From Rhodovastum atsumiense (GTDB taxonomy: Bacteria > Pseudomonadota > Alphaproteobacteria > Acetobacterales > Acetobacteraceae): a DNA stretch of 64,000 bases. This document shows, piece by piece, positions 1-64,000 of the stretch. Under the pieces are notes generated by a model. The model saw nothing but the letters and a program-made list of their open reading frames with translations, did no database searches and had not been told where the DNA came from. The stretch lies in the NCBI RefSeq assembly GCF_937425535.1, contig NZ_OW485601.1, forward strand, positions 5,067,501-5,131,500. Reading direction: 5' to 3'. How positions within the stretch are numbered: the stretch's first letter is position 1; each line of letters begins with the position of its first letter. The translations under genes were made by a program, and so were the position numbers.

Positions 1-3000
1 CCGTCAGCCCGGCGGTGGTCAGCGCGGCAAGATCCTGGGATTCCAGCGCCGCCGCCTGCGCGGTGGTCAGCGCGGCGATTTGCGCGGTGGTGAGCGCCGG
101 GATCTGGTCGGTGGTGAGGGCGATGATCTGGGCGGTGGTGAGGGCCCGTAGCTGGGTGGTGGTGAAGGCTTTCGCCTGGGCGGTGGTGAGGACGGGTACC
201 TGCAGGGTGGTGAAGGCTGCCGCTTGCGCGGTGGTCAGCAAGGTGACCTGTGCGGTGGTCAGTACGGGCACCTGAGCCGTGGTGAGGGCGGTGATCTGGG
301 CCGTGGTGAGCGCCCCGACCTGGGCGGAGGTGAGCGCGGGCACCTGGGCGGTGGTGAGGGCGGGCACCTGATCGGTAGTGAGGACGGCGACGGCGGCGGT
401 GCTGAGCGCCGCCAGCGCGTTGGTGGTCAGTGTCGCGAGATCGGCGGGTTCCAGTGCCGGCACCTGCAGGGTGGTGAGGGCCCTGGCCTGGGTGGTGCTG
501 AGGGCGGGAAGCTGATCGGTGGTGAGGGCGACGACCTGGGCCGTGGTGAGCCCCGCGGCCTGGCCGGTGGTCAGCGCGGCGATCTGCGCGGTGGTGAGGG
601 CTGGCACCTGATCGGTGGTCAGCGCGGTGGTCCCGGCGGTGGTGAGGGCTGCGAGTGCGGCGGTGGTGAGGCTGGCGAGATCGGCGGTTTCCAGCGCCTG
701 CGCCTGGGCGGTGGTGAGGGCTGCCGCCTGCGCGGTGCTCAGTGCCGGTGCCTGATCGGTGGTCAGCGCCACGATCTGGGCGGTGGTCAATGCCGCGATC
801 TGCGCGGTGGCGAGGGCGCGGGTCTGGTCGGTGGTGAGGGCGGGTACCTGGTCGGTGGTCAGTGCGGCGGCCCCGGCGGTGCCCAGTGCCACCACCGCGG
901 CGGTGGTCAGGGCCGCGAGGTCGGCGGTCTCCAGGGCGGCGATCTGGGCGGTGGCGAGCTTTGCCGCCTGGGTGGAGGTGAGCACTCTTGCCTGGTCGGT
1001 GGTCAGCGCCACGACCTGGGCGGTGGTCAATGCGCGGATCTGGCTGGTCGCGAGGGTTGTCACCTGGGCGGAGGTGAGCGCCGGCACCTGATCGGTGGTG
1101 AGGGCGGCGACAGCGGCGGTGGTGAGTGCGACCAGGGCGGTGGTGGTCAGCGCCGCGAGGTCGTCGGTTTCCAGTGCCGCCGCCTGGGCGGAGGTGAGTG
1201 CCGCCGCCTGGGTGGAGGTGAGCACTCTTGCCTGGTCGGTGGTCAGCGCCACGACCTGGGCGGAGGTCAGCGCCGCGACCTGGGCGGTGGTGAGCGTCCC
1301 GGCCTGTCCCGTGGTGAGCGCCGGCACCTGACCGGTGGTGAGGGCGGCGACGGCAGCGGTGGTCAGCGCGACCAGGGCGGTGGAGGTCAGTGCCGCGAGG
1401 TCGTCGGTTTCCAGCGCCGCCGCCTGGGCGGAGGTGAGTGCCGCCGCCTGGGCGGAGGTGAGCATCGTCGCCTGGGCGGTGGTCAGTGCCACGACCTGAT
1501 CGGTGGTCAGCGCGCCGAACTGGGCGGTGGTGAGCGCCCTGGTCTGGGCGGTGGTGAGGGCGGGCACCTGGTCGGTGGTGAGGGCGGCGACGGCGGCGGT
1601 GGTCAGCGCCACCACCTGGGCGGTGGTCAGGGCGATGGCCTGGGCGGTGGTGAGGGCCGCGGCCTGGGGGGTGGTCAGGGCGGCGATCTGGGCGGTGGTG
1701 AGGGTCCTGGCCTGGGCGGTGGTCAGCGCGGGGACCTGACCGGTGGTGAGGGCGGCGACGGCGGCGGTGGAGAGCGTCGCCAGCGCGGCGGTGGTCAAGG
1801 CCGTGAGGTCGTCGGTTTCCAGCGCCGCCGCCTGAGTAGTGGTCAGGGTCTGCGCCTGGGCGGTGGTCAGGGCCTGCGCCTGGGCGGTGGTCAGCGCCAC
1901 CACCTGATCGGTGGTCAGGGCGGCGATCTGGGCGGTGGTGAGTGTCCTGGCCTGGGCGGTGGTGAGAGCGGAGACCTGATCGGTGGTGAGGGCGGCGACG
2001 GCGGCGGTGGTCAGCGCCACCACCTGAGCGGTGGTCAGGGCGATGGCCTGGCTGGTGGTCAGGGCGGCGGCCTGGGGGGTGGTCAGGGCGGCGATCTGGG
2101 CGGTGGTGAAGGCCCTGGCCTGGGCGGTGGTCAGCGCGGGGACCTGATCGGTGGTCAGGGTGGCGACGGCGGCGGTGGTCAGCGCCGCCAGCGCGGCGGT
2201 GCTCAGGGCCGCGAGGTCGTCGGTTTCCAGCGCTGCCGCCTGGGCGGTGGTCAAGGCCCTCGCCTGGGCGGTGGTCAGGGCCTGCACCTGGGCGGTGGTG
2301 AGCGCGATGACCTGGTCGGTGGTCAGCACCGCGAGATCCCCGGTTTCCAGCGCGGCGACCTGGATGATGGTCAGCGCCGCGAGGTCGTCGGTTTCCAGCG
2401 CCGCCACCTGGGCGGTGGTCAGGGCCACCACCTGGGCGGTGGTCAGGGCGACGGCCTGCACAGGGGTGAGGGCCGCCACCTGGGCGGTGCCGAGGGCCAC
2501 CGTCTGGGTGGTGGTGAGGGCCCTGGCCTGGGCGGTGGTGAGGGCGGGGACCTGATCGGTGGTGAGGGCGGCGATGGCCGCGGTGGTCAGCGCGACCAGG
2601 GCGGTGGTGGTCAGCACCACGAGGTCGTCGATTTCCAGCGCCGCGGCCTGGGCGGAGGTGAGCGCCGCCGCCTGGGTGGAGGTGAGCGCCCTTGTCTGGT
2701 CGCCGGTCAGCGCCACGACCTGGTCGGTGGTCAGTGCGGCGACCTGGGCGGTGGTGAGGGCCCTGGCCTGAAGGGTGGTCAGCACCGGCACCTGGTCGGT
2801 GGTGAGGGCGGCGACGGCCGCGGTGGTGAGCGTCACCAGTTGGGCGGTGGTCAGTGCCGTGAGGTCATCGGCTTCCAGGGTCGCCGCCTGGGCCGGCGTC
2901 AAGGCCGCGACCTGGGCGGTGGTGAGGGCCCTGGCCTGGGCGGTGGTGAGGGCGGGGACCTGGTCGGTGGTGAGGGCGGCGATGGCCGCGGTGGTCAGTG

Positions 3001-5330
3001 CCACCAGGGCGGCGGTGGTCAGGGCCGCGACATCATCGGCCTCCAGCGCCGCCGCCTGGGCGGTCGTGAGCACCGCTGTCTGGCCGGAGGTGAGCGCCCT
3101 GGCCTGATCGTTGGTGATCGCCACCACCTGATCGGTGGTCAGTGCGGCGATCTGGGCGGTGGTGAGGGCCCTGGCCTGGGCGGTGGTGAGGGCGGGGATC
3201 TGGTCGGTGGTGAGGGCGGCGACCGCGGCGGTTCCCAGCACCACCATCTGGGCGGTGGTCAGGGCCGCGAGATCGTCGAGCTCCAGCACCCCGGCCTGGG
3301 CCGGCGTCAAGGCCGCGACCTGAGCGGTGGTGAGGGCCCTGGCCTGGGCGGTGGTGAGGGCGGGGACCTGATCGGTGGTGAGGGCAGCGACCGCGGCGGT
3401 GGTGAGCGTCACCACGGCGGAGGTGGTCAGCGCCGCGAGGTCGCCGGGCTCCAGCGCTGCCGCCTGGCTGGTCGTGAGTACCGCTGTCTGGCCGGAGGTG
3501 AGCACCCCCGCCTGGTCGTTGGTGATCGCCACCACCTGGTTGGTGGTCAGCGCGCGGACCTGGGCGGTGGTGAGGGCCCTGGCCTGGGCGGTGGTGAGGG
3601 TGGGGACCTGATCGGTGGTGAGGGCGGCGACCGCGGCAGTGGTGATCGCCACCAGGCTGGTGGTGGTCAGGGCCGCGAGGTCGCCGGGCTCCAGCGCCGC
3701 CGCCTGGGCGGAGGTGAGCGCCGCCGCCTGGTCGGAGGTGAGCACCCTGGCCTGGTCGTTGGTGATCGCCACCACCTGATCGGTGGTCAGCGCGCGGACC
3801 TGGGCGGTGGTGAGGGCCCTGGCCTGGGCGGTGGTGAGGGCGGGAACCTGATCGGTGGTGAGGGCGGCGACCGCGGCGGTTCCCAGCACCACCATCTGGG
3901 CGGTGGTCAGGGCCGCGAGATCGTCAAGTTCCAGTGCCCCGGCCTGGGCCGACGTCAGCGCCGCGACCTGGGCGGTGGTGAGGGCCTTGGCCTGGGCAGT
4001 GGTGAGGGCGGGGATCTGATCGGTGGTGAGGGCGGCGACTCCGGCGGTGGTGAGCGCCACCAGGGCGGCGGTGGTCAACGCCGCGATGTCGCCGGGCTCC
4101 AGCGCCGCCGCCTGGGCGGTCGTGAGCACCGCTGTCTGGCCGGAGGTGAGCACCCCCGCCTGGTCGTTGGTGATCGCCACCACCTGATCGGTGGTTAGCG
4201 CGCGGACCTGGGCGGTGGTGAGGGCCCTGGCCTGGGCGGTGGTGAAGGCGGGGACCTGATCGGTGGTGAGGGCGGCGACCGCGGCGGTGGTGATCGCCAC
4301 CAGGCTGGTGGTGGTCAGGGTCGCGAGGTCGCCGGGCTCCAGCGCCGCCGCCTGGGCGGAGGTGAGCGCCGCCGCCTGGTCGGAGGTGAGCACCCTGGCC
4401 TGGTCGTTGGTGATCGCCACCACCTGATCGGTGGTCAGCGCGCGGACCTGGGCGGTGGTGAGGGCCCTGGCCTGGGCGGTGGTGAGGGCGGGGACCTGAT
4501 CGGTGGTGAGGGCGGCGACGGCGGCGGTGCCCAGCACCACCATCTGGGCGGTGGTCAGGGCCGCGAGATCATCGAGCCCCAGCGCCCCGGCCTGGGCCGG
4601 CGTCAAGGCCGCGACCTGGGCGGTGGTGAGGGCCCTGGCCTGGGCGGTGGTGAGGGCGGGGACCTGATCGGTGGTGAGGGCGGCGATGGCGGCGGTGGTG
4701 AGCGTCACCAGGGCGGCGGTGGTCAGCACCGCGAGGTCGCTGGCTTCCAGCGCCGCCGCCTGGCTGCTCGTGAGCACCGCTGTCTGGCCGGAGGTGAGCA
4801 CCCCCGCCTGATCGTTGGTGATCGCGACAAGCTGGGCGGTGGTGAGGGCACGAATCTGGGTGGTGGTGAGGGCCCTGGCCTGGGCGGTGGTGAGGGCGGG
4901 GACCTGATCGGTGGTGAGGGCGGCGACGGCGGCGGTGGTGAGCGCCACCAGGGTGGTGGTGGTCAGGGCCGCGAGATCGTCGAGTTCCAGTGCCCCGGCC
5001 TGGGCCGACGTCAGGGCCGCGACCTGGGCGGTGGTGAAGGTCCTGGCCTGGGCAGTGGTCAGCGCCACGACCTGGGCGGTGGTCAGCGTGCCGATCTGCC
5101 GCGTGGTCAGCGCCGCCAGGGCGGCGGTGGCAAGCCCGGGGACCTGGTCTGTGGTGAGGGCGGCGAGGTCTTCGGTTTCCAGCACCGCAGCCTGCGTGGC
5201 GGTCAACGCCCCGATCTGGGTGTTGGACAGCGCCGGTATTTGGTCGGTGGTCAGCCCGACGACCTGCGTGGTGGTCAGGGAGGCAATCTGGCTGGTGGTG
5301 AGAGCCGCGATCTCGTCCGTCGTCAGGGTC
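1..5330. repeat. 24-bp tandem repeat array with 168/240-bp higher-order period
   Basis: The DNA is a continuous array of degenerate 24-bp units (plus-strand consensus about ggcggtggtsagsgcssbgacctg) coding for octapeptides on the minus strand. A marker motif (plus strand, gacctgatcggtggtgag and close variants) recurs with gacctgat ending at 1092, 1332, 1572, 1740, 1980, 2148, 2556, 2796, 2964, 3204, 3372, 3612, 3852, 4020, 4260, 4500, 4668 and 4908. The spacings are 240 or 168 (once 408, which is 240+168), all multiples of 24. On the right half the order 240-240-168 repeats, giving a 648-bp super-unit. Because every step is a multiple of 24, copy-number change would keep the frame open. Confidence 0.9.
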
Positions 5331-5362
5331 GAGATGTCCGTGGTGGAGGAAATGTCGGTCAC
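1..5362 (-). CDS. Giant octapeptide-repeat protein, C-terminus outside window
   Basis: The frame reads from a GTG at 5362 to the left edge, about 1,787 codons, with the same frame and the same repeat at 5300, 2300 and at bases 2-45. A ribosome site (AAAGGA, about 7 nt upstream) supports the GTG. After a short N-terminus (MTDISSTTDISTLTT) the protein is almost wholly built of 8-residue units of the form A-L-T-T-[AD]-Q-[IVA]-x, roughly 220 copies. These are interrupted about every 56 or 80 residues by a variant unit of the type LE(T/S)xDLAA. No signal peptide, membrane segment or catalytic motif is visible in this part. I do not recognise a named family. Similar Ala-Leu-Thr-Thr-Gln repeats occur in large proteins of other alphaproteobacteria, usually annotated vaguely as beta-strand-repeat or exoproteins. 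An extended alpha-solenoid or surface or secreted structural protein is an inference. The C-terminus, where a secretion signal might lie, is not in the window. Confidence 0.8.
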   Translation of the reverse strand, partial: MTDISSTTDISTLTTDEIAALTTSQIASLTTTQVVGLTTDQIPALSNTQIGALTATQAAVLETEDLAALTTDQVPGLATAALAALTTRQIGTLTTAQVVALTTAQARTFTTAQVAALTSAQAGALELDDLAALTTTTLVALTTAAVAALTTDQVPALTTAQARALTTTQIRALTTAQLVAITNDQAGVLTSGQTAVLTSSQAAALEASDLAVLTTAALVTLTTAAIAALTTDQVPALTTAQARALTTAQVAALTPAQAGALGLDDLAALTTAQMVVLGTAAVAALTTDQVPALTTAQARALTTAQVRALTTDQVVAITNDQARVLTSDQAAALTSAQAAALEPGDLATLTTTSLVAITTAAVAALTTDQVPAFTTAQARALTTAQVRALTTDQVVAITNDQAGVLTSGQTAVLTTAQAAALEPGDIAALTTAALVALTTAGVAALTTDQIPALTTAQAKALTTAQVAALTSAQAGALELDDLAALTTAQMVVLGTAAVAALTTDQVPALTTAQARALTTAQVRALTTDQVVAITNDQARVLTSDQAAALTSAQAAALEPGDLAALTTTSLVAITTAAVAALTTDQVPTLTTAQARALTTAQVRALTTNQVVAITNDQAGVLTSGQTAVLTTSQAAALEPGDLAALTTSAVVTLTTAAVAALTTDQVPALTTAQARALTTAQVAALTPAQAGVLELDDLAALTTAQMVVLGTAAVAALTTDQIPALTTAQARALTTAQIAALTTDQVVAITNDQARALTSGQTAVLTTAQAAALEADDVAALTTAALVALTTAAIAALTTDQVPALTTAQARALTTAQVAALTPAQAATLEADDLTALTTAQLVTLTTAAVAALTTDQVPVLTTLQARALTTAQVAALTTDQVVALTGDQTRALTSTQAAALTSAQAAALEIDDLVVLTTTALVALTTAAIAALTTDQVPALTTAQARALTTTQTVALGTAQVAALTPVQAVALTTAQVVALTTAQVAALETDDLAALTIIQVAALETGDLAVLTTDQVIALTTAQVQALTTAQARALTTAQAAALETDDLAALSTAALAALTTAAVATLTTDQVPALTTAQARAFTTAQIAALTTPQAAALTTSQAIALTTAQVVALTTAAVAALTTDQVSALTTAQARTLTTAQIAALTTDQVVALTTAQAQALTTAQAQTLTTTQAAALETDDLTALTTAALATLSTAAVAALTTGQVPALTTAQARTLTTAQIAALTTPQAAALTTAQAIALTTAQVVALTTAAVAALTTDQVPALTTAQTRALTTAQFGALTTDQVVALTTAQATMLTSAQAAALTSAQAAALETDDLAALTSTALVALTTAAVAALTTGQVPALTTGQAGTLTTAQVAALTSAQVVALTTDQARVLTSTQAAALTSAQAAALETDDLAALTTTALVALTTAAVAALTTDQVPALTSAQVTTLATSQIRALTTAQVVALTTDQARVLTSTQAAKLATAQIAALETADLAALTTAAVVALGTAGAAALTTDQVPALTTDQTRALATAQIAALTTAQIVALTTDQAPALSTAQAAALTTAQAQALETADLASLTTAALAALTTAGTTALTTDQVPALTTAQIAALTTGQAAGLTTAQVVALTTDQLPALSTTQARALTTLQVPALEPADLATLTTNALAALSTAAVAVLTTDQVPALTTAQVPALTSAQVGALTTAQITALTTAQVPVLTTAQVTLLTTAQAAAFTTLQVPVLTTAQAKAFTTTQLRALTTAQIIALTTDQIPALTTAQIAALTTAQAAALESQDLAALTTAGLT

Positions 5363-5909
5363 GGCTCATCCTTTGCGAAAGCAGAAAAATCAGGGCGCAC
5401 GCATCCAGCCGCGCCGGTGGTCCGGTCAGGAAGATCGTATTTCTCGTGACAAGTTGAAAATATAGGCAAATTGAAAATAGAATAAATCCATAACTTCGAT
5501 AATAAAAATCCCAAATAAGCAAATATTTCGCCAAGTCATATCGATAGATTATCATGACCTTTTGCTCGATACTAGAAAATCGTCCTCCTTATTTGTTGAT
5601 ATGATTTTTCGCCTTCCTGCGCGACGAGGTGGGGCCGTATGTGCTCCGGTTTCCCGTCCTGGCGAAGGTGAGCGTCGGCCACGCGTATTCCGGTCCGGCC
5701 AGGGCTTTGCCGGGGCGGCGGGCAGGGGTGCCGTGCCTGCGTCAAGTAACAAACTTTGACTTATATTGCCAAACTGCGAGGGGTTGTCCGGTCTTTTACT
5801 GATGGTGGGACAAGATTGATCCCGGGATGCGGCGATTTGGTTGAAAAATTACCGGATTGTAAGTATTCAGGCGTGGCCATTTCTTCAGACGCCCCATTAG
5901 GTTCCGCCC
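5363..5909. other. AT-rich divergent intergenic region
   Basis: This 547-nt gap separates the minus-strand repeat gene from the plus-strand amidase. About 5450-5620 and 5745-5775 are strikingly AT-rich against a GC-rich background, as expected of a promoter region, and a TATATT at 5762-5767 could be a -10 box for the amidase. I cannot assign a convincing -35. Short open frames on both strands here look like chance. No RNA gene is recognised. Confidence 0.5.
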
Positions 5910-6749
5910 ATGAGGTTCGGACGACGCACGTTTCTGGGTGGATGCGCACTGGCCGCGCTGGGGCTGCCTGCCCTGGGTGCGCAGGCAGCCGCTCCCCGCC
6001 GCAGGCCGGCCTCCCGGAAGCCTCGCCAGCCCACGCCCCCGTCGCGCCAGCGTCCGCTGGTGATGCTCGATCCCGGCCATGGCGGCAAAGATCCCGGCGC
6101 GATCGGGGTTGCCGGCACGCATGAGAAACAGGTCGTCCTCGCCGCTGCCCAGGACCTGAAGCGCCGCCTGGAGGCGGGCGGGCGCTACCGGGTGCGGCTC
6201 ACGCGCGCCCGCGACGATTTTGTTCCATTATCGGATCGAGTTGCCATGGCCGAGCGCCACGGCGCGGCGCTGTTCGTATCGCTGCATGCCGACGCGCTCG
6301 ACCGGCCCGACGTGCGCGGCGCCAGCGTCTACGTCTTCGCCGCCCGCGCCTCCGATTCGCAATCGGCCCGGCTGGCCGCCCGCGAGAACGCGGCCGACCG
6401 TTTCATCGCCCGGGAATTCCGCGCCTATCGCCCGGAGGTGCGGGACATCCTCTCGGCGCTGGTGCTGCGGGAGACCTTCGCCGGCGCGGCGGCGGTGCAG
6501 CATTGCCTGGTCCGCCAGTTGCGGCGGCAGGTGTTCCTGCTGCGCAATCCGACACGGCGCGCCGGTTTCGCGGTGCTGCGCTCGGCCACCATCCCCAGCG
6601 CGCTGGTTGAGATGGGATTCATGTCCAACCGGCAGGATGAGCGGCTGCTGCGCCTGCCGGGACACCGCCGCAAGCTGGCGACGGCGCTGGCCGCCGCCAT
6701 CGACGAGTGGTTCCAGCAGCAGCCCGGACGACGGATCGTCACCGGATGA
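5910..6749 (+). CDS. N-acetylmuramoyl-L-alanine amidase (Amidase_3), Tat signal
   Basis: 279 aa. It cleaves the amide bond between N-acetylmuramic acid and the stem peptide of peptidoglycan in the periplasm. The N-terminus has a twin-arginine-like signal (RRTFLGG at residues 5-11, hydrophobic stretch, AQA) and a Pro/Arg linker to about residue 48. The zinc-binding amidase fold follows: DPGHGG with His57, Glu72 (HEKQ), SLHAD near 125, and the catalytic VEMGF glutamate near residue 240. Length and motif order match the AmiC/CwlM catalytic domain without an AMIN domain. Its stop codon is 11 nt before the chosen start of the DD-carboxypeptidase, so the two probably form a wall-remodelling operon. 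Confidence 0.9.
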   Translation: MRFGRRTFLGGCALAALGLPALGAQAAAPRRRPASRKPRQPTPPSRQRPLVMLDPGHGGKDPGAIGVAGTHEKQVVLAAAQDLKRRLEAGGRYRVRLTRARDDFVPLSDRVAMAERHGAALFVSLHADALDRPDVRGASVYVFAARASDSQSARLAARENAADRFIAREFRAYRPEVRDILSALVLRETFAGAAAVQHCLVRQLRRQVFLLRNPTRRAGFAVLRSATIPSALVEMGFMSNRQDERLLRLPGHRRKLATALAAAIDEWFQQQPGRRIVTG

Positions 6750-6760
6750 GGAGATATCGC

Positions 6761-7906
6761 ATGCGGGGACCGGTCTGGACCGCCCTGATCCTGGCGCTGG
6801 TGCTGGCCTGGCCGGCAACCGCACGTGCGTCGCCCAGCTTCATCGTCATCGATGCCGACAGCGGCGACACGCTGCTGGCGCGGGATGCGTGGCAACTGCG
6901 CCATCCGGCGAGCCTGACCAAGGTGATGACGCTGTATCTCACCTTCGAGGCGATGCAGGCCGGCCGGCTGACCCCGGGCCGCGTCGTCCCGGTCTCGCCG
7001 CGCGCCGCGGCGATGGAGCCGACCCGGCTCAACTTGCGGCCGGGCATGCGCGTCACCGTCGAGGACTGCGTGCTCGGCATGGTGACGCGCTCGGCCAACG
7101 ACGCCGCCGCGGCCATGGGCGAACTGCTCGGCGGCAGCGAATCCGCCTTCGCCGCCAGGATGACGCAGCGCGCCCGCGCGCTTGGCATGCGCGACACCGT
7201 GTTCCGCAACGCCTCCGGCCTGCCCGATCCGGCGCAGGTGACGACGGCGGCCGACATGGCGCTGCTGGCTCGCCACATCCTCATCCGCTTCCCGGATCGT
7301 TACCGCTATTTCGCCACGACCAGCTTCCGCTTCCGCGGCGAGACCGTGTTCAGCCACAACCGCCTGCTGGCCAGCTATCCGGGGGCCGACGGGCTCAAGA
7401 CCGGCTACACCCGGGCTTCCGGCTTCAACGTGGTGACCTCGGCGCAGCGGGGTGGCGTGCGGCTGATCGGCGTGGTGCTGGGCGCCGATACCGCGGCGGG
7501 GCGGGACGAACTGATGGCGGAGTTGCTGGATGCCGGCTTCGCCCGGATGCAGATGGACCGGCCCGCCCCGGTGCCGCCGCTGATCGCCTCGGCGCGGGCG
7601 GCCACGTCGCCGGTGGCGGCGCGCGCCGTGCCGGTGCTGGCGACGCCGGCCCCGCCCGCCGGCGACACCCGCTTCCGGGTCAGGCTCGGCGCCTTTTCCT
7701 CACGCAGCTACGCCCTTGATCTGGCGCAGCGGGCGGCCAGGCCGGTGAATGGCACGGTGCGGGTGGAACCGGTGGCAGCGCGGGGCCAGACCCTGTGGCG
7801 CGCCGAGGTTGGCACCCTGTCCCTGGCCGGTGCGACCCGCCTGTGCCCGCCGGCACAACGCCAGGGTGGCACCTGCCTGATCCTCGATGGCAAGGCCCGG
7901 CTCTGA
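6761..7906 (+). CDS. D-alanyl-D-alanine carboxypeptidase with C-terminal SPOR domain
   Basis: 381 aa. It is a penicillin-binding-protein-type serine hydrolase that trims the terminal D-Ala of peptidoglycan stem peptides. The ATG at 6761 gives a clean Sec signal peptide ending in ARA and has GAGGAG 7 nt upstream; another ATG at 6746 overlaps the amidase stop. Peptidase S11 motifs are present: SLTK near residue 46 (active Ser), SAN near 107 and KTGYT near 210. The last 80 residues start RFRVRLGAFSS and resemble a SPOR domain, which binds glycan strands lacking stem peptides, that is, the product of the upstream amidase. This pairing suggests joint action at the septum or on denuded glycan. Confidence 0.9.
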   Translation: MRGPVWTALILALVLAWPATARASPSFIVIDADSGDTLLARDAWQLRHPASLTKVMTLYLTFEAMQAGRLTPGRVVPVSPRAAAMEPTRLNLRPGMRVTVEDCVLGMVTRSANDAAAAMGELLGGSESAFAARMTQRARALGMRDTVFRNASGLPDPAQVTTAADMALLARHILIRFPDRYRYFATTSFRFRGETVFSHNRLLASYPGADGLKTGYTRASGFNVVTSAQRGGVRLIGVVLGADTAAGRDELMAELLDAGFARMQMDRPAPVPPLIASARAATSPVAARAVPVLATPAPPAGDTRFRVRLGAFSSRSYALDLAQRAARPVNGTVRVEPVAARGQTLWRAEVGTLSLAGATRLCPPAQRQGGTCLILDGKARL

Positions 7907-7911
7907 TCCAC

Positions 7912-8424
7912 TCAGCCGCGCCAGACGTAGAACAGGGTGTCGACCGCCATCACGGGGAAGGTCGGCGGCAGGTCCTCCCGCGGCAGCCGGGTGAAGCCGT
8001 GCTTTTCATAGAAACGGTGCGCGGCGAGGAATTTCTCGGTGGTGCCGAGGAAGATCGCCGTGACCCCCTTTGCCCAGGCGGCGGCGAGCAGCGTCTCCAG
8101 CAGCTTCGCCGCGATGCCGAATCCGGGGCCGCGATACGCCGCCGCGACGAACATCTTCCGCAGCGCCGCCTGGCCGTCGCCGATATCCTTGAGCCCGATG
8201 GTGCCGACCACGCGGCCATCGGCCCTGGCGACCCAGAAGCCGCCGGCGCCGGTCTGGTAGAAACTGTCGATGTGGCGCAGGTCCGGTTGATCCCCGGCGG
8301 TGATCGGAATGCCGAACTCCTGTTGCTGCACCGTGAGGATCACATCGAGGACGCCGGCTTCGTCTGCCGGTTGGAACGGGGTGATCCGCACCGGGGCTTC
8401 GTCCTGGGGTCGGGTCGGGTTCAT
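7912..8424 (-). CDS. GNAT-family N-acetyltransferase
   Basis: 170 aa, convergent with the DD-carboxypeptidase and ending 5 nt past its stop. The acetyl-CoA-binding core is visible: RKMFVAAAYRGPGFGIAAKLL (motif A, with a Gly-rich loop) followed by a C-terminal beta strand ending in FYEKHGF. The start ATG at 8424 follows a purine-rich AGGAAGTGAAGG stretch. The substrate cannot be told from sequence. The fold call is firm; the function is open. Confidence 0.8.
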   Translation of the reverse strand: MNPTRPQDEAPVRITPFQPADEAGVLDVILTVQQQEFGIPITAGDQPDLRHIDSFYQTGAGGFWVARADGRVVGTIGLKDIGDGQAALRKMFVAAAYRGPGFGIAAKLLETLLAAAWAKGVTAIFLGTTEKFLAAHRFYEKHGFTRLPREDLPPTFPVMAVDTLFYVWRG

Positions 8425-8556
8425 CGGCACCTTCACTTCCTGGCTGTTTCCCGAACCTGACACGGCGCCACGAGTCGATCCCGGACTTTGCCTTGCCGGC
8501 GGACAGGCTGTAGAGCCGGGTGGCAAACGATTCCCGATCCCGGCGGAGGACACGTC

Positions 8557-9330
8557 ATGCACCGCGCCGCCCTGTTGCTCTGCACGCTGGTCTCGCTGGA
8601 CGCCGGCTGCGCCCTGGCCGCCGATCCCGATGCGCTGTGGAAGATCGTCGACGGGCAGTGTGTTCCCGGCCAGATGCGGCGCGACGATCCATCCCCCTGC
8701 ACCCAGGTGGATTTGCGCGCCGGCACCGCCGTCCTGAAGGACAATGCCGCGCACAAGCCGTTCGAATACCTGCTCATCCCGACCTTGCGCCTGAGCGGCA
8801 TCGAGGAACCCGCCCTGCTGGAGCCGGGGGGCACCAACTATTTCGCTGCCGCCTGGGCCGTGCGCGGACTGGTTTCCGCGCGGGTTGGCCGGCCGCTGGA
8901 CGATACGGAGATCGGGCTGGCGATCAACGCCCGCCCGGCCCGCAGCCAGAACCAGTTGCACATCCATATCGGCTGCCTGCGCGCCGACCTGCGCGACACC
9001 CTGCGCCGGCAGGGGGGCGGGATCGGCACCGACTGGACGCCGTTGGCCGGGACCTTCGCCGGCCATGCCTACCAGGTGCGCCGCATCGCCGGGCCGGAGC
9101 TGGGGGAAGTGGACCCGTTCCGGCTGGTGGCCGAGGGCCTGCCCGGCGCACGCGAGGCCATGGGCAACGAGACCATCGTGCTGACCGGCGCCGCCCTGCC
9201 GGACGGGCAGGCCGGCTTCATCGTGCTGGAAGGCCGCGCCGAGCCGGGCGGGTTTCCGCCCTGGCTGGGTGGTCCCGGCGGCGGCGAGGAATTGCTGGAC
9301 CACGGTTGCGCCGTGGCCAGGGACGGCTGA
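8557..9330 (+). CDS. cdh: CDP-diacylglycerol pyrophosphatase
   Basis: 257 aa. The family hydrolyses CDP-diacylglycerol to CMP and phosphatidate at the inner membrane. Start 8557 has CGGAGGA 6 nt upstream and gives a signal peptide or membrane anchor (residues 1-21, ending ALA). The HIT-like catalytic motif is seen as SQNQLHIHIGCL around residues 130-141. The preceding WKIV..QC..G and PC.QVDL blocks are typical of Cdh, and the length matches the family. It stands alone, with its 3' end facing the LysR gene. Confidence 0.85.
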   Translation: MHRAALLLCTLVSLDAGCALAADPDALWKIVDGQCVPGQMRRDDPSPCTQVDLRAGTAVLKDNAAHKPFEYLLIPTLRLSGIEEPALLEPGGTNYFAAAWAVRGLVSARVGRPLDDTEIGLAINARPARSQNQLHIHIGCLRADLRDTLRRQGGGIGTDWTPLAGTFAGHAYQVRRIAGPELGEVDPFRLVAEGLPGAREAMGNETIVLTGAALPDGQAGFIVLEGRAEPGGFPPWLGGPGGGEELLDHGCAVARDG

Positions 9331-9341
9331 TCGCGCTGCCC

Positions 9342-10244
9342 CTATCGTGGCGGGGCGGTGCCGCCGGTCGCCGGACGCTGCAGCCGGTCGCCGCTGGCCA
9401 GCAGCGCCTGCGCCAGCGCCGCCGGCGGGCCACGCAACGGCTTCTGCCCGCCCAGCAGCACGAATTCGGTCTCTCCCAGGTCCGGCAGGCGCAGCGCGTG
9501 GCCCAGATCGACCAGCTCCGGCGGGATGAGGCTGAGCGCGCTGACCGCGATTCCCAGCCCGGCGAAGGCGGCGGCGCGCAACCCGCTCAGGCTGCTGCTG
9601 GTGCAGACGATGCGCCAGGGACGGCCGGCCCGCTCCAGCGTCTCCAGCGCGGTGCTGCGGGTGATGCTGGGCGGCGCATACAGGATCAGCGGCACCGGCT
9701 GCGCCGGATCGGATGACAGGCGCAGGTCGGCCCGCCCGACCCAGGCCAGGCGCTCGCGCCAGACCAGCTCCCCGCGATCTTCCCCAAGCTGGCGCTTGCA
9801 CAGCACAAGGTCCAGCTCGCCCTCGTCGAGCCGGCCGCGCAACAGGGCGCTGGTGCCCACCGTCAGCGCCAGGTCGACCCCCGGATGCAGCAGGACGAAG
9901 TCGCGCAGCAATTCCGGCAGGCGGGTCTGCACGAAATCGTCGGAGACGCCGAAGCGCAGGTGCCCGCGCAGCCGGGCGCCGCCGAAGTAATGCCGTGCCC
10001 GTGCATTCGCTTCCAGGATGCTGCGGGCGAAGCCGATCATGGCCTCGCCGTCGGGCGTCAGTACCACCGAATGGGTGTCGCGCTGGAACAGGCGCCGCCC
10101 GGCCTGCTGTTCCAGCCGGCGGATGTGCTGGCTGACGGTGGATTGCCGCAGGCCCAGCCGCTGGGCGGCATGCGTGAAGTTCCGCGTCTGGGTGACCGCG
10201 AGGAACGTTTCCAGCAGGATCGGGTCGAAGCTGCCTGTCATCAT
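9342..10244 (-). CDS. LysR-family transcriptional regulator
   Basis: 300 aa. The N-terminal winged helix-turn-helix (residues about 9-65: LLETFLAVTQTRNFTHAAQRLGLRQSTVSQHIRRLE in the usual LysR pattern) is followed by a periplasmic-binding-like effector domain. Two adjacent ATG codons (10244, 10241) are possible starts. The gene is divergent from the BASS-family transporter at 10329, with an 84-nt shared promoter region, the classic arrangement for a LysR protein controlling its neighbour. The effector is unknown. Confidence 0.9.
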   Translation of the reverse strand: MMTGSFDPILLETFLAVTQTRNFTHAAQRLGLRQSTVSQHIRRLEQQAGRRLFQRDTHSVVLTPDGEAMIGFARSILEANARARHYFGGARLRGHLRFGVSDDFVQTRLPELLRDFVLLHPGVDLALTVGTSALLRGRLDEGELDLVLCKRQLGEDRGELVWRERLAWVGRADLRLSSDPAQPVPLILYAPPSITRSTALETLERAGRPWRIVCTSSSLSGLRAAAFAGLGIAVSALSLIPPELVDLGHALRLPDLGETEFVLLGGQKPLRGPPAALAQALLASGDRLQRPATGGTAPPR

Positions 10245-10328
10245 GGACCGTGATGACAGTAAGCATGGTGTGCGCGGTTCACAATGGCCCGGGTGATTGC
10301 GATTCTGGCAGGCCAAGGAGCTGCCAAG

Positions 10329-11339
10329 ATGCCGAAACTGCCACCGCTGCGCCCCATGCTTGCCCGCGTGGGGATCGATCCCTTCCTGATCGGCCTGACC
10401 GCCATGATCGCCCTGGCCTTCGTTCTGCCGGCCCAGGGTCGCGGAGCGGATCTGGCCAGCGCGGCCTCGGGCTGGGCGATCGCGCTGCTGTTCTTCCTGC
10501 ACGGTGCCCGGCTGTCGCCGCAGGCGGCCCTGGCCGGGGCGCGGCACTGGCGCCTGCAACTGGTGATCCTGCTGTCCACCTTCGCGCTGTTCCCCCTGCT
10601 GGGGCTGGCGGCGCGGGCGCTGTGGCCCGGCCTGTTCCCGCCCGATCTCTGGGTGGGGATGCTGCTGCTCTGCCTGCTGCCCTCGACGGTGCAGTCCTCG
10701 ATCGCCTTCACCTCGATCGCGCAGGGCAACGTTCCCGCCGCGCTCTGCGCCGCCTCGCTCTCCAACCTCGTCGGCATCGTGCTGACCCCGCTGCTGACGG
10801 GGCTGGTGGTGGCGGGCAGTTCGATCGGCATCTCGACCGGCGGCGCCGTCACCATCGTCGTGCAATTGCTGCTGCCCTTCCTCGCGGGGCAACTGGCACG
10901 GCCCCGGATCGGTGGCTGGGTGCAACGCCACCGCACCCTGGTCGGCCTGGTCGATCGCAGCTCGATCCTGCTGGTCGTCTACACCGCCTTCAGCGAAGGC
11001 GTGGTCGAGGGCATCTGGCATCAGGTGGGCGCGGGCGAATTGCTGCGGCTGCTGGCCATGAGCGCGGTGCTGCTGGGCCTGGTGATGGCGGCGATGACAC
11101 TGGTGGGGCGGGCGCTTGGCTTTTCGCGCGAGGACCGCGTCGCCGTCCTGTTCTGCGGTTCGAAGAAAAGCCTGGCGAGCGGCCTGCCGATCGCGAGCGT
11201 GCTGTTCGCGGGCCATGCCACCGGGCTGATCGTGCTGCCGATGATGTTGTTTCACCAACTGCAGCTTTTCGTCTGCGCGCTGCTGGCCCGGCGCCATGCC
11301 GCGCTGGCGGCGGCGGCCTCGGTGGCGTCCGCCCCCTGA
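10329..11339 (+). CDS. BASS-like (bile acid:Na+ symporter superfamily) transporter
   Basis: 336 aa integral membrane protein with about ten hydrophobic segments. It matches the SBF-like (PF13593-type) branch: LFFLHGARLS near the first third, LLPSTVQSSIAFTSIAQGN in the middle, and FCGSKKSLASGLPIA toward the end, corresponding to the crossover helices of BASS proteins. ATG 10329 is preferred because AAGGAG lies 8 nt upstream; a longer frame starts at 10284. The substrate is probably an organic anion co-transported with Na+, but the sequence does not say which. Control by the divergent LysR protein is likely. Confidence 0.85.
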   Translation: MPKLPPLRPMLARVGIDPFLIGLTAMIALAFVLPAQGRGADLASAASGWAIALLFFLHGARLSPQAALAGARHWRLQLVILLSTFALFPLLGLAARALWPGLFPPDLWVGMLLLCLLPSTVQSSIAFTSIAQGNVPAALCAASLSNLVGIVLTPLLTGLVVAGSSIGISTGGAVTIVVQLLLPFLAGQLARPRIGGWVQRHRTLVGLVDRSSILLVVYTAFSEGVVEGIWHQVGAGELLRLLAMSAVLLGLVMAAMTLVGRALGFSREDRVAVLFCGSKKSLASGLPIASVLFAGHATGLIVLPMMLFHQLQLFVCALLARRHAALAAAASVASAP

Positions 11340-11506
11340 CGGTTCGACTGACGCGGTGGCAACGCCGCGTTGCCGGGTGTTCGCGATCGCCGTGTCGCCA
11401 TATACCCGGCTTCGGTGCCGCGCCGGTCGATGGCACCACCCCCGCCACGCGCCGCTGCCGGCCCGGCAGAAAGGTGCCGGTCGGCAACTGACAAGAGGAT
11501 GCCCCG

Positions 11507-11923
11507 ATGGATATCGTTCCGGATCGAATCGGCAAGATCGCGATCATGGCCGCGATCAGCTCGCGCGAAGAAGAGGACGCCATCAAGAAGCTGGTTCAGG
11601 AGGAAAAGCGCGTCCGGCTGGCGGTCACTTTCATCACTGGCGTGCGCACCCATGTTACCCAGGTCTTCGTCAAGTCGATCGTTGCCTGCGCGCTGCAGGG
11701 CCAGGTGATCCGCCATGCCCATAACGAGATCCACGCCGTCATCCATGCCGGGCTGGAGTGCCTGAAGGGGGTCAGCGCGGACGTGACCGCCGAATCCAGC
11801 CTGAAGCTGAAGGTGGCGGTGGCCAGCGACGGACGCTGGGTGGTCGTCGCCTGTCATGGTGAATCCGCCTTCCACCCGCTGACGAATCACGAGCGCATGG
11901 GCTTCGGCGTCATGCATCTCTGA
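11507..11923 (+). CDS. HutP-family RNA-binding regulator
   Basis: 138 aa. The C-terminal two thirds follow the Bacillus HutP pattern: an E.HA..HA.LE.LKGV helix (residues about 75-90) and a closing W..V...G.....L.....GFGVMHL segment that matches the HutP WIAVSLYG...FGVGINHI end. Bacillus HutP is a hexameric antiterminator that binds NAG-repeat RNA with histidine and Mg2+. The length is slightly under the Bacillus protein (about 150 aa). An AAGAGG ribosome site precedes ATG 11507. It sits directly upstream of a 420-nt leader and the malonate decarboxylase operon, so a role as an RNA-level switch for that operon is a reasonable inference. The ligand here is unknown. It occupies the place of the uncharacterised madY/madZ genes of Malonomonas. 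Confidence 0.75.
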   Translation: MDIVPDRIGKIAIMAAISSREEEDAIKKLVQEEKRVRLAVTFITGVRTHVTQVFVKSIVACALQGQVIRHAHNEIHAVIHAGLECLKGVSADVTAESSLKLKVAVASDGRWVVVACHGESAFHPLTNHERMGFGVMHL

Positions 11924-12345
11924 CATTTCGCCCATGCGCGAAGAAATTCGTTCCGTTGCGCCATCGCCGGTCGTCGTCCGCCACGGGACGGTGCACCGGC
12001 GATATGGTGACGGCGGCCATGCGCAAAATCGCGTATGGCGCATTGGTAAAATCAGAGTAATGAAGTTCCCGTGATCCTCCGGTCCCTTCGTGGGTGTCCC
12101 GGGGGGATGTGAAGCCCCGGTGTGGGGCGACGTGAACATGGGTGGCATCGAGTCCGGTGCAAGAGGCGCCGGTGTCTGCGGCGCTGCTCAGCCCGTGAAT
12201 CGCCACGTGATCCAGTGCTTTTGTGACGGTGAACCCTTGAAGGTTCCCTGACCCGTGTCGCGATGTCGCGGCCTGCGGGCGTGGGGGGCCGGATCTGGCA
12301 CTGCCGCGCGATGCGGCCGGCCAGCATCGTGTCGGGTGAGCGTCC
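11924..12345 (+). promoter_or_regulatory. Putative long structured leader of the mad operon
   Basis: 422 nt without a credible gene. An inverted repeat ATGCGC/GCGCAT (12019-12024 and 12038-12043) is followed by a -10-like TAAAAT (12047-12052). If transcription starts near 12059, the mad mRNA has a leader of nearly 290 nt. Within it, 12074-12080 can pair with 12102-12108 (7 bp, one G-U), 12114-12118 with 12124-12128 (GCCCC/GGGGC), and 12231-12235 with 12242-12246 (GAACC/GGTTC). None has a clear U-tract, so I cannot name a terminator. The position between a HutP-like gene and madG makes it a candidate antitermination or riboswitch region. Promoter and structure are inferred by eye. Confidence 0.4.
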
Positions 12346-13275
12346 ATGCAGGCTGCACCGAACGACGCCGTCGCCAGCGGGAGGATCCAGGTCCCGCCTG
12401 AATCGCTGGCGTGGATGATCGGCAGTTCGTTTCTTGCCGGCGCGCTGCTCGAAGTTTGCACGCATCCCAAGCCGGGTCTGGTCACGCCGCTGTCGAACGG
12501 CGCGCATGGCGACATGGACCTGCAAACCTTCATGGTTTCCTCGGCCGCGATCGCGCCGTGCTTCTATCTGTGCGCGCAGGCCGGGCTGGTCCATGCAGGC
12601 GCGCCCGCTGCGCTGTTGCCGCGCGTGCGCGAGATCGGTCGCACCCATGAGGCAGCGCTGCTCGCCGCCACCGGCGGCGTGAATACGCAACGCGGGCTGC
12701 TGTTCTCTGCCGGCGTGCTCAGCGCCGTCGCGGGACTGCTCGCACGGAACCGAAATTCCCTTGATGCTGAAAGCCTGTTTTCCACCGCCGCGCAGATGAC
12801 CCAGGGACTGTGCGCCCGCGAGCTCGCCGGCTGCGCCGGGCGCGAACCGGCGACCGCGGGCGAATGGCTGTACCAGCGCTATGGCGTGCTGGGCATCCGT
12901 GGCGAAGCCGAGGCCGGGTTCCCCACCGTGCTCGATGCCGGACTGCCGGCGCTGGCGGAAGCCCACGCCGCCGGGGCCTCGCTGCAGACGGCCTTCCTGC
13001 ACACGCTGATCTCGCTGATGGCAGTGACCGAGGATACCACGCTGCTTTGGCGCGGTGGCAGCGATGCGCTCGCCTTCATCCGCGGCACCGCCGCCGCCAT
13101 CCTGCGCCGCGGCGGTGCCCTGACCGACGATGGCATGGCCGCCATCGGCCGGCTGGAGGCCGAGTGCATCTGCCGCAATCTCAGCCCCGGTGGTTCCGCC
13201 GACCTGCTCGCGGTCACCGTGGGGGTCCACACCCTCCTGAACGGGGGGCGCGTGGCGCGCGTGAGCGGTTCGTAA
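12346..13275 (+). CDS. madG: Triphosphoribosyl-dephospho-CoA synthase (CitG/MdcB family)
   Basis: 309 aa. It makes 2'-(5''-triphosphoribosyl)-3'-dephospho-CoA from dephospho-CoA and ATP, the precursor of the prosthetic group of the malonate decarboxylase acyl carrier protein. The family signatures are clear: EVCTHPKPGLV...GAHGDMD near residues 37-56, ATGGVNTQRG near 110, GIRGEAEAGFP near 185, and NLSPGGSADLLA near 285. It is the first enzyme gene of the operon, which agrees with the Malonomonas order G-B-A-E-C-D-H-K-F-L-M. Its product would be used by the MdcG-like transferase at 20632. Confidence 0.9.
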   Translation: MQAAPNDAVASGRIQVPPESLAWMIGSSFLAGALLEVCTHPKPGLVTPLSNGAHGDMDLQTFMVSSAAIAPCFYLCAQAGLVHAGAPAALLPRVREIGRTHEAALLAATGGVNTQRGLLFSAGVLSAVAGLLARNRNSLDAESLFSTAAQMTQGLCARELAGCAGREPATAGEWLYQRYGVLGIRGEAEAGFPTVLDAGLPALAEAHAAGASLQTAFLHTLISLMAVTEDTTLLWRGGSDALAFIRGTAAAILRRGGALTDDGMAAIGRLEAECICRNLSPGGSADLLAVTVGVHTLLNGGRVARVSGS

Positions 13276-13317
13276 AGATCCCGACAATGACTGGAAAATT
13301 TCACGAATGAGGATGCC

Positions 13318-13428
13318 ATGAACATCATCGTCTACGCCTTACTGGCCTATCTGATCACGGCGGTCATCTCCTATGGAGTCATCGCCGTGATCGTCGGCAT
13401 CTCCAAGGCCATGCCGACCAGCGATTAA
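13318..13428 (+). CDS. 36-aa single-span membrane protein in mad operon
   Basis: This short frame starts at ATG 13318 with GAGGA about 5 nt upstream and ends at TAA 13426-13428. It lies 42 nt after madG and 19 nt before madB. The product (MNIIVYALLAYLITAVISYG, then VIAVIVGISKAMPTSD) is one hydrophobic helix with a short polar tail. No family is recognised. The position just before the membrane decarboxylase subunit suggests a small accessory subunit of the MadB complex, loosely comparable to the single-span gamma subunit of oxaloacetate decarboxylase. That comparison is inference, based on topology and place only. Confidence 0.65.
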   Translation: MNIIVYALLAYLITAVISYGVIAVIVGISKAMPTSD

Positions 13429-13447
13429 CCCACGAGACCCCATCGCC

Positions 13448-14656
13448 ATGTTGTCACAGCTGTTCAGTGTGTTTCCGGGCATCGGAACACTCTTCATCCA
13501 GGAACCGGTCATCGCCTTCGCGCGCATCGCGCTGATCGTCCTTGGTTTCTTCCTTGCCTATCTTGGCTTCAAGCGCACCCTTGAACCGCTGATCATGGTC
13601 CCCATGGGCCTTGGCATGATGGCGGTGAATGCCGGGGTGATGATCCTCGAGGGCGGCAAGATCGGCACGCTGGTGATCGCGCCGATGGTGTCCGATCCCG
13701 TCGAGTTGCTGAACATCATGCAGATCGACTTCCTGCAGCCGATCTACAACATGACCTTCGTCAACTCGCTGGTCGCCTGCCTGCTGTTCATGGGCATCGG
13801 CACCATGGCGGACATCTCCTTCATCCTGGCGCGGCCCTGGGCCAGCATCACCATCGCGATCTTCGCCGAGCTCGGCACCTTCGTGACCCTGGTGATCGGC
13901 TACTATTGCGGCCTGACGCCCGGCCAGGCAGCCGCGGTCGGCTCGATCGGCGGCGCCGACGGCCCCATGGTGCTGTTCGGCTCGCTGATGATGGCCAAGG
14001 ACATCTTCGTCCCGATCTCGATCATCGCCTATCTCTATCTCTCGCTGACCTACGCGGGCTATCCGTACCTGGTGCGCTGGCTGGTGCCGGAGAAGTACCG
14101 CGCCATCGAAACCGAGTTCGAGTTCCCGGAAGTCTCGCAGAAGGCCAAGTTCACCTTCACCATCATCGCCGCCGGCCTGCTCTGCCTGCTGCTGCCGGTT
14201 GCCACCCCGCTGATCCTGTCCTTCTTCCTCGGCGTGGCGGTGAAGGAAGCCGAGATCGAGCCGTACCAGAAGCTGCTCGAGCACACCATCACCTATGGCT
14301 CGACGCTGTTCCTCGGCCTGGTGCTCGGCGTGCTGTGCGAGGCGAGCACGCTGCTCGATCCGCGCGTCGGCCTGCTGGTCGTGCTCGGCATCACCGCGCT
14401 GTTCTTCTCCGCCCTCGGCGGCCTCGGCGGCGGCTGGCTGATGTGGTGGTGGACCAAGGGCACCTTCAACCCGGTGATCGGCATTGCCGGCGTCTCCTGC
14501 GTGCCCTCGACCGCCAAGATCGCTCAGCACGAAGTCGAGCATGCCAATCCCTACGCGATGATCATGCCGCTCGCCATGGGCGCCTCGATCTGCGGTGTTA
14601 TCGTCTCCGCCATCGCCGTGGGCGTCTTCGCCTCGACGATCAACTTGGTTCACTGA
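13448..14656 (+). CDS. madB: Carboxybiotin decarboxylase, Na+-translocating beta subunit
   Basis: 402 aa polytopic membrane protein of the OadB/MmdB/GcdB family. It decarboxylates the carboxybiotin carried on MadF and uses the energy to export Na+. The family hallmark GGADGP (residues about 168-173), containing the aspartate essential for Na+ transport in Klebsiella OadB, is present. So are long hydrophobic segments throughout, the N-terminal FLAYLGFKRTLEPLIMVPMGLG and a C-terminal GVSCVPSTAKIAQHE block. Its presence, together with MadF, shows that this is the biotin-dependent energy-conserving system and not the soluble biotin-independent Mdc enzyme. Confidence 0.93.
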   Translation: MLSQLFSVFPGIGTLFIQEPVIAFARIALIVLGFFLAYLGFKRTLEPLIMVPMGLGMMAVNAGVMILEGGKIGTLVIAPMVSDPVELLNIMQIDFLQPIYNMTFVNSLVACLLFMGIGTMADISFILARPWASITIAIFAELGTFVTLVIGYYCGLTPGQAAAVGSIGGADGPMVLFGSLMMAKDIFVPISIIAYLYLSLTYAGYPYLVRWLVPEKYRAIETEFEFPEVSQKAKFTFTIIAAGLLCLLLPVATPLILSFFLGVAVKEAEIEPYQKLLEHTITYGSTLFLGLVLGVLCEASTLLDPRVGLLVVLGITALFFSALGGLGGGWLMWWWTKGTFNPVIGIAGVSCVPSTAKIAQHEVEHANPYAMIMPLAMGASICGVIVSAIAVGVFASTINLVH

Positions 14657-14708
14657 CCGGCCCGGCCCGGCGCCATGCGGCGCCGGGCAAGGTTCCAAGA
14701 CGCCAACA

Positions 14709-15563
14709 ATGAAAACGCCAGTCCCAGAAGCCAATCCGGCCCACGACATGCCCCGCCTCGCCTGGCTCGAACGCCGGCAGGGGATCGGGCAGGTGATCCA
14801 CCATCTCGCCGAAGCCGGCTCGACCAACCGGCTGATCGCGGACCTCGCCGCTGCCGGTGCCCCGGCCGGCACCGTGGTGGTGGCCGATCACCAGACCAGC
14901 GGCCGCGGCAAGGGCGAGCGCGTGTGGTTCTCGCGGCCCGGCGGCGGGCTCTGCCTGTCGGTGCTGCTGCGGCCTTCCCGGCCGATCGAAGAGATTTACC
15001 AGGCCACGCTGGTTGCCGCGGTGGCGGTGACGGCGGCCATCGCCCGGGTGAGTGGTGTCGCTGCCGAGGTGAAATGGCCGAATGACCTGCTCGCCCGTGG
15101 CCGCAAGCTGTGCGGCATCCTCAGCGAACTGGCGCTGACGCCCGAGGGCGACCTGGATTACGTGATCGTGGGCATCGGCCTCAATGTTGGCCTGGCCCCA
15201 ATGGATTTTCCCGAGGATCTGCGCGGTCTCGCGACATCGGTCGCAGCCGAGGCAGGCTGCGAAGTGGACCGCTTCGCCCTGCTCGACGCGATCCTCGACG
15301 AACTCGAGGACTGGCAGGCCATCTGGGAGTGCGACGGCTTCGCCCCGGTGCGCGCGGCCTGGATCGCACGGTCCTGCACGCTCGGCCGCGGCATCGCGCT
15401 GCAGGCCGGCTCCACGCGGCTCTGCGGCGTCGCCACCGATCTCGGTGCCGACGGCGCCCTCTGCGTCCGCGACGCGGACGGGGTCACGCATCGGCTTCAC
15501 TACGGAGAAATTTCGCTGGCGACGAGGCAATCCGGATCGGCGCGCGCGCCGGTCCAGGCATGA
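14709..15563 (+). CDS. birA: Biotin-protein ligase, no DNA-binding domain
   Basis: 284 aa if started at ATG 14709; ATG 14748 is an alternative. It activates biotin with ATP and joins it to the target lysine of a carrier protein. Motifs: TSGRGKGERVWFSRPGGGLCLS (biotin/ATP loop, near residues 66-87), KWPNDLL near 122, KLCGILSE near 133, and IGLNVG. There is no N-terminal helix-turn-helix, so it is a ligase only and not a BirA-type repressor. It lies between madB and madA within the operon, 52 nt after madB, and the obvious substrate is the MadF carrier encoded downstream. Confidence 0.9.
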   Translation: MKTPVPEANPAHDMPRLAWLERRQGIGQVIHHLAEAGSTNRLIADLAAAGAPAGTVVVADHQTSGRGKGERVWFSRPGGGLCLSVLLRPSRPIEEIYQATLVAAVAVTAAIARVSGVAAEVKWPNDLLARGRKLCGILSELALTPEGDLDYVIVGIGLNVGLAPMDFPEDLRGLATSVAAEAGCEVDRFALLDAILDELEDWQAIWECDGFAPVRAAWIARSCTLGRGIALQAGSTRLCGVATDLGADGALCVRDADGVTHRLHYGEISLATRQSGSARAPVQA

Positions 15564-15593
15564 CGAATTCAGAAGCAAGGTAGAGGTCGTTCC

Positions 15594-17267
15594 ATGTTGA
15601 ACGCGAAGACAGAGAAGAAATGGGACCACCGCGCCGCCGACACGGCCGGGCGGATGGCCGCCGCCGCGCAGTTCATCGGCGCGGGCAAGCAGGTGCGCGC
15701 GGCGGACACGGTGGCGCTGCTGGAGGCGATCATCCGCCCCGGCGACATCGTCAACATCGAGGGCAACAACCAGAAGCAGGCCGACTTCCTCGCCGAGTGC
15801 CTGAACAAGGTCGATCGCGCCAAGGTCCATGACCTGCACATGGTGCAGTCCGCGGTGCCGCTGCCGGCGCATCTCGACCTGTTCGAGAACGGCATCGCCC
15901 GCAAGCTGGACTTCGCCTTTGGTGGCCCGCAGGCCGGCCGCGTCGCCAAGTTCATCCGCGGGGGCAAGCTCGAGCTCGGCGCCATCCACACCTATCTGGA
16001 GCTGTTCGCCCGCTACTTCCTCGACCTCACGCCGCGGGTCTCGCTGATCTGCGCCTTCAAGGCCGACCGCAAGGGCAACCTCTATACCGGCTTCAATACG
16101 GAAGACACGCCCACCATCGTCGAGGCGACCAAGTTCCGCCAGGGCATCGTGGTGGCGCAGGTCAACGAAATCGTCGACACCCTGCCGCGCGTGGACATCC
16201 CCGCCGACTGGATCGACGCCGTCATCGAATCGCCGCGGCCCTTCTTCGTCGAGCCGCTGTTCACTCGCGACCCGGCGCTGATCACCAACACCCAGATCCT
16301 GCTGGCGATGCTCTGCCTCAAGGGCATCTACGCCGAGTACGGGGTGAAGCGGATCAACCACGGCATCGGCTTCCTGACCTCGGCCATCGAACTCCTGCTG
16401 CCGACCTATGGCGAGGAACTCGGGCTGAAGGGCAAGGCCTGCACCCACATGATCCTCAACCCGCACCCGACGATGATCCCCGCGATCGAGTCGGGCTGGG
16501 TCGATACCATCCACTGCTTCGGCGGCGAGCTGGGCATGGAGAACTACGTGGCGGCGCGGCCGGACGTGTTCTTCACCGGCCCCGACGGCACGCTGCGGTC
16601 CAACCGCGCCTTCGCCCAGACCGCCGGCCACTACGCGCTGGACATGTTCATCGGCGGCACGCTGCAGATCGACAAGTTCGGCAATTCCTCGACGGCGACG
16701 GCCAGCCGCGTGGCCGGGTTCGGCGGCGCACCGAACATGGGCTGTGATGCCAAGGGGCGGCGCCACGTCACCGAAAGCTGGCTGAAGTGCGGCCAGGAAA
16801 TGCCCACGCTCAACCAGGTGCTCGGCGACATGCCGCGCGGCAAGCGGCTGGTGGTGCAGGGCGTGGAGACCTTCGGCGAAGGCCGTGCCCCGGTCTTCGT
16901 CGACCGGCTTGACGCCTGGGAACTGGCGAAGAACGCGAAACTCGACCTGCCGCCGGTGATGATCTACGGTGACGACCTGACGCATGTCGTCACCGAGGAA
17001 GGCATCGCCTACCTCAACCGCTGCCCGGACATCGACTCCCGCATGGCGGCGCTCCGCGCCGTGGCCGGCTATACCGAGCTCGGCCTCGCGGCGAAGCCTG
17101 AGGAGACGAAGCGGCTGCGCGAGGCGGGCATCGTCCGCACGCCGGAGGATCTCGGCGTCAACCGCAACCGTGCCGACCGCTCGCTGCTGGCCGCGCGCAG
17201 CATCCGCGACCTCGTGACCTGGTCCGGCGGCCTCTACAACCCGCCCGCCCGGTTCCGGAACTGGTAA
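15594..17267 (+). CDS. madA: Malonate decarboxylase alpha subunit (acetyl-ACP:malonate ACP transferase)
   Basis: 557 aa, the usual length for MdcA/MadA. It exchanges acetate for malonate on the ACP prosthetic group, giving malonyl-S-ACP and free acetate. The family N-terminus (KWDHRAADTAGRM) and the CoA-transferase-like folds are seen, with blocks such as IEGNNQKQADFL and GGELGMENYVAARPDV. AGGTAGAGG precedes the ATG. It starts the tight gene run AECDHKF, with gaps of 13 to 36 nt. Confidence 0.93.
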   Translation: MLNAKTEKKWDHRAADTAGRMAAAAQFIGAGKQVRAADTVALLEAIIRPGDIVNIEGNNQKQADFLAECLNKVDRAKVHDLHMVQSAVPLPAHLDLFENGIARKLDFAFGGPQAGRVAKFIRGGKLELGAIHTYLELFARYFLDLTPRVSLICAFKADRKGNLYTGFNTEDTPTIVEATKFRQGIVVAQVNEIVDTLPRVDIPADWIDAVIESPRPFFVEPLFTRDPALITNTQILLAMLCLKGIYAEYGVKRINHGIGFLTSAIELLLPTYGEELGLKGKACTHMILNPHPTMIPAIESGWVDTIHCFGGELGMENYVAARPDVFFTGPDGTLRSNRAFAQTAGHYALDMFIGGTLQIDKFGNSSTATASRVAGFGGAPNMGCDAKGRRHVTESWLKCGQEMPTLNQVLGDMPRGKRLVVQGVETFGEGRAPVFVDRLDAWELAKNAKLDLPPVMIYGDDLTHVVTEEGIAYLNRCPDIDSRMAALRAVAGYTELGLAAKPEETKRLREAGIVRTPEDLGVNRNRADRSLLAARSIRDLVTWSGGLYNPPARFRNW

Positions 17268-17283
17268 GAGGGGAAGAGACATC

Positions 17284-17601
17284 ATGGCTCTCAACACACT
17301 CGAATTCGACATCCACCTCGATGCCGCGACCGCGAACCTGGCGGCGTCGGCGCATATCGGCGTGGCCGGCTCGGGCGACATGGAAGTGCTGATGACGCCG
17401 CAGGATCTCGGCGGTTCGGTACAGGTACGCATCGTCACCCCGGTGGTGGGCTTCGATGATCTGTGGCAGCGCGTGCTGAACGGCTTCGTCGGCCGCTATG
17501 CGCTGGCGAATGCGCGCATCGAGATCAACGACAACAACGCCACCCCCGCCGTGGTGCTGCTGCGTCTGAACCAGGCCCTGTCCGAAGCGTCCGGCAAGTA
17601 A
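17284..17601 (+). CDS. madE: Malonate decarboxylase acyl carrier protein (delta subunit)
   Basis: 105 aa. The carrier holds a phosphoribosyl-dephospho-CoA thiol arm, on which the acetyl and malonyl groups ride. The attachment site is Ser30 in VAGSGDMEVL, in line with the MdcC/CitD family. The end (GFDDLW...ARIEINDNNATPAVVLLRLNQAL) is also typical. The holo form would be made by the MadG and MdcG-like products of the same operon and charged with acetate by MadH. Confidence 0.92.
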   Translation: MALNTLEFDIHLDAATANLAASAHIGVAGSGDMEVLMTPQDLGGSVQVRIVTPVVGFDDLWQRVLNGFVGRYALANARIEINDNNATPAVVLLRLNQALSEASGK

Positions 17602-17614
17602 GGAGGGCGGAAAC

Positions 17615-18571
17615 ATGCCCGATTGGAAAGCGCTCCAGGAGCGGAGCTTCCTTGAATCCAGCGCGCGCGAGCGGGCCCTCGGCCTGGTCGATGACGGCAG
17701 CTTCACCGAACTGGCCGGCCCGTTCGACCGGCTTTTCAGCCCGCACCTGGAAGCCCTGGGCGAGGCGGTGCAGTTCGACGACGGCATCGTCACCGGCGTC
17801 GGCCGCATCGGCAAGACCCCGATCTTCGTCGTCTCCCAGGAAGGCCGCTTCATCGGTGGCTCGGTCGGCGAGGTCGGCGGCGCCAAGATGGCCAACACCA
17901 TCCGGCTGGCGACCGAGTTCCACGACCAACTGGTGGCGAAGCATCCGGATCTCACGGATGCCGAGAAGCCGATGGTGGTGATCTCCTTCGAAACCGGCGG
18001 CGTGCGGCTGCATGAATCCAACGCCGGCCTGCTCGCGCATGCCGAGGTGATGGACCAGCTGCAGAAGGCGCGCGGCAAGGTGCCGGTGGTCGCGGTGATC
18101 GGATCGAAGGTCGGCTGCTTCGGTGGCATGGGCTTCGTCGCCGCCGCCACCGATGCCATCGTGATGAGCGAGTTCGGCCGCCTCGGCCTGACCGGGCCGG
18201 AAGTGATCGAGCAGGAAATGGGCAAGGAGGAATTCGACGCCTCCGACCGTGGCCTGGTCTTCCGCACCACCGGCGGCAAGCACAAGTACCTCATGGGCGA
18301 CTGCAACTTCCTGGTCGCCGACAGCATCGCCGCCTTCCGTGCCCAGCTTGCCCAACTGGCCGTGCTGCCGGTCGCGGAGTTCGAGAAGCTGCGCCGCATC
18401 GGCTCGCCGGCAGCGGTGGAACGGCAGTTGCGCGCGGTGGCGCTCGCCGCCGAGATGCAGCCGAAGGATGCCCGCGACGTCTGGGCCCGTGCCGGCAACC
18501 CCGACCCCGCCGCGCTGACCGACCTGCCGCTCGAGCAGTTCCTCGGCCTGGCGAAGCGGCTGCAGGTCTGA
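17615..18571 (+). CDS. madC: Malonate decarboxylase carboxyltransferase subunit beta
   Basis: 318 aa, homologous to MdcD and to the beta half of acyl-CoA carboxyltransferases. With MadD it moves the carboxyl group from malonyl-S-ACP to the biotin of MadF, regenerating acetyl-S-ACP. Crotonase-type motifs are evident: FVVSQEGRFIGGSVGEVGGAKM near residues 68-90 and IGSKVGCFGGMGFVAAATDAIVMSEFGRLGLTGPEV near 163-200. A GGAGGG ribosome site precedes the ATG. Confidence 0.92.
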   Translation: MPDWKALQERSFLESSARERALGLVDDGSFTELAGPFDRLFSPHLEALGEAVQFDDGIVTGVGRIGKTPIFVVSQEGRFIGGSVGEVGGAKMANTIRLATEFHDQLVAKHPDLTDAEKPMVVISFETGGVRLHESNAGLLAHAEVMDQLQKARGKVPVVAVIGSKVGCFGGMGFVAAATDAIVMSEFGRLGLTGPEVIEQEMGKEEFDASDRGLVFRTTGGKHKYLMGDCNFLVADSIAAFRAQLAQLAVLPVAEFEKLRRIGSPAAVERQLRAVALAAEMQPKDARDVWARAGNPDPAALTDLPLEQFLGLAKRLQV

Positions 18572-18607
18572 TCCCGCCACGCACACCCGATCTTCAGGAG
18601 AGATTCC

Positions 18608-19501
18608 ATGGAAGAGCAGCAGACCATGATGGGGAAGGGGCGGGAAGCGATCGACCTGATCGTCGATCCCGGCTCCTTCGCCGAAGGCCAGGTTGGCGCC
18701 AAGAGCTTCGAGGACCCCGATTTCGGGCCGGGCGCCGTTGTCGGCACCGCGCAGCTTGATGGCCAGACCTGCACGATCATCGCCAGCGACGCCGAGGCCT
18801 TCAACGAGAAGTTCCCGGTCGTCTACGCCGGCATCATCGGCATGGAGGAAGGCTACAAGATGGCGCAGGCCGTCTATGCCACCCTCGCCGCCGATTCCGA
18901 CAAGCCGCTCGAAGGCAAGCGCCCGCTGGTGCTGATCGTCGACACCCCAGGCAACGGCCCGGGCAAGGTCGAGGAAATCTTCGGCATGAACAAGGCGACC
19001 GGCGCCTACCAGCTGGCGCTGGCGGAAGCGCGGCTGGCCGGGCATCCGATCGTCGCCATGGTGATCGGCCGCGCCATCTCCGGTGCCTTCCTCTGCCACG
19101 GGCTGCAGGCCGACCACATCCTGTCGCTCGATGCCAATTTCGGCACGATGATCCACGTGATGCCGCTGACCAGCGTCTCGCGCATCATCCGCAAGGACCT
19201 GGAGACCCTGCAGGAACTGGCCAAGGGCAACCCGGTCTTCGCCGCCGGCCCGCGCTTCTTCCATGCTCTCGGCGGGGTCGAGGAACTGGTCGACAGCATC
19301 GAGGGCATGCGTCCGGCCATCGCTCGGCACATCCAGGCGATCCGCGCGGCCAAGGCGGCCGGGCAGCAGGACACGCTCGGCCCGTGGGGCCGTGGCGCGC
19401 TCGGCGCCGACCGCAAGGGCCGCGTGGTGCGTCCGAAGGTGATGGCGCTGATGAACCAGGAGTTCGCGGCGGTCGCGGACAAGTACGCCCCGGCGCGCTG
19501 A
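18608..19501 (+). CDS. madD: Malonate decarboxylase carboxyltransferase subunit gamma
   Basis: 297 aa, MdcE family, partner of MadC. Motifs include LVLIVDTPGNGPGKVEEIFG, VIGRAISGAFLCHGLQADHI and FGTMIHVMPLTSVSRI. The C-terminus is shorter than in fused MdcDE enzymes and ends shortly after LGPWGRGALGADRKGR. CAGGAGAG lies just upstream of ATG 18608. Separate MadC and MadD genes are the rule for this system. Confidence 0.92.
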   Translation: MEEQQTMMGKGREAIDLIVDPGSFAEGQVGAKSFEDPDFGPGAVVGTAQLDGQTCTIIASDAEAFNEKFPVVYAGIIGMEEGYKMAQAVYATLAADSDKPLEGKRPLVLIVDTPGNGPGKVEEIFGMNKATGAYQLALAEARLAGHPIVAMVIGRAISGAFLCHGLQADHILSLDANFGTMIHVMPLTSVSRIIRKDLETLQELAKGNPVFAAGPRFFHALGGVEELVDSIEGMRPAIARHIQAIRAAKAAGQQDTLGPWGRGALGADRKGRVVRPKVMALMNQEFAAVADKYAPAR

Positions 19502-19525
19502 ACGGGGCAGGCGGGAGGACCGGTG

Positions 19526-20629
19526 ATGTCAGACGACGCGCTGAATGCCCTGGAACAGGCGCTGATGCTGTTCGGCAACGCGCCCACGCTCGCGGAGATG
19601 CCGCGGCGGGGGCTTGCCGAAAAAGGCATCGCCGGTCCGACCGCGGCCCATGTGATCGAAGAGGTGCATACGCCGCTCAACCTGGCTTATGTCACCTTCA
19701 CGACCGGCTCCTCGGCGTTCCAGAACATCGTCGGGGTGACGCAGGAAGAGATCCCGGACCGCTGCACGGTGGCCCGGGAGATCTTCGCGCGGCTGGGGGT
19801 GGGGCAGGGGGCGCGGATGCTCGTCACCTATCCGCCCCTGGTCAATGTCTTCTCCGCCGAGGCGCTGCGGCAATGCGGCATCGAATGGGGCTTCCTGGCC
19901 CGCTCGAGCCGCGATGCGCTGCTGGTGGCGGCCTGCCGCGAGCAGCCGCGCATCATCCTCGGCGAATCCTCGTTCCTGCGCGCGAGCCTGGAACAGGCGG
20001 CGACGCTGGGGCTCGCGGCGCATCTGCCGCGCTCCTGCCTGCTGGTGACGGCGGGCACGCCGCTGGATGAGGAGCTGCTGCCGGTCGCGCGCCGCTTCGG
20101 CTATGCGGTGCACGATCTCTATGGCTGCCAGGAATTCGGCTGGCTCACCCTCGATGGCCGGGCGCTGCGCGAGGACATCGCGCTGGTGGCCTCGCCGCGC
20201 GGCCCGGCGTACCGGGAACTGGTCGCGGGCGGGCTGCCGACCGGCGACAGCTTCCTCGTCTCGGAGTCGGGCCATGTCTGCGACCGCGAGGGCGGGATCA
20301 TCACCTACCGGCGCGAACGCACCTATCCCGAATACGAGGTGGTGGTGACGCACACCACGGCCACGGCCGCCGCGACGGTGGAGCGAGCCGCCCGTTCCAT
20401 CCTGCGCATCAAGGGGCGCGTGGTGAAGGTCGCGCCCGGGCTGGTCACCGGGGCGGCGGCGACGCGGCTGGAACTGGTGCCGGGCACGCCGGGGGCGCCG
20501 CCGCGCGCGGAGCCGCCGATCGTCATCGAGGGACCGGTGGCCACGCGGCTGTTCGATGCGCTGCTGCGGGCGCAGATGGCGTTCCAGTCGCACGCCAAGA
20601 CCGACCCGGCCTGGACGAAGCGGCGGTGA
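19526..20629 (+). CDS. madH: Acetate:malonate-decarboxylase ACP ligase
   Basis: 367 aa. In Malonomonas, MadH primes the deacetylated carrier protein with acetate and ATP so that the malonate exchange cycle can begin. The sequence has adenylate-forming (PaaK-like) features: TFTTGSSAFQN near residue 57, and a later YGCQEFGW near 200 followed by TYRRERTYPEYEV. It is shorter than typical acyl-CoA synthetases. ATG 19526 is chosen because GGGAGGA stands 7 nt before it; an overlapping GTG is at 19523. It overlaps the next gene's upstream GTG by a few bases, so the two are translationally coupled. Confidence 0.8.
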   Translation: MSDDALNALEQALMLFGNAPTLAEMPRRGLAEKGIAGPTAAHVIEEVHTPLNLAYVTFTTGSSAFQNIVGVTQEEIPDRCTVAREIFARLGVGQGARMLVTYPPLVNVFSAEALRQCGIEWGFLARSSRDALLVAACREQPRIILGESSFLRASLEQAATLGLAAHLPRSCLLVTAGTPLDEELLPVARRFGYAVHDLYGCQEFGWLTLDGRALREDIALVASPRGPAYRELVAGGLPTGDSFLVSESGHVCDREGGIITYRRERTYPEYEVVVTHTTATAAATVERAARSILRIKGRVVKVAPGLVTGAAATRLELVPGTPGAPPRAEPPIVIEGPVATRLFDALLRAQMAFQSHAKTDPAWTKRR

Positions 20630-20631
20630 CC

Positions 20632-21396
20632 ATGTTCGAGCGGCGCCACGTCCTGGCTTTCCCGACCCTGGCGGCGTTGCCCGCGCTGCTGCCGGAGCTG
20701 ATCGCGGCCCTGCCGCCGGTCATGCGCCACCGCGACATCGAGTCGCAGGTGACGCGGTTGTTCCTCACCGGGCTGGTGCCCGGCATCGTGGCGCGGCCGA
20801 CCCGGCCCTGCGGCGCCTGCCAGGGCCAGCTCGGCTTCGCCTTTCCCGTCCGCGTGGGCGAGCAGCGCGTGCGCGCCGCCGTGCTGGTCTCGCCACGGCA
20901 GGTCCGCTCCATCCTCGATCCATGGCAGGTGATGCGCGAGGCATTGGCACAGTCGGGGCCACCGCATCCGGCGCTGCCGCAGATCGCGGGGCTGGCGCGG
21001 CATTGCGGCCTGCCCGTGGGGCTGATCGGCTCGGCGGCGCTGCAGGCGGTGACCAGGCTCGGGGGCTACCTGCGCCCGGACTCCGATCTCGACATCGTCG
21101 TCGCCGCCACCCAGCCGCAAGGTCTGGAGACGTTCTGGGAAGGCATCCAGGCAATCTCCAGCCAGAACGAATGCAAAATAGATGTCGAAATTGACGTAAA
21201 TCAAAGATACGGCGTGAAGCTGGAAGAATATTGTTCTCGCAATATTTCTGTTCTTGTTAAAACGATACACAACGTTTTTGTTACAGATAAAAGCGCATTG
21301 TTTAATAACCATGTGGACCGTGAAGAAGATCGCGTATCCTCATGGCAATTTCCGGGGCGTTGCGCCCCCACAACCTTCCAACCAACGGAGCAATGA
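20632..21396 (+). CDS. madK: Phosphoribosyl-dephospho-CoA transferase (MdcG family)
   Basis: 254 aa from ATG 20632 (GTG 20626 is possible). It transfers the prosthetic group from the CitG-type precursor to Ser30 of MadE. The nucleotidyltransferase signature GSAALQ...YLRPDSDLDIVV is at about residues 137-162, as in MdcG. From about 21160 the base composition turns abruptly AT-rich, yet the coding sense continues through the family's conserved end (DVEIDVNQRYGVKLEEY...VLVKT). The last 30 or so residues extend beyond the usual end. It is 3 nt upstream of madF. The symbol follows the Malonomonas order; the biochemical role follows MdcG. Confidence 0.82.
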   Translation: MFERRHVLAFPTLAALPALLPELIAALPPVMRHRDIESQVTRLFLTGLVPGIVARPTRPCGACQGQLGFAFPVRVGEQRVRAAVLVSPRQVRSILDPWQVMREALAQSGPPHPALPQIAGLARHCGLPVGLIGSAALQAVTRLGGYLRPDSDLDIVVAATQPQGLETFWEGIQAISSQNECKIDVEIDVNQRYGVKLEEYCSRNISVLVKTIHNVFVTDKSALFNNHVDREEDRVSSWQFPGRCAPTTFQPTEQ

Positions 21397-21399
21397 GTC

Positions 21400-21609
21400 A
21401 TGGACGTTAAAGTCAAGATGCCATCGGTGATCGTCTCCCTCGAAGTCGAGGTCGGCGCCGCAGTCACCAAGGGTCAGGTCGTGGCCGTGGTCGAGGCCAT
21501 GAAGATGAAGAACAACTCGCTGGCGCCGGCCGACGGCACGGTGAAGTCGATCGCCGTCAAGGCGGGCGACCGCCTGAAGCCCGGCGGCGTGATCATGACC
21601 ATCGAGTGA
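21400..21609 (+). CDS. madF: Biotin carrier protein of malonate decarboxylase
   Basis: 69 aa, a free-standing biotinyl domain. The biotinylation motif EAMKMKNN places the modified lysine at residue 35, followed by the conserved ADGTVKSIAVKAGD half of the lipoyl/biotinyl fold. It accepts the carboxyl group from MadC/MadD and delivers it to MadB. Its size fits an isolated biotinyl domain without a long Pro/Ala linker. The co-encoded BirA and BioMNY would serve this protein. Confidence 0.93.
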   Translation: MDVKVKMPSVIVSLEVEVGAAVTKGQVVAVVEAMKMKNNSLAPADGTVKSIAVKAGDRLKPGGVIMTIE

Positions 21610-21680
21610 GATCGTGGCGGCGGGGACGGTGCCCCGTCCCCGCCGCATCACCGGAACCTCCAAATGGGGTACGTGACTTG

Positions 21681-22064
21681 GTGATTTATGGACTCGCGCT
21701 GATGGGCGGCTGCATGCTCATCGGCACCCTGGCGGGCGACCTGATCGGCTACCTGGTCGGCATCGATGCCAATATCGGCGGCGTCGGCATCGCGATGCTG
21801 CTGCTGGTGATCATCTCCCGGCGCCTGATGGACCAGGGCAAGCTCTCGAAGCTGGCCGAGGGCGGCATCATGTTCTGGAACGGGATGTATATCCCGATCG
21901 TCGTGGCGATGGCCGCGTCGCAGAACATCCTGGCGGCCTTCGGGTCCGGGGCGCTGGCCTTCATCCTCGGGCTCGCCCCCGTCGCGCTCGGCTTCCTGCT
22001 GATCCGTCCGCTCGCGGCGCTCAGCCCGAAAGAGGCCTCGGCCAAGATCGCGGAGGAAGTGTGA
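21681..22064 (+). CDS. madL: Malonate transporter subunit
   Basis: 127 aa with about four membrane helices. MadL and MadM together form the Na+-coupled malonate/H-malonate importer. GTG 21681 gives the family start VIYGLALMGGCML; TTG 21678 is next to it, and a longer frame from GTG 21606 would add an unlikely Arg/Pro-rich stretch. The end AEEV overlaps into the gap just before madM, whose ATG is 1 nt past the stop. Confidence 0.9.
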   Translation: MIYGLALMGGCMLIGTLAGDLIGYLVGIDANIGGVGIAMLLLVIISRRLMDQGKLSKLAEGGIMFWNGMYIPIVVAMAASQNILAAFGSGALAFILGLAPVALGFLLIRPLAALSPKEASAKIAEEV

Positions 22065-22065
22065 C

Positions 22066-22824
22066 ATGACCGTGCTCTATCATTTCCTTCTCGAATACCC
22101 GCTGATCACGGCCTTCGTCTTTGTCGGCCTGATCATGTGGATCTCCGGCCATCTGGGCAAGGCGACCGGTAACCGCATCCACGGCTCGGCCATCGCCATC
22201 GTGTTCGGCCTGGTCCTGGCCTATGTCGGCGGCAAGTACACCGGCGGCAAGAAGGGCATCGCCGACGTCAGCCTGTTCTCGGGCTTCGCCCTGATGGGCG
22301 GCGCGATGTTCCGCGACTTCGCCATCGTCAGCACCGCCTTCGGCGTGAAGCTGGAGGAGCTGAAGAAGGCGGGCTTGCCCGGCACCATCGCGCTGTTCGT
22401 CTCGATCGCGCTCTCGGTGGCGGTGGGTGCCGCCTTCGGCGCCGCCTTCGGCTATACGAGCCCGGTTGACATGGCCACCCTGGGTGGCGGTGCCGCGACC
22501 TTCATCGTCGGCCCCGTGACCGGCACCGCGCTCGGTGCTTCCTCCGAGGTGATTGCCCTGTCGGTCGCCGCGGGCGTGGTCAAGTCGATCGCCGTGATGA
22601 TCCTGACGCCGCTGCTGGCCAAGCCCGCCGGCATCACCACCCCGGCCGCCGCGGCCGTGTTCGGTGGGCTGATGGGCACCACAAGCGGCACAGCCGCCGG
22701 ATTGGCTGCCACCGATCCGAAGCTGGTCCCTTATGGTGCCCTCACCGCGACCTTCTACACCGGGCTGGGATGCCTGCTGGTGCCGTCGGTCGGTTACATG
22801 GTGCTCAAGGCCCTGTTCGGCTGA
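22066..22824 (+). CDS. madM: Malonate transporter subunit
   Basis: 252 aa, about seven hydrophobic segments, rich in Gly and Ala. The family pattern is seen in FSGFALMGGAMFRDFAIVSTAFGV and GGGAATFIVGPVTGTALGASSEVIALSVAAG. It is the last gene of the mad operon here. No madN-like gene follows, unlike Malonomonas rubra. A strong hairpin lies about 115 nt downstream. Confidence 0.9.
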   Translation: MTVLYHFLLEYPLITAFVFVGLIMWISGHLGKATGNRIHGSAIAIVFGLVLAYVGGKYTGGKKGIADVSLFSGFALMGGAMFRDFAIVSTAFGVKLEELKKAGLPGTIALFVSIALSVAVGAAFGAAFGYTSPVDMATLGGGAATFIVGPVTGTALGASSEVIALSVAAGVVKSIAVMILTPLLAKPAGITTPAAAAVFGGLMGTTSGTAAGLAATDPKLVPYGALTATFYTGLGCLLVPSVGYMVLKALFG

Positions 22825-22938
22825 GACTCTCCGCAAAAAGAGGTCCGGACAGGGCGCCTGCCAGTAACCAAGACCATTTGAGACGACTGATCGAAGGTTT
22901 CAAGGCGCTTGCCTCCGGCGGGTCCTGAAGCCACACAG

Positions 22939-22965
22939 GGGAAGGGGGCGTCACGCTCCCTTCCC
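22939..22965 (+). terminator. Hairpin between madM and bioM
   Basis: A 12-bp stem (22939-22950 with 22954-22965, gggaagggggcg/cgctcccttccc, one G-U pair) with a 3-nt loop. There is no run of T after it, so it is either a weak or Rho-assisted terminator of the mad operon or a structured element before bioM. Confidence 0.5.
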
Positions 22966-22999
22966 ACTTACCACGCCGGCCCCACGGGCGGCGGAACGG

Positions 23000-23686
23000 A
23001 TGACCAGGATGCGGATCGAGGTTCGCTCGGTGTATCAACGCTTCGAGGCGTTCGAAGCCCTGCGTGGCATCGACCTCGTGCTGTCCGAGCGGCGAATCGG
23101 CATCGTCGGCGGCAACGGCTCCGGCAAGAGCACCTTCGCCCGCCTGCTGAACGGGCTGCTGCTGCCCAGCGCCGGCCAGGTGCTGGTGGACGGCCTCGAC
23201 ACCGCTCACGAGGGAAAGGCGGTGCGCCGCAAGGTCGGGTTCGTGTTCCAGAATCCGGACAACCAGATCGTCATGCCGGTGGTGGAAGAGGACGTGGCCT
23301 TCGGGCTGCGCGGCCTGAAACTCTCCCGCGCCGGGCGCGAGGCGCTGGTCGAATCGGTGCTCGACCGCTACGGCCTGCTGTCCCTGCGCGCCCATCCGGC
23401 GCATGCGCTGTCGGGCGGGCAGAAACAATTGCTCGCCCTGGCCGGCGTGCTGGTGACCGAGCCCGATTGCGTCGTGTTCGACGAGCCGACCACGCTGCTC
23501 GACCTGCGCAACGCGCGCATGGTGGCGCGGGTCATCGACGGGCTTGCGCAGACCGCGATCGTGGTGACCCACGACCTCGGCCTGCTCGAGCGCTTCGACC
23601 GGGTGATCGTGTTCGACGAGGGCCGGGTGGTGGCCGACGACCTGCCCGCGCCGGCGCTCGATTTCTACCGGCGGCGCATGCAATGA
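23000..23686 (+). CDS. bioM: Biotin ECF transporter ATPase
   Basis: 228 aa cytoplasmic ABC ATPase. Walker A is GGNGSGKST at residues 37-45, the signature is ALSGGQKQ near 138, Walker B is CVVFDEPTT near 158, and the switch His is in VVTHDLG. The gene is coupled to bioN by an ATGA overlap (23683-23686). ATG 23009 is a possible alternative start. The assignment to biotin rests on the operon with bioN and bioY. Confidence 0.92.
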
Positions 23687-24396
23687 GGACCGCGCCGCCC
23701 CCCCTGTCCTCCGTGTTGCACCGCCTGCCGGCGGCGGCCAAGCTGCTGGCGCTGGCCGTGGCGGGGACGGGGCTGGTGCTGGTCGAGGACTGGCGGGCGA
23801 TGCTCGCGGCCTTCGCCGGGGTGGTCCTGCTGTATCCGGTGGCGCGGCTGTCCCCGCTGGTGCCGCTGCGCCAGTTGCGGCCGCTGCTGTGGCTGCTCGG
23901 GGTACTTTTTCTCGCGCAATGGGTGATGGAGGCGTGGCAACTGGGGCTGCTGGTGGTGTTGCGCCTCGCTGCCCTGGTGCTCGCGGCTGACCTGGTGACC
24001 CGGACCACGCGTACCGAGGCGATGATCGCGACGCTGGAACGAGGGCTTGGACCCTTCGCCCGCTTCGGCGTGAACCCGGCCAAGGTGGCACTGGCGATCT
24101 CGCTGGCGCTGCGCTTCATTCCGGTGATCGCCGAGCAGGCGCGCGAGATCCGCGACGCCCAGCGCGCCCGCGGGCTTGACCGCAACCCGCTGGCGCTGTT
24201 GCTGCCGCTGATCGTCCGCACGCTGCGCATGGCCGGCGACGTCGCCGATGCGATCGAGGCACGCTCCGGCGGCGTGGAGGACGCGCCCGTGCCGTCGCCT
24301 TCCCGCAACCCCGAGTCCCGTCAACAGGAATCCCCATGTCCGCAGCCGGATTCACCACGCGCGACGTCGTTTACATTGCCCTCTTCGCTGCCCTGA
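23683..24396 (+). CDS. bioN: Biotin ECF transporter transmembrane (T) component
   Basis: 237 aa, about five membrane segments. The coupling helices typical of EcfT proteins are present in [25 protein letters not shown] (around residues 145-170), with the A-R-G motif. The start overlaps the bioM stop. The tail overlaps the beginning of bioY by 61 nt in another frame, which is unusual but keeps all three genes coupled. Confidence 0.9.
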
Positions 24397-24899
24397 CCGC
24401 GGCGCTGTCGATCTTTCCGCCTTTCGTCGTGCCCATGCTCGGCGTGCCGGTGACCGCGCAGTCGCTGGGGCCGATGCTGGCCGGTGCCGTGCTCGGCGCG
24501 CGTCGCGGCGGGCTGGCGATCCTGCTGCTGCTGGTGCTGGTGGCGCTCGGGCTGCCGCTCCTCTCGGGCGGGCGTGGCGGGCTGGGCGTGTTCTTCGGGC
24601 CAAGTGCCGGGTTCATGCTGGGCTGGGTCGTGGGCGCGGTCGTGGTCGGGGCGCTGCACGAACGCTTCTGGGCCACACTGCGGCCGGTCACTTCCTTCCT
24701 GTTCTGCGTCATCGGCGGCATCGTCGTATGCTATGCCATCGGCATTCCCTGGGTGGCGGTGGTGGCGCATCTGCCGCTGGAGAAGGTGGCGATGGGGTCG
24801 GCCGTGTTCATTCCGGGGGATCTGATCAAGGCGGGGCTTGCCGCGGCCGTTGCGGTGACGGTGCGGCGGTCCTATCCACTGATCCGTCGGGCAGCGTAA
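24336..24899 (+). CDS. bioY: Biotin-specific S component
   Basis: 187 aa, six hydrophobic segments. It is the substrate-binding membrane protein of the biotin importer. Typical BioY features: a VPVTAQSLGPMLAGAVLGARRG block near residues 38-60, LGVFFGPSAGFMLGW near 87-101, and a final IPGDLIKAGLAAAVA. No BioR palindrome (TTATnnATAA type) is seen before bioM. The function is well supported by family and operon. Confidence 0.93.
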   Translation: MSAAGFTTRDVVYIALFAALTAALSIFPPFVVPMLGVPVTAQSLGPMLAGAVLGARRGGLAILLLLVLVALGLPLLSGGRGGLGVFFGPSAGFMLGWVVGAVVVGALHERFWATLRPVTSFLFCVIGGIVVCYAIGIPWVAVVAHLPLEKVAMGSAVFIPGDLIKAGLAAAVAVTVRRSYPLIRRAA

Positions 24900-25064
24900 G
24901 GGAAGGCGAGGGCTCCGCCCTCGACCCGGCAGGGGGCAGGGGCCCCCTGCACCCCAATTCGCGCTGCGCGGCACAGAATGGGTTCCAAGGGCGAAGCCCT
25001 TGGTGGAGGTCCAGGAGGCGAAGCCTCCTGGTGGGGGGCGGGGCAACGCCCCGCCAAGGGCACC
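24900..25064. repeat. Multi-hairpin intergenic repeat, copy 1
   Basis: 165 nt made of successive short palindromes: gagggctccgccctc, gggggcaggggccccc, caagggcgaagcccttg, caggaggcgaagcctcctg and ggggcggggcaacgccccgcc. The same palindromes, in the same order with small changes, occur at 33468-33630. It looks like a REP/BIME-type mobile intergenic element that forms a comb of stem-loops in RNA. It separates bioY from the molybdoenzyme gene and may stabilise or terminate the upstream message. Confidence 0.75.
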
Positions 25065-28052
25065 ATGCCGGACGAAGCCGTGTTGTTCACTCACTGGGGC
25101 GCCTACCACGCAACGGTCGCGGAAGGCCGGCTGCTGGCGCTGGCACCGTTGCCCGGTGATCCCGCTCCCTCGCCGATCGGCCAGTCCATCCCCGGCGCGC
25201 TGGCCGATCCGTTGCGCATCCGCCAGCCGATGGTGCGCGAGGGGTGGTTGCGTGCCCGTGGCGCCAGCCGGGCGCGGCGTGGGCGCGAGGCTTTCGTGCC
25301 GGTTTCCTGGGAGACCGCGACCGCGCTGGTTGCCGATGAGATCGACCGGGTGCGACGGGTGCATGGCAACAGCGCCATCTTCGGTGGCTCCTATGGCTGG
25401 GCCAGTGCCGGGCGGTTCCACCACGCCCAGAGCCAGTTGCATCGTTTCCTCAATGCCTGCGGCGGTTTTACCGCTTCCAGCCACACCCACAGCTACGCCG
25501 CCGCCGAGGTGTTGCTGCCGCATGTGATCGGCAGCCTGGACGGGCTGGTGGGCGCGCACACGCCCTGGCCGGTGTTGCGGCGCCATACCACGCTGATGGT
25601 GATGTTCGGCGGCATGCCACTGCGCAACACGCAGGTGGCCGCCGGTGGCGTCGGCCGACATGGCATCGCCGATGCCTTGCGGGGCTGCCGCGCCGCCGGC
25701 ATGGCGTTCGTGACCATCAGTCCGATCCGTGATGACGCGATGGCGGACCTGGACGCGGAGTGGCTGGCGCCACGGCCGAACACCGACACCGCGTTGATGC
25801 TGGGGCTGGCGCATACGCTGTGGCAGGAGGGGCTGCACGACGCCGCGTTCCTGGCGCGCTGCTGTACCGGCTTTGAGCGTTTCCTACCCTACCTGACCGG
25901 GGCGGCGGACGGCCAGCCCAAGGATGCCGACTGGGCTGGCGCAATCTGTGGGCTGCCGGCGGCGGCGATCCGGGCGCTGGCCCGGCGCATGGCGGCCAAC
26001 CGCACCATGATCACGGTCGCCTGGTCGCTGCAGCGGGCTGAGCACGGCGAACAGCCGCTGTGGATGGCGATCACGCTCGCCGCCATGCTGGGGCAGATCG
26101 GCCTGCCCGGCGGCGGGTTCGGCTTCGGCTATGGCGGCAGCAACCGCGTCGGGCTGACGCCGCATCCGTTCTCCTGGCCTGCGTTGCCGCAGGGCGAGAA
26201 CCAGGTGGTGGATTTCATCCCGGTGGGACGGCTTGCCGACATGCTGCTGCATCCGGGCGAGTCCTTCGCCTATGACGGGCGCCGCCTGCGTTATCCCGAT
26301 ATCCGGCTGGTCCACTGGGCGGGCGGTAATCCGTTCCACCACCACTCCGACCTCAACCGGCTGGTGGAGGCGTGGCGCCGACCCGAAACGGTGGTGGTCC
26401 ACGAGCCATGGTGGAACCCGCTGGCCCGGCATGCCGACATCGTGCTGCCCTGCACCACTTCGGCCGAGCGCAACGACCTTGGCATCGCCACCACCGAAGG
26501 GCATCTCTTCGCCATGCGGCAACTGGTGGCGCCGGTGGGGGAGGCGCGCAGCGACTTCGCCATCCTGGCCGGCATTGCCGACCGGCTCGGCCTCGGCGCG
26601 ACCTTCACCGAAGGACGCGACGAGATGGGTTGGGTGCGCCAGCTCTACGCCGAGGCGCGCGCGCGGGCGGCGGCGCATGGGCACGATCTGCCGGACTTCG
26701 AGCGGTTCTGGCGGGAGGGCGAGGCGCGCCTGCCGACACCCACGCCGGGGCCGGACCTGCTGGGGGCCTTCCGCGCCGATCCGGATGGCGCGCGGCTGGC
26801 CACGCCGTCCGGCCGCATCGAGCTGTATTCCGAGACGATCGCCGGTTTCGGCCTGGCGGATTGTCCGGGCCATGCCACGTGGCTGCCGCCCTCGGAATGG
26901 CTGGGCGCGCCGGCGGCGGCGCGGTTCCCGCTGCATCTGGTGTCCAACCAGCCGGCGACGCGGCTGCACAGCCAGTACGACCATGGCAGCGTCAGCCGCG
27001 CCGCCAAGGTGGCGGGGCGCGAGCCGGTCCGGCTGCATCCGGCCGATGCCGCCGCGCGCGGCATCACCGCGGGCATGCCGGTGCGGCTGTTCAACGATCG
27101 CGGCGCCTGCCTCGCCGGCGCCGTGCTGAGCGAGGCGGTCATGCCGGGGGTGGTGCAGCTTGCCACCGGCGCCTGGTACGATCCCGGCCCGGACGGGCTC
27201 GACCGCCACGGCAACCCGAACGTGCTGACCCTGGACAAGGGCAGTTCCGCCCTGTCACAGGCCCCGGTCGGGCTCAGCGTCCTGGTGGATGTGGAACCCT
27301 GGCGCGGCCCGCCGTCGTCGCCCGGTGCCTTCACCCCGCCGGACATCGTGACGTCCCCGCAGCCGGAGAGCCGCATGGAGCATCCCGTCCTCGCCGCCAT
27401 CGAAAGCCGCCGTTCGGTGCGGGCTTTCCTGCCGACCCCGGTGCCGCGCGAGACCATCGCCCGGATCCTCACCGCCGCCGCGCGGGCGCCGAGCGGGGCG
27501 AATATCCAGCCCTGGCAGGTGCATGTGGTGACGGGGGCGGCGCGGGCGCGGCTCTGCGCGGCGCTGCAGGCCGCCGCCGCGGCGCCCGACCCGGAGGTGC
27601 CGGCGGAATACGACTACTATCCCCGGCAGTGGTTCGAGCCCTATCTGGGGCGGCGGCGGCAACTGGGCTGGGAGCTGTACGGCCTGCTGGGCATCGGCCG
27701 GCGCGACACCGCGGCGATGCAGCGCCAGCATCATCGCAATTTCGATTTCTTCGACGCGCCGGTGGGGGTGTTCTTCACCCTCGATCGCCGCCTTGGCGCC
27801 GGAAGCTGGCTCGATTGCGGCATGTTCATGCAGAACGTGATGGTGGCGGCGCGGGCCTTCGGCCTGCACACCTGCGCGCAGGCCGCCTTCACCAGCCACC
27901 ACCAGGTCATCCGCGCCGAACTGGGGCTGGCGGAGGAGCAGATCCTGCTCGCCGGCATGGCGCTCGGCCACGAGGACACCACCCGGCCGGAGAACGCGCT
28001 GCGCACCGCCCGCGTGCCGGTGGACGGGTTCACGACGTTTCACGAGGACTGA
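25065..28052 (+). CDS. BisC-like molybdoenzyme fused to a nitroreductase
   Basis: 995 aa from ATG 25065. Residues 1 to about 760 are a molybdopterin-guanine-dinucleotide oxidoreductase of the DMSO reductase/TorA/biotin sulfoxide reductase branch. There is no N-terminal Fe-S cysteine motif and no Tat signal, and the block GGFTASSHTHSYAAAEVLLPHV carries the serine expected to bind Mo. Family blocks such as NPFHHHSDLNRL and VSNQPATRLHSQYDHG follow. Residues 771-995 are a complete FMN nitroreductase domain (RRSVRAF, APSGANIQPW). No stop lies between the halves; the linker is only about 20 residues. A purine-rich GGAGAG before the internal ATG 27375 leaves separate synthesis of the second domain possible. 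The gene follows bioMNY, so reduction of biotin sulfoxide to biotin is an attractive role, with the flavin domain as built-in NAD(P)H donor. Domain calls are firm; the substrate is inferred. Confidence 0.8.
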   Translation: MPDEAVLFTHWGAYHATVAEGRLLALAPLPGDPAPSPIGQSIPGALADPLRIRQPMVREGWLRARGASRARRGREAFVPVSWETATALVADEIDRVRRVHGNSAIFGGSYGWASAGRFHHAQSQLHRFLNACGGFTASSHTHSYAAAEVLLPHVIGSLDGLVGAHTPWPVLRRHTTLMVMFGGMPLRNTQVAAGGVGRHGIADALRGCRAAGMAFVTISPIRDDAMADLDAEWLAPRPNTDTALMLGLAHTLWQEGLHDAAFLARCCTGFERFLPYLTGAADGQPKDADWAGAICGLPAAAIRALARRMAANRTMITVAWSLQRAEHGEQPLWMAITLAAMLGQIGLPGGGFGFGYGGSNRVGLTPHPFSWPALPQGENQVVDFIPVGRLADMLLHPGESFAYDGRRLRYPDIRLVHWAGGNPFHHHSDLNRLVEAWRRPETVVVHEPWWNPLARHADIVLPCTTSAERNDLGIATTEGHLFAMRQLVAPVGEARSDFAILAGIADRLGLGATFTEGRDEMGWVRQLYAEARARAAAHGHDLPDFERFWREGEARLPTPTPGPDLLGAFRADPDGARLATPSGRIELYSETIAGFGLADCPGHATWLPPSEWLGAPAAARFPLHLVSNQPATRLHSQYDHGSVSRAAKVAGREPVRLHPADAAARGITAGMPVRLFNDRGACLAGAVLSEAVMPGVVQLATGAWYDPGPDGLDRHGNPNVLTLDKGSSALSQAPVGLSVLVDVEPWRGPPSSPGAFTPPDIVTSPQPESRMEHPVLAAIESRRSVRAFLPTPVPRETIARILTAAARAPSGANIQPWQVHVVTGAARARLCAALQAAAAAPDPEVPAEYDYYPRQWFEPYLGRRRQLGWELYGLLGIGRRDTAAMQRQHHRNFDFFDAPVGVFFTLDRRLGAGSWLDCGMFMQNVMVAARAFGLHTCAQAAFTSHHQVIRAELGLAEEQILLAGMALGHEDTTRPENALRTARVPVDGFTTFHED

Positions 28053-28055
28053 GCC

Positions 28056-29522
28056 ATGCCAGCCGCCGGCAGCATCACCGCCCCCCTGGCGGGGCATGCG
28101 CTCCGCGCGCCGGACGGCATCGCGATCCGCTGGGAACAGGATGCGATCACCTGGGCCGCGCTGGACGGGACGGTGCATCGCCTCGCGGCGTTCCTGGCCG
28201 GGCGCATCCCGCCGGGGCGCGGCCTGGCGATGGCGCTGCCGAACGAGCCCGCGCTGTTCCTGCTGATTCTGGCCGCGATCCGCGCCGGGCGCGAGGTGCA
28301 GATCCTTGATCCTGCCTGGCCGGCGGAGACGCGGCGGGCGGTGCTGGCGCAGTTGCGTCCGGGCCTGCTGGTCGGCGCCGACGGCATCGTCCTGCCGCCC
28401 AGGCTGGGGTTTGCCGCCGTCGCCGATGCGCTCGACGCGCCCCGGGATCTCACCCGCCTGCCCGAGCCGGCTGCCGAAACGCCGTTCTATGTCGGCTTCA
28501 CGTCAGGGACGACGGGAATGCCGAAGGGATTCCGTCGTCACCAGCTGTCCTGGCTGGAGAGTTTCCGGGGCGACGACGCGATCCTGCCGATCGGCCCCAC
28601 CGATGGCGTGCTCGCGCTCGGCAGCCTGGTGCATTCCAATTTCCTCTATGCCTTCCTGCGGGCAGTGCACGCGGGCGCCACCATCACGCTGTGCCGCCAT
28701 TTCGCCGCCGGCGCGGCACGGCGCCTGCTGGATGCGGGCGCGGCCAGCGTGCTGTACGGCGTGCCCTCACAATTGCAAATGGTCATGGAGGCCGGCCGGC
28801 AGCCTTGTGCGGCGGTGCGGCTGATCTATTCCTCCGGGGCGAAGTTCCCGCCCGAGCGGCGGGTGGCGCTGGCCGCGCAGTTCCCGCGGGCGCGGTTCTG
28901 CGAATATTACGGCGCCTCCGAGACCAGCTTCATTGCCATGACCGGTCCGGAGCAGGACGCCCCGCCGGAGTCGGTCGGTCGCCCGTTCCCGGGGGTGCGG
29001 GTGACGATCCGCGACCACGACGGTACCTGCCTGCCGGAAGGGGCCACCGGCCTCGTCTTCGTCGAGAGCCCGCTGTGCTTCCTGGGCTATGCCACCGAAG
29101 CGGAAGCGACGCTGCTGCGGGCCGGCGCGGCGGTTTCGCTGGGCGATGTGGGCCGCTTCGACGCGGCCGGCTTCCTGCACATCGTCGGCCGCGCCAGCCG
29201 CATGATCATTTCCTCGGGCAAGAACATCCATCCCGAGGCGATCGAGGCGCGGCTGCAGGCGCACCCCGCCGTTGCCGCGGCGGCGGTGCTGGGGCTTGCG
29301 GATGCGCAACGCGGCGAGCGGCTGGTTGCGGTGCTGCATTGCCCGCAGGCCGTGCCGGCGCGGCGCGACCTCGTCGCCGGCCTGCGGGCGCATTTGCCGC
29401 CGCACGAGGTGCCGCAGCGCTATCTGCTGCTGCCGGAATGGAGCTACACCCCGTCCGGCAAGACCGATTTCGCCGCGATCCGCCGGCGCATCGCCGCCGG
29501 CGAGGGCGATCCGCTGTCATGA
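28056..29522 (+). CDS. Acyl-CoA synthetase/AMP-binding ligase (YhfT-like context)
   Basis: 488 aa, adenylate-forming enzyme. Motifs: FTSGTTGMPKGF (A3 P-loop, near residue 149), YYGASETSF (A5, near 286), LGDVGRFD (A7), and the C-terminal PSGKTD lysine. It begins 4 nt after the molybdoenzyme stop and overlaps the thiolase start (ATGA). A bioY gene followed by an acyl-CoA ligase and a thiolase resembles the biotin-regulated yhfU-yhfT-yhfS group of Bacillus subtilis. The acid activated is unknown: pimelate-like, a fatty acid, or the valeryl side chain of biotin are all possible. Confidence 0.85.
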   Translation: MPAAGSITAPLAGHALRAPDGIAIRWEQDAITWAALDGTVHRLAAFLAGRIPPGRGLAMALPNEPALFLLILAAIRAGREVQILDPAWPAETRRAVLAQLRPGLLVGADGIVLPPRLGFAAVADALDAPRDLTRLPEPAAETPFYVGFTSGTTGMPKGFRRHQLSWLESFRGDDAILPIGPTDGVLALGSLVHSNFLYAFLRAVHAGATITLCRHFAAGAARRLLDAGAASVLYGVPSQLQMVMEAGRQPCAAVRLIYSSGAKFPPERRVALAAQFPRARFCEYYGASETSFIAMTGPEQDAPPESVGRPFPGVRVTIRDHDGTCLPEGATGLVFVESPLCFLGYATEAEATLLRAGAAVSLGDVGRFDAAGFLHIVGRASRMIISSGKNIHPEAIEARLQAHPAVAAAAVLGLADAQRGERLVAVLHCPQAVPARRDLVAGLRAHLPPHEVPQRYLLLPEWSYTPSGKTDFAAIRRRIAAGEGDPLS

Positions 29523-30628
29523 GCGCCTGGGTGATCGCCGCCCGCCGGACCCCGGTGGCGCCGCGCCACGGTGCCTTCGCCCGGCTGGAGGCGGCGGAAC
29601 TGGCCGCGCCGGTGATCCAGGCCCTGTGCGCCGAGGCAGGGGATGCCGGTGTGGACCAGGTGATCCTGGGCAACGCGCTGTATGGCGGCGGCAATCCGGC
29701 GCGGGTCGCGGCGCTGCTCGCGGGCCTGCCGGAGACGGTGCCGGCCATGACCATCGACACGCAGTGCTGCGGCGGGCTGGACGCGGTGCTGCTGGCCGCC
29801 GCCCTGGTGTCGGCGGGGCAGGCGCGGGCAGTGATCGCCGGGGGGCTGGAAAGCTACAGCCGCGCGCCGATCCGCCAGCGCCGGCCGCGCGATCCCGCCG
29901 AGGCCCCGCAGAGCTACGCGCGTCCCCCCTTCACGCCGTGGCCGGAGCGCGATCCGGACATGATCGAGGCCGCCGCCGGGCTTGCCGCGCTGCGCGGTGT
30001 CCCGCGCTGCGGACAGGAGGACTACGCCATCGCCAGCCACAGGCGGGCGCTCGGGGCCAGGCATCCGGAGCTGGTGCCGCTGGCGGGGTTGGAGCGGGAT
30101 GCCTTCGCCCGTCCGCTGACCCGGCGTCTCTGCGCGCGCCTGCCGGTGCTGGCCGGGGATGCGGCGCACGGCGTGACCGCGGCCACCGTCGCGGTCGAGG
30201 CGGATGCGGCGGCCGCGGTGCTGGTCGTGGACGAGGCGCTGGCCCGCCGGCATCCGGGGCGGGCGCTGCGCCTGCTCGGCGGCGTGCGTGGCGCCGGCGA
30301 TCCCGTTCATCCCGCGCTGGCCCCGATCGCCGCCGCGCGGGCGCTGCTGGCGCGCTGCGAGGTCGCGGCGGAGCGGATCGCGGTCAGCGAGATCATGGAG
30401 GCGTTCGCGGTCCAGGCCATGGCGTGCCGCGACGGCATCGGCCTCGATCCGGCGCGCTGCAACCGTGGCGGCGGCGCGCTGGCCCGTGGCCACCCCATCG
30501 GCGCGTCGGGGGCGATCCTGGCGGTGCGGCTGTTCCATGAATTGCAGGCGGATGCCCCCGGTGCGGTGGGGCTTGCCGCCATCGCCGCCGCCGGCGGGCT
30601 CGGCAGCGCCCTGCTGCTGTCCGCATGA
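29519..30628 (+). CDS. Thiolase-family protein with altered active site
   Basis: 369 aa. The nucleophilic cysteine region (DTQCCGGLDAVLL, near residue 84) and the ARGHPIGASGA block with the catalytic histidine are preserved. The usual C-terminal CxGxG motif is replaced by AIAAAGGLGSA, so the second catalytic cysteine is absent, and the NEAFA block reads MEAFA. The protein may thus be a degradative thiolase variant, a condensing enzyme of another kind, or inactive. It is coupled by overlaps to the ligase before it and to the MaoC gene after it. YhfS-like context, as for the ligase. Confidence 0.82.
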   Translation: MSAWVIAARRTPVAPRHGAFARLEAAELAAPVIQALCAEAGDAGVDQVILGNALYGGGNPARVAALLAGLPETVPAMTIDTQCCGGLDAVLLAAALVSAGQARAVIAGGLESYSRAPIRQRRPRDPAEAPQSYARPPFTPWPERDPDMIEAAAGLAALRGVPRCGQEDYAIASHRRALGARHPELVPLAGLERDAFARPLTRRLCARLPVLAGDAAHGVTAATVAVEADAAAAVLVVDEALARRHPGRALRLLGGVRGAGDPVHPALAPIAAARALLARCEVAAERIAVSEIMEAFAVQAMACRDGIGLDPARCNRGGGALARGHPIGASGAILAVRLFHELQADAPGAVGLAAIAAAGGLGSALLLSA

Positions 30629-31044
30629 TCACGGTGGCGACGCCGGCGGAACTGGGGAGGTTCATCGGCCAGGAGCAGCGCAGCCCGAGTGGGCTCGTGG
30701 TCGATGCCGCGATGGTCGAGGCTTTCCTGGCCCTCTGCGGCGATGGCAACCCGATCCATCAGGGCGCGGATGCGATCGTGCCGGGCAACCTGCTGCTGGC
30801 GCAGCTACCCCGCTTCCTGCAGGCGCTGTTCCGGGTCGGGCACTGCCGGCGGAGCCTGCTCGCCGGGTATCGGGCGGTGCGCTTCCGGCGTCCGGTGCCG
30901 GTCGGTGCCTGCGTCCATCTGGCGGCGACACTGGCGGCGGTGACGCCGGCCCGCGATCTGGTGCGGGTGGAGACGGCCTGCCGGGTGCTGCATGGCGAGG
31001 CCGTCGCCCTGACCGCCGACGTCACGGATGTCTATATGGTCTGA
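30625..31044 (+). CDS. MaoC-like hot-dog dehydratase
   Basis: 139 aa. The hydratase motif is seen as FLALCGDGNPIHQGADAIVPGNLLLAQLPRF (residues about 34-65), containing the D..NP.H catalytic pair of R-specific enoyl-CoA hydratases. The start overlaps the thiolase stop. With the ligase and thiolase it gives three of the steps of a beta-oxidation-type or reverse route; no acyl-CoA dehydrogenase or 3-hydroxyacyl-CoA dehydrogenase is present nearby. Confidence 0.82.
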   Translation: MITVATPAELGRFIGQEQRSPSGLVVDAAMVEAFLALCGDGNPIHQGADAIVPGNLLLAQLPRFLQALFRVGHCRRSLLAGYRAVRFRRPVPVGACVHLAATLAAVTPARDLVRVETACRVLHGEAVALTADVTDVYMV

Positions 31045-31066
31045 GTCAGGCCGGGCAGGGGATCGT

Positions 31067-32527
31067 TCACCGTTCCAGCAGCGCCCGTGCCCCTTCGCGC
31101 AGCGCCTTGCGGGCGTCGTCGCGCAGATAGGCCATGTGTCCCCCCGGCGTGACCAGCAGCCGCACCCGGTCCGGCGCGCCGATCTGCGGCAACTGCGCCA
31201 GCACCAGCTTGGTGCCGAAATAGGGGGTCACCAGGTCGTCGCGGCCATGCGCGACCAGCACCCGCAGCGCCGGATCCAGCGCCAGGACCTCGCGCAGGGC
31301 CCGGGTGGCGTCCGGCCGGCGCAGCCGGTGCCCCCAGTCCCAGGCCTGCGACACCTCGTCGTTCAGCACGCGGTAGGCGCCGTCCGGGTGCCAGCCCAGC
31401 CAGCCGTACACTGTCAGCATCCCCGTGGTCAGCGGCGCGCGCAGCCCGTCCAGCACCGGGTCCGGCTGTTCGTTCCAGGCCACTTCCGGCGCCGCATCGG
31501 GCGCCAGCAGGGTGGCGTCGTAGGCGCTGGCCACCTGGCCCGGGGCGCGTTCGCGCAGGAAGGTCTGCAGGTCGATCCGCCCCGCGCGGCGGCGCACCAG
31601 CGCCGGATCGAGCCCGGTCAGTGCCGCCACCCGCGCGGTCAGCCGCTCCACCGCGGCGCTGTCGCGCGGGCCGCGCAGCAGGTCGGCCAGGAACGGTCCG
31701 GCGGCGTAGGTTTCCACCTCTTCCAGGTCCAGCCCGCGCTCGTCCGCCTGCGCCGCCACCGCCGCCATCGAGGGCAGGCGCTGCACCAGCGACAGCGGAT
31801 CGGTGCCGCGCGCCCGCCATTCGAAGTCGAGCACCGGGGAGACCAGCACCAGCCCGGCCACGCCGAAGCCCTCGGTGAGCTGCAGCGCCCGCGCCAGCAG
31901 CGGCCCGCGGAACCCGCCATAGCTTTCGCCTACCACCAGCCGGGGCGAGGCCTCGCGGCCGGCCTGGGCCAGCCAGCGGCGGATGGTTGCGGCCAGGGCG
32001 GTGATGTCGCCGTCCACCGACCACAGCCGCCGGCGCAGCTCCGCGTCGTCGCGGGCGAACCGGCTGTAGCCGGCGCCAACCGGATCGAGGAACACGAGGT
32101 CGGTGAAGTCGAGCCAGGTCTCGGCGTTCGGCACCGGCAGCGCCGGGGCCGAGGGGGAGGGCACGCCATCGATCGCCAGCCGCCACGGCCCCATGGCGCC
32201 GAGCTGCAGCCAGGCCGAGGCCGCGCCCGGCCCACCGTTGACGGCGAAGGCAACGGGGCGGGTGCGCGGGTCGGCGTCGTCCAGCGTGTAGGCGATGAAG
32301 GCGATCTCCGCCTGCGGCTTTCCCTGCGTGTCGCTCAGCCGGATGGCGCCGGCGGTGGCGGTGAAGGCCAGCGTCCGGCCCGGCAGGGCGAGGCGGTGGC
32401 GGCTGACGGCATTGGGTGGCAGCGCCGGCCGGGCCTCGCCCAGCTCCGCCGGGGGCGGGGCGTGCTGGGACAGGGCAGGGAGAGGACAGGCCAGCAGCAG
32501 GGCCGCCAGGGCAACAACAAACCGCAC
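31067..32527 (-). CDS. Peptidase S10-like serine carboxypeptidase, exported
   Basis: 486 aa from GTG 32527, which has GGAG about 7 nt upstream and gives a clean signal peptide (VRFVVALAALLLACPLPALS). An ATG at 32596 would add a non-signal stretch and overlap the upstream gene. Alpha/beta-hydrolase motifs: VNGGPGAAS (oxyanion region, near residue 98), GESYGG (catalytic Ser, near 177), and late Asp and His in HGRDDLVTP and TPGGHMAYL. It faces the MaoC gene convergently, 22 nt apart. Likely a periplasmic peptidase. Confidence 0.85.
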   Translation of the reverse strand: MRFVVALAALLLACPLPALSQHAPPPAELGEARPALPPNAVSRHRLALPGRTLAFTATAGAIRLSDTQGKPQAEIAFIAYTLDDADPRTRPVAFAVNGGPGAASAWLQLGAMGPWRLAIDGVPSPSAPALPVPNAETWLDFTDLVFLDPVGAGYSRFARDDAELRRRLWSVDGDITALAATIRRWLAQAGREASPRLVVGESYGGFRGPLLARALQLTEGFGVAGLVLVSPVLDFEWRARGTDPLSLVQRLPSMAAVAAQADERGLDLEEVETYAAGPFLADLLRGPRDSAAVERLTARVAALTGLDPALVRRRAGRIDLQTFLRERAPGQVASAYDATLLAPDAAPEVAWNEQPDPVLDGLRAPLTTGMLTVYGWLGWHPDGAYRVLNDEVSQAWDWGHRLRRPDATRALREVLALDPALRVLVAHGRDDLVTPYFGTKLVLAQLPQIGAPDRVRLLVTPGGHMAYLRDDARKALREGARALLER

Positions 32528-32579
32528 GCGCGTCTCCGTTGGCAGGAAGCGCCAGCATAGCCCGGTTTCCAGGGGGGCT

Positions 32580-33413
32580 TCATGCCCCGGGAACACCGAG
32601 TTCCCGCGCCCGCAGCGTGTCCTCGCTGCCCACCGGCTCCTCGCCCGGGCGCGCCCGCGTGGTCCAGCCCTGGCCGTCCCACACCCGTACAGTGAGCACC
32701 GGGGTACCGTCGGGGCCGATGCGGATGCGGTTATAGGCGTTCGGCTCGCCGCGCAGCCGCACCGAGGTCGAGGTGGCGCCCTGCACGATCAGCGGCGCAT
32801 CGATCGCCGCCGAGGCAAGCCGGGCATAGCCGCGATGCAGGTGCCCGGCCAGCACCAGCCGCACCCGGTGGCGCGTCATCGCCGCCAGCGCCCGCCGCGC
32901 GCCCCCCGCCAGCGTCACCCGCGGTCCGCCCTCGGGGGGCACCAGCGGGTGGTGCGCCACCACGATGCGGACCAGCTCGGGCGGCAGCGCCTCCATCCTG
33001 GCCCCGAGCCCGCCCAGCCGCTTGCTTGTTACCCGGCCGCGCGACCAGTCCATGTGCTCGCCGAAGCGCCGCGCGGTGTTGAGCCCGATCACCGCGACAT
33101 GGCCGTTGCACCAGGCCGGCTCGGTTTCCGGCGCGATCTCCTGCCGCCAGCGCGCGTACGGGTCGAGGAAGCGCTCGATCAGGGCGAAGGGGGTGATGTC
33201 GTGGTTGCCCGGCACCGCCAGCACCGGCGCGCCCAGCCCGTCGAGGAAGGCCCGGGCCGCCCGGAATTCCCGCCGCCGGGCCCGCATGGTCAGGTCGCCG
33301 CTGACCGCGACCAGATCCGGCGGCTCGGCTCGTAGCTCCGCGCTCAGCGCCGACACCACGGCCGGGTCCTCGGCGCCGAAATGCAGGTCGGTCAGATGCG
33401 CGATGAAGGTCAC
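32580..33413 (-). CDS. Calcineurin-like metallophosphoesterase
   Basis: 277 aa from GTG 33413, with GGAGGA 6 nt upstream. The five metal-binding blocks are clear: HLTDLHFG, SGDLTMRAR, PGNHDI, AHHPLV and LAGHLHRGY. It is cytoplasmic. This group (3',5'-cyclic-nucleotide phosphodiesterase CpdA-like or DNA-repair-exonuclease-like) cannot be resolved further from sequence. It ends 53 nt before the peptidase start and probably shares its message. Confidence 0.85.
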   Translation of the reverse strand: MTFIAHLTDLHFGAEDPAVVSALSAELRAEPPDLVAVSGDLTMRARRREFRAARAFLDGLGAPVLAVPGNHDITPFALIERFLDPYARWRQEIAPETEPAWCNGHVAVIGLNTARRFGEHMDWSRGRVTSKRLGGLGARMEALPPELVRIVVAHHPLVPPEGGPRVTLAGGARRALAAMTRHRVRLVLAGHLHRGYARLASAAIDAPLIVQGATSTSVRLRGEPNAYNRIRIGPDGTPVLTVRVWDGQGWTTRARPGEEPVGSEDTLRARELGVPGA

Positions 33414-33467
33414 GGGATTCCTCCGTGAGTTGACATGCCGCTCAGCGTCCGCCGGACGCGCCAGTTC

Positions 33468-33630
33468 CGGGGCGCTGCCCCGGCCCCGCCAGAGGCTCCG
33501 CCTCTGGACTCCGGCAGGGGCCATCGGCCCCTGCACCCCATTTCGGGTTCCAAGGGCCTGCGGCCCTTGGCGGAGGTGCAGGAGGCGGAGCCTCCTGCCG
33601 GGGCCGGGGCAGCGCCCCGGGCGCGGCGGT
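33468..33630. repeat. Multi-hairpin intergenic repeat, copy 2
   Basis: Second copy of the element at 24900-25064. The order is ggggcgctgccccggccccg, ccagaggctccgcctctgg, caggggccatcggcccctg with caccccat, ttccaagggcctgcggcccttgg, ggaggcggagcctcc, and a GGGGC/GCCCC-type end. The shared backbone 'aagggc..gcccttgg.ggaggt' followed by a CAGGAGG hairpin shows common descent, while stem changes are compensated so the palindromes survive. It lies between the phosphoesterase and ffh promoters. Confidence 0.75.
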
Positions 33631-33728
33631 TCCTTGACTCCGGCGCCTCCGCCCGCCATAAGCGCCCCCTTCGATCACCGCCGGTCCGCGAAGGTTCGCG
33701 CACCGGCGCGCATGGTGTTGGGGTTCGC

Positions 33729-35105
33729 GTGTTCGAAAACCTGTCCGGCAAGCTTTCGGGTGTCTTCGACGGCCTGCGTGCCCGTGGCGCGCTGAACGAG
33801 GCCGACGTTACCGATGCCCTGCGCGAGGTGCGGCTGGCGTTGCTCGACGCCGACGTGGCCCTGCCCGTGGTCAAGGACTTCATCACCAAGGTGCGCGAGC
33901 GCGCCGTCGGGCAGGAGGTGCTGGACAGCGTCTCTCCCGGCCAGCAGGTGGTGAAGATCGTCAACGATGTGCTGGTCGAGCAGCTGGGCGGGGCCGGCGC
34001 GGTGCCGCTCAACCTGAACGCCACCGCACCGATCCCGATCCTGATGGTCGGCCTGCAGGGCTCGGGCAAGACCACCACCGCCGGCAAGATCGCGCTGCGC
34101 CTGGCCTCGCGGCTGCGCAAGAAGGTGTTGCTGGCCAGCCTGGACACCTACCGCCCGGCCGCACAGCTGCAGTTGCAGCAGCTCGCCGAGCGCGCCGGGG
34201 TGCCGAGCCTGCCGATCATCGCCGGCCAGACCCCGCTGCAGATCGCCCAGCGGGCGATGGAGACGGCGCGGCGCGAGGTCTATGACGTCGTCATCCTCGA
34301 CACCGCCGGCCGCCTGTCCATCGACCAGGAGATGATGGAGGAGGTGAAGGCGATCCGCGCCGCCTCTTCTCCGGCCGAGACGCTGCTGGTGGTCGATGCC
34401 ATGACCGGCCAGGACGCGGTGAACACCGCGCGCGCCTTCAACGAGGCGGTCGGCGTCACCGGCATCGTCATGACCCGCATGGACGGCGACGCCCGCGGCG
34501 GCGCGGCGCTGTCGATGCGGGCGATCACCGGCGCGCCGATCAAGCTGGTCGGCACCGGCGAGAAGATCGAGGGGCTGGAGGATTTCCATCCCGAGCGCGT
34601 CGCCGGACGCATCCTCGGCCTGGGCGACGTGGTCGGCCTGGTCGAGAAGGCGGCCGAAACGATCGAGCAGGAAGAGGCCGAGAAGCTTGCCCGCAAGATG
34701 GCGAAGGGCAAGTTCGACCTCGAGGACTACGCCAAGCAGATCAAGCAGATCAACAAGATGGGCAGCCTGTCCTCGATCATCGGCATGCTGCCGGGGGCGG
34801 GCAAGCTGCAGGCGCATCTGGACGCGGCCGGGGCCGCCGACCTCGACAAGACCGTGTTCAAGCGCCAGTCCGCCATCATTTCCTCGATGACGCCGCAGGA
34901 GCGGCGCACCCCCGACATCATCAAGGCCAGCCGCAAGAAGCGCATCGCTGCCGGCTCCGGCACCTCGGTGCAGGACGTCAACCGGCTGCTGAAGCAGTTC
35001 GACGAGATGTCGGCGATGATGAAACGGGTGAGCAAGCTGGGGCAGAAGGGGCTGATGCGCCACGGCCTGCAGGCCCTGCTTCCCGGCAACCGCCGCCCGT
35101 TCTGA
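33729..35105 (+). CDS. ffh: Signal recognition particle protein Ffh
   Basis: 458 aa from GTG 33729 (VFENLSGKLSGVFDGL). It is the GTPase that delivers nascent membrane proteins to FtsY. NG domain: GLQGSGKTTTAGK (G1, near residue 101), DTYRPAAQ, DTAGR and TRMDGDARGG. The C-terminal M domain (about 300-458) contains the Met-rich RNA-binding region and RKKRIAAGSGTSVQDVN. It heads the core run rpsP-rimM-trmD-rplS. Confidence 0.95.
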   Translation: MFENLSGKLSGVFDGLRARGALNEADVTDALREVRLALLDADVALPVVKDFITKVRERAVGQEVLDSVSPGQQVVKIVNDVLVEQLGGAGAVPLNLNATAPIPILMVGLQGSGKTTTAGKIALRLASRLRKKVLLASLDTYRPAAQLQLQQLAERAGVPSLPIIAGQTPLQIAQRAMETARREVYDVVILDTAGRLSIDQEMMEEVKAIRAASSPAETLLVVDAMTGQDAVNTARAFNEAVGVTGIVMTRMDGDARGGAALSMRAITGAPIKLVGTGEKIEGLEDFHPERVAGRILGLGDVVGLVEKAAETIEQEEAEKLARKMAKGKFDLEDYAKQIKQINKMGSLSSIIGMLPGAGKLQAHLDAAGAADLDKTVFKRQSAIISSMTPQERRTPDIIKASRKKRIAAGSGTSVQDVNRLLKQFDEMSAMMKRVSKLGQKGLMRHGLQALLPGNRRPF

Positions 35106-35156
35106 GCACGGTTTCAAACCCGATCCACTGGATTCACACGGAGACCACCGAAACCC

Positions 35157-35489
35157 ATGTCCCTGAAGATTCGCCTCTCCCGCGCCGGCGCCAAGAAGCG
35201 CCCCTATTACCACATCGTGGTTGCCGACAGCCGCTCGCCGCGGGACGGCCGCTTCATCGAGAAGCTGGGCAGCTACAACCCGATGCTGCCGGCCGATCAT
35301 GCCGACCGCGTGCGCCTGCAGAGCGAGCGCATCCAGCACTGGGTGAGCCAGGGCGCCCTGCCGACCGAGCGCGTCGCCCGTTTCCTGGGCCATGCCGGCC
35401 TGGCGCCGATGCCGACCTTCCGCGAGCAGCCGATCCAGTCCGCGCCGAAGAAGAAGGCGCAGGAGCGGCTGAAGGCCGCTGGCGCCTGA
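35157..35489 (+). CDS. rpsP: 30S ribosomal protein S16
   Basis: 110 aa. The family start [37 protein letters not shown] is intact, with a basic C-terminal extension ([13 protein letters not shown]) common in alphaproteobacteria. It is 51 nt after ffh and 10 nt before rimM. Confidence 0.97.
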
Positions 35490-35499
35490 GCCGACGCCC

Positions 35500-36039
35500 T
35501 TGCCTGAACCGCGCATCCTGATGGGCGTGATCGGCAGGCCGCACGGCGTGCGGGGGCTGGTGCGCGTGCACAGCTACACCGCCACGCCGGACGAACTGCC
35601 GCAGTACGGGCCGTTCGCGGACGATCGCGGACGCCGTTTCACGCTGCGCTGGCGCGGCGAGGGCATCGCCGAGATCACCGAGATCGTCGATGGCAAGCCG
35701 GTCCCGGTGCGGGACCGTGATGCCGCCGGGCGGCTGGTGAACGTGCGGCTCTATGTCGAGCGCGACCGCCTGCCCCCGCCCGAGGAGGACGAGTTCTATC
35801 TCGCCGACCTGATCGGGCTGCAGGCGGTGGGGCCGGACGGCCGGGTGCTGGGCCGGGTGGACACGGTGCATGACTACGGCGCCGGCGCCAGCCTGGAGAT
35901 CGGCCCGCTGCTGGTGCCCTTCACCCGCGCCGCCGTGCCGGAGGTGGACCTTGCCGCCGGCCGCGTCACCATCGTCCTGCCGGACGAGGTGGTAGTGGCG
36001 GAGCAGGCGGCGGCACCGGACCGGGAGAGCGCGGCATGA
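35500..36039 (+). CDS. rimM: 16S rRNA processing factor RimM
   Basis: 179 aa with a TTG start at 35500. The N-terminal RimM beta-barrel ([19 protein letters not shown]) is followed by the PRC-barrel domain ([13 protein letters not shown]...[14 protein letters not shown]). It aids assembly of the 30S head. The stop overlaps the trmD start by ATGA. Confidence 0.93.
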
Positions 36040-36761
36040 GCTGGCGGGCAAGCGTGCTGACGCTGTTCCCGGGGGCCTTTCCGGGGCCGCTCGGGCAGTC
36101 GCTGGCCGGGCGGGCGCTGGAGCGCGGCGCCTGGTCGCTGGAGGCGCGGGACATCCGCGCCCACGGCCTGGGGCGGCATCGCAGCGTCGACGACACCCCG
36201 TTCGGCGGCGGCGCCGGCATGGTGATGCGGCCGGACGTGGTGGATGCGGCGCTGGCCGAGATCGCCGACGACCGACCCGGCATCTTCCTCACCCCGCGCG
36301 GGGCGCCGCTGACCCAGGACCTGGTCCGCGACCTCGCGGCGGGGCCGGGGGTGATGCTGCTCTGCGGCCGCTACGAGGGGATCGACCAGCGCGTCATCGA
36401 GGCGCGCGGCCTGCGGGAGGTCTCCATCGGCGACTACGTGCTCTCCGGCGGTGAGCTGGCGGCGATGGTGCTGCTGGATGCCTGCGTGCGGCTGCTGCCC
36501 GGGGTGATGGGGGCGGCCGAGAGCGCCGAGGAGGAAAGCTTCTCGGCCGGACTGCTGGAATACCCGCACTACACCCGCCCGGCCGAGTGGCAGGGCCGCG
36601 CCGTGCCCGACGTGCTGCTGTCCGGCAACCACGGCGAGATCGCCGCCTGGCGCCGCGCCGAGGCGGAACGGATCACCCGCGAGCGCCGCCCCGATCTGTG
36701 GGCGGCCCATCGATCAGACATGCACGGCCGCGCGGTTGCCACCGCACCCGGCGCGCCGTAA
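36036..36761 (+). CDS. trmD: tRNA (guanine-37-N1)-methyltransferase
   Basis: 241 aa. SPOUT methyltransferase that makes m1G37. The knot motifs [15 protein letters not shown] (near residue 108) and [11 protein letters not shown] (near 130) are present, with the [13 protein letters not shown] loop upstream. Position between rimM and rplS is standard. It would also act on the tRNA-Arg in this window if it carries G36G37, which it does. Confidence 0.96.
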
Positions 36762-36786
36762 GGGATTTCACCGAAAGGACCAAGCC

Positions 36787-37182
36787 ATGAACATCATCCA
36801 GCAGCTCGAGGCCGAGCAGATCGCCCGCCTCACCGCCGAGCGTGCGGTGCCCGATTTCCGCCCCGGCGACACGCTGCGCGTCTCGGTGAAGGTGGTGGAA
36901 GGCGAGCGCGCCCGTCTGCAGGCCTTCGAGGGCGTCTGCATCGCGCGCTCGAACAAGGCGCTGAACAGTAACTTCACCGTGCGCAAGATCAGCTACGGCG
37001 AGGGCGTGGAGCGCGTGTTCCCGCTGTATTCGCCGACGATCGCGGAGATCCAGGTGGTCCGTCGCGGCGATGTGCGCCGCGCCAAGCTGTATTACCTGCG
37101 CGGCCGCAGCGGCAAGTCCGCCCGCATCGCCGAGCGCGCCCGTGACGTGAGCGGCGCGGCGGAACAGACCGCCGCCGAATAG
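36787..37182 (+). CDS. rplS: 50S ribosomal protein L19
   Basis: 131 aa. Family start [15 protein letters not shown] and the core [37 protein letters not shown] precedes ATG 36787. The short C-terminal extension after [15 protein letters not shown] is Ala/Glu rich. It ends 41 nt before leuC. Confidence 0.97.
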
Positions 37183-37223
37183 GCGGCACGGGCGCGCTGC
37201 GGCGTGCAGGGGAGGGAGAATAA

Positions 37224-38660
37224 ATGGCTGATCCGAACATCCATCCGTCGCCGGCCCCGGCGCCGCGCACGCTTTTCGACAAGGTATGGGACGCGCATGT
37301 CGTCGAGCGTTTGCCCGACGGCACCTGCGTCCTGTACATCGACCGTCACCTCGTCCACGAGGTGACCAGCCCGCAGGCCTTCGAGGGCCTGCGCGCCGCC
37401 GGCCGGACGCTGCGCCGGCCGGACCACACGCTCGCGGTGGTGGACCATAACGTCCCCACCTCCGATCGCCGCAACGGCATCTCGGAGCCCGAAAGCCGGC
37501 TGCAGGTCGAGACGCTGGAGCGCAACGTCGCCGAGTTCGGCGTGCCCTACCTGCCGTTGCTGGATGCGCGCCAGGGCATCGTCCACATCGTCGGCCCCGA
37601 GCAGGGCGTGTCGCTGCCCGGCACGACCATCGTGTGCGGCGATTCCCATACCTCCACCCATGGCGCGCTGGGGGCGCTGGCCTTCGGCATCGGCACCTCC
37701 GAGGTGGAGCACGTGCTGGCGACGCAGACGCTGCTGCAGAAGCCGGCGAAAAACATGTTGGTGCGGGTGGACGGCACGCTGCCGGCCGGCTGCACCGCCA
37801 AGGACATCGTGCTGGCGATCATCGGCCGCATCGGCACCGCGGGCGGCAACGGCCACGTCATCGAATTCGCCGGCGAGGCAATCCGCGCGCTCGACATGGC
37901 CGGGCGCATGACCGTCTGCAACATGTCGATCGAGGCCGGCGCACGGGCCGGCATGATCGCGCCGGACGCAACCACCTTCGAGTATGTGCGTGGCCGTCCC
38001 TTCGCCCCCAAGGGCGAGGGGTTCGAGGCGGCCGTTGCCTATTGGCGCACGCTGCCGTCGGATCCGGGCGCGGTCTATGACCGCACTGTCGTCCTCGACG
38101 CCGCCCAAATTCCGCCGATGGTAACCTGGGGCACCAGCCCGGAAGCGGTGCTGCCGGTGACCGGCACCGTGCCGGATCCACGCGAGGAGTCGGACGAGGC
38201 GCGTCGCCAGCAGATCCAGCGCATGATCGAGTACATGGGCCTGGAAGCGGGACAGCGGCTGACCGACCTGAAGGTCGATGTCGTGTTCGTCGGCTCCTGC
38301 ACCAATGGTCGCATCGAGGATTTGCGCCAGGTGGCGCGGGTCGCGCGCGGGCGCAAGGTGGCGCCGGGCGTGCGGGCGCTGGTGGTGCCGGGCTCGGGGC
38401 TGGTGAAGCAGCAGGCTGAGGCCGAGGGGCTGGATCGCGTGCTGCTGGAAGCCGGCTTCGAATGGCGCGAGCCGGGCTGCTCGATGTGCCTGGCCATGAA
38501 CCCCGACAAGCTCACGCCGGGGCAGCGTTGCGCCAGCACCTCCAACCGCAATTTCGAGGGCCGGCAGGGGCCGGGCGGGCGGACGCACCTGGTCTCTCCG
38601 GCCATGGCCGCGGCCGCGGCCGTGACCGGCCATCTGGCGGATGTTCGGGAGCTTGTGTGA
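37224..38660 (+). CDS. leuC: 3-isopropylmalate dehydratase large subunit
   Basis: 478 aa. With LeuD it isomerises 2-isopropylmalate to 3-isopropylmalate in leucine synthesis. The [4Fe-4S] ligands are visible in [13 protein letters not shown] (near residue 356) and [13 protein letters not shown] (near 417), with [30 protein letters not shown] near 138. GGGGAGGGAG lies before the ATG. The stop overlaps leuD. Confidence 0.97.
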
Positions 38661-39280
38661 TGGACGCTTTCACCACGCTGACCGCCATCGCAGCGCCGTT
38701 GCCGATGGCGAATGTCGACACCGACAAGATCATCCCGGCGCGCTTCCTCAAGACCATCAAGCGATCCGGGCTCGGGGCGAATCTGTTCGATTCGCTGCGC
38801 TACGACGCGGAGGGGCGCGAGCGGCCGGATTTCGTGCTGAACCGGGAGCCGTACCGGCGCGCCCAGATCCTGATCGCACACGAGAATTTCGGCTGCGGGT
38901 CCTCGCGCGAGCACGCGCCCTGGGCGTTGCTGGATTTCGGCATCCGCTGCGTGATCGCGCCGGACTTCGCCGATATTTTCTACAACAACACCTTCAAGAA
39001 CGGCATCCTGCCGATCCGGCTGCCGCGCGAGGTTTGCGACCAGCTGATGCAGGATGCGCAGCTCGGCGAGAACGCGCGCCTGACCATCGATCTGGAACGG
39101 CAGGTGGTGGTGCGCCCGAACGGCGAGGAGATCGCCTTCGAGATCGACCCGTTCCGCAAGCACCTGCTGCTGAACGGGCTCGATGATATTGGCCAGACCC
39201 TGCAGCATGCGCCGCGGATCGATGCCTACGAGCAGCGCCGACATGCCGAGGTGCCCTGGCTGTCCGGCATCGCCGTGTAA
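38660..39280 (+). CDS. leuD: 3-isopropylmalate dehydratase small subunit
   Basis: 206 aa. The swivel-domain motif [21 protein letters not shown] is at about residues 76-96 and [15 protein letters not shown] near the start. Coupled to leuC through TGATG. The protein forms the substrate-specificity half of the enzyme. Confidence 0.97.
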
Positions 39281-39291
39281 GGAAGCAAAGA

Positions 39292-39325
39292 ACGGACCGT
39301 GCGGGTGCAAGCCCGCCCTGTCCGT
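39292..39325 (+). promoter_or_regulatory. Hairpin in the leuD-leuB gap
   Basis: Two stacked stems: acggac (39292-39297) with gtccgt (39320-39325), then gcggg (39301-39305) with cccgc (39312-39316), loop tgcaag. It stands in a 232-nt non-coding gap before leuB. There is no T-run, so it may be a message-stabilising structure, an attenuator, or a weak terminator. No leader peptide rich in Leu codons is seen. Confidence 0.45.
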
Positions 39326-39512
39326 CCTGGCTGTGCCTGTCCTGGACTTTGTGGAAACGTTCTGTTCCCTTGTCGGGACGGGAGCGGGGGAAGGCCAGCT
39401 GGGCCGATCCCCCGATCTCATGTGAGCGCAGCCGCGCTCCCGAGACTGAGTGCCATGTGGCCCGGAGCCTGAGCCCGTGGCGTTCCCCAGACGCAATCGA
39501 GGATTTTCAGCA

Positions 39513-40625
<1,113 letters not shown>

Positions 40626-40719
40626 TCGTTGCGGAAGCGGGGAGAGAGAAACCAGCTATGCGTTGCGGTTTCCCTCTTGCCCCCGCCCGGCGGACCGGCT
40701 ACATCCCCGTTCACCGGCG

Positions 40720-40796
40720 GCGCCCGTAGCTCAACTGGATAGAGCACTAGACTACGGATCTGGGGGTTAGGGGTTCGAATCCTCTCGGGCGCGCCA
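40720..40796 (+). tRNA. tRNA-Arg (anticodon ACG)
   Basis: 77 nt including an encoded CCA. The acceptor stem GCGCCCG/CGGGCGC pairs fully. The D arm has GCTC/GAGC, the anticodon stem is CTAGA/TCTGG with loop CTACGGA (anticodon ACG, read as ICG for CGU/CGC/CGA), and the T arm contains GGTTCGAAT. An integrase gene starts the island 90 nt downstream, so the 3' end is the probable attachment site. Confidence 0.95.
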
Positions 40797-40885
40797 GTTT
40801 CAATCACTTAGATTGTGGATAAGTCGGGACCGCTCCATCCTTTGCAGTACTTTGCGCAAAGGGGTTTTGGCGGTTCCCGGGCTGT

Positions 40886-42037
40886 TCAGCCCTTCCGGCG
40901 ACGCGCCGTGGCGATGGTGACCACCTTCGATGGTTCGGTCCCCGCATGCTTCTCCCAGGCTTCGATCCCGCCCAGCGCGACCTCGGTCCGGCGCGGCAAA
41001 TAGGTGTCGATAATCCGCTGGCAGTAATCGATCGCGTGGCCGCTGACGGCCGCGATCTGCGGTGTGGTGGCGCCGGCTTCCGCCAGGCGCACGATGCCGG
41101 TCCGCCGCAGGTCACGCCGCTGCCGGTGCCGTGCTTCAACCTCTGCGCGGGCGTCCTTCTCCGTCATCCCCGATTCGATGAATTGCTCGACCAGGGCTGC
41201 ATCCATCTTGGCCAGAGTGTTGTCCCAGGCGCGGGCGAAGTTGCGGTAGCGCCAGGGCTTGCCGCGTGGCGAGGCCACCAGCAGGGCCGGACCCGATTCG
41301 TCGGCACAGGCAGCGATTCGCGCCCGGAGCGCGGTTTCCAGCCGGGCATGTACCGGCACATCCAGCAACGCGCCGGTCTTGCGCTGGCGTAGGGCGATGT
41401 AGAGCCGGCCGTTGCGTTCGCTCACGGCATCGCGTGACATCGCCAGCACATCGGCGGGGCGCTGCACGGTGTAGAGCAGCAGCAGAAAAGCCAGGCGCAG
41501 GCTGGGGCGTGCGTGATCGAGGAATCGCGTCTCGTCCTCGACGCTCCAGATCTCGGTGCGGGGCGGCAGCTCGACCCGGCCGGGTTGCTGCGCCGGATTC
41601 GCGGGGATCCACTCCAGCCGCACCGCCAGCCCCAGCAGCAGGCGGAACAGCGCCAGGATCATGTTCGCCTTCGCCGGGTGGTCCTGCAGCTGGGTCTTGA
41701 TCCGCTCGATCGTGCCGGGCCGGATGCCGCGCACCGGCAGGTCGCCCCAGGTGGCGCGCATCTGGTCGAGGTAAATGTCGTAGAGCGTGCGCGTGCTCGG
41801 ACGCAATTGGCGGTAGCGGGGCGTGCGGAGATATTCGTCGATCAGGGCATTCAACGACCGCGGCAGCGCCGCTTCGGCCAGGGCGGCCTGCCGGCGGGCC
41901 GCCACGGCGGCCAACGCAGCGTCACGGTCGGTGCCGAGGAATTCGCGCGTCTCCCGGTCGTAGTAGCGCCGGACAATGGTACCGTCAGCGCGCCGATACG
42001 AGGCGACGTTGAGACCGGTCGTCGTGGTTCGCGGCAT
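40886..42037 (-). CDS. Tyrosine recombinase (phage/island integrase)
   Basis: 383 aa. N-terminal SAM-like/core-binding domain (LNALIDEYLRT...) and C-terminal catalytic domain. The catalytic residues can be placed: Arg in VQRPADVL, Lys region in LRQRKTG, H/R pair in RHRQRRDLRRTG, SGHAIDYCQRIIDTY with His and the nucleophilic Tyr. It points toward the tRNA-Arg gene and ends 90 nt from it, as for integrases that use a tRNA end as attB. The start overlaps the split excisionase-like gene by about 50 nt. Confidence 0.9.
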   Translation of the reverse strand: MPRTTTTGLNVASYRRADGTIVRRYYDRETREFLGTDRDAALAAVAARRQAALAEAALPRSLNALIDEYLRTPRYRQLRPSTRTLYDIYLDQMRATWGDLPVRGIRPGTIERIKTQLQDHPAKANMILALFRLLLGLAVRLEWIPANPAQQPGRVELPPRTEIWSVEDETRFLDHARPSLRLAFLLLLYTVQRPADVLAMSRDAVSERNGRLYIALRQRKTGALLDVPVHARLETALRARIAACADESGPALLVASPRGKPWRYRNFARAWDNTLAKMDAALVEQFIESGMTEKDARAEVEARHRQRRDLRRTGIVRLAEAGATTPQIAAVSGHAIDYCQRIIDTYLPRRTEVALGGIEAWEKHAGTEPSKVVTIATARRRKG

Positions 42038-42296
42038 TCAGGCGCGTCTCCCAAGCGAGTACATCCGGATCCGGCGCAAGGCTCACGGACGGCTCGGCCG
42101 CCAGGCCGGACCGGCGGTCCTCCGCAGCGTCGAGCGCCAGCCGATCCCACGTCAAGCGGCCGCCCTTGGCGCCCCTGGCCCGTCCCAGGGGCCAGATGCC
42201 ATTGCGCACTTCGGCTTCGAAGACGGCCACCGAGACGCCGACATAGCGCGCAGCCTCTTCCCGGCTGAGGCAGCGGGGCCAGAAGGGGAGTTCTGA

Positions 42297-43219
42297 GAGT
42301 CTGTCTCTGAACTCATGCGGAACGAGCGAGCCGCCGGGTGAGGAGCATGACGGAGGCGGCGTAGAGGAAGGCGGTAGCCGAGGCGATGGTGGCCTCGAAG
42401 TCTCGGGCGAGACGGCGGTTTCGGCCGAGCCACGCGAAGCACCTTTCAACCACCCAGCGCCTTGGGTGAACGGCGAAGCCGACCTGACCGGCGGGCTTGC
42501 GGACGATCTCGATGGCGATGCACGTCGCGGCAGCCACACGCTCGGCGGCGTAGGCGGCATCGGCAAAGACACGCTCGATGAACGGGAAGCTGGCGCGCGA
42601 CGCCTTGAGCACAGGCGGTGCGCCGTCGCGGTCCTGCACGCTGGCCGGGGTTACTTGGCCGACCAGCGGGCGTCCATCAGTGTCCACCAGAAGGTGGCGC
42701 TTGCGCCCGTTGATCTTCTTGCCTGCGTCGTAGCCGCGCGGGCCACCTGCCTCGGTGGTCTTGACGCTCTGGCTGTCAATCACTGCCGCCGAAGGGCTGG
42801 CCTCGCGACCGGCACGCTCACGGTCGGCCATGACGAGGTGGTGGTTGATCACCTCAAACACGCCCCGGTCGCGCCAGCGGGCAAACCAGCCATAGACCGT
42901 CTGGTGCGGCGGGAAGCAAGGCGGCAGCATCCGCCACGGAATGCCGCCGCGGAGCACGTAGAAGACCGCATCTATAATGTCGCGCAGCGGCCATTCCGGT
43001 GTGCGGCCCCGTGGTGAAGGGGGCGGCAATAGCGGCCTCAGCACGGCCCACTCGGCATCGGTGGTGTCGCTGGCGAAGCGCAGGCCATCGCGTCTATGTT
43101 GGGCGCGGGTGGTCGGGGTCCACATCAGGTGTCCATCCAACTCGGTCTCGACAACCTGTTGGAATCATACCTAACCCGGCCATCCAACCCCCATTCCGCA
43201 TCCGTTCAGAGACAGCCTC
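42297..43219 (-). mobile_element. IS5-family element A
   Basis: 923 bp with terminal inverted repeats 42297-42312 (gagtctgtctctgaac) and 43204-43219 (gttcagagacagcctc), 15 of 16 matching. TGA stands directly outside both ends (42294-42296 and 43220-43222), a 3-bp T-N-A duplication expected for IS1031-type members. It contains one transposase gene. Confidence 0.88.
42313..43125 (-). CDS. IS5-family transposase (element A)
   Basis: 270 aa from ATG 43125 (ATG 43140 is possible). Single-frame DDE transposase: first Asp in VIDSQSVKTTEAGGPRGYD, second in VFADAAYAAE, Glu in VVERCFAWLGRNRRLARDFE. The N-terminus has the DUF4096-type region (TDAEWAVLRPLLPPP). It appears intact, so the copy may be active. 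Confidence 0.92.
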   Translation of the reverse strand: MWTPTTRAQHRRDGLRFASDTTDAEWAVLRPLLPPPSPRGRTPEWPLRDIIDAVFYVLRGGIPWRMLPPCFPPHQTVYGWFARWRDRGVFEVINHHLVMADRERAGREASPSAAVIDSQSVKTTEAGGPRGYDAGKKINGRKRHLLVDTDGRPLVGQVTPASVQDRDGAPPVLKASRASFPFIERVFADAAYAAERVAAATCIAIEIVRKPAGQVGFAVHPRRWVVERCFAWLGRNRRLARDFEATIASATAFLYAASVMLLTRRLARSA

Positions 43220-43222
43220 TGA

Positions 43223-44259
43223 GTGTCTGACTCGAATCGGCTTCGTATCTCTATTTCCCTGATTCTATGTGGGAAGTGGATCAGGTGCTCGGCTCAAGTC
43301 GCGGCGAGGCGACGGGACATCAACTTGACGCTGGCGATGTAGAGCCAGGTCACGGCGCTTTCCGTGGTGGCCTCGAAATCCTTGGCCAGGCGCCGGTTGC
43401 GGTTCAGCCACGCGATCGTCCGCTCGACTACCCACCGCCGTGGCAACAAGACGAAGCCCTTGGCTGCGTCGGACCGCTTGATGATCTCGAGGGTCCATGT
43501 GCCGATGCTGTCCAGGGCCGTGCGCAGCTTCTCACCCGCGTAGGCAGCATCGGCGAACACATGGCGCAGCCAGGGGAATGAACTGCGGATGCTCTCCAGC
43601 AACAGTGGCGCGCCGTCGCGGTCCTGGATGTTTGCCGAATGCACAATCATTGCCACCGGCAGGCCGATGGTGTCGGTGAGGATATGCCGCTTGCGGCCTT
43701 TGACCATCTTTTCCGCCGCATAGCCGCGGGGGCCGCCAGCCTCGGTGGTCTTGACCGACTGGCTGTCGATCACGCCCGCAGTCGGGCTGGCTTCGCGGCC
43801 GGCCGCCTCGCGAACCTGCATCAGCAGCACGTGGTTGATCGCCTGCCACAGCCCGCTGTCACGCCAAGCGTAGAAGTAGCGCTGCACCGTGGTGAACGGC
43901 GGGAAATCCTTGGGCAACAGGCGCCACTGGCAGCCGGACTGGGCGATGTAGAAGAGGGCGTTGATCACCCCTCGCAGGCTGGTTTCGCGAGGCCGTCCGC
44001 ACCCCGCTGGCGGCGGCAGCAGCGGCGCGATCACCGCCCATTCGGCATCGGTGGTGTCGCTTGCATAGCGCAGCCCGTCGCGCCGATACTTCGGTCGCGT
44101 GATGTCGGTCCAGACCATGACGAAGTCCCTCGTGTCTTTGCAAACTCGAGAGAATCGCGGTTGCTGACATCACGCAACCCCAGTGTACCAACCAATCCTC
44201 CACCACAAGCGATTGGAATAACTCGCTTTATTGTTGCAATTCCATTCCGGGTCAGCCTC
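43223..44259 (-). mobile_element. IS5-family element B
   Basis: 1037 bp. The ends 43223-43240 (gtgtctgactcgaatcgg) and 44242-44259 (ccattccgggtcagcctc) match at 12 of 18 positions as inverted repeats. TGA flanks both sides (43220-43222 and 44260-44262). The left TGA is shared with element A, so B or A used the duplicated target of the other. The transposase differs from A's although both belong to the IS5 family. Confidence 0.8.
43294..44118 (-). CDS. IS5-family transposase (element B)
   Basis: 274 aa, complete. DDE residues in GVIDSQSVKTTEAGG, VFADAAYAGE and VERTIAWLNRNRRLAKDFE. It is related to the transposase of element A (same TDAEWAV and SQSVKTTEAGGPRGY blocks) but clearly another element, so the two insertions are independent and not a duplication. 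Confidence 0.92.
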   Translation of the reverse strand: MVWTDITRPKYRRDGLRYASDTTDAEWAVIAPLLPPPAGCGRPRETSLRGVINALFYIAQSGCQWRLLPKDFPPFTTVQRYFYAWRDSGLWQAINHVLLMQVREAAGREASPTAGVIDSQSVKTTEAGGPRGYAAEKMVKGRKRHILTDTIGLPVAMIVHSANIQDRDGAPLLLESIRSSFPWLRHVFADAAYAGEKLRTALDSIGTWTLEIIKRSDAAKGFVLLPRRWVVERTIAWLNRNRRLAKDFEATTESAVTWLYIASVKLMSRRLAAT

Positions 44260-44266
44260 TGAGACA

Positions 44267-44455
44267 TCAACACGACGGCGCATTGATGAACTCCAGAGGG
44301 ATGTGAGCAGCCACCATCCCCGGCGTTACGTTCAGCACATGGCTTCGGCCAGTTCTTGTCGTGACGGCCATGCACCCGGCCGTCACAATTCTGCAGATCA
44401 TGAGCGATAGAAAGAGGACGAGCATGAAAAGGCGAATGTTAAATTCAGCCATCAT
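44267..44455 (-). CDS. Small hypothetical protein with N-terminal hydrophobic segment
   Basis: 62 aa. It starts inside the end of the GIY-YIG gene (11-nt overlap) and ends 17 nt inside the excisionase-like gene, an overlap style seen through this island. The N-terminus (FNIRLFMLVLFLSLMICRIV) is hydrophobic. No family is recognised, and it may not be expressed. Confidence 0.35.
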   Translation of the reverse strand: MMAEFNIRLFMLVLFLSLMICRIVTAGCMAVTTRTGRSHVLNVTPGMVAAHIPLEFINAPSC

Positions 44456-44915
44456 ATGCTGTGTCTTTCGGCGCTGCTTTAGAGCCCCGGCGATTCCATG
44501 GAGGATTTAGACTCTTAATGAGGCCGCTTTCTACACCAAGAAGCAAGTCAACGGGAAGTTTGCAATATGAATGCTCTTCTTTTGTGGAAATAATCCGTGT
44601 ATAAACCTTCACATTTCCAAGATTATTTATAGAATTTGCAAGCGCATGGTGCACTGGTCTCTTATTTGGTGCCAAATTACGCTGATTCCTCATGTACTCT
44701 CGTAGCCGTTTGCACAGGCTTTGTTCTGCAGATCCTACATACAGAATACGTTCGTCCTCGACGAACAGATAAATGCCGGGAGCATCTGGGAAAGCGCCAT
44801 CGCACACCGGATGACCTTGGTCACTTCGTCGCCAAGTTCCTGTATGGCAAAACCCACTTGCAATAAGGTGGTTCAGGGTCTTTGGGTCGGGCGAGTTCAG
44901 AATAAGTTCAGGCAT
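44445..44915 (-). CDS. GIY-YIG nuclease-domain protein
   Basis: 156 aa. The GIY-YIG core is seen at about residues 46-75: PGIYLFVEDERILYVGSAEQSLCKRLREY, followed by VESGLIKSLNPPWNRRG, where the glutamate and Asn-Pro-Pro-Trp-Asn end fit the family. The DNA is less GC-rich than neighbours, suggesting recent transfer. Such single-domain proteins occur on phages and islands; whether it is a homing-type or repair nuclease is not clear. Confidence 0.8.
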   Translation of the reverse strand: MPELILNSPDPKTLNHLIASGFCHTGTWRRSDQGHPVCDGAFPDAPGIYLFVEDERILYVGSAEQSLCKRLREYMRNQRNLAPNKRPVHHALANSINNLGNVKVYTRIISTKEEHSYCKLPVDLLLGVESGLIKSLNPPWNRRGSKAAPKDTAYDG

Positions 44916-44992
44916 TTGCGGCGTGTGTCCAGGGAGTGAAGCGATGGATTATCGTTTCGCTGAAGATGATAGCGTGGTCGCACATAGAAGCA

Positions 44993-46636
44993 TCATGCTT
45001 TGGCATATGCCTTCGGCCCCGGCGCCCCGAAGGCCGCGGCGCTGGGGCGCCAGTTGGGCAGCTTGTCCACGAGCTGCGCCCGCAGCTCGCCGACCTTGGC
45101 CGCGGGGCGGATGCCGGCGGCCTTCGCCGCCTCCCGCAGCACCGCGGCGGAGCAGGTGACCAGGAACGGCTCGGTGTCGAAGCGGTCGAGCTTGGCGTCC
45201 GCATCGAGGAAATGGCCGATCCACTCGGCGACCACGCCGCTGTCGCCGCGATAGCTCCGGCGGGTGGCATCGGGCGGCTCCGCCGACAGGCAGAGCGCCA
45301 GCGCCTCGGCGACGATGTCCTCAATCGCCTGGCGCGGCATTACCCCCGGCGTGACATGGCCTGCCGGCGAGACGAGGCCGTGAACCAGTTGTTCAAACTG
45401 ACCGGGTTCGTCGATGCCGCGCAGGCTGACGTTGGGGGCCGTCAGCACCAGCGCCAGCAGCGGCGCCATTTCCTCCAGTGGCGGCCTGGTGTCGCGGTCG
45501 CGGAGCGCTGCCTGCAGCGCGGCGGTTTTCGCCGCTGCGACCATCTGCAGGCCGGCCTTGGTGATCCCGACCGGTTCGGGCTCCGCGGTGGCCGGCGCAT
45601 CAGAAGCGTCGTCGCGGTCTGCGTCCTCGTTGCCAGTCTCCACGCCCTCGGTGGGCGCATCCTTTGCTGGTGCTGCCTTGGCTTTCTCCGGCTTCACCAG
45701 CTTCACGACCGTGCCGGTGACCTTCCCGTAGCTCTGGCCTTCGTCGATCCCCCACAGCACCAGGCGTCCGCGCTTCGGCTGCATCGGGTCGGCCTGATAT
45801 TCGATCTCGCCACCTTTCGGCAGCTTCAGCGATCCCGTCTTGGTGTGCTCGGCGAGCTGGTAGGTGACGCCCTTCGGCGGGCAGAGGATGCGCGCCTCCA
45901 ACGCCTTCTTTTGCATGCGCATGAAGCCGACGGCATCGTCCGTGTAGCTCTCCGGTTCGTAGGCCGGTGCGAACAGGTCTTCTTCGAAGACCACGCCGCT
46001 GGTCTCGATCGGGAAGATGGCGCGGCTTGCTGGAATCCGGCGCTCGCTGCAGGCCTGTGCCAGGGCCCACCAGTCGATGCAGCCCCGGTTGGGACCGCTG
46101 CGGCTGCGTGCCTTCTTCAACGCCGCGGCCTGGCGCTCGAGCGGCGCCATCGCGATCCGGGCAAGCTGCCTGTGGTTCGGCCAGTTGCCGTGCGCCATCT
46201 CCGCCAGCAGGTCGGGGTGCAGCCGCGACAAGCGGTCCAGCTTGCGCCCCTCCCATTCATTCAGGCCAAGGGCGGCGGCCGCCGCCGGCAGGGTGTAGCC
46301 TTCCTGCTGCAGCCGGGTCATCACGCGCCACTGGTCGAGCGGCGACATCTCCGCCCGCACCATGTTCGCCGCGGCCGATGCCGCGCTGACGAATCCGTCC
46401 TCGGCTTCAGCCAGGATCGCGACCGGAGCTTCGGCCAGACCGGCGGCGACGCCCTGGGCGCGCCGGCGCTCGCCATCGACGATGCGATAGCGGTCGCCGG
46501 CCGGCACCACCAGCAGAGGCTGCAGGATGCCGAGCGTGGCGATGGACGTGCGCAGCGCTGTGTCGGCCTCGGTGGTGGCCGGGATCCGCCGTACGTTGTC
46601 GAGCGGCGGATCGATCTGGTCGAGCGCGATCTTCAT
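44993..46636 (-). CDS. ParB/RepB-like nuclease-domain protein
   Basis: 547 aa from ATG 46636. The N-terminal ParB domain (residues about 1-90) has DQIDPPLDNVRR and RYRIVDGERRRAQG, equivalent to the ParB CTP-binding C-motif. A helix-turn-helix follows (LDQWRVMTRLQQEGYTLPAAAAALGL). The long C-terminal half is unlike plasmid ParB and has an acidic, Ala-rich linker near residue 320. No parA is next to it. It may bind DNA as an island regulator or maintenance factor. The start overlaps the upstream gene by ATGA. Confidence 0.75.
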   Translation of the reverse strand: MKIALDQIDPPLDNVRRIPATTEADTALRTSIATLGILQPLLVVPAGDRYRIVDGERRRAQGVAAGLAEAPVAILAEAEDGFVSAASAAANMVRAEMSPLDQWRVMTRLQQEGYTLPAAAAALGLNEWEGRKLDRLSRLHPDLLAEMAHGNWPNHRQLARIAMAPLERQAAALKKARSRSGPNRGCIDWWALAQACSERRIPASRAIFPIETSGVVFEEDLFAPAYEPESYTDDAVGFMRMQKKALEARILCPPKGVTYQLAEHTKTGSLKLPKGGEIEYQADPMQPKRGRLVLWGIDEGQSYGKVTGTVVKLVKPEKAKAAPAKDAPTEGVETGNEDADRDDASDAPATAEPEPVGITKAGLQMVAAAKTAALQAALRDRDTRPPLEEMAPLLALVLTAPNVSLRGIDEPGQFEQLVHGLVSPAGHVTPGVMPRQAIEDIVAEALALCLSAEPPDATRRSYRGDSGVVAEWIGHFLDADAKLDRFDTEPFLVTCSAAVLREAAKAAGIRPAAKVGELRAQLVDKLPNWRPSAAAFGAPGPKAYAKA

Positions 46637-46983
46637 GCCACGCCTCGCAATTCCGCTGACGAAGGCTTGGCATTTTGGCGATGGTGCGGGCACGGCAGCG
46701 TGGTGACGTTGTCCGCCGGCAAGGCATCGAGATCCGCGACATTGCGCGGGGCCAGCCAGATTCGGTTGCCGGGCTGCAGCTCCACCAGGACCTGCAGCAC
46801 CACAGTGCCGAGCCGGCGCTCGCCAATGGCAGTGGCCGGGCCGATCGTGCGTCTCCAGCGATCGAGCACCGCCACCTTGCGGTGCACCGTCTCGATGTCG
46901 CGGATTGCTTGCGGATGCGGGCCTGTGCTCTGGGTGGGATGAAGGAGCATCTCACGCCTCTGGAGAATCGAGGGATTGAACAT
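46633..46983 (-). CDS. Hypothetical island protein
   Basis: 116 aa, no recognised family. ATG 46983 is used; ATG 46950 (MLLHPTQS) is also possible. The frame ends in an ATGA overlap with the ParB-like gene, which argues that it is translated. The C-terminal third includes NVTTLPCPHHRQNAK with one Cys and two His. Function unknown. Confidence 0.5.
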   Translation of the reverse strand: MFNPSILQRREMLLHPTQSTGPHPQAIRDIETVHRKVAVLDRWRRTIGPATAIGERRLGTVVLQVLVELQPGNRIWLAPRNVADLDALPADNVTTLPCPHHRQNAKPSSAELRGVA

Positions 46984-47031
46984 CGTCGCGAACCAGGTCG
47001 GCGCCGATCCGTGGCAGCGCCGGCGCCTGCA

Positions 47032-47301
47032 TCACGTCACCCGGGTTGGCGCCTGTTCGGCGAGCAGCTCACCCAGCCGGCGATAGCCGTGCGCGACGCT
47101 GTGCAGGCAGTCCTGTGCGGCGATCTGCGACAGCTCGATCAGCGCGTCGTAGGCGCCCAGCAGGGCGTCGGAGTTGATGGCCGGGTTTCGCAGCAGGCGC
47201 AGCGCCATGGTGCGGATGTCACGGCTGATCACCAGACCCTCGGCCTTGATGACGTGCTCGACGGCTCCGGCCTGCTGGTGGGCCAGTTCAACGGGGATCA
47301 T
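47032..47301 (-). CDS. Hypothetical island protein
   Basis: 89 aa, predicted largely helical (ALLGAYDALIELSQIAAQDCLHSVAHGY). No family recognised. It begins with an ATGA overlap on the stop of the zinc-ribbon gene. Its 3' end is 48 nt before the next gene of the string. Confidence 0.55.
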   Translation of the reverse strand: MIPVELAHQQAGAVEHVIKAEGLVISRDIRTMALRLLRNPAINSDALLGAYDALIELSQIAAQDCLHSVAHGYRRLGELLAEQAPTRVT

Positions 47302-47686
47302 GCGGAGTGGCTTCCAACGGCGACGCCGGCGGCCGCCGCGGCGGCATCGAGCGCCAGGACTTCCTGACGCGTCATCCAGCGTTCGGCAGAGGTGGTGTCG
47401 CCGTGTCCTTCGACGGCAACGGTCTGCGCGACGAAGAGCCAGCCGCGCACGGCACGCTCAAGCCCTTCGATGCGGGGCTCGCCACGCAGATGCGGCAGGC
47501 TGACCGGACCACGGGCGCGGCAGGCGTCGCATTCCACCCATTGGGCACCGGTGAGGCGCGACCGCTGCGGCCAGGCTGTGCGCTTGGTCGCGCGGCAGAA
47601 TGGACAGGCATAGGGCGGGCCGGGAAGCTGGACTTTGGCGCTTTTGGATGGGGGATGGTCATGCGTCCGCGCGCATGAAGCTGGCC
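47298..47686 (-). CDS. Zinc-ribbon protein without a clear start codon
   Basis: The open frame runs from the stop of the upstream gene to 47298. Near its beginning it codes CPFCRATKRTAWPQRSRLTG...CDAC, a two-knuckle zinc ribbon like those of phage restriction-alleviation (Lar) proteins, then a helical C-terminus. No ATG, GTG or TTG occurs in frame before the ribbon; ATG 47662 and 47676 are in other frames. Either an ATA near 47690 is used or a small frameshift has damaged the start. The ATGA overlap with the next gene suggests it was once translated. Confidence 0.5.
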
Positions 47687-48352
47687 CTATTTGCGTTTGA
47701 AGCGGACGCGATCCATCGCTCCCGCGGCCACGGCGGCGCGATAGATGCCGATCGCGAAGCGCGGGTCCCCGGCAAGAACGTCCCCCTGAAGGCGTCTCAA
47801 CGCAGGTGCCCTGGTGAACACTTCTGCCATCAGTTCCGGAAGTGTCATCAGGTCTGGAAGGATCGGCACGATGATGCGAGCGGTCATCGCGAAGCTCGCG
47901 GGCTGCAGGAGACGCGCAGCCATCTCCATTCCCGGTGGCGCATTCTTTTCCATGGCCTCGTCGACCAGCCAGGTCTCCTCGTCCCGCAGCAGATCGCGCA
48001 GGATCAGGCCCGTGGTCGGGTGCCGCCGCTCGATACGCCACAGGGAGAAACGCGCCCGGCGCATCGCCGCGAGCACGATCGCTTCGTCGGAGCCGAGCGC
48101 GAACCGTGCGACCTGGGCGTAGCGGTCGAGCGGGTGTGAACGGCCCAGCCTGGGCAGATAGATGGCCAGATCCTCCGGCAGCGTCAGTTCATTGTCGCTT
48201 TCGAGCACCACCGCCTTGCCCTCGGTCATGTCGAGGCGCCTGGCCCAGTCGAGCAGGACGTCTTGGGCGATGATGTCCAGGACGGCCTCGTGCTGTTCCT
48301 TGCTGATCTGACGCAGGCGGCGGTAGCGGGCCAGGATCTCGGAGCGGGGCAT
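47687..48352 (-). CDS. Hypothetical conserved-looking island protein
   Basis: 221 aa from ATG 48352 (MPRSEILARYRRLR). Mostly helical, with charged N-terminus and blocks such as LLDWARRLDMTEGKAVVLESDNELTLPEDLAIYLP and LRDEETWLVDEAMEKN. No enzyme motif or membrane segment is seen and no family is recognised. It heads the minus-strand gene string, with a transposase gene divergent 167 nt away. Confidence 0.6.
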   Translation of the reverse strand: MPRSEILARYRRLRQISKEQHEAVLDIIAQDVLLDWARRLDMTEGKAVVLESDNELTLPEDLAIYLPRLGRSHPLDRYAQVARFALGSDEAIVLAAMRRARFSLWRIERRHPTTGLILRDLLRDEETWLVDEAMEKNAPPGMEMAARLLQPASFAMTARIIVPILPDLMTLPELMAEVFTRAPALRRLQGDVLAGDPRFAIGIYRAAVAAGAMDRVRFKRK

Positions 48353-48519
48353 CGGTGGCGGCCCGGGAAGCGTCGTCGGGCTGACTGGGGGCTGTCGCGC
48401 GCGCAAAAGCGAGGCCATCGGGGCGAGCAAGCGGTGAAGCGGCACTGGTGGCGACCCGACCATTCCCCATCCTCCTCTCACGGGAAAAGACACGGTATGG
48501 CCTCGCGGGGGAGGGAGCC

Positions 48520-49923
48520 ATGGCGAAGATTGACGCGTCCAGTAGCACCCGAACGATGGAGATGTGGCTGCTGCCGTTCGCGGCGATGTTCACGCAGCCG
48601 TCGTGGCTGAACGCGGTGGCGCTGGCGACCGGGGCGTTGCTGTGCCTGAACCGGCGGACGGTGTGCGCGGCGCTGCGGGCGGTGGATGGCGGCTCGGACC
48701 GGGGGTTCAGCCGGTTCCATCGGTTCCTCTCCCGCGCGGAGTGGTCGGGCCTGCAGGGCGCGAAGATCCTGCTCGGTTTGCTGCAGGAGGCGTTCGTGCC
48801 GGAGGGCGAGCCGCTGGTGATCGCCGTCGACGACTCCGTCGAACGGCGGCGCGGCGTCAGGATCCGCGACAAGGGGATCTGGCGCGATGCGGTGCGGTCG
48901 AGCCGCGGCTTCTTCGTCAAGGTCGCGGGCCTGCGGTGGCTGTCACTGCAGGTGATGGCCAGGCCCGGCTTTGCCAGGCGCACGTGGGGGTTACCGTTCC
49001 TGACGGTCCTGAGCCGCTCGGAGCAGACCGATGCCAGGCGGACGCGGCGGCACCAGACACTGCCGGAGAAAGCCACCTGGGCCATGCGGCTGGTCGCCCG
49101 CTGGTGCCCCGGCCGACGGCTGGTGATGGTGGGGGACGGCGCCTACGCCAGCCTGAATGTGTTCTGGACGCTGCGAGACCACGCGGTGTGCGTGGCACGC
49201 TGCCGCATGGACGCGCGCTTCTTCAACCCGCCCCCGCCACGCAAAAGGGGCCAGAAAGGCAGGCCGCGCTTGGTCGGCACCCGTCAGCTGACGCCGCGGA
49301 CGCGGGCTTTGCGGAAGGCCACGAAGTGGGAGCGCATGATCATCCCAGGATGGCGGACGAAGGACGGGAAGGCAGAGCGGGAGGTCGACGTCGTGACCGG
49401 CACGGCCCTGTGGAGCGCGCACGGCAAGACCATGCCGGTACGCTGGGTGCTGACCCGGGACCCGGCCGGGCGCGCCGAGACACGCGTGTTTGTCTGCTCG
49501 GACCCTGGGCAATCCGCGTTGCAGATCCTGACGTGGTACGCGATGCGCTGGGCAGTCGAGCCCACTTTCCAAGAGGCCCGGCGCCACCTCGGGTTCGAGA
49601 CACAGCGCCAGTGGTCGGATCGGGCGATCCAGCGAACCACGCCATTGCTGCTCGGCCTGTTCTCGCTGGTGATGCTATGGGCCGCCGATCTGGCCGCGCG
49701 GACCGGCCAACTCGCGATGCTCGGCGCTGCCTGGTACAGGAAGCCGGACCCGACGTTCGTGGACTGCCTCGCCGCTGTCAGACGGGTGCTGTGGACAGAG
49801 GAGGCGGTGAGCCCGATCCTGTGGCGGGACGATTATCCGACTTGGCGGATGCGCGCACGAACCGCCGAAAATCCCAGGCCCCTGCAGCAGCGTCTGGCCG
49901 AGTTGGTGTCCTACGCCGCTTGA
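48520..49923 (+). CDS. DDE transposase (IS701/IS4-like)
   Basis: 467 aa from ATG 48520 with GAGGGAG upstream. RNase H-fold motifs: IAVDDSVERRRG (first Asp, near residue 104), VMVGDGAYASLNVF (second, near 206) and VEPTFQEARRHLGFETQRQW (Glu, near 351). This pattern fits IS701-type transposases with a large beta insertion. I could not find convincing terminal repeats or a target duplication, so the element ends are not set. It may be the source of the island's right-hand rearrangements. Confidence 0.85.
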   Translation: MAKIDASSSTRTMEMWLLPFAAMFTQPSWLNAVALATGALLCLNRRTVCAALRAVDGGSDRGFSRFHRFLSRAEWSGLQGAKILLGLLQEAFVPEGEPLVIAVDDSVERRRGVRIRDKGIWRDAVRSSRGFFVKVAGLRWLSLQVMARPGFARRTWGLPFLTVLSRSEQTDARRTRRHQTLPEKATWAMRLVARWCPGRRLVMVGDGAYASLNVFWTLRDHAVCVARCRMDARFFNPPPPRKRGQKGRPRLVGTRQLTPRTRALRKATKWERMIIPGWRTKDGKAEREVDVVTGTALWSAHGKTMPVRWVLTRDPAGRAETRVFVCSDPGQSALQILTWYAMRWAVEPTFQEARRHLGFETQRQWSDRAIQRTTPLLLGLFSLVMLWAADLAARTGQLAMLGAAWYRKPDPTFVDCLAAVRRVLWTEEAVSPILWRDDYPTWRMRARTAENPRPLQQRLAELVSYAA

Positions 49924-50290
49924 CCTCCCCCGAAAGGGCCAAAGTCGAGATCACGACCGACGGGCCATCGGCCGCAAGGCGGCCTCCCTCACGGTCGCGC
50001 CGTGCGGCGAGGCATGCCTGGTCGTCGCCGTCGTCACCCGCAGCATCCACTCACCGGCGCGGATCTGGTCAGTGTAGGCCGAGAACGATGGAAAGAACTC
50101 CGCCAGCGTCTCGATCGGCGAGGCCTGGCCCGCATCCTGCGCGCACAATCCGCCACGGTCCGGCCTTTGCGCCGAAACTGCATAGCCAATGTGCCTTCGC
50201 CGGTTACACACTGATTCCTTAATCCGGCACACACGGAGCCGCAGCCCCGGCGCGGCTGAATAATGGCAAGGCAAAATCGGGAGAGGCCTG
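49924..50290. other. Intergenic region, possible gene remnant
   Basis: 367 nt between the transposase and the sulfatase. A minus-strand frame across 49951-50200 codes a protein-like stretch (IETLAEFFPSFSAYTDQIRAGE...) lacking a good start and recognised family, perhaps a remnant left by the IS insertion. GAGAGG at 50280-50285 is the sulfatase ribosome site. Confidence 0.4.
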
Positions 50291-51985
50291 ATGGCAACTG
50301 GCCTATTGAGATCGACTAGGTTTGCCGTAGTGGCGGCCGGAGTTGCTCTGGCAGCCATTACCGCTATGGTCACCCCAGCAGCGGCCCAGGCTCCGGCGAA
50401 ACCGCCGAACATCCTGGTCATTATGGGCGACGACGTGGGATGGTTCAACATTGGCGCTTACCACCAGGGCATCATGTCCGGCAAGACGCCTAACCTCGAC
50501 AGGCTGGCCGCCGAGGGGTTGCGTTTCACCGATTACTACGCCGAGGCAAGCTGCACCGCCGGCCGGGCGAACTTCATCACCGGCGAGTTGCCGCTGCGCA
50601 CGGGTCTGACGACCGTTGGTCAGGCCGGAGCCTCAGTGGGCCTTCCCGACGAGGCTGTAACGCTCGCCACCGTCCTGAAGTCGATGGGCTATGCGACCGG
50701 ACAGTTCGGCAAGAACCATCTGGGCGACCTAAACAGGTACCTGCCGACCGTCCACGGCTTCGATGAGTTCTTCGGCTACCTGTACCATCTCGACGCCATG
50801 TCCGATCCGTACTGGTACTCTTACCCGCAGGACTGGATCGAGAAGACCGGTCCGCGCAATCTGGTGCATTCCTACGCGAGTGACGTCGACGACGCCACCG
50901 TCCAGCCGCGCTGGGGCAAGGTGGGCAAACAGAGAATCGTCGATGAAGGCCCCCTGGCGCCGTTCCCCAATATGGCGGGCCGGCAGGGATGGCAGCACGG
51001 CCCCAGCGCCAAGTACAACATGGAGACCTTCGACGAGGTGCTGGTCGGCGCCAGTTCGGCCTTCATGGACAAGGCAAAGCAGGCCGGCAAGCCATTCTTT
51101 GTATGGCACAATACCACACGCATGCACGTGTTCACCTATCTCTCTGCTAAATACCAGGGGCTGATGAACCCACAGAATAACTACGGCCTGGAAGAAGCCG
51201 GCATGGCGCAACTTGACGATAGTGTTGGCGTGCTGCTGAAGCACCTGGAGGATATCGGCGAGGCTGAGAACACGATTGTGATTTTCACAACCGACAACGG
51301 TGCCGAAGTGTTCACCTGGCCGGACGGAGGCATGACCCCGTTCAAGGCGACCAAGGGAACGGTCTACGAGGGCGGCTTCCGCGTGCCGGCGATCATCAGG
51401 TGGCCGGGCAGGATCAAGGCGGGTAAGGTCGAGAACGGCCTGTTCTCCGGCCTCGACTGGCTGCCGACGCTGGTCGCCGCCGCCGGCAACCCGAACATCA
51501 CCGACCAGTTGCTGAAGGGGGTGAAGCTGGGCGACCGCACCTACAAGAACCACCTGGACGGCTACAACCAACTCGACCTGCTGCTGGACCGGGGGCCGAC
51601 GAAGCGGCACGAACTGTTCTATTTCGGCGGACCGCATCTTGGCGCCATCCGCATCGATGACTTCAAGTACCGCTTCTTCGAGCAGCCCTATGGCTGGCCG
51701 GGCGAAAAGGTCACGACGGACATGCCAACCATCGTGAACCTCCGTCAGGACCCGTTCGAGCGGACACCGTCGATCCGTGGCGAAACACTCAATACGCTTG
51801 GCGGCGGTTACATGAACGACTTCATGGCCCGCGAGTTCTGGCGTTTCGTCGTGGTTCAGAAAGTCGTGGCGGACCTGGCCCGGACGGGCATCGATTACCC
51901 GCCAATGCAGGCTCCTGCCTCCTTCAACCTACAGGCCGTGAAGGAGAAGATCGACGAAATCGTGAAGAGCCACCAGGCGCAGTAG
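50291..51985 (+). CDS. Arylsulfatase-type sulfatase, exported
   Basis: 564 aa. Signal peptide with AQA end near residue 33. Metal-binding Asp pair in NILVIMGDDVGW, the formylglycine site C88-T-A-G-R (C-x-A-x-R), K/H pair in GQFGKNHLG, and FTTDNGAEV for the second metal half. It would hydrolyse sulfate esters in the periplasm once Cys88 is converted to formylglycine; no maturase gene lies in the window. The substrate is unknown. It belongs to the group that includes large alphaproteobacterial arylsulfatases. Confidence 0.9.
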   Translation: MATGLLRSTRFAVVAAGVALAAITAMVTPAAAQAPAKPPNILVIMGDDVGWFNIGAYHQGIMSGKTPNLDRLAAEGLRFTDYYAEASCTAGRANFITGELPLRTGLTTVGQAGASVGLPDEAVTLATVLKSMGYATGQFGKNHLGDLNRYLPTVHGFDEFFGYLYHLDAMSDPYWYSYPQDWIEKTGPRNLVHSYASDVDDATVQPRWGKVGKQRIVDEGPLAPFPNMAGRQGWQHGPSAKYNMETFDEVLVGASSAFMDKAKQAGKPFFVWHNTTRMHVFTYLSAKYQGLMNPQNNYGLEEAGMAQLDDSVGVLLKHLEDIGEAENTIVIFTTDNGAEVFTWPDGGMTPFKATKGTVYEGGFRVPAIIRWPGRIKAGKVENGLFSGLDWLPTLVAAAGNPNITDQLLKGVKLGDRTYKNHLDGYNQLDLLLDRGPTKRHELFYFGGPHLGAIRIDDFKYRFFEQPYGWPGEKVTTDMPTIVNLRQDPFERTPSIRGETLNTLGGGYMNDFMAREFWRFVVVQKVVADLARTGIDYPPMQAPASFNLQAVKEKIDEIVKSHQAQ

Positions 51986-52373
51986 CCGATCGCCGTGGCG
52001 GTGCGCCCGGGCGCATCCGCTACCTGACCGGTGCAACCGTCGAGGATCGGTTCTTCCGAGTACTGAAGATGCTTGTGCTGCACGACGACACAGCGCGCGA
52101 GTACGGCCCACCCGCGATGATAGAGAGAGCAGACGAACTCGCCATGGCGGGGGCCGATGGGGCGCGGTGGGGTTATCTACCGGCTCCCGGCTGTAACGGC
52201 GGCACGCACAACCGTTCGCCCAGCCTCTCAAGAAGCGGGGGGGGTATTCTGGCCATGACGGATGTCGAGATGGTTCCGTACTCTCGGTTGGTCGTTCCGG
52301 CGCCGCTTTTTGGGGTGTCCGTGCGCGGCTGGCAGACGTGCCCTTCGCCTCAAACAGAGGAGGACCTACCGGG
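51986..52373. other. Intergenic region, no firm gene
   Basis: 388 nt. A short plus-strand stretch near 52015-52110 codes RFFRVLKMLVLHDDTAREYGPP, which faintly recalls the end of HAD-type hydrolases (LHHDD.ERE.AYGP) and may be a gene fragment. The rest shows no gene or RNA I recognise. Confidence 0.35.
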
Positions 52374-53390
52374 ATGTCGATCGGCGACCCGCGCTTCTTC
52401 GCCAGAAGCGGACCATACCCACTTGCTACCGTTGCCAAGGCGGCAGGCGGCACGGCGCCCGAGGCCGATCTGCTGCTGACGGGTGTCGCTCCATTGCAGG
52501 CCGCCCGGCCTGATGAGGTGAGCTTCCTCGACAACCGGCGTTACGCCGCGGCGCTTGAGGTGACCTCGGCGGGCGCGGTGATCGTCCATCCGGACATGAT
52601 CGCGCGGGTGCCGTCAGGGGTGGTGCCGATCGTCACGCGAAACCCGTACGAAGGGTGGGCGCGGGTGGCTGGCCTGTTCCACCCAAAGGCTCCGGATGCT
52701 CCTGGCATACATCCCACGGCGTTCGTCGATGAGCGGGCGCTGATCGATCCCTCGGCCGGGATCGGGCAGTTTGCCCTGGTGGAAGCAGGGGCCGAAGTCG
52801 GCGCCCGCTGTCGGATCGGGCCCTACGCCGCCATCGGTGAGGGCGTGGTCATCGGCCCCGACTGCCGGGTTGGCGCGCACGCGAGCCTGAGCCATGCCAT
52901 TGTCGGTGCACGGGTCTATGTCTACCCGGGCGCGCGCATCGGGCAGGAAGGCTTCAGCTTCGCACACACCGAAGACGGCTTCCTGTCGGTCCCACAGCTC
53001 GGACGCGTGGTCCTGGGCGACGATGTGGAGGTCGGCGCCAACACCACCATCGACCGGGGTTCGACAGGTGATACGGTGATCGGTGCGGGCTCGCGCCTCG
53101 ATAACCTCGTGCAGATCGGGCACAACGTCTGCCTTGGCCGATGCTGCGTCATCGTGGCGCAGGTGGGCATCGCAGGCTCGACGGTGCTCGGCGACTTCGT
53201 TCAGGTCGGTGGGCAGGCAGCTATCGCCGGGCACATCCGCATCGGGCAGGGAGCCAGGATCGGAGCGCAGGCGGGCGTGATGTCGGACGTGCCCGCTGGC
53301 GCCGCCCTGGTCGGCAGCCCCGCCCAGCCGAGGCAGCAGTTCTTCCGGCAGGTAGCCGTCCTGAAGCGCATGACCCGTCGAGGACTGTGA
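52374..53390 (+). CDS. lpxD: UDP-3-O-acyl-glucosamine N-acyltransferase (orphan LpxD)
   Basis: 338 aa. N-terminal uridine-binding-like domain, then left-handed beta-helix hexapeptide repeats (IHPTAFVDERALIDPSAGIG...). The catalytic His is in LVQIGHNVCLG near residue 246. LpxD adds the second acyl chain in lipid A synthesis and is normally found with bamA, fabZ and lpxA; here it is alone between a sulfatase and a cytochrome, so it is probably a paralogue or transferred copy. ATG 52374 lies about 10 nt after AGGAGGA. Confidence 0.88.
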   Translation: MSIGDPRFFARSGPYPLATVAKAAGGTAPEADLLLTGVAPLQAARPDEVSFLDNRRYAAALEVTSAGAVIVHPDMIARVPSGVVPIVTRNPYEGWARVAGLFHPKAPDAPGIHPTAFVDERALIDPSAGIGQFALVEAGAEVGARCRIGPYAAIGEGVVIGPDCRVGAHASLSHAIVGARVYVYPGARIGQEGFSFAHTEDGFLSVPQLGRVVLGDDVEVGANTTIDRGSTGDTVIGAGSRLDNLVQIGHNVCLGRCCVIVAQVGIAGSTVLGDFVQVGGQAAIAGHIRIGQGARIGAQAGVMSDVPAGAALVGSPAQPRQQFFRQVAVLKRMTRRGL

Positions 53391-53553
53391 CACAGCCTCA
53401 CACGGAGGGCTTGCGTGGCCACGAAGGTCTGGTTTGGGGCGGGAGCGACCATTGAATGATGAACAGCCCGATATGTTCGATTTCCTGGAAGCGGATGTAC
53501 TCGTCCTCACGGCAGGACCCTGTCACACCCCTTGGATTGTAAGAAGCCGCAGG

Positions 53554-55839
53554 ATGGCCTTGCTCCGGTGGCTGGTGACTCTCGTGCTCCTGCTCGGGGT
53601 GGCGTGGCTGTCGCCGTTGCGCGCGCAGGAGGCGCCGCGGTTCGTGGGTGCGAAGGCCTGCGCCGCCTGCCATCCTTCCGAAACCAGCCTCTGGAAAGGC
53701 TCGCACCATGCGCGTGCCATGCAGGAGGCGACGCCGGCGACGGTGCTGGGCGACTTCAACAACGCCAGCTTCACGCAGTTCGGCATACCGACGACGTTCA
53801 GCCGCGCCGGAGACCGTTTCGTCGTGCGGACGGAGGGGCCCGACGGCTATCCCCACGAGTACGACGTTGCCTATACGTTTGGCGTCGATCCGCTGCAGCA
53901 ATACCTCATCCGCTTTCCCGGTGGCCGGCTGCAGGCGCTCGGCATCGCCTGGGACGCCAGGCCGAAGGCGTCGGGTGGCCAGCGCTGGTTCGGCCTGTAT
54001 CCCGAGCAGCGGCTGCGCGCCGGCGACCGGCTGCACTGGACCGGACGTGACCAGACCTGGAATTACCAGTGTGCCGACTGCCACACCACCGACCTTCGGA
54101 GGAATTTCGACCTCGCCACCAACGCCTACGCCACCGCTTTCACGGATGTGGATGTCGCCTGTGAGGCGTGCCACGGCGCCGGCTCGGTGCACGTCGCCTG
54201 GGCCGAGGTCCGGCCGAAGCCGCCTGTCCCGGTGACGCCGGGCGACCGCATGGGGCTGGCGAACTGGCTGCGCCCGACGGACGGAGGCGGCTGGGAGATG
54301 GACGTGCAGACCGGCATCGCGCACCGGACCGCGCCGCTCGCCTCGACCGAACCCGACACCTGCGCGCCTTGCCACATGCGGCGCAAGAAGCTGCTTGACA
54401 CGCCCCTGGTCGGGGCGCCGCTGCTCGATGGGTATCTGCCCGCACTGCTTGACCCCGGTTACTATTTTCCGGATGGGCAGATCGATGGCGAGGTGTTCGA
54501 GTACGGCTCGTTCGTGCAGAGCCGCATGCACCAGGCCGGGGTCACCTGCTCGAACTGCCATGAGCCGCACGGTCTCAGGCTGAGGGTGGAGGGTAATGCG
54601 GTCTGCGGCCAATGCCACATGGCCGCCCGCTTCGATTCCACGGCCCACCACCATCATGAGCCCAGCGGCACTGGAGGTCAGTGCGTCAATTGCCACATGC
54701 CGACCCGCACCTACATGATCGTGCACGACCGTCACGACCACTCCCTGCGGGTGCCGCGGCCCGACCTGTCGGCGTCGCTCGGCACGCCGAACGCCTGTAC
54801 CCAGTGTCATGCCGATCGTCCGGCCGATTGGGCCGCGCGCGCAGTTGCCGCCTGGTACCCCGCCGGGCGGCGGACCACGTCGCATTTCGGCGCCGCCTTG
54901 CAGGCCGGCCGAACGGGGGCCGCCGACGCGGAACGCCTGCTCGATGCGCTGATTCTGGACGCGGGCCAGCCGCCGATTGCGCGCGCCACCGCCCTCGGCC
55001 TGCTGCGGAACCGGGCGACCGGCACCTCGGAGGCGGCGGTGAAGGCGGCGATCACCGATCCCAACCCGCTGGTGCGAGCGGCGGTGCCGCGAGCGCTGCC
55101 GGCCGCGCCGGGGCGTTCCATGGTGCAAGGAGTGGCGCCGCTGTTGAACGACAGAGTGCGGGCGGTGCGGGTAGAAGCGGCGCGGGCACTGGCCGGCACG
55201 GAGGCACAGATGACAGACCCGCAGCGCGTCGCCCTGGCACGTGGCCTGCGGGAGTTGCTGAACGCCGAGTTGGTCGATGCCGACCGGTCCGAATCGCATC
55301 TCAATATCGGCCTGCTGTACCTCCGCCTCGGCCAGGCCACGCAGGCTGAGGAGGCCTACCAGACCGCGCTGCGGCTCGATCCCCGCTTCGTGCCGGGCAT
55401 GGTCAATCTGGCCGATCTCGATCGCATGCGCGGCCGTGATCAAGAGGGGGCGGAACTGCTGCGCCGCGCCATCGCCATCGAGCCGGGCAACGCCGATGCC
55501 TGGCATGCCCTGGGCCTGACGCTGGTGCGCCAACGCAATGCCGCGGACGCGCTGCAGGCGCTGCGCCGCGCGAACGAGTTGGCGCCCGGCAATCCGCGCT
55601 ACGCCTATGTCTACGCCGTTGCGCTGAACTCGGCCGGGATGACGAAACAGGCAATCGCGGTGCTGGAACAGGCGCACCGGCAGCATCCGGCCGACCGCGA
55701 CGTGCTGCTCGGGCTGATCACGATCGCCCGGGACAGCGGTGATCCCGACGCTGCGCAACGCTATGCGCGCGATTTGGTCGCGCTGACGCCATCGGACCCA
55801 CAGGCACGCCTTCTGCTCGAGCAACTCGGGCGCCGGTAG
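53554..55839 (+). CDS. Octaheme c-type cytochrome with HEAT and TPR domains
   Basis: 761 aa from ATG 53554, which gives a signal peptide ending LRAQ; a frame from 53434 lacks this. Eight CxxCH heme sites: CAACH (about residue 36), CADCH (173), CEACH (204), CAPCH (270), CSNCH (333), CGQCH (351), CVNCH (377) and CTQCH (416), with extra His residues as axial ligands. Residues about 490-565 are HEAT-like and 583-749 are TPR-like (ALRLDPRFVPGMVNLADLDR and similar). The layout resembles the cytochrome c554 (PF13435) group with a protein-binding tail. Periplasmic electron transfer is likely; donor and acceptor are unknown. Confidence 0.88.
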   Translation: MALLRWLVTLVLLLGVAWLSPLRAQEAPRFVGAKACAACHPSETSLWKGSHHARAMQEATPATVLGDFNNASFTQFGIPTTFSRAGDRFVVRTEGPDGYPHEYDVAYTFGVDPLQQYLIRFPGGRLQALGIAWDARPKASGGQRWFGLYPEQRLRAGDRLHWTGRDQTWNYQCADCHTTDLRRNFDLATNAYATAFTDVDVACEACHGAGSVHVAWAEVRPKPPVPVTPGDRMGLANWLRPTDGGGWEMDVQTGIAHRTAPLASTEPDTCAPCHMRRKKLLDTPLVGAPLLDGYLPALLDPGYYFPDGQIDGEVFEYGSFVQSRMHQAGVTCSNCHEPHGLRLRVEGNAVCGQCHMAARFDSTAHHHHEPSGTGGQCVNCHMPTRTYMIVHDRHDHSLRVPRPDLSASLGTPNACTQCHADRPADWAARAVAAWYPAGRRTTSHFGAALQAGRTGAADAERLLDALILDAGQPPIARATALGLLRNRATGTSEAAVKAAITDPNPLVRAAVPRALPAAPGRSMVQGVAPLLNDRVRAVRVEAARALAGTEAQMTDPQRVALARGLRELLNAELVDADRSESHLNIGLLYLRLGQATQAEEAYQTALRLDPRFVPGMVNLADLDRMRGRDQEGAELLRRAIAIEPGNADAWHALGLTLVRQRNAADALQALRRANELAPGNPRYAYVYAVALNSAGMTKQAIAVLEQAHRQHPADRDVLLGLITIARDSGDPDAAQRYARDLVALTPSDPQARLLLEQLGRR

Positions 55840-55884
55840 GCACATACCTCAGAAGCAGAATACAACGGCGAGGATCGGTGTGAG

Positions 55885-56655
55885 TCAGCCACGGTCGAGG
55901 TCGACATGTTCCCACGTTGCTTTCTTCAGCACCCTCTGCCTGCGCGTGCCACTGACCACCAGCAGGGCGAGCGCGGCCGCGGCGCTCATGCACGGCTCGG
56001 CGTCGAGCGCGTGCATGAGCGCCTGGGTCTGCTCGGCGGTGAGATGGCGGTCGCGGTGCTGCTCGGGGAGCATGCCGGGTGAGGCCGCGGCGTTGCGCCC
56101 GTCGAACAGGCCCCACCGCAGTGCCAGGTTCAGCATCGAGCGCAGTGTGGCGAGATGGCGATTGACGCTGGAGGCCGAGAGCCCTTTGGCGATCAGCGCG
56201 CGGCGCAGGGCGGCGACGTCATGCGGGGTGATTTCGTCGAGGCGCCTGCGGCCGAGCATGGGCAGGATGCGGAGGCGCAGGTAGGCCTCGTAGTTGCCGG
56301 TGCTGCGCAGGCGCTCCCGCACGTGCGGCAGGTAGCCGTCCCGGGCGAAGTCGGCCAGGGTGGGCACGGCGCGCAGCTTCGCCCGCTCGGCGACCGGGTC
56401 GGCGCCCAGGCTGACCGAGGCCTTGATCTGCTCGGCTTTTCGCCGGGCCTGCTCGGCGGTGACGTCGCCGAGGCGTCCGAGCTTGACCTCGCGGGCGCGG
56501 CCGCGCGCGTCGGCGTAGCGGAGGTAGAAGGTGGTCACCGACCGGCGGCGCTCGGCGATGAAGCCGTGGAGGGCGTCGTCGAAGATGCGCTGCTTGGCGG
56601 TGCCCTCGGGCAGGGGCGGGAGGCCGCGGAGCAGGGCGGTGGTGAGGCGGGGCAT
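55885..56655 (-). pseudogene. Truncated tyrosine recombinase (DUF4102-type integrase)
   Basis: 256 aa. The Arm-binding domain (RIFDDALHGFIAERRRSVTTFYLRYADARGRAREVKLG) and core-binding domain are whole, and the catalytic domain begins, but the frame stops at VDLDRG just after the first catalytic Arg region (SGTRRQRVL). The H-R-H/W-Y part is missing. The break lies 46 nt from the end of the octaheme gene, suggesting deletion at the island's left junction. Probably not active. Confidence 0.8.
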
Positions 56656-56679
56656 GGCGTTGGCGTTCCATGCGCCGCG

Positions 56680-57187
56680 TCAGTGCGGCTGCGCCGGTCC
56701 GCACACGGCGCGCATGCGGGCGACCTCCGTCGCGAGTGCGTCCTCGGCGCGCTGTGCCGCCTCGCGCAGGTGGAGGTCGGAGCGGATGCCATTGGCGGCG
56801 TCGGCCAGGAGCTGGCCGAGCACGTGCAGCAACAGCTCGGGGGTGACGCTCTCGCCGTCGCCGCGGAAGCCGGGGCACAGCTGCAACGAGCTGACGCCGG
56901 GCAGCGTGGCGACGGTCCAGGCATAGACCGAGCGGTGCGGCCCGGGCGCGACCGCGACCGCGATCGAGGGTGCCGGCGGCAGGCCGAGGCGGCGCTGCAG
57001 CGCGACCAGGGCGGAGGCGAGGTGGGAGGCGCTGGTTCGGGCCAGGGCATCACCGCTGTGGTCGGCCTCGGTCAGCTGGCGGCCGAGGGCGATGCGGAGG
57101 GGGCGCGGGTGGTCCAGGCGGGATGCCGGGCTCTTGGTGTTCGTCGAGGCGGATGGCAATGATGTCGTTCGGTGAGATCTCAGGCAT
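56680..57187 (-). pseudogene. Hypothetical protein, probable frameshift
   Basis: A good start (ATG 57187, MPEISPNDIIAIRLDEHQEPG) lies in one frame; the protein-like remainder (RLDHPRPLRIALGRQLTEADHS..., ending ARMRAVCGPAQPH at 56680) lies in another. A shift near 57115-57125 would join them to about 168 residues. The second part contains SYVYAWTVATLPG-like hydrophobic sequence and a helical end. No family recognised. It is 24 nt upstream of the truncated integrase on the same strand and is likely part of the same decayed island. Confidence 0.45.
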
Positions 57188-57983
57188 GGAAGTCTCGCAT
57201 GGCGTGGACGCCGCAGCGCGACGCGGCGGGCCGGCCAGCGCCGGGGGTTCCGGTGGACGACGCGATGACATGCGCTCAAAACGGAAATTGAATTCTGGAA
57301 ATTATTGATCCGACTTGAGCGGTCTTGGATTGATTGTGTAGTCGCGGAACATCATGGGCCTTGACCACATGCCGGAACTGCGCCGAGGACAGCGGATCGC
57401 GCTGGCCAGCGCCTTCCATGATGCGGTTCTGTCCAATGGTGAGCGCCATGTCAGCAGTCGCGGCCAACGATGGGTGAATAACCGCTCCGCTCTACACAGC
57501 GGCCGCTGGATCGCGCATGCGACCGGCACCGCGCTGTGGTGGCACTTCCGTAAGCAACCAGTATCGATCTGCGGGATGCTGGTTCGTTACCCCGATCATC
57601 ATCGCGATACCGAAGCCCTTCTGTGCACCGATACCGAGGCGGCTCCCACTCGATATCCTCGCCTGCTACGCGCCCGGAGGCCGTGCTGCAGCCAGAAAGC
57701 AAAATTAATTAATCAGACCGGCAAGAGTCATCAATATACAAAATCCAGAAACGGTTCATAAGTTGTAGTTAAGAAAGTATTTTACTTTTGTATTTTTCGA
57801 CAAGGCAGATTATTTTATTTTTTAGATAGCACTTTAATTTGTCATGCGACTTGAAGGAATTTTCCTTATTTTACTATACTAATTAATTGATTTTTGACCG
57901 TCTTTTGATATGTTAAATATCACGGCGATGTGAGGTCATTGCTTGACGAGCATGATGCATCGCCGGGTGGGGGAACACCTGCG
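57188..57983. other. Intergenic region with AT-rich block
   Basis: About 800 nt without a convincing gene. The first 500 nt are GC-rich and may hold remnants of an element (short frames on both strands, none with family features). From about 57700 to 57920 the DNA is very AT-rich, with several T- and A-runs, and probably holds the promoter of the sensor kinase gene. The block resembles the one at 5450-5620. Confidence 0.45.
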
Positions 57984-60900
57984 ATGGGAAGCCTCGTCGG
58001 ACGCTTGCTCCTCATCACCTTCCTTGCCTTGCTCCCGGCTCTCGCCTTCCAGGCATGGACCGAGGTTAGCGCCCATCGCGCCCGCCAGCAGGCGATCCAC
58101 GACGAAGCATTGCGCCTGGTGGATCTTGTTGCCTCCGAACAGGAGCAGGTGGTCGAAGGCGCCCGACAGCTCATGACCGCCTTGGTCAACATAAGCGCCA
58201 CCCGTGACCACTGGGAAAGCGACTGCGCCCCGTACTTCCCGAATTTGCTGAAGCGCTCCCCCAGGTATGCGGCCATTGCCGGGTACGACCTGAACGGGAA
58301 GGTCATCTGCTCCTCCCGCCTTGCGGACATCGGGGCGGACGGCAGCTATCGCCCCTATTTCCATCACGCGCTGGCCACGGATGAGTTGGTGGTGGGCGAC
58401 TACGCCGTCGGCGGCGGTTCCAAGCGACCGAGCGTCCACTTCGCCCAGCGTTACCGCAACCCGGATGGCCGGGTGGCCGGTGTCCTCACCATCGCCCTGG
58501 ATCTGGAGTGGCTCCAGGGCAGGCTGGACCGCCTGAAGCTGCCCAAAGCCGCCGCGGCCGTCATTACCGACCAAAACGGCACCGTTCTCGCCGGGCGGCC
58601 GGAACCGGGGCGTTCCGTCGGCCGGTCCGTGTCCGGGGACATGCGCAAGGCACTGGAGAGGGCGCAAACCGGCGTGCGGGAGATGCCAGGACCGGACGGC
58701 ATCGTCCGGATCTATGGCTATGCGCCGATCAGCCTGGGACCCGAATGGTTCGGCATCGCTGTCGGCCTGGACAGCCCGGTGCTCCTCGCTGCCATGGCCC
58801 AAGAACACTACTTGAACCTGATGTTTCTTGTCCTCAGCGTCATCCTGGCGATGGGCGTGACCGTTATGGTGGCAGGCCCGATGGTGTGGCGCCCGATGGC
58901 GCGACTGCTGGCGGCCGCCGGGCGCTGGCGCGAGGGCGATCTCACGGCCCGCACCGGCCTGCAACGGGACAGGTCGGAATTTGGCCGCCTGGCGGCTGCC
59001 TTCGACGCGGTGGCCGAGGCGGCACAGCAGCGGGAACACGCCGTGCGCGCCGCCTTGGAGAGCACCGGGGACGGCGTGTACACGCTCTCCCCGGACTGGC
59101 GCTTCACTTTCCTCAACCGCTGGGCCCGGGAGCAGATCGCGGCCGGGCGCGACCTTGTTGGACAGGTGATCTGGGATGCCTTCCCTGAAGCCGTGGACGG
59201 TCCGTTCTGGCACGCCTACCAGCGCTGCATGGCCGGGCACCTGCCGACCGAGGCCGAGCAGTTCTACGTCCCCCTGAATCGCCACTTCACGGCGCGCGCG
59301 TTCCCTTCCGACGACGGCGGGATCACCGTGTTCTTCCGTGATGTCACCGAGGAACGGAAAACCGCCGCCCGCCTCGCCGAGCACGAGGGGATGCTGCGCG
59401 CGCTCGGCGAGGCCACGCCCGACCTGCTCTTCGCCAAGGACCGTGCCGGGCGGATGCTCTACGCCAACCCGGCGACCCTGACCGCGATCGGCCTCCCGTT
59501 CGAAGAGGTGCGTGGCCGCACCGCCGCCGAGTACTCCGCCGTTCCGGCGGCGGGGGAGGCCGCGCTGCGCAACGACCTGCGCATCATGGGCCGCGGCGAG
59601 AGCGAGACGGTCATCGAGATCGCACCCCATGCCCAGCGGGGCATGGCGCGCACCTGGCGCTCGACCAAGACGCCGCTGCACGACCCCGCCACGGGCGAGG
59701 TCGTTGGATTGGTCTGCATTGCCCGCGACGAGACCGAGCAGCACCAAATGGAGCGGGCGCTGGCCGAGAGCGAGGCACGGTTCCGCGCCATGGCCGACAA
59801 CATCCCGCAGCTGGCCTGGATGGCGCGGCCGGATGGTTGGATCTTCTGGTACAATCGGCGCTGGCACGATTACACCGGCACCACCCTGGAGGAGATGGAG
59901 GGCTGGGGCTGGCGCAAGGTCCATCACCCGGACCACGTGAACCGCGTGGTGGAGCGCATCCAGCGCGCCTGGGACAGCGGCGAGCCGTGGGAGGACACCT
60001 TCCCGCTGCGCGGCCGGAACGGCGCGTATCGCTGGTTCCTCTCCCGTGCCCTGCCGGTGCGCGACGCCGACGGCCGGGTCACGCTGTGGTTCGGCACCAG
60101 CACCGACGTCACCGAACAGCGTGCGGCCGAGGCCGCGCTGGCGGAAAGCCGGGCGCAGTTGGAAGCGGCGCTCGGCGCCATGACGGATGCCGTGTTCATC
60201 TCCGATGCGGCGGGGAACTTCATCCACTTCAACGATGCCTTCGCCACGTTCTACAGGTTCCGGCACAAGGACGAATGCGCCAGGACCTTTGCCGCGTATC
60301 CGGCGTTGCTGGACGTCTTCCTGGAGAGCGGCGAACCGGCCCCGGTGGAGCAGTGGGCGGTCCCGCGGGCGCTGCGCGGCGAGACGGAAGTGGGCGCCAT
60401 CTACCGTCTGCGGCGCAGGGACACCGGAGAGAGCTGGGTCGGCAGCTACACCCTGGCCCCGATCCGTGACCGGCATGGCGCCATCGTCGGATCGGTCGTC
60501 ACCGCACGCGACATCACCGAGCGGTTGCGCGCCGAAGAAGCCCTCAGGGAGAGCGAGGCGCGGCTGCGCGACCTGGTCGAGACGCTCGACCTGGGCACGT
60601 TCATGGCGCGCGACCCCGACGGCACCATCCGCTTCTGGTCGCACGGGGCCGAGCGCCTCTACGGCTGGACGGCCGGGCAGGCGCTCGGCCGAATGTCGCA
60701 CGACTTGCTGCCGACTGTCTTTCCGGTGCCTCTGGCCGAGGTCGAGGCGGCACTGGAGCGCGACGGCGAGTGGACGGGCGACCTGCGGCAGCGGACGAAA
60801 GACGGGCGCGAGATCATCGTCTCCGTCCGCAATGTGCTCCGCCGGGGACCGGACGGCCGGCCGCTCACGGTGCTGGAGGCGCTGACCGACACCACCGCGC

Positions 60901-62129
60901 AGCGACGGGCCGAGGCGGCGCTCGCCGAGCTGAACCGGGACCTCGAGGAGCGGGTGCGCGCAGAGGTGGCGGCCCGGGAGGATGCCCAGGCGCGCGCCGC
61001 CCACGCCCAGCGGATCCAGGCGCTGGGTCAGCTTGCCGGTGGCATCGCGCACGACTTCAACAACATCCTGCAGAGCGTCTCCGGGGCGGCCACGCTGATC
61101 GAGCGGCGGCCGGAGGACCACGACAAGGTGCGCCGCCTCGCCCGCACCGCGATCGATGCCGCCGGCCGTGGTGCCTCGATCACCCAGCGCCTGCTCTCCT
61201 TCGCGCGCCGGGGCGAGATGCGCGCCGAGGCGGTCCCGCCCGGCGAACTGCTGCAGGGCATGCGCGAGGTGCTCGGCCACACCCTCGGCAGCGCCGTCAG
61301 CGTCCGCAACGAGGTGCCTGCGGACATCCCGCCGATGCTGGCCGACCGCGGGCAGTTGGAGACGGCGCTGGTCAACCTTGGTACCAACGCCCGCGACGCC
61401 ATGCCGCAGGGCGGCATCCTGACTTTTTCGGCCGGGGCGGAGCATGTCGCCGCGGCGGCCGCCCATCCGGCCGGCCTCGCGCCCGGCGACTATGTCCGGA
61501 TCAGCGCGTCCGACACCGGCACCGGCATGGACGAGGCGACACTCGCGCGGGTGACGGAACCGTTCTTCACCACCAAGCCGCATGGACAGGGCACCGGCCT
61601 GGGGCTGCCGATGGTCAAGGGCTTCGCCGAGCAGTCCGGCGGCGGGTTCATGATCGCCAGCGCGCCCGGCGCCGGCACCACGGTGACGCTGTGGCTCCGC
61701 CAGGCCACCGGGGCAGCCGACCCGCACGCCGAGGACGAAGGCAGTGTCCAGCCCGGCGCGGGCGCCGCCCGCGTGCTTCTCGTCGATGACGACGACCTGG
61801 TGCGGGAGACGCTCGCGGCCCAGCTCGAGGACGTGGGCTTCGCCGCCCTGGTCGCGGCGAGCGGCGCCGAGGCGCTGGCGCTGCTGCGGTCCGGAGAAGC
61901 CGTGGATGCGCTGGTGAGCGACCTGTCCATGCCGGACATGAACGGTATCGAGACCATCGAGAAGGCGCGCGGCCTGCGCCGCGGGCTGCCCTGCTTCCTG
62001 CTGACCGGCTACATGGGCGAGCGCGCGGCGCTTTCGTCCGGAGACGCCTACACCCTGATCCGCAAGCCCGTGGCGGGCCGCGCCCTGGCCGCGCGCATCG
62101 AGGCCGGCCTGGAGACCGCAAGGTCATGA
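57984..62129 (+). CDS. Hybrid multi-PAS sensor histidine kinase with receiver domain
   Basis: 1381 aa from ATG 57984 (GTG 57930 is possible). Order: membrane helix at about 4-24, Cache-type periplasmic sensor to 270, second helix near 277-303, HAMP-like segment, five PAS/PAC regions (about 354-455, 470-585, 592-710, 717-850, 855-972), H-box ALGQLAGGIAHDFNNILQ with the phospho-His near 1023, HATPase (NARDAM, DTGTGM, GTGLGL; about 1120-1240) and a C-terminal receiver (LLVDDDDL, phospho-Asp in VSDLSMPDMNG; about 1262-1378). The signal is unknown. It is coupled by ATGA to the next sensor gene. Confidence 0.92.
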   Translation: MGSLVGRLLLITFLALLPALAFQAWTEVSAHRARQQAIHDEALRLVDLVASEQEQVVEGARQLMTALVNISATRDHWESDCAPYFPNLLKRSPRYAAIAGYDLNGKVICSSRLADIGADGSYRPYFHHALATDELVVGDYAVGGGSKRPSVHFAQRYRNPDGRVAGVLTIALDLEWLQGRLDRLKLPKAAAAVITDQNGTVLAGRPEPGRSVGRSVSGDMRKALERAQTGVREMPGPDGIVRIYGYAPISLGPEWFGIAVGLDSPVLLAAMAQEHYLNLMFLVLSVILAMGVTVMVAGPMVWRPMARLLAAAGRWREGDLTARTGLQRDRSEFGRLAAAFDAVAEAAQQREHAVRAALESTGDGVYTLSPDWRFTFLNRWAREQIAAGRDLVGQVIWDAFPEAVDGPFWHAYQRCMAGHLPTEAEQFYVPLNRHFTARAFPSDDGGITVFFRDVTEERKTAARLAEHEGMLRALGEATPDLLFAKDRAGRMLYANPATLTAIGLPFEEVRGRTAAEYSAVPAAGEAALRNDLRIMGRGESETVIEIAPHAQRGMARTWRSTKTPLHDPATGEVVGLVCIARDETEQHQMERALAESEARFRAMADNIPQLAWMARPDGWIFWYNRRWHDYTGTTLEEMEGWGWRKVHHPDHVNRVVERIQRAWDSGEPWEDTFPLRGRNGAYRWFLSRALPVRDADGRVTLWFGTSTDVTEQRAAEAALAESRAQLEAALGAMTDAVFISDAAGNFIHFNDAFATFYRFRHKDECARTFAAYPALLDVFLESGEPAPVEQWAVPRALRGETEVGAIYRLRRRDTGESWVGSYTLAPIRDRHGAIVGSVVTARDITERLRAEEALRESEARLRDLVETLDLGTFMARDPDGTIRFWSHGAERLYGWTAGQALGRMSHDLLPTVFPVPLAEVEAALERDGEWTGDLRQRTKDGREIIVSVRNVLRRGPDGRPLTVLEALTDTTAQRRAEAALAELNRDLEERVRAEVAAREDAQARAAHAQRIQALGQLAGGIAHDFNNILQSVSGAATLIERRPEDHDKVRRLARTAIDAAGRGASITQRLLSFARRGEMRAEAVPPGELLQGMREVLGHTLGSAVSVRNEVPADIPPMLADRGQLETALVNLGTNARDAMPQGGILTFSAGAEHVAAAAAHPAGLAPGDYVRISASDTGTGMDEATLARVTEPFFTTKPHGQGTGLGLPMVKGFAEQSGGGFMIASAPGAGTTVTLWLRQATGAADPHAEDEGSVQPGAGAARVLLVDDDDLVRETLAAQLEDVGFAALVAASGAEALALLRSGEAVDALVSDLSMPDMNGIETIEKARGLRRGLPCFLLTGYMGERAALSSGDAYTLIRKPVAGRALAARIEAGLETARS

Positions 62130-64000
62130 CTGTTCACTCCGCCAGTCAGGCCGCCGCCGCTGCCGCGCGGCGTCGCGGGGGAGGCCGTCAGATGAGCCGT
62201 TGGCTGATGCGCGGCGCCGCGCCTTCGCTCCGGGCCCGTCTGTTCCAGCTCGTCGCCGCCGCCATGCTGCCGCTGATGCTGCTCGTGGCCGGCGTGGTCT
62301 CCGCCAATTACCGGGCGGACCGGGAGCGGGCCGGGCAGCAGGCGCAGGCCATGGCCCGCGGCATCGCGCTCGCTGTCGAGGGCGAACTCCGCGCCCGCAT
62401 CGCGGCGATGGGGGTGCTGGCCGCTTCCCCGCATTTGGCGGCCGGCGACCTGACGGCTTTCCGCGCCCAGGCCGAAGCGGTCCGCGCGCACGATGATCCC
62501 GGGGCGAACATCCTGCTCCTGCGCGCGGACGGGCAGCAGGTGATGAACCTGGCGGAGCCGCCCGGCGCGCCGCTCCCGGCGCGGTCGGACACGGAGAACC
62601 TGCGACGCGTCGTGGCCACCGGCCGGCCCACGGTGTCCGATGTCTTCATCGGGGCCGTGTCGCACCGCCCCGTCATCGCCATCGACGTCCCCGTCAGGGG
62701 CGCCGACGGCAGCATCGCCCTGGTACTGGCGATGAACCCGTCGCTCGGCGCCTTCGAGGAGGCGATCCGGCGGCAGCACCTGCCGTCCGGCTGGGTGTCT
62801 GCGGTCCTGGACCGCAAGGGCGTTCTCGTCGCACGCATGCCGAACCCGGAGCGCTTCCTGGGCCGGTCGGCGACCCAGGATTTCCTGCGGACATTGTTCG
62901 GACGCGACGAGGGCGTGATGGAGGCGGTCACGCTCGAAGGCATCCCGGTGCTGACGACCTGGAGCCGCCCCGGTCCCTCGGGTTGGGGCGTCAGCGTCGG
63001 CGTGCCGCAGAGCCAGCTCTACGCGCCGCTCTGGCGGGCCCTCGGGATCACCCTCGCCCTCTCCGCTCTCGCGCTGCTGGCGGCACTCGCGCTGGCCAGT
63101 CTGATCGCGGCGCGGATCGCCGGGCCGATCCACGCCCTGGCGGGTCTCGCGGCGGCGGAGGGCGCCGCCGGAACGGACACCCCCTCGTTCGGGCTGCGCG
63201 AGGCCGATGCTACTGCCGCCTCGCTGCTCGCCGCCCTGCGGGAGCGGGGTGAGGCCGAAGCGGCGCGCGTGCAGCGGGATGCGGAGCTTCGCGAGGCCCA
63301 GCGGGTCGCCCATATCGGCAGCTGGCACTGGGACGCGGCGACGGACGCCACGACCGGCTCGGACGAATTGCTGCGCATCTATGGCCTCGATCCGGCCGCC
63401 GAGTGCATGCCGAATTTCCGGGACCAGCGAGGCTGGCTCTACCCGCTGGAGAGCTGGGAGCGGATCAACGAAGCGGTCCAGCGGACCCTGGCGACCGGGA
63501 TCGGCTACGAGCTGGACGTCGAGGCGTTCCGGGGCGGGACGCCGATCTGGATCACCACCCGCTGCGAGGCCGTGCAGGACCTCGCGGGGCGGGTCACCGC
63601 CCTGCGCGGCACGGTGCAGGACATCACCCGCCACAAGCGCGCCGAGGACGCGCTGCGCGAGAGCGAGGCGGCATCGCTGGAAAGCCGGGTTCAGCTGGAA
63701 GCGGCGCTCGGCGCCATGACGGACGCGGTGTACATCTCCGACGCCGCCGGGAACTTGATCCACCTGAACGACGCGTTCGCGACCTTCCTTCGGTTCCGCA
63801 GCAAGGACGAGTGTGCCAGGACCTTCGACGCCTATCCGGCGCTCGTGGAGGCTTTCCTTGAAAACGGCGAGCCGCTGCCCCCGGAGCAGTGGGCGGTTCC
63901 GCGGGCGCTGCGCGGCGAGACGGCGGTCGGTGCCGTGTGCCGCCTGCGCCGCCGCGACACGGGCGAAACCTGGGTCGGCAGCTATAACCTGACCCCGATC
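62126..64000 (+). CDS. Cache/PAS membrane sensor protein, C-terminus outside window
   Basis: At least 625 residues, cut by the right edge. ATG 62126 overlaps the stop of the first kinase; ATG 62192, with GGGGAGG upstream, is the alternative. A membrane helix (residues about 35-58), a Cache-type periplasmic domain, a second helix at about 304-328, a PAS domain (RVAHIGSWHWD..., about 385-505) and a second PAS close to the fourth PAS of the upstream kinase. The output domain (kinase or cyclase) is not seen. The pairing suggests that both proteins sense related signals. Confidence 0.85.
   Translation, partial: MTVHSASQAAAAAARRRGGGRQMSRWLMRGAAPSLRARLFQLVAAAMLPLMLLVAGVVSANYRADRERAGQQAQAMARGIALAVEGELRARIAAMGVLAASPHLAAGDLTAFRAQAEAVRAHDDPGANILLLRADGQQVMNLAEPPGAPLPARSDTENLRRVVATGRPTVSDVFIGAVSHRPVIAIDVPVRGADGSIALVLAMNPSLGAFEEAIRRQHLPSGWVSAVLDRKGVLVARMPNPERFLGRSATQDFLRTLFGRDEGVMEAVTLEGIPVLTTWSRPGPSGWGVSVGVPQSQLYAPLWRALGITLALSALALLAALALASLIAARIAGPIHALAGLAAAEGAAGTDTPSFGLREADATAASLLAALRERGEAEAARVQRDAELREAQRVAHIGSWHWDAATDATTGSDELLRIYGLDPAAECMPNFRDQRGWLYPLESWERINEAVQRTLATGIGYELDVEAFRGGTPIWITTRCEAVQDLAGRVTALRGTVQDITRHKRAEDALRESEAASLESRVQLEAALGAMTDAVYISDAAGNLIHLNDAFATFLRFRSKDECARTFDAYPALVEAFLENGEPLPPEQWAVPRALRGETAVGAVCRLRRRDTGETWVGSYNLTPI

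Follow-up and report, generated by a model that had tools for sequence, protein, structure and literature searches.

A molybdoenzyme-nitroreductase fusion gene in a biotin-uptake operon of Rhodovastum atsumiense

Introduction

Rhodobacter DMSO reductases are periplasmic respiratory enzymes, and nitroreductases are homodimers. For molybdoenzymes of the bisC family (TIGR00509), the supply of electrons has been described in more than one way: E. coli BisC is said to depend on a relay of a thiol protein and a flavoprotein, whereas the R. sphaeroides enzyme can draw its electrons straight from NAD(P)H (excerpts of PMC6211008), and a section of a 2020 review calls the physiological electron donor of BisC still unknown (PMC7759655). 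A second set of described systems concerns biotin uptake. In S. aureus, yhfT-yhfS is controlled, like bioY, by BirA and biotin, and the role of the ligase and thiolase that accompany biotin transporters in this manner is termed putative in the parts of the literature drawn on here (PMC7235819, PMC6391492). A bioMNY operon with ligase and thiolase, and with neither a molybdoenzyme nor a nitroreductase alongside, is annotated on pAB510c of Azospirillum sp. B510.

Here we describe a locus in which these two subjects meet. It lies in a 64,000-nucleotide stretch of the Rhodovastum atsumiense genome (contig NZ_OW485601.1, positions 5,067,501 to 5,131,500; hereafter, the window), where a biotin-uptake operon contains a gene encoding a bisC-like molybdenum (Mo) domain followed in frame by a nitroreductase (NTR).

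Results

A fusion gene within a bioMNY-ligase-thiolase operon

The genes are arranged on one strand in the order bioM-bioN-bioY-[Mo-NTR]-acyl-CoA ligase-thiolase-MaoC, with the following features:

23000..23686, + strand: bioM-type ECF ATPase (Pfam ABC_tran 5.2e-26; NCBIfam ECF_ATPase_1 1.3e-60, under its cut-off)
23683..24396, + strand: bioN-type ECF transmembrane protein (Pfam CbiQ 1.4e-16 on 23686-24333; start set by eye, ATGA overlap with bioM)
24336..24899, + strand: bioY, biotin-binding subunit of the ECF transporter (Pfam BioY 2.3e-35)
24896..25064, no strand assigned: dispersed intergenic repeat from bioY to the fusion gene (blastn copies of 82-88% identity in L235, L003, L230 and at 33494-33619 of the window)
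25065..28052, + strand: fusion gene, bisC-family Mo domain plus NTR, 995 aa (open reading frame, Pfam, NCBIfam)
25065..27350, + strand: Mo domain up to the C-terminal motif PPDIV, with Ser143 and Tyr110 (Pfam, alignments with relatives)
27351..27374, + strand: eight-codon junction TSPQPESR, with a Shine-Dalgarno-like GGAG at 27365-27368, 6 nt 5' of ATG 27375 (sequence; ends of relatives)
27375..28052, + strand: full-length NTR domain with its own start codon (Pfam Nitroreductase 5.4e-33; best PDB match 3gr3, 3.1e-66)
28056..29522, + strand: AMP-forming acyl-CoA ligase (Pfam AMP-binding 4.9e-50; best NCBIfam NF005797/PRK07638 at 298.8 bits, under the cut-off of 518)
29519..30628, + strand: thiolase (Pfam Thiolase_N 1.4e-29; TIGR01930 at 243.1 bits, above the cut-off of 240.55; NF005212/PRK06690 at 229.3 bits, under its cut-off)
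30625..31044, + strand: small MaoC-like protein (Pfam MaoC_dehydratas 6.7e-4, under the gathering score)

The window thus holds bioM, bioN, bioY, ligase and thiolase in this order on a single strand, and we take the ligase to be YhfT-like and the thiolase YhfS-like. The fusion gene is separated from bioY by 165 bases, which include the dispersed repeat, and from the ligase by 3 bases; four-base overlaps link the ligase to the thiolase and the thiolase to the MaoC-like gene. The copy of the repeat in L230 lies just beyond the 3' end of a second bisC paralogue.

The association with biotin proved stronger than the initial annotation, which had suggested a biotin sulfoxide reductase, had claimed: beyond the position of the gene in a bioMNY operon, no bioB scored above cut-off in the genome (the best match, at 85.7 bits against 225, is HydE), and the organism is likely a biotin auxotroph. 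Absence of bioB above cut-off is common to all 15 genomes with a bioM-bioN-bioY locus (the window's included), whereas all three with a lone bioY have it, a count that left out one further bioY genome (G507). Another 12 Acetobacteraceae genomes, counted irrespective of bioMNY, also lack bioB above cut-off, and two members of the window's own genus have it. With thresholds of E<=1e-60 and 1e-55, the ligase occurs in none of the other genomes among 250 of the order and in 9 of the 384 other genomes sampled from the class.

Searches with tblastn recovered bioMNY followed by the same ligase-thiolase pair, without Mo or NTR, in Microvirga sp. VF16, Shinella sp. PSBB067 and three further genomes (G410, G366 and G338); G410 and Microvirga, whose operons are the closest by ligase, contain neither. 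In G469, the pair adjoins bioMNY on the opposite strand, and none of 19 other bioM-bioN-bioY loci examined has a relative of the Mo part. The window therefore resembles the Azospirillum operon and the BirA-controlled bioY and yhfT-yhfS of S. aureus and B. subtilis in combining a biotin transporter with ligase and thiolase, but differs from them by the Mo-NTR gene inserted between bioY and ligase and by the MaoC-like gene, the latter common to Microvirga sp. VF16. A search for TTATNNATAA, presumably a BioR-type operator motif, gave three one-mismatch matches in the window (21281, 40813 and 44623), none of them upstream of bioM, and a BioR-type operator near bioM was rejected.

Two complete enzymes in one frame

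By open-reading-frame analysis and translation, 25065-28052 (+) is a single open frame of 995 aa that begins at ATG 25065. A longer version starting at 24978 was rejected because the extension translates the dispersed repeat only, which makes 25065 the better start. Pfam assigns Molybdopterin_N to residues 9-45, Molybdopterin to residues 51-506 (1.1e-51), Molydop_binding to residues 623-734 (1.2e-25) and Nitroreductase (PF00881) to residues 779-969, the last covering profile positions 1-167 of 167 at 5.4e-33 and 115 bits against a gathering score of 23.5, as befits a full domain of that family; it reported no Fe4S4 molybdopterin domain in the protein. Both halves are complete, the Mo part ending in the C-terminal motif of its relatives and NTR running from its own Met at 27375, and the initial annotation of a BisC/DMSO-reductase-like domain without Fe-S cluster in frame with a full FMN nitroreductase is thereby borne out. 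In the structure predicted by AlphaFold, residues 764-995 fall below pLDDT 50, the NTR part having had no aligned relatives.

The best NCBIfam family of the Mo part is bisC_fam (TIGR00509), by far and at full length, but its score of 958.5 bits is under the cut-off of 1017.55 (E. coli BisC reaches 1094), and we therefore term it bisC-like and not a filed member. Two E. coli enzymes, BisC and TorA, are equally similar to it, at 42% identity each. Ser143, at the position of the residue that binds Mo in DMSO reductase, is identical in all 89 aligned rows (86 of the 89 loci supplied, plus the window, E. coli BisC and E. coli TorA), and Tyr110 is found in 85 of the 89, among them E. coli BisC but not TorA. 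The serine ligand together with the lack of an N-terminal Fe4S4 domain is what is expected of a TIGR00509-type enzyme. By eye, the protein, which starts MPDEAVLFTHWGAY, has no twin-arginine or other export leader, as expected of a cytoplasmic biotin sulfoxide reductase. Full-length alignment, Ser143 and Tyr110, and the lack of an Fe-S domain and of a visible leader are thus shared with BisC of E. coli and R. sphaeroides; the sub-cut-off score, the modest identity to the E. coli enzyme, the C-terminal nitroreductase and the bioMNY operon set the fusion apart. The nearest solved structures are Rhodobacter DMSO reductases, 1eu1 (4.1e-213) and 1dmr, which have no flavin domain; the 1dmr chain aligns only from its residue 54, whereas the window protein begins at the domain. 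On the NTR side, 3gr3 aligns over residues 6-222, and from this structure and NfnB (2wzv), its nearest relatives within PF00881, the window NTR differs by its N-terminal fusion to a Mo enzyme.

The junction appears to have lost only a stop

In five close relatives of the Mo part that are 72-76% identical (from Pseudoroseomonas aerophila, Humitalea rosea, an alphaproteobacterial MAG, Acetobacteraceae AT-5844 and G011), a stop codon follows 4-5 residues past a common C-terminal motif (PPEIL or like). The fusion has the same motif (AFTPPDIV, as against AFLPPEIL in Pseudoroseomonas aerophila), with TSPQPESR linking PPDIV to the Met of NTR; an annotated NTR relative in Pseudoroseomonas cervicalis aligns from query residue 1, at the start of its CDS. 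Since the stop of the Mo relatives is missing between two complete domains, two whole genes meet here, with the stop alone gone. Moreover, NTR has kept the GGAG in front of its ATG, which suggests that some free NTR is probably also produced from 27375. An open frame alone can arise by chance: in these GC-rich genomes, long open in-frame stretches 5' of NTR are common, extending in 20 relatives for 10 to 1762 codons ahead of the aligned part. What is telling is that here the stretch upstream is read in the frame that encodes Mo, and that it lacks the stop found in five close relatives.

We regard it as unlikely that there is no functional fusion, that is, that the stop was lost very recently or is masked by a base error in the assembly, and that two proteins are made, with NTR starting at 27375. 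The retained GGAG and ATG and the intact C-terminus of Mo would fit such a situation, as would the occurrence of the fusion in one genome alone among the matches listed, and one base change in the eight junction codons could create or abolish a stop. Against this, the genome is assembled in 9 contigs with completeness 100, the remaining frames of the operon are open, and the frame conforms to that of the relatives through PPDIV, so that any assembly error is confined to a few codons. The in-frame join of Mo and NTR looks real from its sequence, so far in a single genome.

No second case of this architecture was recovered. Among the matches listed, Mo and NTR occur together in one match row only for the window's own gene: in the family (150 genomes, 89 with a match), in the genus (seven genomes including the window's, five with a match), in the phylum sample (299 genomes, 37 with a match) and among 80 contig loci; of 213 plasmid records, none covers 80% of the fusion. 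These samples overlap, and candidates were scored per genome as the best five in the family search and the best two in the phylum search, so that a fusion elsewhere could be missed. NTR matches within long frames in G218 (1982 codons), G127 (881) and G047 (583) were rejected as extra fusions, their loci having no Mo match and their upstream parts looking non-coding by eye; this check left out G282 (567 codons). A literature search, in which matches on the wider topic were judged by title, found no account of a Mo-nitroreductase fusion. As the initial annotation had supposed, then, the architecture appears undescribed, and it is new among the sequences searched.

Relatives of the Mo part occur in acyl-CoA clusters

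Matches to NTR, BioN and BioY are absent from 80 loci with relatives of the Mo part; matches to the ATPase, ligase and thiolase at these loci are 24-43% identical, and we rejected them as evidence of bio genes beside Mo relatives. Several close relatives instead lie among genes of acyl-CoA metabolism: in L038, the order is IclR regulator, MaoC hydratase, Mo, two CoA-transferase subunits and BKACE (all by Pfam); L051 has the same layout (MaoC from Pfam, the other genes identified by eye); and L039 has Mo, SDR and BKACE. These clusters, which are without biotin genes, would be consistent with a Mo part that is no biotin enzyme but came into the operon by chance and reduces S- or N-oxides in an acyl-CoA catabolic pathway. 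We consider this very unlikely, given that Mo is flanked by bioY and the ligase in an operon for biotin uptake and that no bioB in the genome passes the cut-off.

NTR probably belongs to an acyl-CoA module

In another alphaproteobacterial genus (g142), four genomes, each of a different species (G482, G578, G716 and G709), carry bioY-bioM-bioN-[NTR-ligase]-thiolase, the bracketed pair sharing a single reading frame, and two more (G356 and G704) have separate genes for NTR, ligase and thiolase side by side, the stretch examined there being without bio genes. The family of NTR and the operon are those of the window, but the partner differs: NTR is joined in those genomes to the ligase behind it, and in the window to Mo in front. 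These six genomes, out of 25 in their order, all lack a BisC-type match at E<=1e-60, whereas such a match is present in 4 of 15 other genomes from it, a count that omitted the order's four least complete genomes (completeness of G709 is 86% and of G716 92%). In other orders, a BisC-type gene is present, at a site separate from the operon, in 6 of 11 bioMNY genomes. Identity to the window's NTR is only 40-49% for the NTRs of G482, G578 and G356; in one tree, the window and g142 NTRs come together at 70/81 support, and in another, with a distant outgroup, they stand apart. The clade test on the origin of NTR left out G356, which groups with the other g142 NTRs, and so carries little weight.

On plasmids, 235 records matched NTR, and 13 loci were examined, five of which have an acyl-CoA neighbour on the same strand:

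Salipiger profundus plasmid locus, same strand: thiolase, SDR and enoyl-CoA hydratase, with NTR fused to a 4HBT thioesterase
Paraburkholderia sp. PGU19 plasmid locus, same strand: acyl-CoA synthetase
Aminobacter pBAM1 locus, same strand: acyl-CoA synthetase
Aminobacter pUSP2 locus, same strand: HMG-CoA lyase and acyl-CoA dehydrogenase
P. sprentiae plasmid locus, same strand: AMP-binding protein

The other eight lack such a neighbour (Haematobacter has convergent ones, the remaining seven none), and at 20 NTR loci of the family, where only homologues of the proteins encoded by the window's operon were sought, the ligase was found in two and neither bio genes nor thiolase in any. The NTR family thus accompanies acyl-CoA enzymes often but not always, including where no BisC is seen, and this gene context makes it most likely that NTR serves a purpose of its own in an acyl-CoA module.

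These relatives bear most directly on the proposal, made in the initial annotation, that NTR feeds electrons to Mo. According to that proposal, the protein would be a self-sufficient flavo-molybdo reductase, in which electrons pass from NAD(P)H through the FMN of NTR to the Mo centre and on to biotin sulfoxide or other S-oxides, so that oxidised biotin could be recycled by one polypeptide straight after its import by BioMNY. The covalent link between Mo and NTR and the place of the fusion in the biotin-uptake operon of a genome without bioB above cut-off both speak for it. The main evidence that weakens it is the presence of NTR in the same module in six genomes without a BisC-type match, in four of them fused to the ligase, although a second task of NTR in the window is still conceivable. 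In addition, the five Mo relatives end without NTR, which has no match at any of the 80 Mo loci, the NTR part is without confidence in the structure model, and neither an eight-residue joint nor an NTR homodimer by itself brings FMN near Mo. The accompanying premise of a separate donor being necessary for BisC-type enzymes holds in part: the flavoprotein relay described for E. coli BisC, together with a donor still called unknown, makes a dedicated flavoprotein plausible, but the direct use of NAD(P)H by R. sphaeroides BisC runs counter to it (excerpts of PMC6211008 and PMC7759655). Taken as a whole, we find an electron chain within the fusion doubtful.

Discussion

We prefer, with middling confidence, to read the gene as a translational fusion of two complete enzymes in a biotin-scavenging operon, in which two activities of one salvage pathway are joined but form no electron chain. 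In such a pathway, BioMNY would import biotin and its oxidised or shortened forms, biotin sulfoxide or a similar S-oxide would be reduced by the Mo domain in the cytoplasm, and the ligase would form the CoA thioester of the biotin side chain. NTR, as a flavoenzyme that uses FMN and NAD(P)H, might then act on that CoA thioester or an unsaturated form of it (the substrate is a guess), and the thiolase and MaoC-like protein would complete the side-chain pathway. The covalent link would have arisen when loss of a stop joined sulfoxide repair to an acyl-CoA flavoenzyme, each of which may carry out its own reaction.

The locus ties two questions, the electron donor of BisC and the role of the ligase and thiolase beside biotin transporters, to one operon of a likely biotin auxotroph. 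If NTR did pass electrons to Mo, a nitroreductase-type flavoprotein would be named as the donor of a BisC-type enzyme. For the second question, the NTR-ligase fusions, as judged from their gene arrangement, point to a nitroreductase-type flavoenzyme that may work with CoA thioesters in biotin salvage.

Nitroreductase fusions in other genomes

In four species of a single alphaproteobacterial genus, a nitroreductase is fused in frame to an acyl-CoA ligase, the fusion gene lying in each case between bioN and a thiolase gene:

L183, 6749-8902, nitroreductase-acyl-CoA ligase fusion
L185, 6879-8981, nitroreductase-acyl-CoA ligase fusion
L263, 4084-6135, nitroreductase-acyl-CoA ligase fusion
L264, 6270-8351 (-), nitroreductase-acyl-CoA ligase fusion

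The protein from one of these species (G578) is 45-57% identical to the other three. On plasmid pTPRO5 of Salipiger profundus, a related nitroreductase is fused to a 4HBT thioesterase domain (L243, 4995-6050), and genes for a thiolase, an SDR and an enoyl-CoA hydratase adjoin it.

Genomic setting and paralogues of the molybdoenzyme part

Directly upstream of the biotin operon, window positions 18608-22824 hold malonate decarboxylase genes (gamma subunit, mdcG) and madL, together with madM, which was recognised by eye. A dispersed intergenic repeat of ~160 bp, rich in palindromes by eye, lies upstream of the fusion gene (window 24896-25064), with further copies at window 33494-33619 and in loci L235, L003 and L230; the L230 copy directly follows a second bisC-family paralogue, on the 3' side of that gene. 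Locus L235, elsewhere in the same genome, also encodes a HydE-type [FeFe] hydrogenase maturase (1243-2487 (-); 285.1 bits, above the cut-off of 254.6).

In two Acetobacteraceae loci (L038 and L051, ~4200-11600), a bisC-family gene is enclosed by a cluster of IclR, MaoC, CoA-transferase and BKACE genes. Within the R. atsumiense genome itself, the molybdoenzyme part has matches at E<=1e-40 in nine places, one of which is the fusion, and this genome thus carries many bisC/DMSO-reductase-type paralogues.
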